From Acanthopleura granulata (taxonomy: Eukaryota > Mollusca > Polyplacophora > Chitonida > Chitonidae), in contig JABBOT010000023.1 in the NCBI GenBank assembly GCA_016165875.1, positions 3,891,469 to 3,955,468 on the forward strand: a stretch of DNA of 64,000 bases, given 5' to 3'. Position numbers and translations under genes: made by a program. Shown piece after piece: positions 1 through 64,000 of the stretch. Under the pieces are notes generated by a model. It searched no databases. It saw only the letters and a list, made by a program, of their open reading frames with translations, and was not told the origin of the DNA. How positions within the stretch are numbered: position 1 is the stretch's first letter; each line of letters starts with the position of its first letter.

Positions 1-1527
1 GTGGGTCCCAAAATTTTCCAGTCCCAAAACAGACAAGTTTCTCAGTCTTTACAAAAGTATGACGTCAAAATGCAGGTTCGTTTTTGCAAATAAACAAAAA
101 ACAATTCAAACGGTTAAAATGCCTTATTCTATTATTAAAATGCCATATTTAGTCTTTGTTTTCCCTTGACAACAATGTGCATATCACATATCATAATAAA
201 CAATATCATAATATGCGCAATATAGTTGTGTTGTAAAATAATATATGTAAGGAATTATATTTACACGGGGTGGAGGGCAATAAAATCGGGTATGGGGCAT
301 GCAACGGAATTCACACTTCCAGCAACAGTTAAATCACAGTTTTGCTATGAAAACCATTCTGTAGAAAAAACCTTGTTCGTTCATTATACAGCTTGATATT
401 TCATCAATGATTCTAGGAAAGCTCGTGTATAATATATTAATCAATGTCTCGGCACTGAAGATCCTGTAACATCATTGTAAATGTAGGATGTATATCTCTG
501 AATAGTGCACATCCTTCAAAATGCAGATAACATATCGTATTTTCAAAGCCTGTGAAAATAAACTACATGAATACTGAAGGATACAGCATACAGAGAAAAA
601 CTAGAGTAGAGAGTCTGGTAGTTGTACGATCACGTGACCGGTGAAATACAGTCGCTTCTCAGTTTAGCACAGTTAGGGTTTCACGGTTCATGTAAATGAT
701 TAAATATGGTAGCCACTTTCACGTCCCTCAGCGCCACAGCTTTGACAGAATTGGGCGAAAAAAAAGCAGTGATGTTAGTGGCAGTTTTTAGACGTCACTG
801 GTCAACATTTAACAATAGTTTGTTGTCATCCATTGCATACACATTCACCTTCCTTTGAATCCGGATGACGTGTTGGTTTCGCCACGCAAATCTGATCATG
901 TATGCAGATGTCACCTCAAACTTTTAAATTACTCATAAATAATAGACATACACCTGACATGATAAGAACATGGCAACTACTCGTGGACATGGTGTAAAAA
1001 GAACGGGACAACTGTGTGCGTGCAACTGCCGTCTTAAGGAGGCATGTCTTTGATCTTGAGGCGCACATGCGTCTTGCCGGATGAACGTGTTCTGAGAACG
1101 GATACCAAACACGCCGTGAGCAGATAAGCAAAGCCGTGACTTGCAGCTTAATGATCTCGAAAGCGGGTGGTTTACAGCCCCCGATATAATCTCAACGAAA
1201 TCCCTGTAATTGGATCTGTAGGTGAAATACGTATCCGTGTATTTCCCTTGCGACGTATCGACATTGTTAGATGCTTGTAATTAACAATATATATTGCAAC
1301 TCGACCTCGAAAAATTATGCCGTGGGTTTCAGCTAATTGAACCTCGCCGTCTGTTTGAAACCCGTGGGTGTAACGTCCTGTACCAGAGATCAGCGTTCCA
1401 TGCCCTCCGGGATGACTGTGGTATCTTCGGTGGGTAATTAGAGTTCAAATATACAGATATATTCTGACTGGCCTGCTCAGTCTGAGTGCATTGCGGAGGG
1501 ATGAGCGGTTTGTCTGCTGTGTTCGGT

Positions 1528-1712
1528 GTCAGTTGCTTCAGTTAGGCAACACCTCTCATCAGTGCGATCGCTGAGAGTTCAAGCCCAGCTCTCGCTGGTT
1601 TTCTCCCCAGTCGTACGTGAGAAAATCCGCCAGCAACCTGGCGATATGGTGGTTTCCTTCCACCATAATGCTGGTCTCTGTAGTATAAGGATAAGCGCCA
1701 GTAGCAAGGATT
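1528..1712 (+). mobile_element. SINE copy, degenerate (family 1)
   Basis: The copy contains the B-box-like 'gagttcaagcccagctc', then 'ctggttttctcc', 'cgtacgtgagaaaatccgcc', 'agcaacctgg' and 'ccttccaccataatgctgg', in the same order as the better copy at 37487-37757. The AAATA tail is lost. The 98-aa open frame across it is not a gene. Confidence 0.65.
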
Positions 1713-2589
1713 TTAGTATACCAAAAAGAACATTATCCTATGAAAATTCAAACCAGCAGAATGCAAAAATATATATATCTTTTGCCTCAAAAGAGGCCCT
1801 CATGTATAACGGGTTTTTGTGACCTACATCACCCTGAGCGGACGACCTGCTATATCCTGCTAGGCTAATACGTTTATGCCACTAATGACATCACCAGTCA
1901 CAAGTTGTTTTTCCACTGAAAACATAAAATAAGTCACAGTCATGGACAGATGCTCGATTATGAAATAACGATGTTCAGTTTGCCGTTCTCGTTCATTCTA
2001 ATATCGGAAACGTAATCTGCTTTATGTCGGCGGTTGCAGACAAACTAATGACGTCAAATGATGGTTTTAAAAATCTGTGTTCCAGTTTGTTTATTTCACT
2101 TTGGGTTTGATGTTTCCAAGGCCCTGAGAAAATTCACTGACCTCAAGAGATCGACTTATATACGATCCCCATTACTGACCGGCTTCAAACTTGACCTAGC
2201 GAAGAGTTAACAGGCAGTCTGTGCGTACTTGAAACCCCTTCGTGATGCCAGGTTTGCACGCACTGTTTCTGTTTTGGTTGTATGTTTATATTGGTGTAGT
2301 TATGCCCGTGGGAGGTGATTTAATTACAGTGCACCTTAAACAAAACCATGTCTATAGTAAGTTAGCCCCTATATAGCCTCCAGGATAGGTGACATTTTTT
2401 GCTCCACTGTAATTGTACATGTTATTGTTTACAATGGAGGGAAAGGAGCTCAGACTTACCGTATTCAGGCGGTATATATATAGATAATTTTTTTGGGAGA
2501 GATGATAGGACAAAATACTTTTAACAGTAACAAACATTTTAAAGGCAATTGAACTTAAGGCTACAGCTGCTTCTACCATGCACATATCT

Positions 2590-2935
2590 GTAGGGCCGCC
2601 TCGGTTATCTAGTGGTTGGAGCGTCCGTCTCGAGATCCAGGTGCCAAAGACTTTAAAAATGGTCTTTTTGCTGCCTCGCTTGGCGCGCAGCATTGAGAGG
2701 TTAGAGAAAGGAAACAGGACTGGTTGGCCTGGTGTCAGTATAATGTGACCGGGTGGTGTGTCATGTCTGGTGTCTTCGACATGATGTTGCAGTGGTGGTA
2801 TTACTTTGGCGGCATGGAATCACCCGGCCACAAGAACTCACACTATATGCACACGCCAGAAGGACTCCTCGTCGTCATGTGACTGAAAAATTGTTAAGCA
2901 CGACGTTAAACCCCAAGCATTCACTCACTCATATC
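2590..2935 (+). mobile_element. tRNA-headed repeat of a second family
   Basis: The left end 'gccgcctcggttatctagtg' followed by 'gttggagcgtccgtctcgag' resembles a tRNA A-box region. The right end reads 'aagcacgacgttaaacccca' then 'agcattcactcactca', an end I associate with abundant molluscan SINEs. Only one clear copy is seen; a related end may occur at 34402-34460. Confidence 0.5.
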
Positions 2936-4110
2936 TATACCTTTCTTGAAATTTTCCTTGTATTTTTGTGTATTTTGGGGTAAATTTATTTCTTTAGTTT
3001 TTAACGTGGTATACTCAAGAACATTTAACCTACTTAACGACCAGCAGCTTTCAGTTTGAAGGAAACAAGACAGTTCTTGGAGAAAACAACCGCCATTCGT
3101 CACGGAGCAGTTACCTGACAAAACCTCCTGTCTTCAAGTGGTCCCCAACAATATAGCTGAAGGTTGGATTAGAGTGAACGACCTCATTGGTGAAGAGTGG
3201 CCTGGAGATTTGTCCGGTACCAAGTTTACTTCGGGTACCGTGCTTTCCGACAACCATAATCCTGATTGCCTTTGTATTTGAGTGAAAATGCGTGAACATT
3301 TCAGAGGGATGCCATACTCAGGCATAGTTCAATTGACTATTCACCTCAGCAAAACTTAATACCGAATGCAGTGCTTAGCAATGCAGTTGATGTGTCATCA
3401 TTATTTTCCGTCCTTTCCGAATAACATTTATAGACACACAGCTGAGGTCATCGGCTGTCCTAGCTACTACTGACCCATAATAATTACCACATGCAGTTTG
3501 GGTATAATTAAGTTGTGATAGCTTGTCGTCCTACTGAGAGCTTAAATGTCAAAGCACATAATATTTTCTTTCCCCGTAGATGCTTTTTATGCGATGTCCA
3601 ATACGACGTCATCCGACTTACAGCTAACATATCCTCCCTTCCAATCCCACAGCTATATAGCTTGAAGTCGAAACAGACCTATGTGAACTTTTCACTTATT
3701 TCCGGCTGGGTGTGTGTAGTTCTATTTCCCCCCCAAGACTGTTTACTTTTCCATCATTCGCCTTGATTCGCTAACGAAGGGTTTAATAGTTACGCGTATA
3801 GTCGAGGGCCTATTAGTCAAGGAAGCTAGCTGTGCGCCGGTTGGAGTAAAGCGATGTTGTGACGCACGGTGTGTACAGGCAACCGCGCGGGAAGCTTACT
3901 TACTGCATCGTCAGGAGTGCGAGATTGGCTTTTACAAGTGGTGTTTTAACAATTGCTATTTTACCTCCGCGTTGACGACTCGGCCCCTCTCACCTTCGCT
4001 CTGTTTTCCCAAAGTTGAAGTCTGTGAGTTCGGGATTCTGGCCCATTCCCACATTACTTCGTCCCAGTAATAAGGTCACCCTCCCCACAGGGTTTCCTCC
4101 CGGGCCCTCA

Positions 4111-4294
4111 ATGCCACTGTATAACCGGTTACTGCAACAGCACCGCTCCGGCTCTCCCTGTACTGGAAGTCGATGTTGTGTGTTCAACTCGGACGAGGAT
4201 GAACTGGAAGAAATGGAAAGCATAAACAATGGAATTTCTGCGAAGAGAGAGTACAGAATTGTGGTTATGGGAGCAAATGGTGTTGGCAAATCAG
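4111..4294 (+). CDS. GTPase exon 1 (N-terminal extension and P-loop)
   Basis: Encodes residues 1-61 plus one base. It ends inside the P-loop region at a consensus donor, 'tcag|gtaaga'. The frame stays open back to 3976, but without an ATG. Confidence 0.85.
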
Positions 4295-6365
4295 GTAAGA
4301 AAGTGCAACTGTGAACAGGGGTACAAATTAACAGGAAACTTCAGTAAATTATTATTTTTTTTAGTCTAGTCATAAGTGTTTCTGTGGACTGTGAGTTGAG
4401 TGTTTTGGATTTGTGGCGATCTGTTATTATATATATATTTGCCGCAGTTGTAGCTAATTCCGCTTAAATCCAGAGGTAAGGGCCGTATAATCATTCGTCT
4501 GTATTGCATGAAAATGGTTCTGTTGTGAACAGCTACAGTTGAAGTTTGAAAGAGATACCCATATTTGTATTCTAAGGGGAAACTATTCACTAACAATGAG
4601 TTTGAAATATGAATCATTGGGTGTTATGCCTAGAACATCAACTGTCTTCCCTCTTGTTTCTCTCTTGTTACTACTTTTATTTACTATTTCCACATTTCTT
4701 GGTGAACCCTGTGTATTTCCATTATCGAGTTGGGAGGCCCCCTTCATGGTTCACGAATGGTATACAAACGTCGGGCTTGACTCTTAACTTTATAAAAAAA
4801 AAAAAATCCAGATCAAAATCGACCGTTTAAACTTTGTTTAAAAGCGGACCTGAAAAATATGTCTTCTGTCTTAACCTTATAATCTGTCACATTAGCCTAT
4901 GCCATCACTAGATGACTATAGAACTTAAGGACATTCCAGCTGAGATGTATAAAGTGTGCACCTGTATACCTCCCTCTATGTGTTCCCGGGAAACAGGAAG
5001 ATTGGATGAGGATAACGCTGGTAACATACGTTTATTGTTTACATATAATCAGAAGCGCTTTACAAACTGATTCTATTTCATGATATTAAAAACAGTCATT
5101 TTTATTAGAATCTAAAGGGATTCCCGTAGATTTTATCTGCCGGAATCCTCTAGAATATTGACAAAATCTAATATCACAAGAAGTTGATCAGGGTAAAAAT
5201 TTCATTGCGTGTAAAAGCAATCAGATTTTGGGTATTCGATGTTCATAACTGTAATGATCTGAAAGAATGTACTTTTCTATTATAATAAAACCTTGAATTT
5301 AAATATTATCCTTTTTTCGGGAATATATGTAGATTCCGGGATTCTCGTGGAAAGTAACAGGGAGAGCTCGATACTGTTTTAAAATGGATGAAAGAATGTC
5401 TGTGAAAGCTAATGTCTGTATAGCTTAATTATAGGACAGAGTGTTGTGGGCGTGTACGCTAATTCCCAAAGAGGAAAGATTTTCAGTACAGTGACTGGCA
5501 TGTTCGGACGCTTAAGCTTTTTCTTCCGTCTCACTAATATTGCAGCTGTATACCACTGTGATAAGAAAAAAAAACACTTCTTGGCACCGCTTTTCTCTAT
5601 GAATTGCCAATTTAAGTCTTATAAAAATACTAATCTCAGAGGCAGTGGTTGAAGAATTACTTATGTAATACTTCATAGCAAACATCCATGTTTGCATAAT
5701 CGAATGTTAATAGCGTTGCGTGCTGTCTGCAGGAAAAAAGAAGAAATAAAAACGTGCCGTCTTGCGCCAGGAAGAATAATGGGTCAATAAATAACCACTG
5801 ACAGTTCCACTCAGCGGTGTATATTCGTCCAGGAAAAAAAATAGCGCGAGATTAGCACAGAAAGTATCATGTCTAGTGCTACTTGACTTCTGCATTAACC
5901 CCTGTACAATTAACATCTTCACTTCCGCTAATTCTCACTGTCAGCACACCTCCAGACGCGGACCTGGTCGAGAACGGTTTGGGGGCCATGAGGTTTGGGG
6001 TCGTAAAGGTGCAAACTATAAACGAGGTAGCCCGTGTGCATCAAAGTCACTTAGTTCGCTCCATCGGATAACTAGTGCAAAACCGTAAACATTTCTAAAT
6101 TGTCTGAAGGCAATCAGAAAAAATCTTTTCAATACCTTACCTATATTAAGTTGACTTCAAAAGAAAGCTTTTGCTTGCTTTGGTGAAAGAAACTTGAGAT
6201 ACTCATCTATCACTAGCGTACAAATGTTTTATAACACCTAAAATTATCTACCTGATAAATTTTTTATCATAGTACTTTGATTATGTTATTGGTGTGAACT
6301 CTATGCCTAACGACGAACACACTATTCGTCAGAAGTAAGTTTGAAAATATATAATCCAAAATATA

Positions 6366-6397
<32 letters not shown>

Positions 6398-9300
6398 ATA
6401 TCCAAATTCTGACAACAAACGTTTACTGTCCGGCAGTTATCAAAGCAAAATATTGTCATTTCGTTCATGTGGGCCGATTATAATTACTCAGAGAGAATTA
6501 TTTTTAACGGCATTTGTATTAGACTTTCATTTGAAGCAACCTTTGTTTTAGATGTTCTTCAACGATTTAATCGAAATTGAATTCCCTATTGTGAAGACTT
6601 TTGGGGGGTATGCGCTTATTATAACATTAAAGATATGTAACAAAGTTACAATGGAAATGTAGCTTTCCCAAATATGGACGTGCATACGTGTCAAGATAAA
6701 GGTATTCAGCTTGTAATTTTGACTCCCACGACACAAAGAGGAGCCACACACCATGTGAGGCCGTGGTTAAAGATCAAAAGATAAGTCCGCACCTAGATGT
6801 ATTGTATATGGTGGCATGTGTGGGGAACGGAAAGCTCTATACTACTCTGAGTGACCATTCGCTTCGGGCAACCAAAACCTTACTCAGGCGTGGTGAACGT
6901 TCTCCAGTTAAGCAACACATGGCACCATATACATTCCTTCTCGCTGACAGAAATTTACACGGGCACAGGTTTTACGTCTAAACACAAGAATTCTTGCAAC
7001 ACGTGGTCACCTCTCTGGTATATTCTGACATTGGGTCACTTGATATGAGCAAGTGCGTGCTGGCTGTCGTCTTGGGACATCACCAAGTTTGGTGCTTTGC
7101 AGCTGAATTTGTGTACAAGTGTTTTCTAAGAACAAGTTAACTTTTCATGGTTTGCTCCTGACTTTTCACAGGCGGATTCCGGTTTACAATCATTGTATAT
7201 TGTATCTGTGAGGTTATCTCATCTCAGAATTTGTAAATCAAAACCACGAAACATTTTTCTAAACGCCATAAACGCTGAAATACCGAAGAGCCATTCTTTA
7301 TGAAAATCATTTAGCAGAATGGGACACAATCTACGCAGATCACACGATGTATGTTAAACATCCGGTGAAAGTACACAACTGCATCGCGCATATATACATT
7401 TGACTGGAAATTTATTTTTCTTGTTTCTTCGTGCCTTATAACATCCTTTAATAGACTGTCTGTTTTAGGGCTGTTCAGATGTTCAGTGCACGGGTATTCT
7501 AAATGGTGCAAATACCTTGTGAGTTAAGAAAGACAGGAAATACATATATTTTATTGCATATCTCCAGATGCGAATTTCATTAGGCAAATTTCTTACTGTT
7601 TTTATGTTAGACCAAACACCCGCCCTGCCAATAAACAAGTTGGATGCCTATGTACGAGTGACATAGGCACGTAATACTTATCACATAAACTAACACGTAA
7701 TTGTCAAAGTGAGTTTACTCGTTCTGTAAGCAAAGGCAGTTACACTGGTACGTTTGCGCGTGGTAGAGTGAGTGTTTAGCACGTGTGTTTACAGGTCGAC
7801 AATACAGCTTATTTTAGTGAGAATCTAAACCGATAATACGGCTTTCTCTCCATTTGCTTACTTTAGTTAAGTGGATAAAATGAAAAAAGGTGTTTTTCTC
7901 ACTTATTTAGTAAATAACCCCTATGCAAATAAAGTCAATGCCTCAATCTATACTAAACTACCTTTAAAATTCTTTATAGAGTCTATACACATTGGGTGTA
8001 TTTACATTTAACGTAAAAGTTGCAATGAAGTTACCAGCTCTTTTGAACAAAAGCTGCCCAAAATCTCCTTCCTTGCTTTTTTTTTTTTTTGTTTTTTTGT
8101 TGTTTTTTTTTTTTTGGCGGAGTGGAAGGGGGGAATACTTCGGGAAGGATTTCAAAATCTATTTCATTGTTCAGTATTACTCTTTCGTAAAAGTTTGTAC
8201 GTAGCGTGTTTCAAGTCCATGCGGATATCGTATATATACAATTCTTCTATGGAAGTTGAAGAAGCACCTGCATGTATTGCGATATATGTGTGTGCTTGGA
8301 AATAATTTAATTGCAGCCCACATCTTAGAAAAACTAAATCTGCAGAATATGAGTGTAGGTTGTAACAGTTTGCAGAATTTCACTGGGCCGTATATACATT
8401 CGAAAGCGTTTATACACACAATACTGCAGGGATAGATTTTGTCCTATCGACTTAGGCTTACGTCTGTGGCCCTGTCGTAGTATTAATTCCACATCCGCTA
8501 TATGGGGATTATGCTTATAAAAGCAAAAGATTTATGACGTCAAAAAGGCCTAGTTTGCGAACAAAATACGCAGTTTTTTAATACCGGGACGTCACTGCAC
8601 TTCCAAATGTCCAAGAAGTCGATCGCCATAGCTGCTTTGAAGAAAAGCGAAAGACAGACATTCTTTTCCTTACTTTTAGATATAAAAATAAACCCAGGTG
8701 GCATTGATAAATAAAGTTTCGTTTAAGTTTTACCACTATATATATAGGCTTACTACATTTTTTTCTCCCGCGCACCGACTGCCAGTTCTGTTTGACGCGC
8801 TTGTAAACTTGGAAGTGAGTCTGAAACAGCGCAGGCCTGTAAACGATGCATGGAGCTGAGTGTTTAAAACCCAGCATAAGGGTTTGTGTTCTCTCAGAGA
8901 ATCAGCACATTATCTGTAAGTCAGCGAGACGAATTGTCCCGCTGTTGCTAGAGTATATATCTACCTTCGATCGCGCGTCAAAACAAATCAAGAGATGCAT
9001 GCACGGGTTTTATCCGAGCTCTAGAATAACCATTAACCACTTTACTCTATAAATAGGGTTACCGAAACCTTGTCAAGGTCCCCCTATTTCCGCTGGCTCC
9101 AACACATCTTTTGTGTGTTATCAGCAGTGTTCGTAGAGTATGGGCCTGAAAGCTTTGTAAACTTTGCAAACGCAGATATACAAGTCAACATCGAAGTCAC
9201 CAGATACACTTGTATGTAGGCCAATTTTTTCTGTATCGTATCTACCTGTATATACGACGTTATTAACCGACTTCATTTACGGATTTAAGAATGTTCTGTA

Positions 9301-12300
9301 TACGTAAAGATGCTCGTCCGGAGTGTACGGCCAATATATAGTGTGGATACTGGAGATGAAGTTGTAGAAACGCAGGATATATGTTATTCAGGAGGTTTAT
9401 GGTTCCCAACGGCAACCGCGCCGTTCCCACATGCTATATTGTTATATCTTTGTTCCTTAAAATGCAGGGAAGAAGTCAGGTGGTTTCTTTCGCTTGAATT
9501 GAGAACATAATTTAAAGAGATGGGTGTAATGTCAGATTCTGAGAATGTCATCGCGCTGAATGTGTGTGGTCAGCTTGATGGGAAATTGGTCAGTATCAGA
9601 ATCGTCATCTAAGTTGAATTTCTGACTAAGAATATTACTGGATAATTGTAGGAAACAAGTTATACCTAAAGCCGAGGACAACAGTAAAGGTTTCCCACAT
9701 TGTTTCAGGCCGTACTTAAGAATATTTCACTGAAACGATGACGACCATAATTATGGAAGAAGAAAACCGGACAGAAACCGAGGGAAACCTACGACCTTCC
9801 GCAGGTTCAAACAGACGGATGGAGGAGTAGCCAGTATTCCTGAGTTGTATATATTTGAATTCAAAGTGACTGCATAGGTGAGGTGTTCCCAAGAAGTTGT
9901 GCTTTGCTATTACGCTAACCACTCTGCCACGGACACCTTTTTTGCCAAAAGTTAGTACGTACTATACGTCTAGAGGCGCAAGCCTTATGAGATCTAGGTA
10001 TTTAAACTTAATAATATGTGCAGTAATAACGGAAACCCATATGTTTCTGGATTCGTTAATGATTTCACTCTGTTGCTGTAATTTGTTACGTTAAGATTAT
10101 TGCTCAGAAGCAACTGGCTGATGCATACACGTGCATATACAGGCTAACTGCATGCTTCTAAACATGGCGACCGTGCATCCATTCAGAAAATGCATGGGAG
10201 TGTCGTGAGTAGAGCTGATTACAGAAAATACCGCGATAAAAAGAGTTTGCCACTGGCCTTTGTCTCCGTGCTTAACAGTTTTAGCTATACTTTTTTAAGC
10301 TTGAAGTATTGACCCAGTGTTCTTCAGTTGCGTATTTTATTTATATCTTTTCCAGGCATGTTAGGCGTAGTTTGAGAGATGCATATAGTGTTTGACTGGG
10401 TAGCGTACGTTGGAAAGACCGACACATTCATTCAGCTGTGATTCACACGTGTTTGGCATCTTGTGCATTTCAGGTTCAAAATGTGACACCTGTCAGTAGT
10501 TTTCAGGCTGATTACGAGAATCATTTTACAGATGCATTGTAGTCAAATAGGGTTTTTTTTTCTCGTGCAAACCTACCGTTGGTCTGTAATATTACCGGAT
10601 GGAATCCATCTCCCGTTATTTTGTTGTAAACCATTGTTCTAACCGCAACGTTTGAATGACTAGATTTGATCCCGCTCGAAAACAGAAATGGGTTGTCCTT
10701 TTCCCCGCGCAAGGGCAACACCGGTCCCAGCCGGATTCACCATTCTTCACTTTAACACACTATATTATTACGTTACCAATTTGCCCACACATGGTCATCT
10801 CAACGGCAGGAATGAACAATAGACTGCACAGATTGCACCCTAATTACTTTACGCAGGGAAGGTTTGAGAAAATTAAAGAATTTTAAGAAAAATCTTGGTA
10901 ACATTTATGCAGAAATGAGAGGTAAAGCAGTCTAGTAAAAACTATAATGGGTAAAAGTGACTTATATCAATACCACAGACACTGAGCACTATGTACAGGT
11001 TCCGATCTAAGACTCTCATAAAAGTTATTCAAAAATATACTTGAACCTCAAGCTCAGTTTGCTTCTAAAATGATAACACACGTGTTGGTTCACTTTGGCG
11101 TCCTTATTCATTTTGAAGTTGTGCAAGTTTTTGCACCAGAAGACATGCTGTGCTACTCCATCAGACAGTGCGTTTTTATTAGCTGACTGCCATCAAGTGA
11201 GAAGATAGGCGTCAATCACTGAGCATGCTAAATATAGAATATAACCCTAACCCTATATTCCAAGACGTGTGTCTTTTTTAAAACTGTCACTTGAATGCAC
11301 GGCGTATATAAACGCCTTTCATGCCTTTTGTTTACAAAGCCACGCAATCTTCAAAAGGTCGACACTACCAAGTTCATCTCTCGTCCAAAGGGTTAAATGA
11401 TGCCACGACATTTCTAAAATCTTAGCAAGCGACCTTGAAGACATATTTACGCCTTGATTCTTAGTGTATAAACATTTATCTATAGATTCTGTCTAGCGGC
11501 ATTAACCTTGGAAATATCCCACAAACCATTTTTTTCTTTCTGTCTCGATATAAAAAAAAAAAAAAAAAATTTGTTTGTTTGTGTATTGAGAAATGGCCGC
11601 AGCTGGAATGCGGCAGGTGTCATGTGTTTTACTCTCATTAGGTCTGTCAGCGTGCCGAAGGCAAAGATTGTGCATCTGTTCTATATACTAATACATGCAG
11701 TTTCCAGGCTTGTCTGTTCGAATTTACTTATGTCCCATTAGAGGTGGCCAAGCGGTGCAGTTTCCGGGCCGTAAACAATGACCACGAAAGCTCTAAGTTG
11801 GTAGGGTGATTAACACCCAAAATGTCGCTGCAGGATACCAAAAACCAAATGTATAAGTAGTTGCTATACTAATTGAAGCCAGAGTTTGTTAATGATTCAC
11901 CAAACTGTCCATTGGCCACATCATGGGTGGGATGGACGTCTACCATACGACCAGCAACATCACTTGCCTCACCGCTAATAGCAGCTATATAGGAGGACGC
12001 CGTTGTTGTTCTTATTGTTGTTGTTGGTGTTATTTTGTTTTTAACTTTAAGGGAAATTTTAAAACATGCATACGTCCCTGCTTGTAATTGCACATCGGTC
12101 AAAAAATCGTTTTATTTATTTATTTTTTTTTATGTTGTTGTTTTTTTGGTTTGTTTGCGCAATGTACACCGGGTACCATTTCCACTGTGAACATCATAAT
12201 AGGGAGTTCCGAAATTCAAGCTCCTGGTTGAAGGAGAGGTCGTTTGTACCTCCGTGACACGGCAAGGCAGGTGATCGGTAAATTAAAGCAACAAAACTGC

Positions 12301-15300
12301 CTGACATTTTGTCAACCCACATGACACTGTTGAACTCTTTTTACCTTCTTTCTTTTCTGAAACATACATTTCATCTGTATTAGGCTATCTTGCCACCTAA
12401 CCATATATATTTGTCAGATGTATGGGGATATTTTACGGCTTTATTTGACCTACATTGCACAGCTAATTGGTAACAACTGATGCATCCAGGCGAAATCATA
12501 ATCATTATGATAAAATCATTCGCGAACACACTGCACTTGCTGACCAACCATGAAGAGGTTATAAAGTGACAATATAATTAGTCAATTACCGGTGATCGAT
12601 GTTTAAGTTTTTCACTGATATGAATATGAATGAGTCGTACGTAACGCTTATCGGCAGTATTTCAGCCGTATCATGTCGTTCAGCAGTATGAAGATATGTT
12701 TGAACGCGATGAATCGACGCAGGACACATTACGCATTTTTATAGGACTAGCCTTTTTATAACCATAGATGAAGTCATTGAAATATATCGTATATTATACA
12801 ATCTAATTTGGAAATTGTTGATTAAAGAAAATATGAAAGGTGAGGTGAGCTTAACTATATAAAACACCGGAGACAACGACCGGTACACACTTGACACTGC
12901 TATACATATGTCACGTTTTTGTCCTGATAACCAAGTTCTCGTATTAGGATTTTCGTAACGATGGGGCTGCAATGGTGCCGTAGTTATGCCGTAGACATTT
13001 CAATCTGATAGTAAGTTAGTTTGAGTCATAAAATCTATGAATTTTGTAATGCAGATTTTTTGTGTTTTTTTTTTTTTGTTCTGAAAGTGAAACTTAAGAA
13101 TTGTAAGCCATTAGTTACATATATAGCCCATATGTAAATCTTGCAGATCTGCATGATTTAATTGACAAGGCTACAGTTATTCGGACGTGTTGTATGTATG
13201 CAAATTTTGTCACTATGCAGTTGTCTTATTTTTCGCTCACAGCTTGCAGACAGTGGAGTTTGGAAGTAAATGTTATTATGTGATGTTATCTCAGCCCAAT
13301 TCAAAGCTACATCAGCCCACACACGCTGTACTTGTAGTATTTCAGAAGAATCGGTGGGATCTCAGATTGTCTTTTTTTTTTTTTTTTTTCGTCAGAATGT
13401 TTGTCGAGGTGTTTTGATATGATGGAGACCGCTAGCTCGCTGTCATACATGCATGTATTTAAGCTGCTATATTGACGATGAGGTAAAACATCCAATAAAA
13501 AAAAACATAAATAAATAAATAAATAATAATATTCGGGATGCGTATATGCAGTCAAATATACTTAACACATTTGTTTGTTCGTGGAATTATTTGTCATTAG
13601 CTCAGTGCTTTCGGTGGTGACGTGCAGCGCTGTATACATGTTGTTGCTCTTCTTGCCGGCCATGGTATTGTTGACGATGGAGATACGCATGTTTCCATAT
13701 GTTCTTCTAAATATGCTTACGTTAAAACTTTACGCACACCGCACGTATGAACGTCCTGGACATCCTGTTATCACACTTGCAGACATATTATATAAGCAGA
13801 GTGTGTTTTACATTCAACATATGCTTCTAATAGATGTTTGATTTATTTGCTGTAAGACGATTGCTGACAGAAAGTAGCTGAAATCACATCCAACGGCTGC
13901 GACTCCTTATGTAAGAACGTCGCGTGCGTGGAGAATCGCGTTATATACCATCTATGATCTTTATAAACACAACGTCTGGTTATCCGTGGATTGGGTGAAT
14001 TTTTTTCCTTTGACTGGAGATATATATAAATATATATATGCAGCCTGGCCTGTTTACGAATACAACCACAAAGTCTATTTGTGATAAACATGCAGGTTAC
14101 GTAGGTGGCCGCAACAGTATACGCCAGGACCCTGCTTATCAGCCTGACCTATAACAAAACAACTCGGCGTTCGGAAAACGTTTTCTGTACCGTGTCATGG
14201 CAGTTGCGCGGAGGCAGGCAGCTGCAGTTAACTGCTGATGGATGGGGAAAATAACTTTTTTAGGGCTTATCGCGATATATTAGGCGTAATTGCGCTGCGT
14301 CAAAACAAGGCTCTTTCTGATCTAAATCTGTGAATAAAGAGGGCCTATGTCTACGTGTCTGCATGTTTCGTGACGTGCGGCCAAACCGGTTGTCAACAAC
14401 TCTGTTAAGTGGTTATTTTCAAGGGGCTGGCAACATGCCAGCTGGTGTATTTTCTGTATCAAGCGTTGGGTCATAATGCTTTCGTTTATGTCAACCACTC
14501 AGAGACAGACGTAATTGGAAAATGTGATAGCACGGGGATATATAGAGGTTGAATCTCACAATAGCTGGAACCATCAATCTTGACAATCGCAAATATCTTG
14601 GTTAGCATATACTTAACCCATATGTCATTTGGGAGTCAGTGTGCTCGAGCATTCATATAATGTGAATGCCCATGTTGATGTTAATATATACGATGAATGC
14701 GATCTAAATAAGGTAAAATTAAAGCTTATTACTTCAATAAAGTAATTACTAGTAAATGATGAAAACAAAAATATAATGAAATATGTAAATTTTAAAAACA
14801 CATTAGGGACACAGCTAATCAAAAATCCACATAGACCATAATGTATGTGTACTGTTTTTAAATAGGATACTTGCTTCGTGCCTGGTCATTCTACTGTCTT
14901 CGTGTGACAGTTCTGAAAGTCTTTTAATCCAAACATGAATAAGTGCAGCGTACACTGGATTTTCGTAAGAGCACCATTTTTGATCTATAGATAGATAGTC
15001 TTGCCTTGGACAGATAATTTGTTTCTCCGAGGACCATTGGTCTTGCAAAGTAGGGTGTGCCAATTTACACCCTGGTGACCTTCACCCATAAAACCGACCG
15101 CCATCGTGTAAGTGATAAACTCTTTCACAAAACTTCGTAAATCTGATTTATCGTATCTTTTTCTCGTAAATTACGTCTCCTTATGTATTGCACTGTAATC
15201 TAGACTACGTCTTTTATGAGAAAAGTTACGAGAAATCTAACTTGCGAAGTTATGTGAAAATGTTTCCCAAAGGTCTCTCTTCAACTTTAATTCCAGGAGG

Positions 15301-18300
15301 TTTTCCAGGTACCTGGCAGGATGCATTGGTTTTCGTTGTGCTCTGCTCAAATTTCCTCACTCTGTATGTTATCTGTCCTCTGTCGTGTAAGTGGACTACT
15401 TTGAAGTATGGCGCAAAATGCAAACAAAAACTTCAATACATAAATGAAATTATTTAAATCATTTGTCTTTTTCTTCCACAGCTTTGGTTGTCCGATACCT
15501 GACCCGGCGTTTTATTGGTGACTATGATTCCAGAAGTGGTTAGTACATAGAGCATCGTAGTCTTTGTAAACCTGTACCCGTATATAGCTCAACTTCTATT
15601 CACTTATGCAGATCACTTATCTACCAGCATGTACATTTGTCACTTGTTGTTCAAACTGTCTAGACTGCAGACCTTTAGACAGCTTGGGTCCCTAGCCTTT
15701 GAGGATAAGTATTTGAATACAGCTCATTTCTTGCACGGTGGCCTTTATTTCACGATTTCTTCCAAGCTCCTTATATGGGGTGCTGCAGTTTTCTCCTAGC
15801 TGGTTCTGGTCAACTCTGACAAGCCTCCGAGATGTACGAAGTGTACGGCTCCCAGATTACCACGCTGTACCTCCACAAAAGTTAATGAGAAGGACTCATT
15901 CATATGGTGCCCAAAATCTCAGCCTTGCCCAGATGTGAAATCAATGCTTGAAACAATAAAGCATAAAACACAATTTAAATAAATAAATGATTAGAATAAT
16001 GCTTAAATGTGTGACAAAAAGGAACAGATCGACGCCTCGTCCATCTGAGGTATTCTGTTTCCAGAGGCTCTATCAGCCCTTGTGAAACCCATGCTTGAAA
16101 ATGCAAATCGAGTCGGCCTTAAAGGATATTCTTGCCAACCCGGATGTTTGGCTATCTACACATTTTTTGCGTTAAACCATGCATGTATATGGTTTCTATA
16201 TAGACGTATAGAAAAGCTTGGTTTCAGTAATAAGTTATCCTAAAACCTTATAACTGAAAAGGTCGATAATAGGTAACTTTGACCTTCAAGCTTATCCTGA
16301 AACATGTTATTCTGTATAGTTTGACCTTATGAGGTCGACATCATTTATAATGAATACTATCAAATAAATTGTTTGTAACTGTGATTTTTGGGTTAAACAC
16401 CATGATGACCTTTCTTGGCAGAGGCTATCTACACACACCATACGACGATAGACGGCAAAGATGTCATCCTGCACGTCATGGACACAACATGGCGGGTAAG
16501 TGATCAAATACAGCCCTTTACGCGCACGCGCGTGTACAGCCATACATGAGTGGCTGCCATATTGTTGTACTGCATGCGTGGGACATCATTATTCCTTATA
16601 ACATATTTCCACATGTGTACTTTATATGTTTACATCATACTGTTGATAAATTACAAGTCATGTGAACTAGTTTTCTGTTATTCCCTCCACGTTGTTCACA
16701 TGGAAAGGCCATTTTTCAGATGCGCTAGATTCCTTGTTTTCAGGGAGCCGTTTTCTGTTGTAACACACGACAGCATACAGAAACAAGCATAGCGACTTTC
16801 TCAAATATTCGTACTAGAATTTTTGATAATTTTGACAGTTAGCGCAAGGATCAATCATGATTTAACGTATGTTATTGGACTTGCTGTAATAAGTATATCA
16901 TTATTCTCTCCCACATCTTATGTTGGAAGATCAGGATATACATTCTGTCAGTCCGTCAAAATTGCTGGGTGTAATATATTTATACTTTTTTTCAAGTTTT
17001 CTTTATGAAGACTGTAATAACTGATTAAATTTGGCTGCCTTTCCGTTTATTGGTGTCACTACATTTCAGCAGTTCTCATTCTACAAAATATCTCCGGAAC
17101 TGCATGATTGGTAGAATTTTAAATTAATCAGATTTGGCTTCAAACTTTCGTATGAGGGTCTTCATAAGTGATTAGACTTTTAAACCTGTTCTTCAATCCG
17201 TTTGTCCATTCAGCTGTGTCGTAGCCCTTTTGATTGGCTACTGTTTGCTTACTGAACTATATACTATAAATTGTATACTATATACACCGGATTCAAACAA
17301 ATTTGGTTGCAAACTTCTTATATCATAACATCATTAATAGACAAGATTTTGGTATATGCCGGCTTGGTCATCTGTCTGATATTCTGACTGGTTGTTACAC
17401 TGGTACGCTATATGAGCTGACATTCTAATATTTTGACTGACTGTTACAGTGGAATAGAACCTGCTGGGAGATGGGGGACACATTTTTTTATTACAAGACC
17501 TTCTTTAGACTAGTGTTTAATTATTAACCTCGATGTAATTGGAAAGAAAACTCTATTTAGTAAGTTTCGGAAAATAATAAAACGGAATAATGGACGAGCA
17601 TCTATTGGAATGACATTGATTTGCATGAGTAAAAACATAAACGATGCACAAGTAATGGCAGGTCTGTATTCACGCGTACACAAGTCTTTACCGTGATGTA
17701 ATTCTCTATGCATGGGTTGTCAGTAGTAAAGAGCTTATTGGACATAAGAAAAACACAAGGGGATCAATTAGGGGCCGTCGCGAATAATATAATCACGCGT
17801 GCTTTAACCACTTTTCTGGGATTCTTAATGCTGTACTTCTTCACTCCAAACGAAAGGAAAGAGGCACGTACAAGATAACGCGGTAATTGTTTGACACTCC
17901 GACCCAAGCTCTCAGCTCCCAGACTCTATATACAGCTTGTGTTTATCGTTCCAGAGCGGAGAGAAAGACTTCCAGAGGGAACAGATCCGGTGGGGTGATG
18001 GCTTTCTCTTAGTTTACGACGTAACTAGCCGGACAAGTTTCGAATCGGTAAAGATTCTGCTGGAGGAGATCAGAGACATTCGCAAGAACACCAGAGTTCC
18101 TGTGGCCATTATCGGCAACAAGTGCGATTTGTTGCACAGACGGGTGGTAGACGAACAGGAAGGTGGCCAATTCGCCGAGCAGATGCAATGCCTCTTCTTG
18201 GAAACCTCTGCCAGTGAGAGTATGGACACCGTCACGAATGCTTTCAATATGGTGTACCGGGACATCAAAATAATTCACCGCAAAATAGAAAAACTGAAAC

Positions 18301-18401
18301 GGTTCATGCAGAAACCGGCAGTGTCAGCCAGATTGACCCTTAGACAGTCCCTGAAAATGTTCACAGAAAAACACTTTCGTGACAGAACGTCAACTATTTG
18401 A
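4111..18401 (+). CDS. Divergent Ras-family small GTPase, RERG/RASL-like (4 exons, 253 aa)
   Basis: Exons join 4111-4294, 15482-15538, 16422-16495 and 17955-18401; phases agree and the total is 762 nt. Seen: P-loop GANGVGKS (residues 54-61), G4 NKCD (160-163), G5-like ETSAS (188-192), and RWGDGFLLVYDVTSRTSF, which matches the RERG family style (RWGEGFVLVYDI). A basic C-terminus without a CAAX prenylation box also fits RERG. An N-terminal extension of about 48 residues, partly acidic (DEDELEEME), precedes the G domain. Odd: the Ras Gly12 position is Asn, and G3 reads DTTWR where Ras has DTAGQ, so both the G3 glycine and the catalytic Gln61 equivalent are missing. The effector region (DYDSRSEAIYTHH) lacks the usual PT. 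The protein probably binds GTP with little hydrolysis; that is inference. Start: the first in-frame ATG after a stop at 3973 is 4111; the ATG at 4213 has a stronger Kozak context. The exact orthology group is uncertain. Confidence 0.85.
6364..6403. repeat. (AT)n microsatellite
   Basis: An uninterrupted run of about 30 bases of alternating A and T within GTPase intron 1, flanked by further TA-rich sequence. Confidence 0.9.
9708..9940 (-). mobile_element. SINE copy, degenerate (family 1)
   Basis: Read on the plus strand it gives 'gccgtacttaagaatatttc', 'gaaaaccggacagaaaccga', 'acctacgaccttccgcaggt' and, at the right, 'ttacgctaaccactctgcca'. This is the reverse orientation of the family seen at 37487-37757. 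The tRNA-like head is at the right end. Confidence 0.6.
15482..15538 (+). CDS. GTPase exon 2
   Basis: Acceptor 'tcttccacag' and donor 'gttagt'. Encodes residues 62-80 (ALVVRYLTRRFIGDYDSRS), which completes the Walker A helix and continues into switch I. The sequence is very close to the RERG motif ALVVRFLTKRFIWEYD. Confidence 0.88.
15539..16421 (+). other. GTPase intron 2
   Basis: 883 bp between consensus splice sites. Nothing notable beyond AT-rich sequence; an open frame at 15738-15938 has no supporting motif. Confidence 0.7.
16422..16495 (+). CDS. GTPase exon 3 (altered G3 box)
   Basis: Acceptor 'tttcttggcag' and donor 'cgg|gtaagt'. Encodes residues 81-105 and ends HVMDTTWR, where Ras proteins have DTAGQ. 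Both splice sites are strong, so the unusual G3 is unlikely to come from a misplaced boundary. Confidence 0.85.
16496..17954 (+). other. GTPase intron 3
   Basis: 1459 bp without a recognised element. AT-rich, with short 'actatatac' repeats near 17265-17285. Confidence 0.7.
17955..18401 (+). CDS. GTPase exon 4 (G4, G5, C-terminal tail)
   Basis: Acceptor 'tatcgttccag'. Encodes residues 106-253 and the TGA stop. Includes NKCD, the G5 element ETSAS and a basic tail (for example KIEKLKRFMQK). The last eight codons (FRDRTSTI) and the stop are the first unit of the 30-bp repeat array that fills the downstream region. Confidence 0.9.
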   Translation, partial: SGEKDFQREQIRWGDGFLLVYDVTSRTSFESVKILLEEIRDIRKNTRVPVAIIGNKCDLLHRRVVDEQEGGQFAEQMQCLFLETSASESMDTVTNAFNMVYRDIKIIHRKIEKLKRFMQKPAVSARLTLRQSLKMFTEKHFRDRTSTI

Positions 18402-18915
18402 TGTATACGTGACAGTGCGTCAAGTGTTTGACACTTGCGTGGCAGTACGTCAAATATTTGACAAATGGGTGACTTAAGGTACACCTGCATAACAGTGAGT
18501 CACTGATTTGACTGTTGGGTGACAGAATCCATGACAACTATTTCACACATGCGTGATAGAATGAGGCTATTTGACACCTGTCTGAAAGAACGTCTACTGT
18601 TGGACACATGTGAAACAGAACATCAACTATTTGACACGCCTTTGACAGAATTTCAACAGTTTGACATTTATTTGACAAAATGTGATTTATAGGACACATT
18701 CGTGGCAGAACGTCAACTATCTGATATGTGACAAAATGTTGTTTATTTGCGTCTGCGTGACTTAACGCCAACTAGGTGACATTTTTCTGCTAACGCCAAC
18801 TACTTGAAACCTGTCTGATAGAAAGCGAACTATTCCTGACGCTCGCCAGATAGAACATCAACTTTTTCACGCTTGTCTGATAGAAAGTTTACTTGTTCAT
18901 ATCTGTCTGATAGAC
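18378..18915. repeat. Degenerate ~30-bp tandem array over the GTPase stop codon
   Basis: About 18 units on the pattern 'cgtgacagaacgtcaactat' + 'ttgacacatg', with heavy divergence and small indels. The first unit supplies the GTPase C-terminus and stop. Because the period is near a multiple of three, the minus strand shows repetitive open frames (18275-18490, 18538-18771, with recurring CQIVDVLSR-like motifs) that I regard as by-products. Confidence 0.8.
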
Positions 18916-20822
18916 AATCAGCTTCCTGAACCGCAGGATTGTTATGTATACATGATAGAGTATATGGTTAAGAATTGTCTTGCCTGTCGAATATAAAGTC
19001 AGTATTTTCAGTGCTTATTTATATATAAAACGATATATTCATGCATTTCAATGTTTTATTATGTTTGACCGCGTTTTGGAAATGGATGACAAAACTTACG
19101 AGTTTGCATACGCATGTCTTCAGTTGTTTATGACGCTGCACACCGTGAACTGATGGCAATTTTGCCTTCTGAACCTTGACGCACACAGGTAAAGCTTAAG
19201 AATTAGATGAATTGGTGTCAGGATTCTATGCGACCTGGTGTCGTACAGCATACAGTGTAAACGGCACTGCTTTTGGGCTGAAATAATGGCAAATATATGA
19301 AAAGAGGAAAATCGTGGTAAGCTAGATCAACTTTCATAGAAAAAAATTAATTTTGTGGATGAATTCTTTTCCATTGCTTTCCTGGTAAACCAGAGTTCCA
19401 TTGTACAGCCACTGTTTCCCCTAAAGCTAAAACTTGAAATCTTAAGTTTAGATCCTGGTCTAGGATCTAAGTAGACAATACTGGGAAAACGAAACAAGAC
19501 TGATGTCCAGATTTATTTACTGGACTGGACTTTTATGAGGTACTCAAGAATGTTTTAGCATTGTGGTACATCTGAAGAGCCACGCTGGAAACCTTTGACC
19601 ATTTAACATCAGGACAAATCTGTCTGGCAGAAAAAATTTAACTAGTTTAATAGTTAAAAAGCTAAATATCCACCAGCCATACATATATAAATAGCACATA
19701 CATGTGTAATGTACACAAAATTTTCTGCCAGTAGGCGAAGTGTTGATGTGGTAATAATGCGTATCTTACAAGAATGTCATCTCGGAGGAGAGTTACGGAG
19801 TGTATTATGATGTTCGCACTCAGCATTGTTTCACTGTATGGTGCGACGGTGGGCAGGTTTATCGTAGTAAGAAAGAAAAAGGAATTGGGCACACCATGGC
19901 GCCTATGTCAAAGAACTAACAAACCTCCAGACTCAACTATAGCGAACCACAGCTAGTTTCCAACAGGCGACCTCAACGGCAAGAGGCTGGTCATCCTGCA
20001 AACCCCAGCAAGGTGAAGCTTTAACGCGCTTAAAATCAAACCTAAGTTAAGGAATAACGCCTCGAGTTAAGACGAAGTATGACTTAAGTCCAAGATAGCT
20101 TCGTGATGCCTGGTACCGATTCCAGAAAGCAATTTTGCACAAGTAGGACTTTTAAAACTTGACTAACAGTAAACATTCTTGAAATTTAGAACTGAAGGCA
20201 TGTATTGTGCGTGTATATCATGCTATCGTTGAAGAGACACAAACTTCAAAACCAGCAAGTATCAAATAAGATGGCAAATTGAACTTGAAGGTTTGGATTT
20301 AAGTCAAAAATTGCTTTGTGGAATATGCCCCTTGAGAATAAGATAGACCGGAGTTTCTTTGCTTGCTGCATGACAACAAATCCGTAAAAGTACTGAGGCA
20401 ATTACCAGTCACACACAATACAGTGGGCCTCTTGCATTTTATACGATTTTTTGTGACGTCTGACTTTACATGGACTCGGGCATACTTTCAAGCCGAAAAC
20501 CTAAAATATTACGTGAGCTGAATCCTGGTTCTGCTCATACGTGCTGCTGTACCACACCAAACAATTATCAGGCTTAATCGTCCCTAGTGATTCCGCGGCC
20601 AGACGAGGTATATGGTCACTGCTAGGTTTTCAATCACCTGTTGGTCTTGAAATTACAAGTAGGCACAGAGGATATGCTATGCATGCTGTATATGTAGGCT
20701 TACTAGTGTGCGAAACCACCGGTGTTGGGCAAGTTCCTGACGAACTTTTCCACACATGGCGTACAGATATTCACACCATATCAACCTTAAACTGCACAAC
20801 TGGCCATCTTGTTGTAGAAATT

Positions 20823-21090
20823 GATTTATTTATTTGATTGGTGTTTTAAGCTGCACTCAAGAATATTTCACTTATACGACGGCGGCCAGCATTATGGTGG
20901 GGGGAAACATGGCAGAGCACGAAAAACCACGACCATCGGCAAATTACTGGCGGATCTTCCCATGTTCGGTCGGAGAGGAAGCCAGCATGAGCTGGACTTG
21001 AACTCACAGTGACAGCATTGGAGAGCGATGCCTAGGTCATTACGCAGCGCTGGCGCGCTAACTTCCTTGGCCACAGTGCCCCCACTGGGT
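20823..21090 (-). mobile_element. SINE copy (family 1), nearly full length
   Basis: Starts with the inverted tail 'tttatttatttgattggtgt', then 'actcaagaatatttcactta', 'tacgacggcggccagcatta', 'gaggaagccagcatgagctg', 'gacttgaactcacagtgaca' (inverted B box) and 'gcgcgctaacttccttggcc' (inverted A-box end). Confidence 0.85.
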
Positions 21091-23689
21091 AGATAAAATC
21101 TATGAGACCCTGGTTGAAAAACGTTTTAAATACAAGACACACCAAACTGAACAAAAGATGTTCTTTTTCTTTTGAATGTATTTTCAGCTGATATAATAGA
21201 ACAAGAGGGTAACACCTCCCAACATGCTACATGTGCCAGGGGTATGGTTGACAGACTGCTTTAGTCCTACAATGTTGTTATAATTACTCAAACCAAAGAT
21301 TTTCACTGTCTGAGTTTATGTCCAATACATACACATTAAACAGATCAAACTACATTAATGTCATTTTTACAAAGTATATAGGTATTAATTTTCTTCAACA
21401 ATCTCTGTATTATTAGTACCAAACTGACCACGTTTTCCGCGCATCGTGATCTGGGCTTTGACAGCGATCACACATAATGATACACAGATCAGTTTTCAGA
21501 AATCATAAATTCATGCCATTTATTTTTATCGCTGTTCTCATGAGAACATTGAAAGAAAAAAAATTGTCTTGAGAGAAAAAAAACCTGAGGTTGGACCTGG
21601 TCTATGGCTATGCCAAACCCAACAGGAGTTGCCTAATTACGAAGGAAAGCAAATCCTGTCAAGCGAACTTGGGACTGATATCAAACTCTACCGTACCAAA
21701 ATTGGGTCCCTCCGTGGAAGGCCAATTAACTTCGTTGCTGACGATACGGTAACCCTGACGTCAACACTTGACAAAGACTTCACCCGCTTTGGCGGACATG
21801 TCCCGTGACTAAAAACTGGCAGCATACACAGATATAATACCGGTATTTAAGTAACAGTCCTGATGTGGAATATGGGAACATCTGACCACTTACAGGAACC
21901 CCTAAATGCTGATGACAAAAGACCTGGATTACTTTTGATTTCTTTCAAAACGCAGCCTATATTGTACACCCGTCTTTGCATTAGAGGTAATCAATATTTT
22001 AAACTGTTAGAACAGATTTATGGAAGGACCTCCCAAAAGATGGAAGGATTTCTGAACAGTGTTTTTCTTTTCCTCAAAAATTCTTAATTCGTCAACGTTG
22101 TCCCAAAGTCTGATTTTCAGTAGTTGATCAGAAAGACGATGGTCACTAATGCATTAAGCTGAATGATTTGAAAGCATGTGTTCTCTGTTGGGTTTGATGA
22201 TATTGTACTCACTCTTCTTCTATTAACTTGAACTAAGCATCATTAGGAACAACCAACACCTGATGATCAAAGAAGTATGTATCAACAACCAAAATCTAAA
22301 GGGTGCATTTACTTTCAATTGGCTTTTCAAGCCACTGACTTCATACAATGACAACTTTCTTATTTTTATAGGTTAACTAACCAGTGGTTTTATTCATGAG
22401 TTCATATGAATACAGAAATCTGTTCTTTGTTAGCCAGTTTCACATCAGATGTGTCAAAATGGTTTTTAAAAATGAACGCTGCATTCAAAATAGGACAACT
22501 GGCATCACAGCAACTGATCTGACACAGATCTGGATCAGTAAGTCAGACTTTCATCAGAAACAGATCTTTTTTTTTTTATTTTCTCATACAACTTAACTTT
22601 TTTTCCTTATTTTATCTTCCATTAAAAAGAGAGGAGAACTGAGAAATCCCCACCATTCCCCACATCATTATTACCATACTGGTTCATGTAAATACTGATA
22701 TCAAAATAGTTGTTTCAAGAATGCAATGTAACATAAAACAAGAATGATTTGAATCAATGTAAATGACAAAAGCACAATAACTTGAAAAGAAGAAATCAAA
22801 ATAAAGAGTTCAGCAACTTCAACCTTTGGCACCATTCTTCTGAGTAGCACTTAGCGATTTTCATCAGCATCAAACATAGCCAGAGTTTAATGTTAATATT
22901 TACATTAAATTTACTTGTCTATATTCAAGCAAGTAAATTTGGAAAGCAGAAAAGTGTAATTATATGCATTTTGATCAAATTTGTCTGAAGTTGTAATCTG
23001 AACTTCAACCTGGATTCTGACTATGTTGAATTGAGCACAATGGACTCCCTTACACTGTGTTCCTTTCACTAAGCAGGCCACTTGGCACTGTCAATTTTCC
23101 AAATATAAACACATCTTGAATTTGGCCAGAAGAACACATATAAACAAACCCTCACACATCACTTATGGCAAGCTATACAAACTGTTGTGCAGTAGTTACC
23201 TCCCTTGTCATCACACACATGGCATAATCTTTTTATTCGACATACAGTGTTTATGGTGAATACTATGCATACTTTGTTACTTTTGCTTTGAGATGTCTGA
23301 AATGAAAAAATCAAGGTCAAACTGTAGTTCAAATGACTGACTGCTGCTGTCACTGAAAATAACCGAACAGACAACAACCGCCAATTAAAATACATCGGCC
23401 AGTTAGAATACTTTGTTGACACTGCCACTTTTCTTTACATGTTCATCCAAGTTTGAACAGGACACTTTTGGTGGGTGCTATTATTGGTGTGTTCACTAGC
23501 CACCTCAAATTTAGGTGCGAGTTCATGAATTCAAGCACACTTCATGATAAACGTCCCACATTAACTTTGGACCCAAGTGTTTTAAGCAGCTACATTATTA
23601 TAACAGTTTCAGACAACAGATGACGACCAAAGACTTCATCAACATTTTGAATTCAATATCCTTTCTTTTAATACAGAAGTGAGAGCCTG

Positions 23690-23786
23690 TCATGGACCCA
23701 TCCTCCTGACGTATGACTTTTACACATGCCATGGTTTTCATAGTCAATACATTGGGAAGAGTACATGTAGGTACAGATGCCACATT
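23690..23786 (-). other. Possible minus-strand exon, unidentified
   Basis: On the minus strand a strong acceptor ('tttctttcttcag') precedes an open segment that can be read ECGICTYMYSSQCIDYENHG and onward to a stop. It is cysteine-rich with no family I recognise. A second frame is also open, so the coding status is doubtful. Confidence 0.2.
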
Positions 23787-24166
23787 CTGAAGAAAGAAAA
23801 TTAAATTCAAGAAACACATTCAAATAGGGGAGTGCACTAAATTCTGTCATTTGAAGACAATTTTATATTACAACAGTGGACTACATGCACAAGATTCCCA
23901 CACTGAAATATGGATGTTCATTTTACAGGATAAGGACAATGTACATTACCAGACACTTGCATTCCCTAATGTCTTTCCCACATCTAATCATTTATATGGA
24001 TACTGAAAGGCCAAAAAACAAAAAGCAATTGATTTTTTTTTTCCACAAATTTGTTAGCCAAAAATTGTGGAATAAAAATGAGTCTGAAAAAAAAAATCCA
24101 GTCTGAATTTGACATAACTTCCCATAAGAAATCTGCAGAAAATAAGGAATCAGGTATAATTAATCT

Positions 24167-24325
24167 TGTAGCCTCACTCTTGAAATTACCAATGACAATT
24201 CCTTGATGCCTGCCGTGCTAACTGTGCCCCAGCCCAAGAAGACACAGAGACTACTATACCAGGGCATGGTGAATCCAGAGAGCCCTGTGGTCAGGTGGAT
24301 ATGATGCCTGGAAAAGGACAAACAT
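24167..24325 (-). other. Possible minus-strand exon just downstream of the VBP1 stop
   Basis: The minus strand has a good acceptor ('tgtccttttccag') about 30 bp after the VBP1 stop. It is followed by an open segment beginning HHIHLTTGLSGFTMPWYSSL and continuing through a hydrophobic stretch (CVFLGWGTV) to a stop. The phase does not join VBP1 exon 5. It may be a fortuitous frame in the VBP1 3' UTR. Confidence 0.2.
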
Positions 24326-24353
24326 GTGTCTAGTTTTTGACGAGGTGTGAACA

Positions 24354-24424
24354 CTAGGAGGCTGCCGTAGCTTGTTGGGCAGCTTGCCTCCGCTTCACGT
24401 CCCAGTTATATACCCGGGCCATAT
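24354..24424 (-). CDS. VBP1: VBP1 exon 6 (C-terminus and stop)
   Basis: Acceptor 'cgtctctcag'. Encodes the end of the protein: MARVYNWDVKRRQAAQQ and a short Ala/Thr tail, then TAG. Confidence 0.95.
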
Positions 24425-27400
24425 CTGAGAGACGGAAGTCAAGGATAAAAGCATGAATATCTTAACATTCATTTATTTGATCTAATTTCATTGCTGGTTT
24501 TGCCTTTCTCGCCCATATGTGTAACTTGTCTGCTCTGTCACAGGAAGAAACCGGACAGAGCTTGCAGAAAATCACATCAACTAAAAAGGTGTGGAAACCA
24601 GAGGAAACCACAAAGTACTTCCAAAGTACAGGACATACTTGAAGCTAGTACAGGTTTGGTTTATTTTTGCAGGAAATTGGAGAGAATTGAGGAAACAACC
24701 ACACCTGTTTGAAAAACACACAACATACCGCTGAACATTAAGCTCCAGCATGATCACACAACTCACGTGTAGCACCTTAGAACACTAGTGTAGGCTTTCT
24801 GTCTATCATAGATACCACAATACAATTGAGGGGCGTCTGCTGGTAAGGGAATTCCAGATGCCCCCATGCTGTCACTGTTAGATAAGCACCAATCAAATAA
24901 ATAAAAAGAACAATACAATCTCACTGACTGGTTACCTGCATTAAAGAACACGTGAAGGAAAGCTGGATATATAACTACACCTACTAGAGTTTCCTTCAAC
25001 TTGACGCAATTATTTTACCTCCTTTTCAAAGATCTCAAGTAGCGGCTACAGAGATACTCTCACTGATTTAAGGCGGACTTTGAAAATCCATTTGGAGCCC
25101 AAACAGTTACTGTTTTATTTTCCATTTACTTTCAGGAAAACCATTGAATCCTGCATGACAAAACAGGAGTAAGGCATGTAATAATCATTCAATGCAAGCA
25201 TGTAAGTCCACGACTGCTTATCATTAAGACCACATGCCCTTTGTAGTTGTCTCCCCTGAAGGTAACTCCAGTTTCCAGTACAGAAACCGATATTTCACCA
25301 TAAACTGAAAACCTGTGCTTACACGATGTATTGAGTTTCATGGAATTCTCAAAAATATTGCACTTGTAAAACAAAGATCAGGTTTATCGTTTGAGGAAAT
25401 GGTGCAGAGGCTTGGGGAAGCAACTCCCACCACCGCTGACTTTTTATACTGCATTAAATGGAATATAGCAATCTTTTTGTATATTTGTACAGAATATAGA
25501 GAGACAGACAACCCCACTATACTATAACATTAGCTCTACTATGGGGGTGTGAAAAGGATACTGACTTCTAGTGTGGTGGTTTGATCTCGTATGAAGCCAA
25601 GGTCATCTTCTACCTGGGCTAAACTTCTACTCGCTGCATCATAATTTTTCTCTAACAATTTTTCTGCATCGTCTAAATTGTATTCCAACATCACATTAGC
25701 CTGAAAACATATCAATACACATATACAGAATTAATGAAATACACTGATTTACATTTACGTTTGTAAAAGAAAATCTGAAGTAAAACAGATATTCACCTAT
25801 ATAATTGTCTCAAAACACCTGGATGGGCAGGTAGTCAAGATATAATCAGAAAATGCTAATTTTAGCTATAATACACCCAAGTGTAAAACTAACGCTTGAT
25901 TAGTTTTTTTTTTCTTCTCCTCTTAACATAATGATGACAATTGTTCTGTTACTACTGTCACACTTACCCCAAGCCAGAGACAGACTTTTTCTGTGGGAGG
26001 TATCCTAGCCTTGGCATAGAGCTGGTCTGACAATAGAAACCTAGTCTCCAATGGCTCTGTCGAGTCCTGAATTCACAAGATTTATCAGGGTTCATGGTGA
26101 AAGAATTATCAGAAAAAAGAAAAAATCTTTCAGCACATAAATTATTTCTTTTTTTTTCTCAGAAAACAGGAACATCATTGACTTAAAATTATAAGAAAGA
26201 CATTTACATAACTTTCTTCGAATTTCCTGTTTATAGTTCTTGATCATGTTACTTTAGATTTCGAGGCTTAATCCAACTTAACTGAATCGTAAGTTTCAAG
26301 TGAACTGAAAGTTTGAAATAAGGGTGTAAGGGTGCATATATGAACACAGAAAGAGAGAGAGACAGATGCATATGACCACATCACATGAATAACCCAGTCT
26401 ACATGATATTCAACATTTATAGATGAACATCCATGCATGAGGCAAATAATATAGCACTCAATCATGCAACATTAATCAGTTACAGGAATACACGTTACCT
26501 TCTTGCTTTGAAGATGTTTAACGATATCTAGTGATGTTTTTATGTCTGGCAACTGAGTTTTTAACCTGGAAAAACAACAAAAAAGATTGATCAGTTTTGA
26601 AGTTGTTTCAAAAGGTGTGCAAACATATATAGAAACAATCAATAATGTAGGGATGAAGTCAAAGTAGGGTGGCCTTCACTTTGTTTTTCAGCAAGAGTGT
26701 GATTTGCACACCTACATGTATATTTGTACTCCTCAGACTCTTTCAGTATTTCAGGCGTGTGTTCTTTTGCACAACTGGACCTGGTTTCAGCAGTCCGCTA
26801 TATGTGGGAGTGTGATAGCTACAAAGGCGTGAATATGTATCTTAAATACCTTTGAAGCATTTGGCAAATCAAGTTTATCTGTTAGTTCATTTACCAACAT
26901 GATTGGTTATTTAAGGCCACTCTCAAGAATTACGAGTACCAAGTTTATACAGTATCCACAGACAAATTTACCTTGATTTCTTCGTGTTGAGGTTGTATTC
27001 CATGAACTTGTATTTGCTGTGCTGCTCATCTAGTCTTTTCAACACAGCCTCTGCAGACTCATTATTCTCACTCTGTTTCATGAAAGCATCTACATCTTCC
27101 TGCAAAGGAATTATACAGTGGCACTCTTAAACCATCTTTAGATATTCTATCATAAATATTGTAAAACCTAACAGAAAGTTCCAAGACCAAAACCTCTTCC
27201 AAAAGGTGAGGAAACATTACGTCCAAAGTAATTAATCTTCAAACTAAACTTAATTAAATACAGCACAGCTCTACTGGAGGTATGAAACAGGCAAGGTTAT
27301 TGCCTGCTACAATGTCCAAATTCTGATGAATGGACAAATCAGCAGACACACACTGTTTCAAAAGTTGATCAGTTGAATATGGCACCAGTACTGGAGATAT

Positions 27401-30400
27401 AGGTGCTACATAAAACAACCTGATTCTTAACTGATAAAATGTTACGAAATATTGATGAACAATCAAATAAACCTCAACAGAAAGCTGTTAACTTGATCAA
27501 TTTGCCAAGACTATTCCTTTACTACTGCAACTGTCCAAATACTGATGAAGGGACAAAGGAGTGACTGCAAACCCGGTTCTAAAACAATCACTTCACTTGG
27601 CCCATGTCATTAAGCTTCAAACAAAGATATTAATTTGACTGAAATTAGTCCAGCAGATCTGGACACATGGCATGGAACAAGCCACAGGTTGCTTTCTGCT
27701 ATTAGGCAAAAAACACTGACGCTCAACCCGGCAGACAAACCACCCAAAAGCCGACGAATTTTTATCATTCCTGTCAATTGAATTTGAATAAACTTGTTCC
27801 ATTGGTCCTGCAATAATAGCAGAGATAAGGTTACTGCCTCCTGTAGTCTGAAAATACATGTACCACCAAATGGATTACAAGCAAGATTCCCACATCAGAA
27901 TCATTATCAGGTATGAGTGAATGAGACAACTTTGGTGAAGATCAACCCATTAATTAATTTGCCCGATGTCAAAACCATTACAAAGATACTGGATGTAGGG
28001 AAAGGAACATTTACCACTGTTTACAAGTTCATCGTATCTCCTGTAGCATCAACGGAGGACAACTTGGTGTTCCCCATAGTCAGCTAACCTGATGGAAGAA
28101 TCATGTCTTACTAAAGATGATTGATTAATCCTAATTATTCAAAAAGAAACGTGTTTTTCTAGCGATTGTCAGAGATGTCAATTGCTGTAGTTATCTAGTG
28201 ATCTGCGAGAAAGAATGAAATTGACCTTGCCAACTCTCTTTTTTTATGTGGTGAGAGATGGAGAGCTACAGAGCGAAAGCTAATAAAAGTGAGCAGGTAA
28301 CTTAGATGTTTAAACAATGACACTTACTTAACCATTACAGAAAGAAAATTAAGGGCCTATTGTTCTTTAAAAATGCCTGTTTTCAAAAAGCCTATGCCTT
28401 GCGCACCCTTTTAAGGTATAACTTGTCACAGTTTCGATATATTTCTAATATTTCTGCTCTATGTGAGGTATCTCCCTCTCCACCTGAAACCCGCCATGTC
28501 ATGCCTGCAGTCATACTGCCCATTTTGGATTGGATTGGTGCAGCCACATGCCTGCAGCTCTCACCCCCTAGCTCCTTGTCCTGGATTGCTGCAATTCCAT
28601 ACTAGTATCTAGCCAAATGCATGCACATGTATACAGAAAGGTTATTGCAGTCCTCAAAACACTGAGTCATGCTCATAACTGAACTGTGCTGTTGGGCGCT
28701 TTGAGATCAAAATATGATTCTCATTTGTGTCATTTCTGCCTGACTCAATACAGTGTAACAAGTTTGATCTCCATTTTGTTCCTTATTTTATTTTTTAAAT
28801 TGGTCAGTCTGACAGTGCACTTTTAAATTGGTCAGTCTGACAGTGCACTTTTAAATTGGTCAGTCTGACAGTGCACTTTCACAAGGTGCCAGTAAAGTTA
28901 GGTATACATAACCACCAAGGAGAGAAAAATTACAAAAAAGTTTTAGACAAATTTTGTATTGAGTTTTCATGAAATAAGTATTTTTTTTGATACATCCGTG
29001 AGGAAAAAAAATTGAGTTTTCTGATTTTATCAAATTGGCTAAATCTAAAAAAAAATTGGCTGGAAAAATCCATGCCACCATGGCACAAGTACTGTAGGAG
29101 AGGTTGGCAGTCACCTTCTGAAAAGACACAATGGCTCTGGACTTTTGGCAGAGCACACTTTCGAAAGTAGCAGTAGGTCAGGCATGGGACAGTACGAAGG
29201 TAACTGTTGAAACGACATACATGTAAGCCATCAATGGTACCTTATCATCATAGCATTCTGGTGACACTGTAAACATCATGTTACTACAGAGAAACTTGTG
29301 AAAATCAGAACATCAATATACCAGAATCCTGTTAACAACTGACATTTCATGGGTTCCACTTTTTTATCCATTTAAAATACATGCAATCCAACCTCTACAT
29401 ACCAGAGCCTGTCAACTATAAACAGCAGTTGTGTTATAAGCCCCATTTTCTACAAACAGAGCTAATCTGACCACAGAAAACCTGACATTACACTTCATAT
29501 TATCTGTGCGTCTGCGCAGCTCATGTCCATGGGCCCATCCTGCTGTTGCTAATCCAGCCAACCATTAAAACCAAACACTAATTCCAAGCCTAAAGCTGCT
29601 GACCCATAATATGGCTGCTGACCCACAATATGACTGTTAATCAAAAAATGACACTGCAACAAACAACGCGTGCTATGACTATCAGCTACATCATATATAG
29701 ATATGATCCTAGAACACACTGTTCAATCCTTGATCGATTTTTTGACTGAATCCAATCTATTTGTTTGGAAAGTGCAGGTGCACATTTCATCTATACTTTT
29801 GTTTGAAAACCTTTGCAAATTTAAATAAAGCCATATTGGCTCTACATTTGCTTTCAAGTTGTAAGTAAGGATGATGTAATATGCGGCCTCCGATAAACTA
29901 GCCACCTGTCAAAACAGGCATATCTTACTGGTCCCATGCATGGTGGGGTTTTCAAAGGTTTCACAGTACTTGGTTACGAATGCATACAAGTTAAACTTGG
30001 CCCAACCCTCGTAACTGGTCTGGCCACATTGACATGAATGATTATCTGCAACCGTGTTAGTGCCCTTCATGTAAGCATTTAATCGAGAAATCTTGTTTAT
30101 CGTAATGGCAGGCAACAGACTTGGACAGGACAGAGCAACAGAAAAGCACTTTAATACCAACAAACAAATGCTAATTCTGGTAGTGGTAACGAAATAAACC
30201 CTATCGGCATTGGAGCTGTCTCGCGAGATTAACGCTGTCTGGAAAAGAAATGGTTGGGTGCTCTTGCAAACTAACGCAAAAAAACGCTAAAAAAACGTGA
30301 TTACCAGTTGTCCCTATACATTACACATCTGACAGACATGATTCCGCAACACCTTTTCAGTCAATATTTCTTTGCTTTTTTTCTGGACTTTGTTCACACA

Positions 30401-31079
30401 AAACGTAGGTGAAGAGAGTTTCCAGACGCCAGGATGGTTACAAGTCAACCGTAGGCCAAGAGCGATTGCTCTTTGGTCTTAAGTTAAGCCCCAAATGCCC
30501 TGCATCGGATTGTTGCTGTATAGTGACTACTGCAAATCTTGCCTTTTTAGCGTTATTTTGCATTAGTTTGCAACAGCACCCACCCATGTCTCGCCCAAAC
30601 AGTGTTAATCTGAAGAGACGGCTCCAGTTCGGCTTACTGGACTGTGACCAACATTTTCAACATTTAATGAATTATACACTATATTTTCATTTCGCGATCA
30701 CAGCAACTTGCTGATAAGAACAAGACAGTCACTTGTCCATTTTCTTAAACTGATGAATCTATCTGCCTTTCAATATTTCGGGTTAACGCCTTTATCAGAC
30801 TGTTGTTGAGTTGCAGCGTTGTGTACGAAACAAGCATAGCCATGCCTGAGATTGCATGCGCCGCATTGCAATGCACTCGCAAGCGTGTACATGGCGACAC
30901 ATGATCATAGCCATGACAATTCGTAGAACATAAAAAACATTCATTGATGGTTTTAACCTGTCGAGCTACTAAGGGATACATCTGTCAGCGAGTTAACAAA
31001 TTACCACAAAGACAGCTTTCGGCATTCCCGTCGCAGACTTCTCAGCACTTGCTGGCTTCGATGAATTTTCAGTCGCCAT
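24354..31079 (-). CDS. VBP1: Prefoldin subunit 3 / von Hippel-Lindau binding protein 1 (6 exons, 192 aa)
   Basis: Exons in transcript order: 31079-31005, 27099-26972, 26565-26499, 26066-25968, 25700-25562, 24424-24354; 579 nt with consistent phases. The protein is an alpha-type prefoldin subunit of the hexameric co-chaperone that passes nascent actin and tubulin to the CCT chaperonin. Family matches: IPEAVFVEDVD-like PKAVFVEDVDAFMKQ, KYKFMEYNL, ETRFLLSDQLYAKA, VCLWLGANVMLEY and the C-terminal NMARVYNWDVKRR. N- and C-terminal coiled coils flank the beta-hairpin region around WLGANVMLEY, as in prefoldin alpha subunits. Human VBP1 is 197 aa. It is transcribed divergently from CUL5 with 55 bp between the ATGs. 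Intron 1 (3.9 kb) carries a foldback element and other repeats. Confidence 0.96.
24425..25561 (-). other. VBP1 intron 5
   Basis: 1137 bp. Holds a short SINE tail ('aagcaccaatcaaataaata' near 24884). The donor is the weaker 'gtatcc', needed to give the conserved VNMARVYNW junction. Confidence 0.75.
25562..25700 (-). CDS. VBP1: VBP1 exon 5
   Basis: Encodes ANVMLEYNLDDAEKLLEKN and the following coiled coil up to TTTLEV. I placed the donor at 'gtca|gtatcc' rather than 'gaa|gtcagt' because only this keeps frame into NMARVYNW. Confidence 0.93.
25968..26066 (-). CDS. VBP1: VBP1 exon 4
   Basis: 33 codons, phase 0 at both ends: ETRFLLSDQLYAKARIPPTE and then KVCLWLG. This is the conserved prefoldin subunit 3 core. 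Donor 'gtaagtg'. Confidence 0.95.
26499..26565 (-). CDS. VBP1: VBP1 exon 3
   Basis: Encodes LKTQLPDIKTSLDIVKHLQ and then SKK, the end of the first coiled coil. Acceptor 'gtttttccag', donor 'gtaacg'. Confidence 0.94.
26664..26830. repeat. Dispersed repeat copy (paired with about 57410-57600)
   Basis: Shares the ordered words 'gagtgtgattt', 'cacacctaca/gacacctata', 'tcagta/tcatta..tttaggcgt' and 'tgtgatagc' with the stretch near 57436-57560. Boundaries are uncertain. Lies in VBP1 intron 2. Confidence 0.35.
26972..27099 (-). CDS. VBP1: VBP1 exon 2
   Basis: Encodes EDVDAFMKQSENNESAEAVL, then KRLDEQHSKYKFMEYNL and NTKKS: the conserved N-terminal coiled coil. Acceptor 'attcctttgcag', donor 'gtaaat'. 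Confidence 0.95.
28793..28876. repeat. 28-bp tandem repeat, 3 perfect copies
   Basis: The unit 'ttttaaattggtcagtctga' + 'cagtgcac' occurs three times without a mismatch, so the duplication is recent. Confidence 0.95.
29290..29605. repeat. Dispersed repeat, copy 1 (pairs with 46928-47200)
   Basis: Colinear similarity to 46928-47200: 'gaaacttgtgaaaa', 'cctgt[tc]aacaac', 'ttcatg.ggtccac', 'cttatccat.taaaa.aca', 'aatcc/ttcaacctc.acatacc', 'gctaatctgac', 'tctgcgca', 'catgtcca' and 'aaacactaat.ccaagc'. No coding content is evident. Confidence 0.75.
30211..30628. mobile_element. Foldback / MITE-like element with ~88-bp terminal inverted repeats
   Basis: The left arm (30211-30300) includes 'attaacgctgtctgg', 'ggttgggtgctcttgcaaac' and 'taacgc..aaaacgctaaaaa'. 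The right arm (30543-30628) is its imperfect reverse complement ('tttttagcgttattttgcat', 'tagtttgcaacagcaccca', 'aacagtgttaatctgaagag'). About 240 bp lie between the arms with no open frame. This is typical of a non-autonomous DNA transposon. Confidence 0.75.
31005..31079 (-). CDS. VBP1: VBP1 exon 1 (start)
   Basis: 25 codons from ATG (context 'catcATGGCG') to PKAVFV, then donor 'gtaattt'. The start codon is 55 bp from the CUL5 start on the other strand. Confidence 0.95.
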
Positions 31080-31134
31080 GATGAGGTTGCTGTGACTGAT
31101 TTCCCCTCCGACGTTAGAGAGTTCCACAAGGAAA
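31080..31134. promoter_or_regulatory. Divergent VBP1-CUL5 promoter / overlapping 5' UTR interval
   Basis: Only 55 bp separate the two initiator ATGs. This is too short for two independent promoters, so transcription of each gene must start inside this interval or within the other gene's first exon. No TATA box is visible. On the plus strand a tiny upstream frame (ATG at 31078, stop at 31093-31095) precedes the CUL5 start. Confidence 0.8.
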
Positions 31135-31155
31135 ATGGCTACTCTCTTGAAACAG
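31135..31155 (+). CDS. CUL5: CUL5 exon 1
   Basis: Seven codons, MATLLKQ, with Kozak context 'gaaaATGGCT' and donor 'cag|gtgagg'. Confidence 0.9.
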
Positions 31156-34100
31156 GTGAGGATAGACAACGCAATGCCCCGAGAAAGGGATCGTCAGTTC
31201 TTTGATCTCGTATTTTGGACAATTATTTAAGGGCCTGGGCCTAGTTAATGTGATGCGGGACATTTTTATTCGACAAAATAATCCACAGGCGCTTTTATTT
31301 CACTTGTGTAAGCCTTGTAGCCCGGAACTGGAAACAACTGTTTCGAACATTCTGATTACAACACTAGCTCAATATTCATTGAGTCACCACTTTTTTTTTA
31401 GAACCATGGTTTCCATTTTAATATATCTTGATGGTATCGAGGCCAATAGATTATCGATTTAAACCCTAGTTTCTTTCTGTGTGGTATCTCACCTTTTACA
31501 TTGTTATCTGACACTAGATGGCAGGCATTTTTTTCTTTTGACAACTGAACAGACCAACAAATTCTTCCCTGTCTTATGACACGTCTCAACTATTTACCAA
31601 AATGAGAAGAAGGAATTACAGCTATCCACTTCCTGATATATCTGTAATAAGTACAAGGATATTTTGCTTTAAGATCTAATACTGAAGATGACGTTATGTT
31701 AATGTAAATAGTACATACTAGTCCTCCTTTAAAATGGACCTAGATACAGTACAATATTGTAGCCCTCCTAGTCCTACTAATGGTTTTGCTGATACAGAGA
31801 GAGAGAGAGAGAGACTTATAGTGTAAGAGTTTATGTGAAATGGGGTGAGTCGGACCAGACCCTGCAAGATCTTAATTATCAGTTCTTGTTTCCAAATTTC
31901 CATGTAAAGGTTCTGTTTCCATCCGTTGTTTTTCAGCAAGGGCAGCCAGAATTTGAAGGCAAATGGCCTTCAATGAAGATAACAGTTCTGAAGCTTTTAC
32001 GACAAGAATGTGTGACGAGGTCCGAATGGCAAGATTTATTTTGGTAAAAAAACAGTTATAATTATCTTCTATGAACAGCGTGATATAAAATGTTGCATCA
32101 AAAGACATTGTGGTTATATAATAGTTGTGATAAGCATACTGTATCCAGATTGGAATGTGTTACAGGTTGAGTAAATTTGAAATTATCTAGTTAAAGCAAA
32201 CCTTGTGAATATCACAGAAAATTTTCCCAGGACTCAAACATTTTAACATGGAGTGAGGCTTCATAAGACTTAATCATTCATTCTCCAAGTTCTGGACACA
32301 TCCCTGTTTGCACAGGCTATCATGGTGTTTATATCAGTTTCTGTGAGTCTCCAATACATTCTTTGAGTCTGTAGAATACTCTGCAGAATATAAGCAAGGT
32401 GTACTTATATGACTTCAACACACAGTTATGTGTAGTTTATTCAGTTACTTGTAGTGTTATGAGCATGGTTGATTAAGTATTTGTTCATTAATGTACTGGC
32501 ATGATCAAGCATATAGATATTTCATTAAGTATGCTGGCTTTACCAGAAAGATATGAAAATATAAGGATAAATGTATTTTATAAATTCTTGGTACATGTCA
32601 TAACTGAAACATTTGTGAGTAAGCACCATTGAAAGATATTGTTTTACTTTGTACAGTAGCAAATTTCACATTGTTTAATGACTAAATTTAAAAATGTCCA
32701 TTGTGTTTTTCATGGTAGAAACTTCTGTTGTGTCACAGCAGTATTTTTCACTGTAAAAATAGTGTTAATATACAGTTACATGAAGATTTAAAACGTTACA
32801 GATTTAAATGTAGTGGTATAATTTATTAAGTGTAAATAGCCGTAAAATGCTTCATTAGGGCCTTGATTCGACAAAATATCCCATGAGAGTGGGATTTTAA
32901 AACCTGTTAAATGTATATTGAACAAGCCATTTTTGTTACATAACCCCTGACAGTGTGCTTACATGTATATGAAAATGTCACCAGAGTTACATCCTGGTGT
33001 GGCATTACATTATGTATGTCATCTTCAAGTGATTTTGAAAGGTTAAAGTCCTGTATTTAACAGACTGTTGTAGCATTGCAATACATGTAGATATTTTATG
33101 CTCACAGAAGTTAGCAAAGTCAACAGCAAGCGTTATGATAGTATGTTTCTGACCTCTTTTGCCTATACCCAGGTTAAAGGCTTTACTTTTACCGGGTTAC
33201 TCATAACTTTTGAAACTCGAAATTATGATCTTTATGTTGACATTTAAGTAAATAGTGAAAAGGGTGACTTGCACTTTTCACTGTGAACAGTGTGAGCATA
33301 TTGTAGGTATTTACATCTCTGTGGTAAAGTGGAATGCAAACAGCAGTGCATAGCCCTGTGCAGATAACAGACATTTTCAGCACCCTTCAGGGCCCTTAGT
33401 GGCTCAGGACTAGAGGTGGCAGCGTCGATTGGCTGTGACTGTTAGACCCCGTCCTCACGAGCTTGCCTGTTTCGTTCCAGCTATAGCTGGTTCAGCTGCA
33501 GCTTTAAGTCAGAATTTAGTGGTGGGAAATCTGGTTTCATCAAGTCTTAAACCTAACTGTTATAACAGTTTTCACGATCTGTGTGTTTAAGGGCAGTACA
33601 CTCAGTTTGTCTATGGGATGACAAAGGCCCTCAGAAGGTTTACCAAGCTCTACAAGATGACATCCTGGACTTTATCAAACAAGCACAAGCTGTAAGTACA
33701 AACTTAGTGTTAAAGCTATGAAGAAAAATCGCAGTGTGGTAGGAGGTCTCTGTGGGAAGGTCTGCCAGCAACCTGCAGATGGTTGTGGGTTTTCCCTGGG
33801 CCCTGCCTGATTGCCTCCCACCATAATGCTGGCTGCTGTTGTATAAGTGAAGTATTCTTGAGTACAGTGTTAAATACCAATGAAATAAAGAAATAAATAA
33901 ACACAATGTGGTAGTAAAGTTCTTGTGTACAGTATAAAAGGCTTTAAATTTGGACTGAAAGAAGTTTAATGAAAGACATTCTTATGTGTTTGAAGAATTA
34001 GAATTTGGCTGCTTTACTTGTTTCTGAGTATCTTGAGGAAAGTATGTAAAGGTAACCAGTTTGGGCGCCCATGAAAATTACTCACATCAAATAAGTCAGA

Positions 34101-37100
34101 ATCCGGTAATTTGGGCAAAAGGTGAATTTATGCTGGCTAATATCTCAATTTAACAAAAATAATACCCTTATTTTTCAACCTTTTCAACCACCGCTGGATG
34201 CAATGTTTGAATATTTTCTTGGAGATCTGTAGGGTGTGGAGAAATAATTCTCATAGTTTTATGAAGCTTATACCTGCGGTGACAAACAAATCATGTTTAG
34301 CTACATTTTTACTATAACTGTATGTGTATAGTACTCTTTAAAAACTGCATTATTGATTGAAAAGGTTGAAGATTTACAGTAAGATACACCATAGGAGTAT
34401 CGCCACAATATGGCTGAGATATTGCTGATGTGGCGCTAAGCCATAATCATTCATTCACCAAAGGAGTACCTTTTGTAAGAAGCTAAAATTTTGATGCACT
34501 CCCGTAATTAGAAATAATCCTACCATGATGTTGACCACTGGCGTATAAGGGAAATATTCTTGAGTACAGCGTTAAACTCCAATCAAATAAATAAGTAATG
34601 AGAAATAATGTTGGTTGAATGGATGAGCTCCAAAAATATGTGCTTATATCCACAAATAAGCCTTGAATTTGTCATTAGTTTTATTGCTCCCATTAACTTC
34701 TGCCATGTTGCAGTTGGTTAGCGCGCTAGTGCAGCGTAATGACCCAGAAGCGTCCCACCAGTGCAGTCACTGTGAGTTCAAGTCCAGCTCGTGATGGCTT
34801 CCTCTCTGGCAGTACGTGGAAAGGTCTGCCAGCAACCTGCGGATGGTCGTGGGCTTCCCCTGGGGCTCAGGATAAAACACTAATGAAATAAATAAATAAG
34901 TTCTTGCCATATTGCAATTTTTAATTCATTAAAAATACTTTCTTTCAGAGAGTTCTTCAGCATCAAGAAGATTCTGCCTTGTTGAAAGCCTACATTGCAG
35001 AATGGAGCAAGTTTTTCACCCAGTGCGACTATTTACCCAAACCATTTGGCCAGTTAGAGACGTCGCTGACTGGGAAGGCTCACAGCAGTATGCAGAAGAA
35101 GTCTCAAGGAGAAGACAGTATTGTCAGAAAGGTCAGTTGTTGAGCCCCAGCGAATTGTATGTCTCAAGTTTTCCCACAGTACAGCTTGCTTAGGTTACAG
35201 CTCTGGTAGTGTATATTGTAAATAAAATATATTTGGTTAAGGCATAAACGTTGATAATTAAAGAAATTACACACTCATTATTGTATAGAATTGTGCTTTC
35301 AGGTGTACATGTACCTTTCTGGAACAATTGGTTTATGTTAGGAACTAGGGGGCTTCTATGGCTGAGGGGGGTTAGCGCACCAGTGTGGCACAATGACCCA
35401 GTTGCCTCTTACCTATTCGATCGCTGTGAGTTCAAGACCAGCTCATGCTGTCTTCCTCTCAGGCTGTACTGGGAAGGGCCGCAACCTGAGCTGTGCCCGG
35501 CTTCCTGCCACCATACTGCTGGCCACTGCTCATATACATGAAATATTCTTGAGTACGGCACAAAACACCAATCAAATAAATAAATAAAGGTTGGGAAGTG
35601 TTTTGTATGGTGTATGTTTATTTTTAGGCAGATTTATGCCGTTGCATAATTGTATATTTTCTTTGCCTTATTCAGCTAATGCTTGACAGCTGGAACCAGA
35701 GTATATTTTCCAACATTAAACAGAGGTTACAAGACAGTGCAATGAAACTGGCCCATGCAGAGAGGAATGGGGAAGCCTTTGATGCACAGCTTGTCATAGG
35801 TGTTAGGGAATCTTATGGTAAATCACACATCCTATGTCTGTAGGACCTATATAATTGATTTTGTCCAGGCAGTACCCAGCCTAAGCTGAATTTTAAGTAT
35901 GACACAGTCATTCAAGCATGACCGAGAGACTGTAAGATTTAACCTGGGAAATCCTATCAGTTTTGATGAACTAACATTTTAGAAACAAGTATTTGAAAAG
36001 GTAGGTGAAAACCCTTTAAAGAAGTCAAGAATTAAGCAGATAATTTGCTCTATAATGTGAAATAGAAATATAAAGGGAGATAAGTCTGTCTGTGGTTTAT
36101 GTAGCAGTCTTGAGCTGAGTTGTCCAGTCATCATTTGCGTTTCAAATATATTCATAATTAAGAGACAGTTTTGTGTGAAAAAGCCAACGGTTATTAACAT
36201 GTAATGTTGGTTATTTTTTCTTTGCAGTAAATCTTAGTTCAGATATAGATGACAAACTCAAAATCTACCGAGAAAATTTTGAACACGCCTACTTGATAGC
36301 CACAGAGAATTTTTACAAGACAAAAGCACCGTTGTACCTAGCTCATAATGGTGTTCAGAATTACATGCGATATGCAGATGCCAAACTAAAGGAAGAGGAG
36401 ATTAGAGCCATGCGATACCTTGAGACAGGATACGGATGCAACTCAGTGGCAGCTGTGAGTAAATACTGCTCCTGTGGTGGTAAATGACAATCATCTTCTC
36501 TATTTACTTGTAAGGTTTTAAATAACACCTTTCCCATGACAGTAATATTCCCAATATGTAAAGTACCAAAATCGGACAAGCATGACATTCTTCTCTTCAT
36601 TGAATATAAAAAATAAAAATATTTATTTCACATCGCAAGCTTGGGAAGTTAACACATTTGATCTCTTTAATTACCGTTAAGTCAGCAAAACTTTACCTCT
36701 ACAACCTTCATGTTTCAAAGTTAAGCCCCAAAATTACTGTACTGGGTAAGCCCAAACTTACATATGAATTCCCCACAAGACAGATGGAAATTGGGTAATA
36801 GTCACATTCAAAACTATGGTGTATAAAATACTCCTGAAACTGTTTTTTGGGAAGCCCCAAATTTAGGAAAGCAAACAAAGTTATCTTAACCCTTCTTTCA
36901 AAATGCATTGCCTTTTGAAGTGGAGGGAGGGGGAAGGGGTAAAAAACTGTGGCTACATTATTGTAGCCTTCTTTAGATTTAAGATTTCTGAACTGTAATC
37001 ATGTCTTTCTTGTTTGTTTGACAGTTAACGGAGTGTTGTGTTAACGTCCTGGTGACAGCTTTCAAAGAGACAATCTTACACGAGTGTGCCACTATGATAA

Positions 37101-40100
37101 AAAATAATGAAACAGAAAGTAAGTCACCTGTCTTCCGATGATTCATGTATACTTAACTTTTAATGCTGGGTTGATAGCTAAATGTACAACATTAAATACA
37201 AGCATACTTAGATACATACGTACAACTGGCCTGCAGCACTTGGCCTGCAGTGCTTTATGTGGTCTTACATGAAGTTTGTCTGTCCAAGATGACATTATGA
37301 CATACACTAATGGTCAGAGTCAGTATACAGTTTGTCAGCTGTTTGTTGTGGACAGGTGAGTTACTGAGCACCTTCAGTTTCCTCCACCCATGGAGCTGAC
37401 TGCTCTTGTACGAGTTAAGGGAGAAACAGATACAAGATGTCATATGGTAACAACAAGCTCAAGAACACAGACATCAACGATATGAGGGGCCTCCGTGGCT
37501 CAGTCGGTTAGCGCGCTATTGCAACACAATGACCTAAAGCCTTCCAACAATGCAGTCACTGTGAGTTCAAGACCAGCTCATGCTGGCTTCCTCTCCGGCC
37601 GTACGTGGGAAGGTCTGCCAGCAACCTGCGGATGGTGGTGGGTTTCCTCCAGGCTGTGCCTGGTTTCCTCTCACTATAATGCTGGCTGTCGTACAAGTGA
37701 AATATTCTTGAGTACAGCGTAAAACACCAATCAAATAAATAAATAAATAAATAAATCAAAGATATGCTCTGTGAATTTGCAATATTACAGAAAAAAGTCA
37801 CTAAATAGATAAGGGTGTGATGCATTTGATTTTATCTGAGGTTTTAATATTTTAAATACTGCGAGTTATTTATGCTTTAAATTTCTGTTGTATATCTGTT
37901 TTTATTATACATGTAATTGTCCAGTGTTGCGATATTATGTAGTTATGTACAGCTCATGATGTTACTTTTACTTTCATCGAGAATGGAATGAAAAGTAACG
38001 TTTTCAAGACGGTGTGACATCGCCTCGGGCATGTGGGATTTCACAAAAATTAAGAATTCACGAATCTTTGTTTACAGCTGACCACTGTTTATGTAGTTTT
38101 ATACTTACTTTTAATCACAGTACTAACATTTAATAGTGGGTTATAATATATGGGTTAATGGCTTGTTTGACTCTATTTGGACTCATCCTAGCAGACTTGG
38201 ATTGTTTTTTACAACATTCTCCGGAATGTCTCAGTCAATATTCAGATACCTTAACCGAGCCTGGAGGAATGTCCAACTGAGACGCTAAACTGTTTCTGTT
38301 GCTTATATTTCAGAGTTACAGCTGATGTTCAGTCTAATGGACCGGGTGCCTGATGGCATCACTCCGATGTTACATGATCTCGAGGCTCACATTGTCAGTC
38401 AGGGGCTTGCTGATATGATAGCTGCTGCAGAAAGTATCACACAAGTGAGTTATCTCCCCTAAGTTCGTCATCTCTTCTTCCATATCATATATATATGAAG
38501 TCTTTTGGAGTCTCTGAGTGTTTCCCAGCTGGATGAATTCATTGTAGCACGTGGCTGTCATCATCGCTGTTGTTTTTTTTTTCCATTATAATGTAATTCC
38601 CTGAAGACCTGCCTGTGAATCATAATGTATATGTTGAGTGACACAGTGTCTGCATTTTTCTTTGATTACCTGCAGTAGTTGCATTACCAGAAAAATGGGA
38701 AGAAAGAGAAAGAAAGAAATCACATGTTCGTAATTTGTGCATTGAAATACATGTACCATAAATGATCTAAATTTTCCTCCATTTTTTCTGATTTTGAGAG
38801 TTTTATTGATTTTGGAAAGGTGGTTTTCAGGTGTATTTGGAAGGTGGGATGATATCCCTGTAGAAAAATGTGAGTTTCAGGACCAAAAGCAACATTTTAT
38901 GACATTTTTTTCCTCTAAAAATGCCTTGTCATGGACGAATTTTTCAGGTCATTTAAAGTAGTTTTATTTCACATGATAAATGATTTACAGTGGCCTTTGC
39001 CTCATTTTTTGTGGTGAAATAGCGAAGTGGTGTAAAGCAGCTACACACTTTGTTATGTGCTAACCTGACTTGATTGGCTGCGTCTGTTTCAGGATTCAGA
39101 GAAGTATGTAGAACAGCTACTAGAATTGTTTAATAGGTTCAGCGCCTTGGTCCGAGAAGCATTTAGTGACGACCCTAGGTTTTTAACCTCTAGGGATAAG
39201 GTGAGTATAGCACATCATTTTCGCTTGGATTATCAAAGGGAGATCTAACTTCTTAAATGTGGCATGTATGGTCAAGCAGTTTTAGCGTTGTAAAAATAGA
39301 CATGTCCGTATGGACATTTCACATTAGGCCTGGCCTGCTGTACAGTGAGACGCTCTGTGTAATATTGTGAGAATCAATGTTAAACCACCAGCAAGCAAAC
39401 CACAGAACAGACTTGTGGGAGAGGCAGGGAGGAGGCAGGGATGAATCTTGTCCATATAAGTGTTTTTGTTCAGACAGAGTTATAAGGGGTTCCTTGGGGT
39501 GAAGCACCCATTGGATTGGGTACATGTGGTCATTGTGTTTGAAGCTGACACAGAATGAACACTTTGAGGTAAAGTCTGTGGTTCTGACATTGTTGTGATG
39601 TATAAGTGAAATACGTAATAAAAGTCAATATGTAAGCGTGTGTTGAATGTTCTTGAAAGTTTCACCTCTGTTGTTGGAAAACTGTATAAAAATTGCATAA
39701 ATAATAATTCCCCCAAAACTTTTGTCTTTCGATCATGCCTGTATTGAAGCCTTATTACTTCTTGAGTTCATGTTGTCTTTGATCATTGTTTTTTTTTTTT
39801 TTCCAGGCATACAAAAGCGTGGTGAATGACACATCAGTATTTAAATTAGAAATTCCCATCAAAAATAAAAGGTAAGTTTGCATTTGTCCAGTGTCTGAGG
39901 ATTAGAAATTTTTAATTTATAAAATCTGAGAAATGCTTAAGTTGGTGAAATAACATCCCTGACTTCCTGTGATCGCATTTCCAAATCCTATACATGAGGC
40001 CACTATCAAATAAGTTGATTTTTCAGTACGACATTAAAGAGCAATGAAGTAAATATTAGTTAATACAAATAAATCCAAGTGTTTGTCTTTATGAATTTAT

Positions 40101-43100
40101 GTCCATGATTGATCTCCAGTTACTTTTTTCCTGGCTTTTTGTACCTGTCAGCTGATTTGTCAGAATATGTGCTGTGTCTCTCAGTTTCAGCAGTGTAGGA
40201 GGTAAAACACAGCCCGAGTCCAAGTGCCCCGAACTACTGGCAAATTTCTGTGATATGCTTTTGAGAAAAACACCTCTTAGTAAAAAACTTACCTCAGAAG
40301 AAGTAGAAAGGAAACTTAGGGATGTTGTAAGTATGAAATTTTGAATTCTAAGTCTGAAATGAGCATTGAGTGGTGATGTCGCCACTAATACACATATTCC
40401 TTTGTGGCGATTTGTACTGATGTGTTTTGTGAATCATGTTGATTTCTTAAGAACACTGGTTAAAGAAAAATGTGCCTGTGGGTGTATTACACCTTACCTT
40501 ACCAAAGTTTAATTATTAAGCTCTATGTCTGGCTTCAGGTGAAATGAATATGATAGTTGGCAAAGTTTGCCATAGATGAAGTGAGATTTCTTGCTGTAAT
40601 GAGGAGACACCATTTGGTTTAGGTCTTTTGTAACAACTAATTATGACTATGTCCAGGAGATTGTAGGAGTTTGTATCATTGTGATTGTTGCTTGCTTCAG
40701 ATTGAAGGTAACAGGAGCCTGTATTTGTCGTTATTCTCATGATTTGTAGTTTGTTTCAGCGGTAAGATTCAAGAATACAGGAGCCAGTCTTTACCATTAT
40801 GATGTATGGCTTGTTTCAGCTATTAGTGTTGAAGTATGTACAGAACAAGGATGTGTTCATGAGGTACCACAAGGCACACCTGACGCGCAGACTTATCCTG
40901 GACACGTCAGCCGATAATGAGAAGGAGGAGAACATGGTCGAGTGGCTGAGGGTAAGGTGTTGTTCTGTGTATACCAATACATAGGCAATTAGCTCAGTCA
41001 CCCTTGTGCAGTGGCTGAGTGTAAGGTTGTACACTGTAACCCAGTTTTTAGTGATACTTTGCTAAAAGGTTTTGTTCTCTCTATGTTAACTTCTTAAAAA
41101 CCTCTGTCTTTTTCAAAAGCTAGAGTAAGGACGCCCAACAAACAGGTTTTTAGGAAAGCCTCAGTCAATGGGCTTGTTGCACTTGTCTTTCAATTGTTAG
41201 GACTCCTGAGGTGTGGGTTCAGAAATATGTGAACTGTTCCACTCTCACTGCTCACAAGGCCATATGTGAACTGTTCCACTCTCACTGCTCACAAGGCCAT
41301 AGGTGAACTGTTCCACACTCACTGCTCACAAGGCCATATGTGAACTGTTCCACTCTCACTGCTCACAAGGCCATATGTGAACTGTTCCACTCTCACTGCT
41401 CACAAGGCCATAGGTGAACTGTTCCACTCTCACTGCTCACAAGGCCATAGGTGAACTGTTCCACTTTCACTGCTCACAAGGCCATATGTGAACTGTTCCA
41501 CACTCACTGCTCACAAGGCCATATGTGAACTGTTCCACTCTCACTGCTCACAAAGCCATGGTCAGAGTAAGCGGTCCTCAGTGCTCTTAGTTTGCACCGT
41601 CTCGCATTCATTTGAAAACCATTTGATCCTTCCACCAGTATGATGTGCATATCCATGCAGCACACATGAAAAAGTTTCTGAGCAACCTGCCAAAGGTTGG
41701 TGGTTTACCTTGGACACTCTAGTTTTCTCCACCTATATAACTGGCCACCATCGTGTACATGAAAATTTCTTCAGTATATTTTTAAACAATGTTCAGATAA
41801 GTAAATCATATATCTTTTTCGACCTTTCAGCTTCAGACATAACCACTTGATTTTTGGTAGTGTTCAAAGTTATAAATCAGTGGTCAGGTGAGAACATAGG
41901 TTAAGTGACCAAAGGTCAATATTTGGCAGGCTGTCTTACCCTTCAACTGAACATCTGAACAGTGAACAGCTGAAAATGATGACAGGTATCTGATAAACTA
42001 TAAATTCTAACATACCAGTAAATGATTACTAAATACAGGTACATGTATGTCGATGGGGAACATATATGCACATCTCTGATTGTTTTAATCATGGTGTTCA
42101 CACATATCTTAATAGAATCATGACCAGGCAGATCACATGTCCTGTTATGTGCTGCAGAATCAGTTAAGTTGTTAGTGCCATGCCATATCCAAGAAATACA
42201 AGTAAAGTGATTGGAGAAAATAACACAGTTCTGTGGAAAGCATTCAGTTGCTTATTTATTTATTTCATTGGTGTTTTACACTGTACTCAAGAATCATTTC
42301 ACTTTTACGATGGCGGCCCGCATTGTGGTGAGTGGAAAAGACAGGAGGAATCATACAACCCTATGCAGGTTGCTGGCAAACTTTCCTATGTATGGCCGGA
42401 GGGAAAACCACCTCAGCTACACAGATCCCAACTGATGGAGCCAGAGTTACATGCACTGTACGTCATAATATCCATATGATGTGATTTTCTTACAGGAAGT
42501 TGGAATGCCAGCAGATTATGTCAACAAGCTGGCCCGAATGTTTCAAGACACAAAAGTCAGTGATGATTTGAATGTAGAATTCAAGGATGCACACAGGAAT
42601 AACAATGAGGGATTAGCAGGTGAGACATGTGACTCAAAGGCTACAGCCAAGATACTGCTGCAGGCTTCCGTGTAGTCAAATCATATGAAAATGTAAACCG
42701 TCAAAGTTTAACAAGCGACACCTAGTCATTATCAGACTTTGTGTTCAGTCAGCTCATGAGGTCCAAGGAGGGGAATATTGTAAATTCAGCAGATGTGATG
42801 CACATCAGTTAACTTAACAAGGAATTTTACTCTTTTCTACACATACTTCCTCAGTCATTCGCTAAGTTCATGTACAGCTCATTTGGCATGGAAGGAAGGA
42901 GATATAAATACTGCAAATACCATTTATTTACCTTTAATAACAAGCAGGCACATAAAACTTGAGAACATTCAATCAACATGACAATGGATTGAGCAGATTC
43001 GATGCTTATTATTTTACGTAACAAGGAATTTTACTCTTATCTACGTTTACTGGCCCAACTATTCTCAAAGTTTATGTACAGCTCATCAAACATGCAAGCG

Positions 43101-46100
43101 AGGGGATATATATCCAGCAAATTACGTGCAAATATTTACCTTAACAATCTGATACGTAAGTCTTTAACTGATTTGTAAGGTTAATTTATGTTGAGTTATA
43201 GGGAGTTAGATCGATCACTTTTCTTAAATTTTAAGTTCTTCTATAATATTAAATCTCCGGCAACACATGCACCTGGTTTGGTGACACACAACACAACACA
43301 TCTGAGTGTATTCCAGTCACTGTCAATTGTTACTTTCTGTTATTTCAGATTCCATAAACATCAAGATCCTGAACGCTGGGGCTTGGGCGCGGACAAGTGA
43401 CCGAGTGTCGGTGTCGTTGCCCATGGAGCTGGAGGATTACATCCCTCAGGTAGAGGAGTTCTACAAGCTCAAACACAGCGGCAGGAAGCTACAGTGGCAT
43501 CATCTCATGTCCAACGGAATTGTACGTATCAGTCAAATGCCAGCTTCTTCTTACCTAATACCTTTAGACCTAATTCTTCATTTGGCAGTAGTTAGTAATT
43601 TTTAATAGTGGAATTTTATATTCCATTATAATCTAAAAGGTACATCTTAAGAGGGAAATAAATGTCATCAAATATTCTCTGGATGACACTCATGGTTGTC
43701 CGGTAGGATATGATCCAACCTTTCAATGAAACCTCAAAACAACTGCCTAAAAAACAAAAGAATTCTTAGTATAAGCAAAATAAGAAACTTAGCTACTTTT
43801 TAACAAATTTTATGTCATTTAGGGGGTCTATAATTCTGAGCTTCTAGTCTTTGTTGTCTTCTTGATTTTACCCTTTTCATGCTAACAGCAATAGTTTGAG
43901 TGATGGGATTCCTGCAGCAACAATAGTGAGCTCTGAATAGCAATAAATGTACTCTTTTGTGCAATGTGTCAGTGACATGCCAAATGGTGGTGGTTTACCG
44001 GAGCTCCCCGATTTCCACCCTCCATAAAACTGACAGTAATCATATAAGTGAAAAATGTTTGAGCATGGTGTTACACTACAATTAATTAAATAAATAAATA
44101 AATAAATACAGTCTGATGCAAAATTTGTCATTCCAGATAACGTTCTGCAACGATGTCGGTAAATTTGATCTAGAGGTGACAACATTTCAAATGGCTGTAT
44201 TATTTGCATGGAATCAGCGGCCTAAGGACAGAATCTCATACGAAAGCTTACGACTGGCGACAGAACTGCCCGATGCTGAACTCCGCAGGACTCTTTGGGT
44301 AGGCAGCTCATGGCTACGATTCTGGCTTTGCTAACCTCTGCAATTGCCCAAATTCATAGCACTGGTCAGTTTTGACCCATGATAATTTAATAAGGCTGCC
44401 AGTATCAGCATCAGAATGTAGAATGTTGTGTAGAATAAGTAAAATGTTATTATGCAATATAATTGCCTGGCCCTAGTATGACAGTGATGTTTAGGCTGTT
44501 TTGTCAGGAGGTTTCTATATTACTTGTGGACATGGTCAGATTACAGTTCTATTCCGGCATGACTTTTAAATTGCTCTAAGAGGGTAGCCTGCTTTATGTA
44601 TCTATGTGTTCTTTCAGTCATTAGTATGTTTCCCTAAGACATGTGTCTCTGCTGTCTTGTTATTTACAGTCACTAGTATGTTTCCCTTAGATCTGTGTCT
44701 GTCATCTTGTTACAGTCATTAGTGTGTTTCCCTAAGATCTACGTTTATGCTGTCTTGTTACAGTCATTAATGTGTTTCCCCAAGATCTCTGTCTATGCTG
44801 TTATGTTAGTCATTAGTGTGTTTCCCTAAGATCTACGTTTATGCTGTCTTGTTGCAGTCATTAGTGTGTTTCCATAAGATCTCTGCCGCTTCTGTCTTGT
44901 TACAGCTGTTAGTGTGTTTCCCTAACATCTTTGTCTGTGTTGTCATGTTACAGTCATTATTGTGTTTCCCTAAGATCTACATTTATGCTGTCTTGTTGCA
45001 GTCATTAGTGTGTTTCCATAAGATCTCTGCCGCTTCTGTGTTGTTACAGCTGTTAGTGTGTTTCCCTAACATCTTTGTCTGTGTTGTCATGTTACAGTCA
45101 TTATTGTGTTTCCCTAAGATCTACATTTATGCTGTCTTGTTGCAGTCATTAGTGTATTTCCCTAAGGTCTCTGCCTCTTCTGTCTTGTTACAGCTGTTAG
45201 TGTGTTTCCCTAACATCTTTGTCTGTGTTGTCATGTTACAGTTGTGAGTGTGTTTCCCTAAGATCTGTCTATGCTGTCTTGTTACAGTCATTAGTGTGTT
45301 TCCCTAAGATCTGTGTCTACACTGTCTTGTTACAGTTGTTAGTGTGTTTCCTTCAGATCTGTCTCTGTTGTCTTGTAACAGTCATTATTGTTTTTCCCAA
45401 AGATCTGTCTAGACTGTCTCGTGACAGTCATTAGTGTGTTTCCCTAAGATCTCTGTCTATGCAGCCTTGTTACAGTCATTAGTGTATTTCCCTAAGATCT
45501 ACGTTTATGCTGTCTAGTTGCAGTCATTAGTGTGTTTCCCTAAGATCTCTGCCTCTTCTGTCTTGTTACAGTCATTAGTGTGTTTCCCTAAGATCAAGCG
45601 TCAGGTGTTGTGCTGTGGACCGGACTGTAAATCACCCAAGGAGTTCACCGATAGCACCCAGTTCTGGGCCAATCAGGAATTTGCTCTCATGTAAGTACTG
45701 TATAAAGGCTACGTCACAATTGCAGATGATCAGCTCATTATTCTGTGTGTACTTATTGTGAGTTACATTGGAACAGTACAGTAAACTTGTATATAGCTCA
45801 CTAATCTGGTTACAAATAATATTAAGGAGTATGGCAAACATTGGTATACATGGAAATTATTGGTAGTTGTGTTAGTAGTTTACAAAAATAGAGAAGGCCG
45901 TGGCTTGCTCATTGGCCAAAAGTGTTGTTCAAGCCATTGCCAATTCATTTTGACCATTGAGGTTACAAGTTCAAATCCATGTTCCTTTGATTCTGGCTTT
46001 TTGTCCTGAATTTCATCTTGTACATGCAAAGCAGTGGTGATTTACTCCTTGCATTCAGTTTAACTTCAATTCAGTAAAGTAAATAAATCAATTTGGTTCC

Positions 46101-47455
46101 TTCTACACACCATTGACTTGTGATTGATCATCGTCCAGTCTTGTTATACTTTGGGTTATCATATAAACCAATGACTGACCAATATATATTGAATTGAAAC
46201 CTTCATATGTTGCAGCAAAAATGGGCGTCTCCAGAAGCGTGGGAAAATCAATCTGATTGGTCGTCTGCAGTTGTCGACAGAGAGAAGTCGAGAGGAGGAT
46301 AACGAGGGGATAATGCAGCTGAGAATACTCCGAGTTCAGGTACACTTAAAACAAGAAGGTTTATCACCTCAATTCCCCCCATCATAATGCTGGCCGCCAT
46401 GGTATAAGTGAAATATTCTTAAGTATGGCATAAAGCATTAAATCAAATGAATAATTAAATAGTTTTTGCGCTGTTCGTCTTCAACACAAAAGGGAGATAA
46501 GTCAAGACCAGCATGTTCATCCAGTCTTATTCTTGCACCATTGACTGGCCAAACTGTTCAGCTAAACTCAAACCAGTATGTCTGCAAGGCCTCATTCTAG
46601 ATTGACAAGCCAAACATTCTATACTGTTCAGGTAAACTCAAAACCAACAGGTTTACATAGCTTACTCCTTCGAGCTTTGACAAGGCAGACAGATAAAACT
46701 GTTTAAGTAAACTATAAACCAACAGTTCACAAAGTTTGATACTTGCAAACCACACTGAATGGTTCCGTTAACTGCTAAACTTAAACACACCAATGAATAG
46801 TGTTTATGTGCAAGTTATAAGTTGGCATTCTGTTTGCACCATGTACAGTTTTATATGGGGTTATCTGCCTTGATGTTTGAGCAACACCTAATATAAAATG
46901 TTCTTTACCTGGCGATAGTCAGTACCATGAAACTTGTGAAAACCGGACTTCAGATATATTGGAACCCTGTCAACACCAACAGTTTCATGCGGTCCACTTT
47001 CTTATCCATGTAAAACACATACAATTCAACCTCGACATACCTGAACACCGAATGTGTTTATTAATCCCATGCTAATCTGACATGAGAAAACTGATGTGCT
47101 GTGCATCTGCGCAAACACATGTCCAGGAGCCTCTCCTGTTGGCGGTAATCCAACCAACATAGGTAAACACTAATCCCAAGCAGTGACTTAAAGTCACTGA
47201 TCAGCGTCCTGCTGCACAGCGTTGAACATCAGTGCAATAAAATGCTGTTTCAATTTCCAGGAGGCCATTGTGAAGATCATGAAAATGAGGAAGAGGATTA
47301 CAAATGCCGCTCTGCAGACAGAACTCGTGGAAATTCTCAAAAATATGTTCTTGCCTTCAAAGAAACTGATCAAGGAGCAGATAGAGTGGCTCATTGAGCA
47401 TAAGTACATGCGCAGGGACGAGGAAAATATCAACATGTTTATTTATATGGCATAA
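31135..47455 (+). CDS. CUL5: Cullin-5, E3 ubiquitin ligase scaffold (18 exons, 780 aa)
   Basis: All 18 exons join in frame to 2343 nt, giving 780 aa, the same length as human CUL5. CUL5 is the scaffold of CRL5 ligases: the N-terminal cullin repeats bind Elongin B/C with SOCS-box receptors, and the C-terminus binds RBX2 and receives NEDD8. Seen: DNA-encoded N-terminal repeat region (about residues 1-370, for example LLKAYIAEWSKFFTQCD, NYMRYADAKLKEEE), the cullin homology region (VQNKDVFMRYHKAHLTRRLI, WHHLMSNGI, DLEVTTFQMAVLFAWNQRP) and the winged-helix end with the neddylation motif IVKIMKMRK (Lys724). The protein ends HKYMRRDE...FIYMA, as is usual. Introns 11 and 15 have duplicated 3' splice sites. 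Identity is certain; only exact acceptor choice at exons 2 and 11 has small alternatives. Confidence 0.98.
31797..31815. repeat. (GA)n microsatellite
   Basis: A short run of alternating G and A in CUL5 intron 1. Confidence 0.9.
31937..32043 (+). CDS. CUL5: CUL5 exon 2
   Basis: Residues 8-43: QPEFEGKWPSMKITVLKLLR and on to EWQDLFW. Acceptor 'ttgtttttcag', donor 'gtaaaa'. The Trp codon is split across the intron. Confidence 0.95.
32044..33591 (+). other. CUL5 intron 2
   Basis: 1548 bp, AT-rich. A stretch near 33389-33540 has a 'ccttagtggctcaggac' SINE-head-like start but no clear body. No exon seen. Confidence 0.7.
33592..33691 (+). CDS. CUL5: CUL5 exon 3
   Basis: Residues 43-76: AVHSVCLWDDKGPQKVYQAL then QDDILDFIKQAQA. 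It uses an AAG acceptor ('gtgtttaag'), less common than CAG; the frame and homology require it. Confidence 0.95.
33750..33902 (+). mobile_element. SINE 3' part (family 1)
   Basis: 5'-truncated copy: 'gtgggaaggtctgccagcaa', 'cctcccaccataatgctggc', 'agtattcttgagtacagtgt' and an 'aataaagaaataaataaa' tail. Confidence 0.85.
34165..34380. mobile_element. MITE-like element, copy 1 (pairs with 51428-51642)
   Basis: Terminal inverted repeats: 'tttcaaccttttcaaccac' at the left and 'gattgaaaaggttgaagatt' at the right. The interior matches the copy at 51428-51642 ('ggtgtggagaaa', 'agttttatgaagct', 'caaa[tc]a[gt]atcatttta'). About 215 bp, no coding capacity. Confidence 0.75.
34402..34460 (+). repeat. Repeat end fragment
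   Basis: 'caatatggctgagatattgc' followed by 'tgatgtggcgctaagccata' and 'atcattcattca', a block that looks like the 3' end of an abundant repeat family. Only this fragment is seen. Confidence 0.4.
34530..34599 (+). mobile_element. SINE 3' end fragment (family 1)
   Basis: 'ggcgtataagggaaatattc', 'ttgagtacagcgttaaactc' and 'caatcaaataaataa': the last 70 bp of the family. Confidence 0.8.
34705..34902 (+). mobile_element. SINE copy (family 1), internally deleted
   Basis: tRNA-like 'cagttggttagcgcgctagt', B box 'gagttcaagtccagctcgtg', 'tctgccagcaacctgcggat', then a jump to 'ataaaacactaatgaaataa'. The block before the tail is deleted. Confidence 0.85.
34949..35131 (+). CDS. CUL5: CUL5 exon 4
   Basis: Residues 77-137, phase 0 at both ends: RVLQHQEDSALLKAYIAEWS, KFFTQCDYLPKPFGQLETSL and on to GEDSIVRK. 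Acceptor 'actttctttcag', donor 'gtcagt'. Confidence 0.97.
35350..35588 (+). mobile_element. SINE copy (family 1)
   Basis: 'ggttagcgcaccagtgtggc', B box 'gagttcaagaccagctcatg', 'atgaaatattcttgagtacg' and the tail 'caccaatcaaataaataaat'. Nearly full length, in CUL5 intron 4. Confidence 0.9.
35676..35817 (+). CDS. CUL5: CUL5 exon 5
   Basis: Residues 138-185: LMLDSWNQSIFSNIKQRLQD, SAMKLAHAERNGEAFDAQLV and IGVRESY. Acceptor 'ccttattcag', donor 'g|gtaaat'. Confidence 0.97.
36228..36454 (+). CDS. CUL5: CUL5 exon 6
   Basis: Residues 185-260: NLSSDIDDKLKIYRENFEHA, then GVQNYMRYADAKLKEEEIRA and MRYLETGYGCNSVAA. Acceptor 'ttctttgcag', donor 'gtgagt'. Confidence 0.97.
36455..37024 (+). other. CUL5 intron 6
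   Basis: 570 bp; no element recognised. Confidence 0.7.
37025..37118 (+). CDS. CUL5: CUL5 exon 7
   Basis: Residues 261-292: LTECCVNVLVTAFKETILHE, CATMIKNNETE. Acceptor 'tgtttgacag', donor 'gtaagt'. Confidence 0.97.
37487..37757 (+). mobile_element. SINE, best full-length copy (family 1)
   Basis: tRNA-like head with an A-box match 'tggctcagtcgg' in 'cctccgtggctcagtcggtt' + 'agcgcgc', and a B-box-like 'gagttcaagaccagctcatg'. Body words: 'ccgtacgtgggaaggtctgc', 'cagcaacctgcggatggtgg', 'ataatgctggc' and 'gtgaaatattcttgagtaca'. It ends in (AAATA)n. About 270 bp, no open frame of note; propagation would need LINE machinery. It serves as the reference for the other copies listed here. Confidence 0.93.
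38314..38444 (+). CDS. CUL5: CUL5 exon 8
   Basis: Residues 292-335: LQLMFSLMDRVPDGITPMLH, DLEAHIVSQGLADMIAAAES, ITQ. Acceptor 'tatatttcag', donor 'gtgagt'. Confidence 0.97.
38445..39092 (+). other. CUL5 intron 8
   Basis: 648 bp; no element recognised. Confidence 0.7.
39093..39200 (+). CDS. CUL5: CUL5 exon 9
   Basis: Residues 336-371, 36 codons in phase 0: DSEKYVEQLLELFNRFSALV, REAFSDDPRFLTSRDK. Confidence 0.97.
39201..39806 (+). other. CUL5 intron 9
   Basis: 606 bp. 39320-39400 may be a very decayed SINE ('gttaaaccaccag'); too weak to call. Confidence 0.6.
39807..39871 (+). CDS. CUL5: CUL5 exon 10
   Basis: Residues 372-393: AYKSVVNDTSVFKLEIPIKN K. The acceptor is preceded by a run of T, donor 'gtaagt'. 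Confidence 0.96.
40191..40326 (+). CDS. CUL5: CUL5 exon 11
   Basis: Residues 393-438: SVGGKTQPESKCPELLANFC, DMLLRKTPLSKKLTSEEVER, KLRDV. Two acceptors 6 nt apart ('ctctcag' and 'tttcag') are both in frame; the upstream one would add two residues. Confidence 0.95.
40327..40819 (+). other. CUL5 intron 11 with duplicated 3' splice-site segments
   Basis: 493 bp. The last 180 bp contain about 60-bp units, each ending in a pyrimidine-rich acceptor ('cttgcttcag' at 40700, 'tttgtttcag' at 40759, real 'cttgtttcag' at 40819). Each is followed by sequence similar to the start of exon 12 ('ttgaag..acaggagcc'). Confidence 0.65.
40820..40951 (+). CDS. CUL5: CUL5 exon 12
   Basis: Residues 439-482, phase 0: LLVLKYVQNKDVFMRYHKAH, LTRRLILDTSADNEKEENMV, EWLR. 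This is the most conserved cullin block. Confidence 0.98.
41229..41561. repeat. 37-bp tandem repeat, 9 copies
   Basis: Unit 'gtgaactgttccactctcac' + 'tgctcacaaggccatat', starting at 41229 and every 37 bp to 41525. Variants are a few point changes (ata/agg, actc/acac/actt). It lies in CUL5 intron 12. Confidence 0.97.
41630..41806 (+). mobile_element. SINE copy, strongly decayed (family 1)
   Basis: 'gagcaacctgccaaaggttg', 'gtggtttacc', 'cacctatataactggccacc' and 'tgtacatgaaaatttcttca' follow the family order; the tail is reduced. Confidence 0.5.
42251..42430 (-). mobile_element. SINE copy (family 1), lacks tRNA head
   Basis: 'ttatttatttcattggtgtt', 'actgtactcaagaatcattt', 'tacgatggcggcccgcattg', 'caggttgctggcaaactttc' and 'ggccggagggaaaaccacct': inverted copy in CUL5 intron 12. 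Confidence 0.85.
42496..42619 (+). CDS. CUL5: CUL5 exon 13
   Basis: Residues 483-524: EVGMPADYVNKLARMFQDTK, VSDDLNVEFKDAHRNNNEGL, A. Acceptor 'ttttcttacag', donor 'gtgaga'. Confidence 0.97.
42620..43348 (+). other. CUL5 intron 13
   Basis: 729 bp. Contains two similar segments ('aacaaggaattttactctt' at 42818 and 43020, each followed by 'atgtacagctcat'), which indicates an old local duplication of about 200 bp. Confidence 0.6.
43349..43521 (+). CDS. CUL5: CUL5 exon 14
   Basis: Residues 524-581: SINIKILNAGAWARTSDRVS, VSLPMELEDYIPQVEEFYKL, KHSGRKLQWHHLMSNGI. Donor 'gtacgt'. Confidence 0.97.
43522..44136 (+). other. CUL5 intron 14
   Basis: 615 bp. Its last 150 bp (about 43960-44108) is a decayed plus-strand SINE: 'gacatgccaaatggtggtgg', 'catataagtgaaaaatgttt', then an (AAATA)n tail that runs almost to the acceptor. 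Confidence 0.65.
43960..44108 (+). mobile_element. SINE copy, decayed (family 1)
   Basis: Family order is kept ('gtttaccggagctccccg', 'ataaaactgac', 'tttgagcatggtgttacact') and the tail is 'attaaataaataaataaata'. It ends 28 bp before CUL5 exon 15. Confidence 0.65.
44137..44298 (+). CDS. CUL5: CUL5 exon 15
   Basis: Residues 582-635, 54 codons in phase 0: ITFCNDVGKFDLEVTTFQMA, VLFAWNQRPKDRISYESLRL, ATELPDAELRRTLW. Donor 'gtaggc'. Confidence 0.97.
44607..45595 (+). repeat. 48-bp tandem array copying the exon 16 splice junction (~21 units)
   Basis: Each unit is 24 nt of the intron 3' end (pattern 'tctgcctcttctgtcttgtt' + 'acag') plus the first 24 nt of exon 16 ('tcattagtgtgtttccctaa' + 'gatc'). 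AG dinucleotides end at 44617, 44669, 44715, 44763, 44809, 44857, 44905, 44953, 45001, 45049, 45097, 45145, 45193, 45241, 45287, 45335, 45381, 45427, 45475, 45523 and 45571, the last being the real acceptor. Most steps are exactly 48 bp; a few are 46 and the first is 52. A 144-bp trimer is repeated from about 44831 to 45241. The 143-aa open frame at 44816-45247 is a by-product of the multiple-of-three period. Confidence 0.95.
45572..45690 (+). CDS. CUL5: CUL5 exon 16
   Basis: Residues 636-675: SLVCFPKIKRQVLCCGPDCK, SPKEFTDSTQFWANQEFAL. The start matches the human SLVAFPKLKRQVL block. Acceptor 'tcttgttacag', which 20 upstream copies imitate. Donor 'gtaagt'. Confidence 0.96.
45885..46093 (+). 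mobile_element. SINE copy, decayed (family 1)
   Basis: Head 'ggccgtggcttgctcattgg', B-box-like 'gaggttacaagttcaaatcc', tail 'agtaaagtaaataaatcaa'. The body is strongly diverged. Confidence 0.5.
46216..46339 (+). CDS. CUL5: CUL5 exon 17
   Basis: Residues 675-716: KNGRLQKRGKINLIGRLQLS, TERSREEDNEGIMQLRILRV, Q. Acceptor 'atatgttgcag', donor 'gtacac'. Confidence 0.97.
46362..46462 (+). mobile_element. SINE 3' part (family 1)
   Basis: 'ccatcataatgctggccgcc', 'atggtataagtgaaatattc' and 'ttaagtatggcataaagcat', with an AT-rich tail. Confidence 0.8.
46928..47200. repeat. Dispersed repeat, copy 2 (pairs with 29290-29605)
   Basis: Same ordered words as copy 1 in the VBP1 intron. It ends about 60 bp before CUL5 exon 18. 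Confidence 0.75.
47261..47455 (+). CDS. CUL5: CUL5 exon 18 (neddylation domain and stop)
   Basis: Residues 717-780: EAIVKIMKMRKRITNAALQT, ELVEILKNMFLPSKKLIKEQ, IEWLIEHKYMRRDEENINMF, IYMA, TAA. Lys724 in the IMKMRK motif is the expected NEDD8 acceptor. Confidence 0.98.
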   Translation, partial: EAIVKIMKMRKRITNAALQTELVEILKNMFLPSKKLIKEQIEWLIEHKYMRRDEENINMFIYMA

Positions 47456-49440
47456 GTTTATCAGGTGGGCGGGGTGGGGGAAAATGGGGGATGTGATCTA
47501 CTGGAGAAGGCAACCTCCTAACCATCACTAGTTATACCAAGCAGTTTGCATTTACCAGGTCTTCTCAAACACCGGCATAAATGCTTTGGAGCATCAAATT
47601 ATTAGAAATTCCTCAAAAAAAGCTAAACTTGTTCACCGTATAGCAGGCAGCTTTTAAAATATTGTACTCCGAAAATTTACAAGCATGCCTCTGAGCTGAA
47701 TTTTCAGTATCTGTTACAATCAAACTGACAATATCAGATCATAGGTTATTCATCTGCTTTGTACTGGCGAATGTTATTTTATGTGCTGTTTTACAAGTGA
47801 CTGTACAAAGGACTGGTCATTGAATGTAGTTAAAACAAATTGACGAAGGCTGCTTCTCTGTTTACCCAGAAGATAACAGAAGATTTTTTTTTGTTAAACT
47901 CTGTATTAAAAGTATCACGAAACAATACTCTTCCTTGGTGGATTCTAGAAGTATGTATATCTGCTTCCAGTTTTGTTGAATTACTTGAAACAACACACGT
48001 GAAAGCTGATAACTTATCTCTAAGCATTTAAATATTACTTTGCAGAATCGGCCTCAGTGTTATTTTCATCAACTCAATGTGTCACGTTCAAATCGCCTTA
48101 AAATGAAGAGTCGAATGATACATGTAGTGTTCAAGGTGAGGTGCAGGGCTAGGTTGACAGTTCAGTGATTGACTTACTCTGAAGAATGGATGATTGCTAT
48201 CTAAGTGTTTGATTACTACATGCATGTATGATGGATATCGTTGCATTCAGTTATTATGAGACACCTAATGCCTGTGCTCCTCTGAGTGTGGTGGAGCAAC
48301 ATACTACTCTAACTGTTGTTTGTTAAATGATTCAGTCATGTGACAAAAGACGATTCTTATTACAAATACATGCATATTGGCCAAGAAGAGTAAAGATGTC
48401 CCAAAAATTAGAAGTACCCTAATGTTTCTAGTTATGGGGACATCTGGTCTGCCCTTTTTCCCTAGTATACAGGTAACAGAAATACACATGACATGACAAG
48501 TCCATCTAATGAATAGTCTAATTTTTTGCACAAATAAAAAAATAGACAAGAAACGTTAAGTTTTTGCTTTAAGCAGAACTAATATCCATTCCCAATTGTA
48601 TTGTGGTATTTTTCACCAGCCTGTATTTGGTCTTTGCTGTAGGAGTCTGACAATGTACCAGTTTTCATGTACTAGGTTCCTCATGAATATTCATATATCA
48701 AAGTTGACCACTGGTGTGGCATTACCACAAATGGCTGCAGTGTGAGGTGAACGATGAAGCAGTTCAGGTGTAGACTATGTTAATTATTCCACGAATCTTG
48801 TTTGTAACAGCTACTCACTCCACAATCTTTCATACAACCTCATGTAGCTTATGAATTATTTCTTATTTCAGTAATGAAAAAAAATTATTTATTGTAAAAA
48901 AAATTTTGAAATAAGAAGAGGCATAGTTTGGTATGTGTTCATTAAAATAATATCAAGCCAGCAAATATTTAGTTTTGGAGACATTTTGAATGAATATTCT
49001 TTCTTTGACATAAGAGAAGTGCAATGTGTTAAAAACAGTGAAGAGGGTAAAACTAGGTGTCATACGTTGTATAAAACTGAAAATAATGTTTTAATCTGTT
49101 CACTGTGGAACAGAGAAGGGCATTTTTTATTTTTTTGGTTTCCAAATGTGTCACTGTAATGATTTTAAGCTTTATACTTTTTCAGTTTGAAGTTGTTTTC
49201 TTTATTTTAACAAAATTATGGCCATTTTGGTCTGCATTAGATTGGCACAAATTTTTTTCTGGCAACAACTAGGGGACGTATTGCAGGGCAATACTCATGA
49301 AGTACCTGATTTGACAAGCCATGTTGGGCCTAGTTCGTTTCATCTCTAAGACTGCAATATTATCCAGTCCTAAGGATGAAGGTTATAGATATGTAATACT
49401 ATGCATTTATCGGCCCAGTAAATAAAACCTTGTGAAGTTT
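47456..49440 (+). other. Probable CUL5 3' UTR
   Basis: AT-rich sequence after the CUL5 stop with no recognised element. An AATAAA at 49421-49426, followed by a GT-rich stretch ('ccttgtgaagtttttcg'), is the first good polyadenylation signal I see. That would make a 3' UTR of about 2 kb. Earlier cleavage is possible. Confidence 0.4.
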
Positions 49441-49679
49441 TTCGTTTCCTAGTCCACACTACATGTATTTAATGTATTAAAACAGAAAGAATTGTAAACT
49501 GGAATTCTGGTAAAAACCAAAGCAGGTCTTCGTATCCAGATTTGCCAAACTGATAACAGATTGTGAAATTCGGTGTTTATATACTCAGATTTGTAGTACA
49601 TTTGTAGTTAGACTGCAGCACTCGTCTTCATGCTAGCCAGCATTGAACCGTGCAGGGATTAAATCTGATTAATCCTGGA

Positions 49680-49826
49680 CTAAGCCCCTGTGATGTCTGT
49701 ACCCAGGGAGACTGTCACGGTATGCCCATCCTTGCATTGCAGAGATTTCTCAAAAATAAGAAAGTTATCAAGAAAATATGTACCCCATTCACTGTACAGT
49801 GGTGACTCGGGGTCCAAGCTGTTTTC
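49680..49826 (-). CDS. Probable terminal exon of an unidentified minus-strand gene
   Basis: Minus-strand acceptor 'gtgacttattacag', then 48 codons open in phase 0 to TAG. The peptide starts ENSLDPESPLYSEWGTYFL and continues DNFLIFEKSLQCKDGHTVT, ending GTDITGA. The composition is protein-like, with an amphipathic aromatic segment. I do not recognise the family. It may belong with the minus-strand segments at 53783-53873, 55254-55390 and 58878-58982, but phases between them could not be proven. Confidence 0.4.
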   Translation of the reverse strand, partial: ENSLDPESPLYSEWGTYFLDNFLIFEKSLQCKDGHTVTVSLGTDITGA

Positions 49827-51427
49827 CTGTAATAAGTCACAAATCTGTCTTCAGACATTAGTCGCACTACGTCATAACTGCAAATCCATTTACAGCACCG
49901 AACTTGTCACTTACATTAGGCATTTTTACTTTTTTTTTATAGCACTAAGTTAGCACTTTGTCTACAAATCAACATCACAAAGGCAGAAATGAACTAAAGA
50001 CTAAAAGACTATTCAGCTTGGACCCACGTAACTTAAGACAAGAAAGATTCCCTACTGTGTGGGAATAGTCTGAAAAAGGCAATTATAGAATTGCAGCATG
50101 ATCTGTTGACAGCTGAAATGAGTTGCAAGTATTGCAAGGAATTTTCCTTGTTACCAGCTCTCAATGTAAGCTCTTCTCCCTCTTTATTACATGTACAGCA
50201 TAGTTGATATTGGCCTCTGCTAACTGAGAATACATCCTGGTTGCTGCAGAATTACAGCAGAAACCCAAAAGCAGGGACTCATATGATATACATGCAGTTG
50301 TTTTCCCAATTCAATTGTCAGGGGTTTAATAATTAATGCTAAATCATATCCTTACTCAGTAACACAGACAGAAATTTCTTGGTGTCTAAGTTTTAATTGT
50401 ATGGTAAGATTTACATGTAGCTTAGGTGTAATACTGTAGGAAAACCCTAGATTTTTCCAAAGTCTTACAATTTTACCACCACAAACAAAAGTAATGTTGA
50501 TTTCAATTGATGGTGCTGACTTCATGAACTACACAGAAATTTCACATCTAACTCCGAACACCTACAGGTAAAAATCATGATTCAAAGTTCACGTGAATAT
50601 AGTCATTAAATTCCAAATTTGTGTATAGAAATACTTGCATAGTCACATTTGGGTGGGTGAGTTGTATGGGACAGGTTTTGTTTAATTTTTACAGTTTCGC
50701 TTTACAAACAAAAGAAATGCATCACATGTAGCTCCATAGATGTTTCATGGTTTTGATTTGCTCACCATGCTGTTGAGCCACGGTAATGAATTGATGTAAA
50801 GTAGGGAATATCCCATGTAACTGGAATGAAATCGAGGCATGTGGCTTGTACATGCATGTTGTGGATATTGTAGATTTGACATTGATGTTCCTTGTGTATA
50901 AAGTTTGTTCATACATAAAAATAACAATGAAGTGTATATATGTGTGGTGTAGATGTGAAATTACAAGACTGTACGCCAAACAAACTGAATGAATATCAAC
51001 TGAATAAATAACTTATTTTGTACTAATGACAATAAGCGTTGTCTTAGACTCTGTATATCTAACATGGGGTGTCACTCATGTCCTGTCATTTATGTATTAT
51101 TGTCAATAGACGAAGTTGGCTTCTCTTGGCTTAAACAGATCATGTGACCAAGAAATTCTCATTCAGTGTATGTTATGGGATTTACGTAAAGCCAATCCTT
51201 TACCAAACTCAGCTGAAATCAGTGTAGCCTAGATCCTCAACAAACTTGACCAGTAAACTTTATATAAAAGCCAAGATATGTTGTTTGCATATATACAATT
51301 GTAACATACGACTTTCACAATAATCATGGAATAACCCTTCAAAATCAAAGGACGCTATAACATGCACTGGGCCTCTTGCCAAATCTGTTGAGGATTTGTG
51401 GTATGCCCCGTGGAGCAAAAGTAACAT
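49827..51427. other. Non-coding sequence
   Basis: No exon or repeat recognised. If the minus-strand exons on either side belong to one gene, this is intronic. Confidence 0.5.
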
Positions 51428-51642
51428 ACCTTAATTCTTCAACCTTTTCAACCACCCCTGCAACCAATATTTTGAAACATTCTGACAGAATTATGGGGTG
51501 TAGAGAAAAAATTTGCAGTTTTATGAAGCTCTCATCTTTAGTCACTCAAACAGATCATTTTAGCATTATTCTCATAATCATTGTGTGCATAAATTTCACA
51601 GAAAGAGTTGTTTTAGTGGTTGAAAAGGCTGAAGATTTACAG
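51428..51642. mobile_element. MITE-like element, copy 2 (pairs with 34165-34380)
   Basis: Terminal inverted repeats 'tcttcaaccttttcaaccac' and 'gtggttgaaaaggctgaaga' are almost perfect here, better than in copy 1. The interior is colinear with copy 1. Confidence 0.8.
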
Positions 51643-51659
51643 AAATGGCCAATTTTACT

Positions 51660-51815
51660 GGAAGAAGACTTGGTCTGCCATGGTGGGTTCCCCCCCCCCC
51701 CCCATGCTCTGTCAAGTTTCCTCCCACCATAATGCTGGATGCCATTGTATAAGTGAGATATTCTTGAGTATGGCATATAACACTAAATAAATATAACACC
51801 AAATAAATAAATGAA
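51660..51815 (+). mobile_element. SINE 3' part (family 1) with poly-C tract
   Basis: 'ttcccccccccccccc' followed by 'tcctcccaccataatgctgg', 'agatattcttgagtatggca' and an AAATA-type tail. Confidence 0.8.
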
Positions 51816-52184
51816 ACAAGACTGACAAGCATGTTTGTTTCCTTGGAAACCAGTCACATTCATATCACCCCTTGATGCTCACAAACTTCCTTTACCAAAG
51901 CTGTACATACAACCGTAGATGTACTGAGAAGAGCTGTGCCACGATAGCACTAATACACATGTATGGAGCCAGCATACCATTATCTAACACCACTGAGACA
52001 AGTACTGGTTGTTGTGCACCAGGCTTAGGAGGAGTATCATGGCCTTCTGTGTCTCCATGATCTTCAGAGCAGTACAGAAGGACTCGCTCAAGCCAGAGCC
52101 TTAAATGATAGATAGCATTAGCAGCTACACGTTTCCTCTTCTTAGACTGAGGGACACCGTGCTCGAGAATGTTTCATTCTTACA

Positions 52185-52400
52185 ATGTTTATTTATTTAT
52201 TTATTTGATTGGTGTTTTACGCCATACTCAAGAATATTTCACCTATACCATGGTGGGAGAAAACCCAGGCAGAGCCAGGTGAACACTCGTGTTTACTCGC
52301 CAGTTTTATGGGTGAAGGAAAGGAGTGTCAAGCGCTGACCTCTGGCCGGTTACTGGCAAAGCTTGAAGCTGGGTTTGAACCTACACCTCTGAGGGCTAAA
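52185..52400 (-). mobile_element. SINE copy (family 1), diverged
   Basis: 'tttatttatttgattggtgt', 'acgccatactcaagaatatt', 'accatggtgggagaaaaccc' and, at the right, 'gggtttgaacctacacc' (inverted B box). The middle differs from the family, so this may be a chimera or subfamily. Confidence 0.75.
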
Positions 52401-52922
52401 CGATTGAAGGAAAGGTGCCATATTACATAACACAGACATCTACATTCACAGAATAAGGCAGTGATCAGCTCCATAATCACAGGCCTCTAAATAAGGACTA
52501 AAATTTAACCTCAGATAATCAGATGATTAGGTGGTGGCTTTCGGGGATCCGAAAACTTTAAAACTTTGTACGGATGTGTTTTCTCTATGAATATACCGGT
52601 GCACTACCGGTTAGAGGAATTTCTCCATACAAAATTTTATGAAATTGGTGTCAGGAATCAGCAATGTGTTTTTCACTTTGTTCAGTATGTTATCCTCCTT
52701 TATGGAACCAAAATACTCTGGTTCAAGGTATGGAACACCAATCAAACAAATAAAACCTAACGTCTTTGTAACACTGATCTAGTTGTCACTAAGTTTGTGT
52801 ACTGGTATTCTGCCAGATGTTTCATCTGCTATGGAGGTGACTGCTCAAACATTCAACACCTAGACAAGCCAGTCCAAAGTTGTGCAGAAAAAAAAACACC
52901 ATTCTCTGTTGTTACAATGCAG

Positions 52923-53073
52923 TTCTTTGAAGCATGCTCTCTTTGTTTTACGAGCTAAACTATTCAGGAACAATGAGGAAAGAAACAAAAGACTGAGCCT
53001 CTTGAGCCGACTTGCAAGCAGGAACACACAACTGACCCAGTTCATCCCACAACTCCCACTACTAAAATCATAG
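52923..53073 (+). other. Possible plus-strand terminal exon, unidentified
   Basis: Acceptor 'gttgttacaatgcag', then an open segment to TAG containing RAKLFRNNEERNKRLSLLSR followed by LASRNTQLTQFIPQL. Basic and helical-looking, no known family, no upstream partner found. Confidence 0.2.
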
Positions 53074-53104
53074 AGGAAATTGGTGTTTCTGATCTGACTG
53101 CCAT

Positions 53105-53372
53105 CAAAATATATATTTACTTGATTCGTGTTTTACACAGTACTCAAGAATATTTCACTTACACAACAGTGGCCAGCACTGTGATGGGAGGAAACCGGGC
53201 AAAGCCCAGGATAAACCCACGGTCATCCACAGGTTGCTGGCAGACCTTCCCATCTACAGCCGGACAGGAGGCCAGCATGAGCTGGACTTAAACTCAATAA
53301 TGTGGTTGCTTTGAGAGGCACCTGGTCATTACACCGCGCTGCCGTTCTACGCCCTTGGCCACACAGGCCCCT
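53105..53372 (-). mobile_element. SINE copy (family 1), nearly full length
   Basis: 'cagtactcaagaatatttca', 'gggaggaaaccgggcaaagc', 'aggttgctggcagaccttcc', 'aggccagcatgagctggact', 'taaactca' and 'cttggccacacaggcccc' (inverted head), with a poly-C run at the right edge. Confidence 0.88.
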
Positions 53373-53559
53373 CCCCCCCCCCCATCAAAGAACAAATGAA
53401 CTTCCCACACAAGTGAAGTTAGAGAGATGTAGTTTTTACTAAAACCAATGTACAGAGAAAACAATGCAATAAAACACCTTGAACGGCAGCCTCTGTTTCA
53501 GCTTCATGAGTTATTTTAAAATGACAACAATATGAGATCTAAATGAGATGTGCATGATT

Positions 53560-53752
53560 ATGATACAAACAAATGATACTATATTACACACAGATGATAC
53601 AAAGTGATACAAACAAATGGTACTGTAATACACACAGATGACACACAGTAATACAAACAAGTGATACTGTGATACACAAAGATGATACACGGTGATACAA
53701 ACATGTGATACTGTGATACACACAGATGACACACATTGATACAAATGATACA
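53560..53752. repeat. 44-bp tandem repeat, 4 full units plus partials
   Basis: Unit 'tgatactgtgatacacacag' + 'atgacacacagtgatacaaa' + 'caag', starting at 53574, 53618, 53662 and 53706. Internally built from shorter 'gatac(aca)' words. Confidence 0.92.
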
Positions 53753-53782
53753 GCAGAACCACTCTGAGATTATCAGTTCATT

Positions 53783-53873
53783 TATCCCCCAGTCTTCATA
53801 ACTGCCCTCGGGGAGATATCTTCTGATGATGATAGCAATTTTTGTGCCCTGAAATGAAAATGTTTTCTTCACA
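53783..53873 (-). CDS. Probable internal exon of an unidentified minus-strand gene
   Basis: Minus-strand acceptor 'ttttcatttcag', then an open frame [20 protein letters not shown] followed by [10 protein letters not shown]. It looks like a beta-strand plus acidic turn of a folded domain. No clear donor: the frame runs into the 44-bp array. Family not recognised. Confidence 0.35.
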
Positions 53874-54149
53874 ATTCATTTTCTCTTAATATAATTTAAA
53901 AGAGATTTGCACAAAATCAAACAATAAAAATTCTTGTCCATGTACCTGTCCTATCACTTGGAAAAATAGTTCTTGTTGACGAGTGTGATTTCCTCCAACA
54001 TGAACCATATCCAAAACATTTCAGTTGTACGACCTGGGGTCAATTCCACGAGGCTATAATTTGTGACTCCAGTGACAATTAGAATCATGATATTACAGCT
54101 TATTTTTGGGTGACAGAAAATAAAATGTTGACCACCTCATGAATGACAC

Positions 54150-54310
54150 CTTAAAGTAAATGTATCAATATTCAAATTCCACAACAAAAATCTAAACACT
54201 GGGATAAGGTTTTGATTTTTTGATTTAAAAGTACATGTGTCAAAATTTCGAATTCCACAACAAAAATCTAAACAAGAGGGATAAGGTTTTGATTTTTCTG
54301 TCAAAACTGA
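54150..54310. repeat. Local duplication (about 98-bp spacing)
   Basis: 'attccacaacaaaaatctaaac' type segments at 54175 and 54252 are each followed by 'gggataaggttttgattttt'. This is a two-copy imperfect tandem repeat. Confidence 0.75.
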
Positions 54311-54485
54311 CTTTTTGCAATCAACACCAGACACCCAATGACCAGTCATCAAGACATCTCTACAGGTATGTATAACATGAAAATGTTATCTCATATATTA
54401 GTCTTGGCCATACATAATCTGAACTATAAACCAGGGGATTTCCTATCCACTTTTTCGTTGTGGCACACCTAACCACATCCCACAT

Positions 54486-54796
54486 GTTGTGACAGATAAT
54501 GTAATAAGTAAGAATACTGTCGTAATCAATCGATGTTGTATCACTTTTTGACCGATAATGTCACAACATCCGATACTGCTGTAAAAACTATCGATAATGT
54601 TAAAACTGTTCCACTCTATACTGTAGTAAATTTTAACTGATAATGTAGTAATTTCATTTCTAATAGATACTGTGGTAAATTTTTATCCGTAAGGTATTAA
54701 TATACATGTAAGTTTTTAGCACTATCGGTCAAAAGTGATACAATAAGAATATCTATTGGTTACTACATTGGTACTTACCACATTATCGATCACAAC
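54486..54796. mobile_element. Foldback / MITE-like element with ~75-bp inverted arms
   Basis: The left arm starts 'gttgtgacagataatgt' and includes 'gttgtatcactttttgaccg' + 'ata'. The right arm holds the reverse complement, 'tatcggtcaaaagtgataca', and ends 'acattatcgatcacaac'. The interior is rich in 'gataatgt/gatactgt' words. About 311 bp, no open frame. Confidence 0.8.
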
Positions 54797-55062
54797 ACCG
54801 CATCCAACTAGAAATGAAGTTCTATAAGAATACGTAACACCACGATACTTCATTATCTCTGCATATAAAAAAAGAAGCCTCCACAATCAAATGAGTATCA
54901 ATCCTACCACCACCCCACACTGTACTATCTTGACTCTTGTATGAGTGAATTATTACATAATACCAAAAACACATCGCAAGATACGATGTTATGACAGAGT
55001 CAGCATTGGCTGTGATGTGAAGTTGTTGCTTTATGGCATGAAAGGTTCAATCCAGTGGTATA

Positions 55063-55210
55063 TTTGATTATTTGATTTGATTGGTATTTCACGCCGTACT
55101 CAAGAACATTTCATTTACACAATGGCGGCCAGCATTACAGTGGGAGGAAACCGGGCAGAACACTGTGGAAACCCATGACCATTCGCAGGTTGCTGGCGGA
55201 TCTTCTTATC
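55063..55210 (-). mobile_element. SINE 3' half (family 1)
   Basis: 'acgccgtactcaagaacatt', 'cacaatggcggccagcatta', 'gggaggaaaccgggcagaac' and 'gcaggttgctggcggatctt'. Confidence 0.88.
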
Positions 55211-55253
55211 CACTAGATACACAATACAACTAGGTTGAATTATTCTCCAGTAA

Positions 55254-55390
55254 TTATGTTTTCAGATGGGTTGTTGATATCATGTTTTGCAAAAGTAATG
55301 ATCTTGGCCAAGTAGCGTGAACACAACCAAAGGCCAGCCGTCCTATCCTGCCATGAAGTCGTGACCTGAGCTGAGATGTCACTGGCGTCA
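55254..55390 (-). CDS. Probable terminal exon of an unidentified minus-strand gene
   Basis: Minus-strand acceptor near 'tgattgtgacgccag' (or the nearby 'ctcagctcag'), then an open frame DISAQVTTSWQDRTAGLWLC, SRYLAKIITFAKHDINNPSE, NIITGE, stop. The coding frame differs from the longer ATG-initiated frame at 55254-55460. Family unknown. Confidence 0.3.
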
Positions 55391-55677
55391 CAATCACAAA
55401 ACTAAACAAAATGCCTGTTCTATTAAGCTTGTACTGGTATCTTGACAGTCCCACAAACATGTGACAATGTAGATTTCAAATGAATCTGACTGACTGCTGG
55501 GATGTTATCTGACTTCCTGACTAACACACAAACTAACATATACCAAAGCAAATGTTGTTTTGCCATTGTGAAACATTAAATGAAATTCATGATAAATCAA
55601 AATGTTCCATGGTTGAAAAAGACATGTACATGTCTTAGACAAGTAAAAAATAATATGTTACATATATAATGCTGAGA

Positions 55678-55900
55678 GGGCCTCCGTGGCTGTGTAGCAC
55701 ACTGGTGCAGCGTAACGGCCCAGAAGCCTCTCACCAATGCGGTCACTGTGAGTGAAGTCCAGCTAATGCTGGCTTCCTCTCCATGTGTGGGAAGGTGTGC
55801 CTGCAGTGTGCAGATGGTCACGGGCTTCCCCCGGTTTCCTCCCACCTTAATGCTGGCGCCCATCATGTAAGTCTTGAGTAATTCCTGGCAGAAAATGAAA
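55678..55900 (+). mobile_element. SINE copy (family 1)
   Basis: 'gggcctccgtggctgtgtag', 'agcctctcaccaatgcggtc', 'actgtgagtgaagtccagct', 'tgctggcttcctctcc' and 'cctcccaccttaatgctggc'. The tail is reduced. Confidence 0.88.
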
Positions 55901-56129
55901 TAAAAACAGGCCATGAAATTTTGGTGGTCGACGTAACTAAAAAAAATAGGTTATGGGTTTTTAGCCTTCAATAAGCCATCGTTCAGTTTCGCCACGACGC
56001 GAATACAAACCAACCATTTGAGCAAATTAGTTACACCTGGAATTGACGTGCAGGCAGTGAGGGGAAACAAGGGATCAAGTGTTAATGGCGTTAGAAATTG
56101 TGGCTATTGAACTATTGTAATGTACATAC

Positions 56130-56190
56130 TTCCTGATGCTCTACAGGTTCATCATCATCACCATCATCCTCGTCATCAAAACTGGAATCA
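56130..56190 (-). other. Possible acidic exon, minus strand
   Basis: Minus-strand acceptor 'tttctgattccag', an open stretch FDDEDDGDDDEPVEHQE and donor 'gtatgt'. Low-complexity acidic coding segments of this kind occur in many nuclear proteins. A simple GAT/GAC repeat with chance splice signals is equally possible. Confidence 0.3.
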
Positions 56191-57409
56191 GAAATTAACC
56201 ATTCAATGATTTTGCTACCAAACATCATCAACAAATGTATGTGCGCACCCTTGTAGCTTACGATTTATGAGATAAAATTCAAACTTGTATTTCATTATCC
56301 AATCTCACTTCCTTATTACACTGTCCATTACAACTGGTATATTCAAAACAACAAAGCAAAACATAAGTTTTCCCATTATTATTATTTTCAACATGGCGGA
56401 AATTGCACACATTGATGCAACCATACAACATGTACGGGGTGGAATAAGGTGCAGGTGGAAACGCCTGCTCGCCAAAATACCTGCTACCACAACAACTGAC
56501 AGATGTGAAGAAAAATGTGAAGAAGCCAGAACAACAGCAGTTTTTCTCATGCCAACACACTTTGCTCGCACAGACACAGCAGTGAAAACATTGTCAAAAT
56601 AACATGGGAGTTAATAGGGATCTCAGATGGGTCCAAAACAAGGTTTCCTTAGCGTTCATAATTTACATGTGCTGTGCACATTTTTCTGGGGTAAAACATA
56701 CTGTAATTTCTGGTTATTATCAGCCGCAGTTCTCAGACTACTGTCCAGTGTTGTTCATTTTCCTATCCCTTCCCATGTTATCTTTCACCTCGTTATCCGC
56801 TTGCCGCTGCATCAAGTGGGTGAAGTGCCCGGATGTCCATGGTCTGGAATAAAAATTACGAAAACAATCATCAAACATGAATCCAGATTGAAAAATACCA
56901 TATATGGTAGAAAAACAGTGATGTATAAAGGCCTTCTGAAAGGTATGAAACATGCTAAACAGTTCTAAAATTTACATTATATGATATAATCTAGGCCCAT
57001 ATGGAATCCGCGAGACATAAAACTGAACATGGTGTTTATAACTCTTATATTAGTTGTAAAATAAATTCTATGTACACAGTTTTGGAAGAAAAGCTAAATA
57101 AAACACCATTTAGATTTAAAACAATATTTTTCATTGACTTAAAGATTTGATTTCTATTTCACATTTGTGTTCCTAAGTCAACCTAGGGAACCCAAAAATC
57201 AAGAAGGTTACGTCACTTCCGTGTTTCCCTGCCAAGCAACAAACCTGCCAAATGTTCAGTTTTTCCTGCAGTTCCCACCTTTTCAAGTTTGGAAGAGGTC
57301 AAACATGTGACCATCCAGATGAAGCTCAAGTCGGAAGGAAAGTTAATAATAACAAAAAAAAAACAGCGTGTCCAAGTGAGACAAGCACAAGGGAAGCTGT
57401 TCCCTCTGT

Positions 57410-57600
57410 GGGAAGATCCAGGCCATTTGTTTTTGAGCAGGAGTGTGATTATCTTACTTGTAGAAAGCTAGGAGTGTGATTTGGACACCTATATTCATAT
57501 TCCACAGATTTTTCATTACTTTAGGCGTCAGCTATTGGCGCACCTCGACTGTGATAGCACGCCCAAAGTACAAAGGCCCGTGGCCTGTACTCTGCTTTTC
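57410..57600. repeat. Dispersed repeat copy (paired with 26664-26830)
   Basis: Contains 'gcaggagtgtgatta', then 'aggagtgtgatttggacacc', 'tactttaggcgtcagc' and 'gtgatagcacgcc', parallel to the copy in VBP1 intron 2. An internal 'aggagtgtgatt' duplication is seen. Confidence 0.35.
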
Positions 57601-58701
57601 AGTTACTGCGGTAAGTGGTCATCCTGACCCTTGGTATTATGTCAGTCTGCTGTATGAGTATGCCAGTTACTGAGACAGGCGACCAACCTGATCTAGCTGA
57701 TAAGCTTTATACAGATAAACAATATATTGTTTTATACTCGTCAAGGGCCTATAAATGCTTGTCTTGATCGTCTGCCTTGATTTGTGTCTGGGAAATGAAT
57801 GGTAGTGCTTTTGATTTATATACTCCTTGGAATATACTTCTGGATGCTATTTAATTGAGACAATGTGTTCGTTGCTTTAAAAAAGAGCATTGATACGTTT
57901 GTGCTAGAGAAAGTGAAGGATGTTTGCCAGGGTTGTCAAGAGCTCGTCACAAGCTATGATTGCGAACATGTTGAACAAGAACATTTAGAAGCGTGTAACT
58001 TTCCACAATCTTATTTTAGTATTTTCCAAAATCATCTGCTGGTATCGGAGAGTCCATATACTTGTCCGTTAAGAAGAGAAAAATGGCAGGCATTTTGGCC
58101 ATAAGGCCACACCCCAGAATGAATTTCCCATTTACTTACATTTTAACGTTGGCCTCACCGCAAGCCCTAAACCCTCCGGGGCCTCATAGTCCTTGTCCCA
58201 AGAAAACTCCAGTCAAATTCCTCATAGGGCATGACCAAAGAAATTTTTGGCAAATCTGACATACAGCTGACAAGAGTCAAATTCACCCAGTCGGATATCA
58301 GTGAACCCTGATTTATCACTACATTTGCCTAGTGTGCATTAATCTCCATTTCCTGAAAAACACACAAATTTATACCTGGAATGAACCTTTAAATCCTGTC
58401 CTACAAAATGACACCATCCAACAAGCAGACGAAATCAAAAAGGGCAGCCCAGAGCAGCAAAAGAAAATATCTGTGAAAATATCCAGGATCTACATTCGTC
58501 CTTCCCGACCCGGAGGCATTAATCGTGGTGTGTCGCCTGACAAGATCACTCGTGTTGTCTGATATTAAAATCCTTTGTTCACCGAATACCTCAACACGTT
58601 TCAACCACAGCTGACAATGACAGACAAACACAACCAAAGACAGAAATGAGAAATTCCCCAAGGGCACTCCCTTCCTTCTTACCTCCCCTTTTAAGACTTA
58701 C

Positions 58702-58759
58702 AATTTCCTGTGAAATTCAGCACTCCACACCTTCATAACTGGAGAACCAGTGAATATGT
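58702..58759 (-). other. Possible exon, minus strand
   Basis: Open segment IFTGSPVMKVWSAEFHRK with consensus donor 'gtaagt'. To continue from 58878-58982 in frame it needs an AAG acceptor, while the better CAG acceptor ('tttttacag') breaks the frame. Doubtful. Confidence 0.2.
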
Positions 58760-58877
58760 CTTCATTCTGTAAAAAGTTCCTTCAACAGCTCACTGTAACC
58801 TACAAGAACAAATAAAATTTATGCATAAATGGCATTTAGAACTCACTTTTTATACAATGTTATCCAAAAATACATAC

Positions 58878-58982
58878 CTTTCATGACATTCCAACTTTCC
58901 GGTATGATTTTCATAAGAATTTCACCTAAAATAGTCACACAGTTAGTGCAGCAGAGAATGTAGTACAGAGGACTGCTATGGG
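58878..58982 (-). CDS. Probable internal exon of an unidentified minus-strand gene
   Basis: Acceptor 'acatttttcag' and donor 'g|gtatgt' frame 105 nt with one open frame, HSSPLYYILCCTNCVTILGE followed by ILMKIIPESWNVMK. The pattern suggests a helical, HEAT-like repeat protein; this is a guess from composition only. Confidence 0.4.
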
Positions 58983-60704
58983 CTGAAAAATGTAAATAAA
59001 GTATGGAAAAGTTCACTTGGTAGACACCTTTTCTTGTTTGTATGCAAAAATGCATACCTACTGTTACTGACAAATCTGTACATTGCCTGTTTCTGTCGAG
59101 TCAGTAATGTGGACATATAGGATATATATTCAAGTTAATAAAATGTCAAAGCCATGTTCGCAGTCAAGTATACGCCCCAAAGGTGATCACATGTGACAAT
59201 CTAGAGCCACAGGGGCAGGTTCAGTTTACCCACCCCCTAAACCGCCCACCCTCACCTCAATATGCAGGCCAACCAGTTACAGGCAATCACATAAACAGAG
59301 ATATCAAATAACTGAATAGGCCTAGCAACTTTACTATCTTTGTAGCGAAATACCTTAAAACCTTAAATACTTCAAAACCTTAAAAACCTAAATCTATACC
59401 ACAACACAAACATGATACTTTTCACCCTTTGCCAATAACCTCTACCTCTCTTCGCTTCTGCCGTTTTGTGAAATTTGTGCCTATTCCAAGGCCCATTTAT
59501 ATATACAGCCCCATCCCCCGCCACCCCCAAGATTTGCTGCTCAACAAGTTTGAGGGTGTGTAGCTTGCAGTGAAAACAAGGGCAGAGCTTTCGAACCTTG
59601 TACATGTAGCTTGGATGTCTAGTAACGCGAGAAGGCCCTATTGTGTATGTGTATCCAGGGAGGGTGTCGATATGGCTTAAGTTTCTGTGCTTCTACACGT
59701 CGGTGACTTACATAATGTAACGAAATACAAATGCAAATAGATGTTATAATAATTTTGTATAAGACATGCACTGCGTTAGATGTATTAAAGACCATGAGTT
59801 AGGTTGTTGCCATGTATATGGTGTATGTTGTATGATATACAGACTTAAAAAATCAATATTTGCTATTGCTACATGATTACATAAACGTCGTATAACATAT
59901 TTCCCTCCCCCTATCTCCCTGTCGTCCCAAAAACACCAATTACGATCTTGCGGTAAAAACCCTCTAGCATTTGAATCTGTTGAGCAATGCACAGCTTCAG
60001 TGTAAAACATAAATCCTTTCGAACTATCAATGTCCATGTATAAAATATATACTTTTTAAAGTCTCAAAAGCATAGTGAATGGGCCTTCTTGAAACTTTTG
60101 AAGCACTGTAAGTCAAGTGTTCATCAACATATAACTTTTTAAGACATATTTAATTCTTTAGGCTTATTGATTTCCAGTTTTACAACTGTAACAATTTCCT
60201 ATGATGTGACCTTCAGAAGATTAACAGGAAACTCCCACCAATTATCATTTTTGATTGCAATTTAGTTACAGGAAAACTACATATCAATATACATGTACTC
60301 GGTTGAATTCATCAAGGTATTTTAAGCCGGGTTTACTCTAAACTTACGGGAAAGTGGTGGAATGTGGGGTGGTTAAAGCACAGGAAATACAAATTACAGT
60401 CATGTAATGAAATAACCCAGTAGGCTCGTGGGTGTTTTGTTGTCAGTCAAGACAACTAAACTATATTTAGAAGTGCACTCGTATTCTGGTCAGTGGAATT
60501 TAATAGCCAATCAGCTGTAGGCCTACATGTACTAAGGGTTGCGGTATGCCAACTATTGACCATTGCATGGTACTAGTACAAGTCGCTACTATGGCCCTGA
60601 TCTAACTTTCCACTGAAGATTACATTTTCACAAACTCGAATCAACGATGATACTATATACCTATGTTCTAACTGAAAAAATTTATACGGACTTCATACAT
60701 GTAG

Positions 60705-61040
60705 TGTATTTGATTTATTTATTTGATTGTTTTAGCCTACACCTCACTCAAAAATCTCATTTTCAGGTATAAGCCTATAAGACTGGGGCAAGGCGATTCT
60801 CACCTGTTTCCCGTCACTTTAATCGCCGCACGGGGACTCATTTTTTTCATATTTTTTTTTATCAGAAACTCTCACAAAAGGGGGCATTATGACAAAAGCT
60901 ATGTGAATATAATAATAATGAAAAATATTTCGCCGCCTGCATCATTTTTACAAAATATTATGACGGGGAAAAAGGGACCAAGTTTCGCAGGCCTTGTGGT
61001 GAGAGGAAACCGGGCAGAGCCCGCATCGGAAACCCACTTG
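60705..61040 (-). mobile_element. SINE copy, decayed or interrupted (family 1)
   Basis: 'tttgatttatttatttgatt' (inverted tail) and 'ctcactcaaaaatctcattt' at the left, 'gtgagaggaaaccgggcaga' + 'gcccg' and 'gaaacccac' at 61000-61040. About 200 bp of unrelated sequence separate the parts. Confidence 0.45.
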
Positions 61041-61469
61041 GTAATACAGAATTGTATAGTACTGTGGCACGGTAACTCCAACAAACGACGCAAGGCGATA
61101 CATGACAGGCCTACGATATAAATCTCGGTTTTATTTAAACCCTTTACAAGAATATTGTAGAATTGATTGTCTTTGTTGTTTACCCCCATACTGTAGTATT
61201 TTTTTTTTACGAAATATGATGTGGTCAGTTTTATGGTTGGAGGCAAGTTATTGACGAAGTTTCCCAAATGTTAGCAGGAGAAACACTACGCTCACTAGGA
61301 TAGACGCGTGGAAGAAGGGAAGTCACTCTTGTACGCATAGTAGCAGATGGCCAGGTAGTGTAGCCGTCAACAACCCAATCCGTGGCCTGTACAGTGAGGG
61401 CCGACAGGGCGCAATCAGCCTACATACTGATGATTCATATAACCAAGAGTTGATAGCAGCTTAATTCGT

Positions 61470-61546
61470 ATGATTTTCTCTCAATTCGCCATTGTGGGAA
61501 GTTTTGTCACCTTCGGCGGCAGGCTTTACTTGTCCCGAGTGAAAAG
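61470..61546 (+). CDS. Probable first coding exon, unidentified plus-strand gene
   Basis: ATG followed by MIFSQFAIVGSFVTFGGR and LYLSRVKR, then a consensus donor 'aaaag|gtaagt'. The peptide looks like an N-terminal membrane anchor or mitochondrial-type sequence (hydrophobic, then basic). The exon ends in phase 2. No matching downstream exon could be proven. Confidence 0.35.
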
Positions 61547-62250
61547 GTAAGTTACCAGGAGGCAGGAACCATAGGCCATGCAAACTGACTGGTTCATTTT
61601 ATCGTCACATTCTTTGGTACATTGCATCCAGTCTGTGCATGTACGAGAACTCAGTCATTTCAAGTGTGTTCCAATAATCCTCTTTGCCGAAATCACCATG
61701 AAATGGTCCTCACACGGTCATAACCCCCAACTGCCTCAGTACTACGGCTTTCTTCCGTCGCCAGAGGGAGCCACTGTACAGAGCATACCCGCGTAAGCCT
61801 GGCATGACGACGCAGCCTATTAATGGACAGGTAAACGCAGACAGGCACGGTATGCCGTTAGGAATATACAATGAATAAAGTTATCAATATAAATAGAAAT
61901 AAAAAACAAAGCAAATATTAAAAAAAAAACCGAAAAAAAAAAACAATTTTAAATATTGTTACCGTGATCTACCGTATTTTTCACAAATTTCGTCTTTTTT
62001 TCTTTAAACTCTAATTCTTCTAATGTTTAGGACGATATTAGTGGTGCTGAAAGTAAAAAAATTCTGTTTCTCTCTCAGTGCTTTCTGAGAAGTAAAGATA
62101 TGGATATGTTGTTCATTACATGGATTAACCATGTGCGAAAAGAGAAGCTGTGTGGACCACCTATAATTACATGTATAAGTGATAAAAAGAGCAAATCAAA
62201 TGTCAGAAAAATTAGAAGAAATAGGGTACATATAGGCCCACCTGAACCTT

Positions 62251-62252
<2 letters not shown>

Positions 62253-62305
<53 letters not shown>

Positions 62306-62306
62306 A
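62253..62306. repeat. (TA)n(TG)n compound microsatellite
   Basis: About 33 bases of alternating T and A pass directly into about 20 bases of alternating T and G. Confidence 0.97.
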
Positions 62307-62659
62307 GGACTATATATATACCACTGCAAGGGCTACAAGTATTTATAAATGAAAACAGTGCAATATACTGCGTTAGACTCAAGGTTGTAGGCCTGTACTT
62401 GGGTTCTGTTATGATATATATGAAGGACCGGCCGCCTTGTTTTTCTTTATTATTATTATAAATAGTGTTTATTAAATATACAAAGGTAATATTTTGTAGA
62501 TACGCTTACTTTGGTAGTTCATTTGACCCGAAGGGCCCATTATTTGCTTCCTCCTTGGCATAACACATCTCAGTTTTATTAAGTCAAATTCACGGCACCA
62601 TCCAAACAAAAGTACGGTACATTAAATCCGTTATTTTGGGGGATTAATGATTGTATAAC

Positions 62660-62730
62660 TGTCGATCTAACAGATTAATTCGTTCCTGGTAACGAATTAA
62701 TCCGTAACCAGGAACAAATTAATCCGTAAG
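62660..62730. repeat. Short inverted repeat
   Basis: 'cgatctaacagattaattcg' and 'aattaatccgtaagatcg' flank 'ttcctggtaacgaattaatc' + 'cgtaaccaggaa', giving nested near-palindromes over about 70 bp. Could be the remnant of a small foldback element. Confidence 0.6.
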
Positions 62731-63221
62731 ATCGACTAAAATCAAATAAAGGATGTAACCCGTTTACTATACGGAGTGACAGAGCGTTGCGATATATTCG
62801 TAGTGTTTAGCTTGATTTGAAGAGGCCATACCAAACATTTATATGATATATGATAAAATCAAATTTTCCCCATTTACCAATTGCTTTTCAGAAAATATCA
62901 GACACTTGCCTGCACTAAATGGTGTTACAACGATTCTTAAGTTTGAAAAATTTATAAAGCGACCTGCATTATAAATTTACGAACTTTATTGCTAATTACA
63001 GAAACGGTCACTGTATTAATGTTAACATAATTCGAAAATATGAAAAAAGTTATGAAGCTACTCGCATTATTAATTGTACCAACTTTATTACCGATTGTTA
63101 CTGGTAACACGTGCGCAGACAATGCAGATATTTTATGAAAGGTAATTATCTGTGCTATTCTAATTTATAACAAAAAATTAATTGGCTACGCGATGATCGA
63201 TTTATTTTAGTTGTAGTCGAG

Positions 63222-63404
63222 TTGTACATGTACCAGGTGGAATGTTTCTTGTTAGATTTCAGCCTAGTCCCCTCTCCTAATAATTTCCACTACCAAATAA
63301 GAACTTCACATACTACCATTGGCACCTACCATGCCATCCTGTTATATTTCCTCAAAATTTCCCAAGACGTGCTTTCAATTAAAGGCACAGGAGCAAGAGT
63401 CTAA
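63222..63404 (+). other. Open segment with acceptor, unidentified
   Basis: Acceptor 'ttgttagatttcag', then an open frame LVPSPNNFHYQIRTSHTTIG and TYHAILLYFLKISQDVLSIK to TAA. It would fit phase 2 from the exon at 61470-61546, giving an alternative terminal exon. No motif recognised. Confidence 0.2.
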
Positions 63405-63668
63405 AAACTCAAACTGTTTTCGTTTATTTAAAAAAATATAGATGTTGTTGTTGAAAGATAAAGAATTAATTGGCGTAAGAACTAATATATTCCTTTGTGT
63501 GAGTAATTAAATCCCATTACTCATATGAGAGCAGAGGAAAGGTGAAAACTAATTAAGGCATTAAATCATTTACTGTCTAAGTAAATAAGCTTCTCTAACT
63601 GGGTAAAGACTTTGATTAATTGATGTAATCTTGGACTCTGCAACCCCTCTTCATTCTTATTGGACAGG

Positions 63669-63759
63669 TGGGTGTATATTGATGTTGCGAAAAAATCGAC
63701 GTCATCGGGATCACGACTATGACGTATTAAATGACGAAGATGAGTCTTTTCACGGGTGA
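63669..63759 (+). CDS. Probable internal exon, unidentified plus-strand gene (partial)
   Basis: Acceptor 'ttattggacag' and donor 'acgg|gtgagt' bound an open frame CILMLRKNRRHRDHDYDVLN and DEDESFHG. It resembles the juxtamembrane part of a single-pass receptor: hydrophobic end, basic cluster, acidic tail. The phase needed (1) does not match the exon at 61470-61546, so an intermediate exon or a different gene is required. The gene would run off the window. Confidence 0.35.
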
Positions 63760-64000
63760 GTTGCTGATATAGTCACGGCCATTCAAGGTGCCAACGAAAA
63801 TGGAAAAACATCCATGTTATGTGAAAATGTGATTTTTGCTGAAGTTATGCTTAAACGCAATGTATGGTATGCAGTGAAAAGTAAATTATACTTTTCACCG
63901 CGTGGCCCGAACTGGACTTGGAATATTGTCTAGTGGATGGCGTCTTTCAGTCTGTCTTTTTCACTGTATAAACATTTTATCTTTTTGAAGGCTTATAACC

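Follow-up and report, generated by a model that had tools for sequence, protein, structure and literature searches.

A tandem array of acceptor-site repeats at an intron-exon junction of CUL5 in the chiton Acanthopleura granulata

What becomes of an intron when its 3' end, together with the start of the following exon, has been repeated in tandem some 20 times, and which of the resulting acceptors is the spliceosome to use? This question is raised by CUL5 of the chiton Acanthopleura granulata, which lies in a stretch of 64,000 nucleotides (the window; all coordinates refer to it). Such structures have a name: 'mirages' are tandem repeats that span an intron-exon boundary, so called in lancelet Adh3 and described in the lancelet globins BflGb6 and BflGb9 (PMC3087553). 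We consider it rather likely that the chiton array is a tolerated mirage minisatellite, born from the CUL5 intron-exon junction, in which the 3'-most acceptor is the one used; the array would then probably be harmless.

Host gene and anatomy of the array

The gene was identified as CUL5 in the original prediction, and the PDB agrees: with a 444-residue piece as query, the best match is Cullin-5 (E 1.7e-219). A gene model guided by CUL5 of Solemya velum has a frame that is open to the final stop, and its product is identical to the cullin-5-like isoform X2 of Liolophura sinensis, a chiton of the same subfamily, at 767/771 residues (99.5%). The host intron separates RRTLW from SLVCFPK (the W|SLV junction), and the array adjoins the 5' side of the conserved SLVCFPK exon. 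The features of the locus are as follows:

31940..47455, + strand: CUL5 coding region, 17 modelled exons without the short first coding exon (Solemya velum CUL5-guided model)
44299..45571, + strand: host intron, phase 0, donor GTAGGC, 1273 nt (exon model)
44605..44617, + strand: incomplete intron half that opens the array; its AG is the farthest acceptor upstream (wrap-around alignment)
44618..45571, + strand: 20 full repeat units, each of 24 nt exon-like sequence plus an intron half ending in AG (TRF, wrap-around alignment)
44810..45241, + strand: 144-bp higher-order repeat, ABC three times, units 5-13 (lag distances); without good counterpart in the damaged gene copies described below
45382..45523, + strand: units 17-19, decoys whose pyrimidine tract contains an additional AG
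45524..45571, + strand: terminal unit, with exon-derived CCCTAAG (A at 45543, -28), the longest pyrimidine run and the real acceptor AG (45570-45571)
45572..45690, + strand: real exon, SLVCFPKIKRQV..., 119 nt; its first 24 nt (45572-45595) are the exon part of the repeat

By TRF the array has a period of 48 bp and 20.6 copies (44615-45595, 78% matches), and by wrap-around alignment it contains 20 full units, which bears out the earlier description of a roughly 20-fold 48-bp repeat ahead of the real exon. Fourteen units are 48 bp long, units 2, 4, 14, 16 and 17 are 46 bp, and unit 1 is 52 bp. In the same alignment each unit is made of 24 nt that resemble the exon start, followed by an intron half with a terminal AG. 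The original prediction had put this composition at exactly 24 plus 24 nt: that figure stands on the exon side, where the homology of the repeat ends after 24 nt, but on the intron side the limit of the unit is set by the period alone, and weak similarity continues upstream to about 44570. Position 45571, the coordinate previously given for the real acceptor, is the G of its AG; the exon begins at 45572. An AG is present, as had been claimed for every unit, at all 21 acceptors (20 decoys and the real site; 20 are CAG and one is TAG), with a spacing of 46-52 nt. After the preceding AG, 14/20 full units start with TCA and none with GT.

Mean divergence between units is lower in the exon halves (14.1%) than in the intron halves (22.9%). 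Five of the 20 exon halves match the real exon start exactly, and the decoy exon halves lack a coding pattern (8/8/6 changes at codon positions 1/2/3). The proposed nested 144-bp repeat was recovered: units 5-13 read ABC ABC ABC, and among lags 1-9 the smallest distance is that at lag 3 (0.133). The inner units are homogenised (7 = 10 = 13, 8 = 11); the ends of the array are more different. Elsewhere in the 64-kb window the best match to the array has an E value of only 0.18. The structural features of a mirage are found here: the array spans the intron-exon boundary, its units carry splice signals, and its inner units are homogenised while its ends have diverged.

Damaged CUL5 copies and the age of the array

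The array has matches at five other places in the genome. A dispersed satellite was rejected as an explanation, because each of the five is a genomic copy of CUL5, in which other sequence of the gene adjoins the array:

L002-L011, contigs C12, C23 and C1: damaged, intron-containing CUL5 copies, five in number; the three on C1 lie within 1 Mb

Four of these copies align over much of 40.0-48.8 kb of the window (one of them from 42.3 kb), and the fifth only over 45.2-46.8 kb. Each carries one or more stops where it matches a CUL5 exon, as judged from 10-kb pieces that leave the upstream exons outside. Outside the array, functional CUL5 differs from the copies by a K2P distance of 0.12-0.21 in five segments and by 0.245 in one 96-nt piece, and the copies differ among themselves by 0.04 to 0.33. 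A tree of 1871 columns joins the three C1 copies (98%), with the other inner branches short. The arrays of the copies hold 11, 9, 7, 6 and 3 acceptor slots, compared with 21 in the functional gene (these are paralogous copies, not alleles); in the fifth copy the CUL5 sequence starts inside the array, and another copy is without its last acceptor.

These copies bear on the age and the reality of the array. Because all five carry the same array at the junction, the array is older than the damaged copies. We also weighed the idea that it is an artefact of assembly, bearing in mind that the A. granulata assembly contains 10.19% N (a figure from PMC11068029), so that the exact copy number may be off. 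An artefact is nevertheless scarcely credible: 17/20 units are distinct rows, mean divergence between units is 18.5%, and the same array stands at five other loci.

The copies further suggest which parts of the array are old. For their 31 full units, the closest functional units are 1, 2, 3, 15, 18 and 20; units 7, 10 and 13 are closest once, in an eight-way tie, and the remaining units never. This pattern points to a middle block that probably grew later, in the functional gene. Position-by-position orthology between the functional array and the copies was rejected, the order of units not being conserved overall (rho 0.08, permutation P 0.25).

Decoy acceptors and the choice of the splice site

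In silico splicing of the donor at 44298 to each of the 20 upstream AGs gave a premature stop in 19 cases. Only the nearest decoy, 45523, reads through, and it adds 16 residues in frame. This insert, the stop behind decoy 45475 and the shifts of frame caused by the 46-bp steps further upstream all accord with what had been foreseen.

Since the frame through 45523 is open, this decoy could contribute its 16 residues to a protein isoform, a reading that we hold to be very improbable. A protein search with the insert gave 41 matches, none of which carries it (the database is clustered at 90%, and an isoform could hide in a cluster), and a search with the longest open frame of the array (145 residues) gave 3829 candidates, none at E <= 0.001; isoforms were accordingly rejected as far as protein searches can detect them, neither query having matched a protein with decoy residues. 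Unit 19, moreover, has an extra AG 7 nt ahead of its acceptor. L. sinensis CUL5 is annotated with a plain W|SLV junction and no insert. More broadly, 107/120 CUL5-like proteins are readable at this junction and all 107 are uninterrupted there, as are 27 of 28 further ones, all of them readable. The original prediction had left a choice between constant use of the last AG and isoforms or splicing noise; the plain junction of L. sinensis and the absence of any decoy-derived protein in these searches appear to favour the former.

The one interrupted protein (P0130) is a predicted isoform X1 of cullin-5 from the pipefish Syngnathus acus, with an unrelated insert between RRTLW and SLVAFPK. It resembles what a retained intron, or an upstream acceptor at the same position, would give in the fish.

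How could a 20-unit array be tolerated? A duplication across an acceptor would leave an intact junction at its downstream end, so that, if the last AG is chosen, the extra copies become intron and the protein is unchanged. We propose that the last AG is indeed the one used in A. granulata, and that stray transcripts from decoys would be cleared by nonsense-mediated decay. This account builds on what is established: the anatomy, the open frame, the plain junction in the annotated protein of a relative, the stops behind 19/20 decoys and the array in five damaged copies. The intact terminal unit and the fact that the array spans the junction lend it further support.

The strength of the sites does not by itself explain the choice. 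We built an acceptor matrix from the gene's 15 other modelled acceptors; by it the decoys score 7.0 on average and the real acceptor 5.5 (rank 14/21), with a leave-one-out mean of 6.5 for the other 15; as the decoys are not weaker by this measure, the strength of its sequence is not enough to mark out the real site. The real acceptor does have the maxima for pyrimidines (17/20) and for their longest run (8 nt), a pair of values that it has in common with unit 12 only. The branch-like motif that scores best for the real acceptor, CCCTAAG with its A at -28, lies in copied exon sequence; units 7, 10 and 13 carry CCCTAAC (both by branch-motif weights). Splicing prefers the first AG downstream of the branch site (PMC1431707, PMC7317903). 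A branch site that predates the array would have to sit some 1 kb away, with 20 AGs in between, and the array therefore probably supplies the branch site itself. CCCTAAG, once Pro-Lys codons, would be that of the real acceptor, and former coding DNA would thus probably serve as an intron signal. If so, coding sequence became an essential signal of the intron while the protein was kept. Other features may favour the real site as well: a donor close by (45691), a better tract, and the weakening of the nearest decoys.

We also considered RNA structure that hides the decoys, and rejected it: the fold of the array is more stable than those of 20 shuffles (z -2.19), yet openness does not single out the real acceptor, which ranks 12, 19 and 3 of 21 in three settings (the sums are approximate, one value being slightly negative). 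That neither decoy strength nor RNA openness marks the real site speaks against use of the last AG, and so does the point that L. sinensis may lack the array.

An alternative is that decoy use is regulated, 19 of the 20 decoys giving stops and decay, with array length or splicing factors setting the dosage of CUL5. We judge this to be unlikely. That the decoys score like real acceptors and that 19/20 lead to stops would both fit, but stops are expected in unconstrained repeats. The AG is retained at 21/21 functional acceptors and at 29/36 slots of the damaged copies; the loss of 7/36 versus 0/21 gives a Fisher P of 0.039, which rises to 0.07-0.08 if one uncertain slot at an edge is left out or if rows of identical sequence are counted once. 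Apart from the AG, the intron halves have diverged equally in both (0.18 functional, 0.156 damaged copies). This comparison is a weak hint of selection. As proof of selection we rejected it, as it is borderline against the copies, and within the functional array AG retention is not significant (P about 0.11); it is equally expected from selection on the terminal unit and spread by unequal exchange.

The tolerated mirage may be refined by supposing that selection has disabled the decoys nearest the exon, which we regard as possible though doubtful. Units 17, 18 and 19 are the only ones whose intron half contains a further AG (1 of 969 arrangements), and in NF1 a newly created AG that falls after the branch site and ahead of the acceptor is reported as a frequent cause of mis-splicing. 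By a motif rule that asks for CTAA[CG] at a distance of 20-34 nt, for CAG at the acceptor and for the absence of an extra AG, 11/19 decoy units are intact, whereas all four of those closest to the real exon, whose use would give exons of 167-309 nt, are defective (P 0.018, post hoc). The pattern was, however, picked after looking; a rank test over all 19 decoys gives P 0.20, an extra AG could itself be used, and the gains of AG are as many as drift predicts (about 9% per change, with 30 intron-half changes). We treat the defects of the near decoys as a weak lead and not as a result. It is quite unlikely that these elements combine into a dosage element, in which decoy use feeds nonsense-mediated decay, near decoys are silenced by selected AGs in their tracts, the others are kept competent and the branch site comes from copied coding sequence.

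Related systems and other features of the window

The chiton CUL5 array is a long, old acceptor mirage, and mirages are a published kind. The original prediction that no cullin case had been described holds in that the literature matches listed contain no mirage in a cullin, or in a mollusc (most subscription papers lie outside the coverage); the kind itself, however, had been published from lancelets, the only animals with mirages among those matches. In one of the lancelet globin genes the repeated boundary is an acceptor, with 6 units in one haplotype and 3 in another, and RT-PCR suggests normal splicing (PMC3087553); a later lancelet paper adds PGBD5 and cites TnC (PMC3902484). As described in these sources, lancelet mirages likewise span the boundary, keep the AG in many units and have homogenised inner units. 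BflGb6 has units of 150-160 bp in 6 and 3 copies, whereas chiton CUL5 has 48-bp units in 20 copies. The chiton array also differs in its host, a mollusc, in its gene, CUL5, in its inheritance by five damaged gene copies and in its exon-derived branch-like motif. With its 20 copies in a strongly conserved gene of a mollusc, and with five decayed counterparts elsewhere in the genome, the array offers a natural experiment on the choice of one among 21 near-identical acceptors and on whether selection silences decoys.

A minisatellite in human IFI6 (6-16) reportedly consists of multiple splice donors that are used (Turri et al. 1995). It too is made of splice sites, but these are donors; the chiton units hold acceptors, with no sign of use, and repeated donors of the IFI6 type are absent from them.

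Intron gain by tandem duplication of an AG/GT proto-splice site (the Rogers model; PMC2891723, PMC4974935) likewise turns exon sequence into intron. In contrast, the chiton intron was already present at W|S and grows at its 3' end, and its units lack a GT directly after the AG. NAGNAG tandem acceptors (PMC3250501) resemble the array in that several AGs compete for one donor, but they are 3 nt apart, whereas most chiton units, at 46-52 nt, have their own tract and branch-like motif.

Duplication of junctions may recur in CUL5, although only the 48-bp array is multi-copy. We compared 16 acceptors and 16 donors of the gene with the neighbouring 500 nt (60 shuffles each), and 4/32 junctions scored above the shuffles: acceptors 45572 and 40820 and donors 40951 and 46339. 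With 1000 shuffles none reached the score of 40820 (42 vs 37), 40951 (38 vs 36) or 46339 (42 vs 39). The 46339 pair has a BLAST E value of only 0.99 and is placed in another repeat.

40699..40820, + strand: second acceptor duplication; the intron end that precedes the exon at 40820 is present twice in tandem, as copies of 66 and 60 bp (score 50 vs <=32 in 2000 shuffles)

Splicing to its decoy, 40759, would bring in a stop as the second codon. Donor 40951, of the same exon as acceptor 40820, seems to be copied at 41010-41043 (feature 40941-41043; score 38 vs <=36 in 1000 shuffles). At 40180-40194 there are three closely spaced acceptors (CTCAGTTTCAGCAG); at this place our model is three residues (SFS) shorter than isoform X2 of L. 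sinensis. Another CUL5 intron contains a 37-bp minisatellite (41225-41559, 9.1 copies at 96%), which is skipped by the aligned blocks of three damaged copies that cover both its sides.

Three further features of the window were noted. An interspersed element with the core TTGATTGGTGTTTTACGCC occurs at nine places, for example 20834, 37716 and 52205, five on the + and four on the - strand, with up to 4 mismatches. Part of a Ras-family gene lies at 17895-18401 (+), with short repeats at the 3' end of the Ras frame (18371-18463), and part of a prefoldin subunit gene at 25542-25730 (-).
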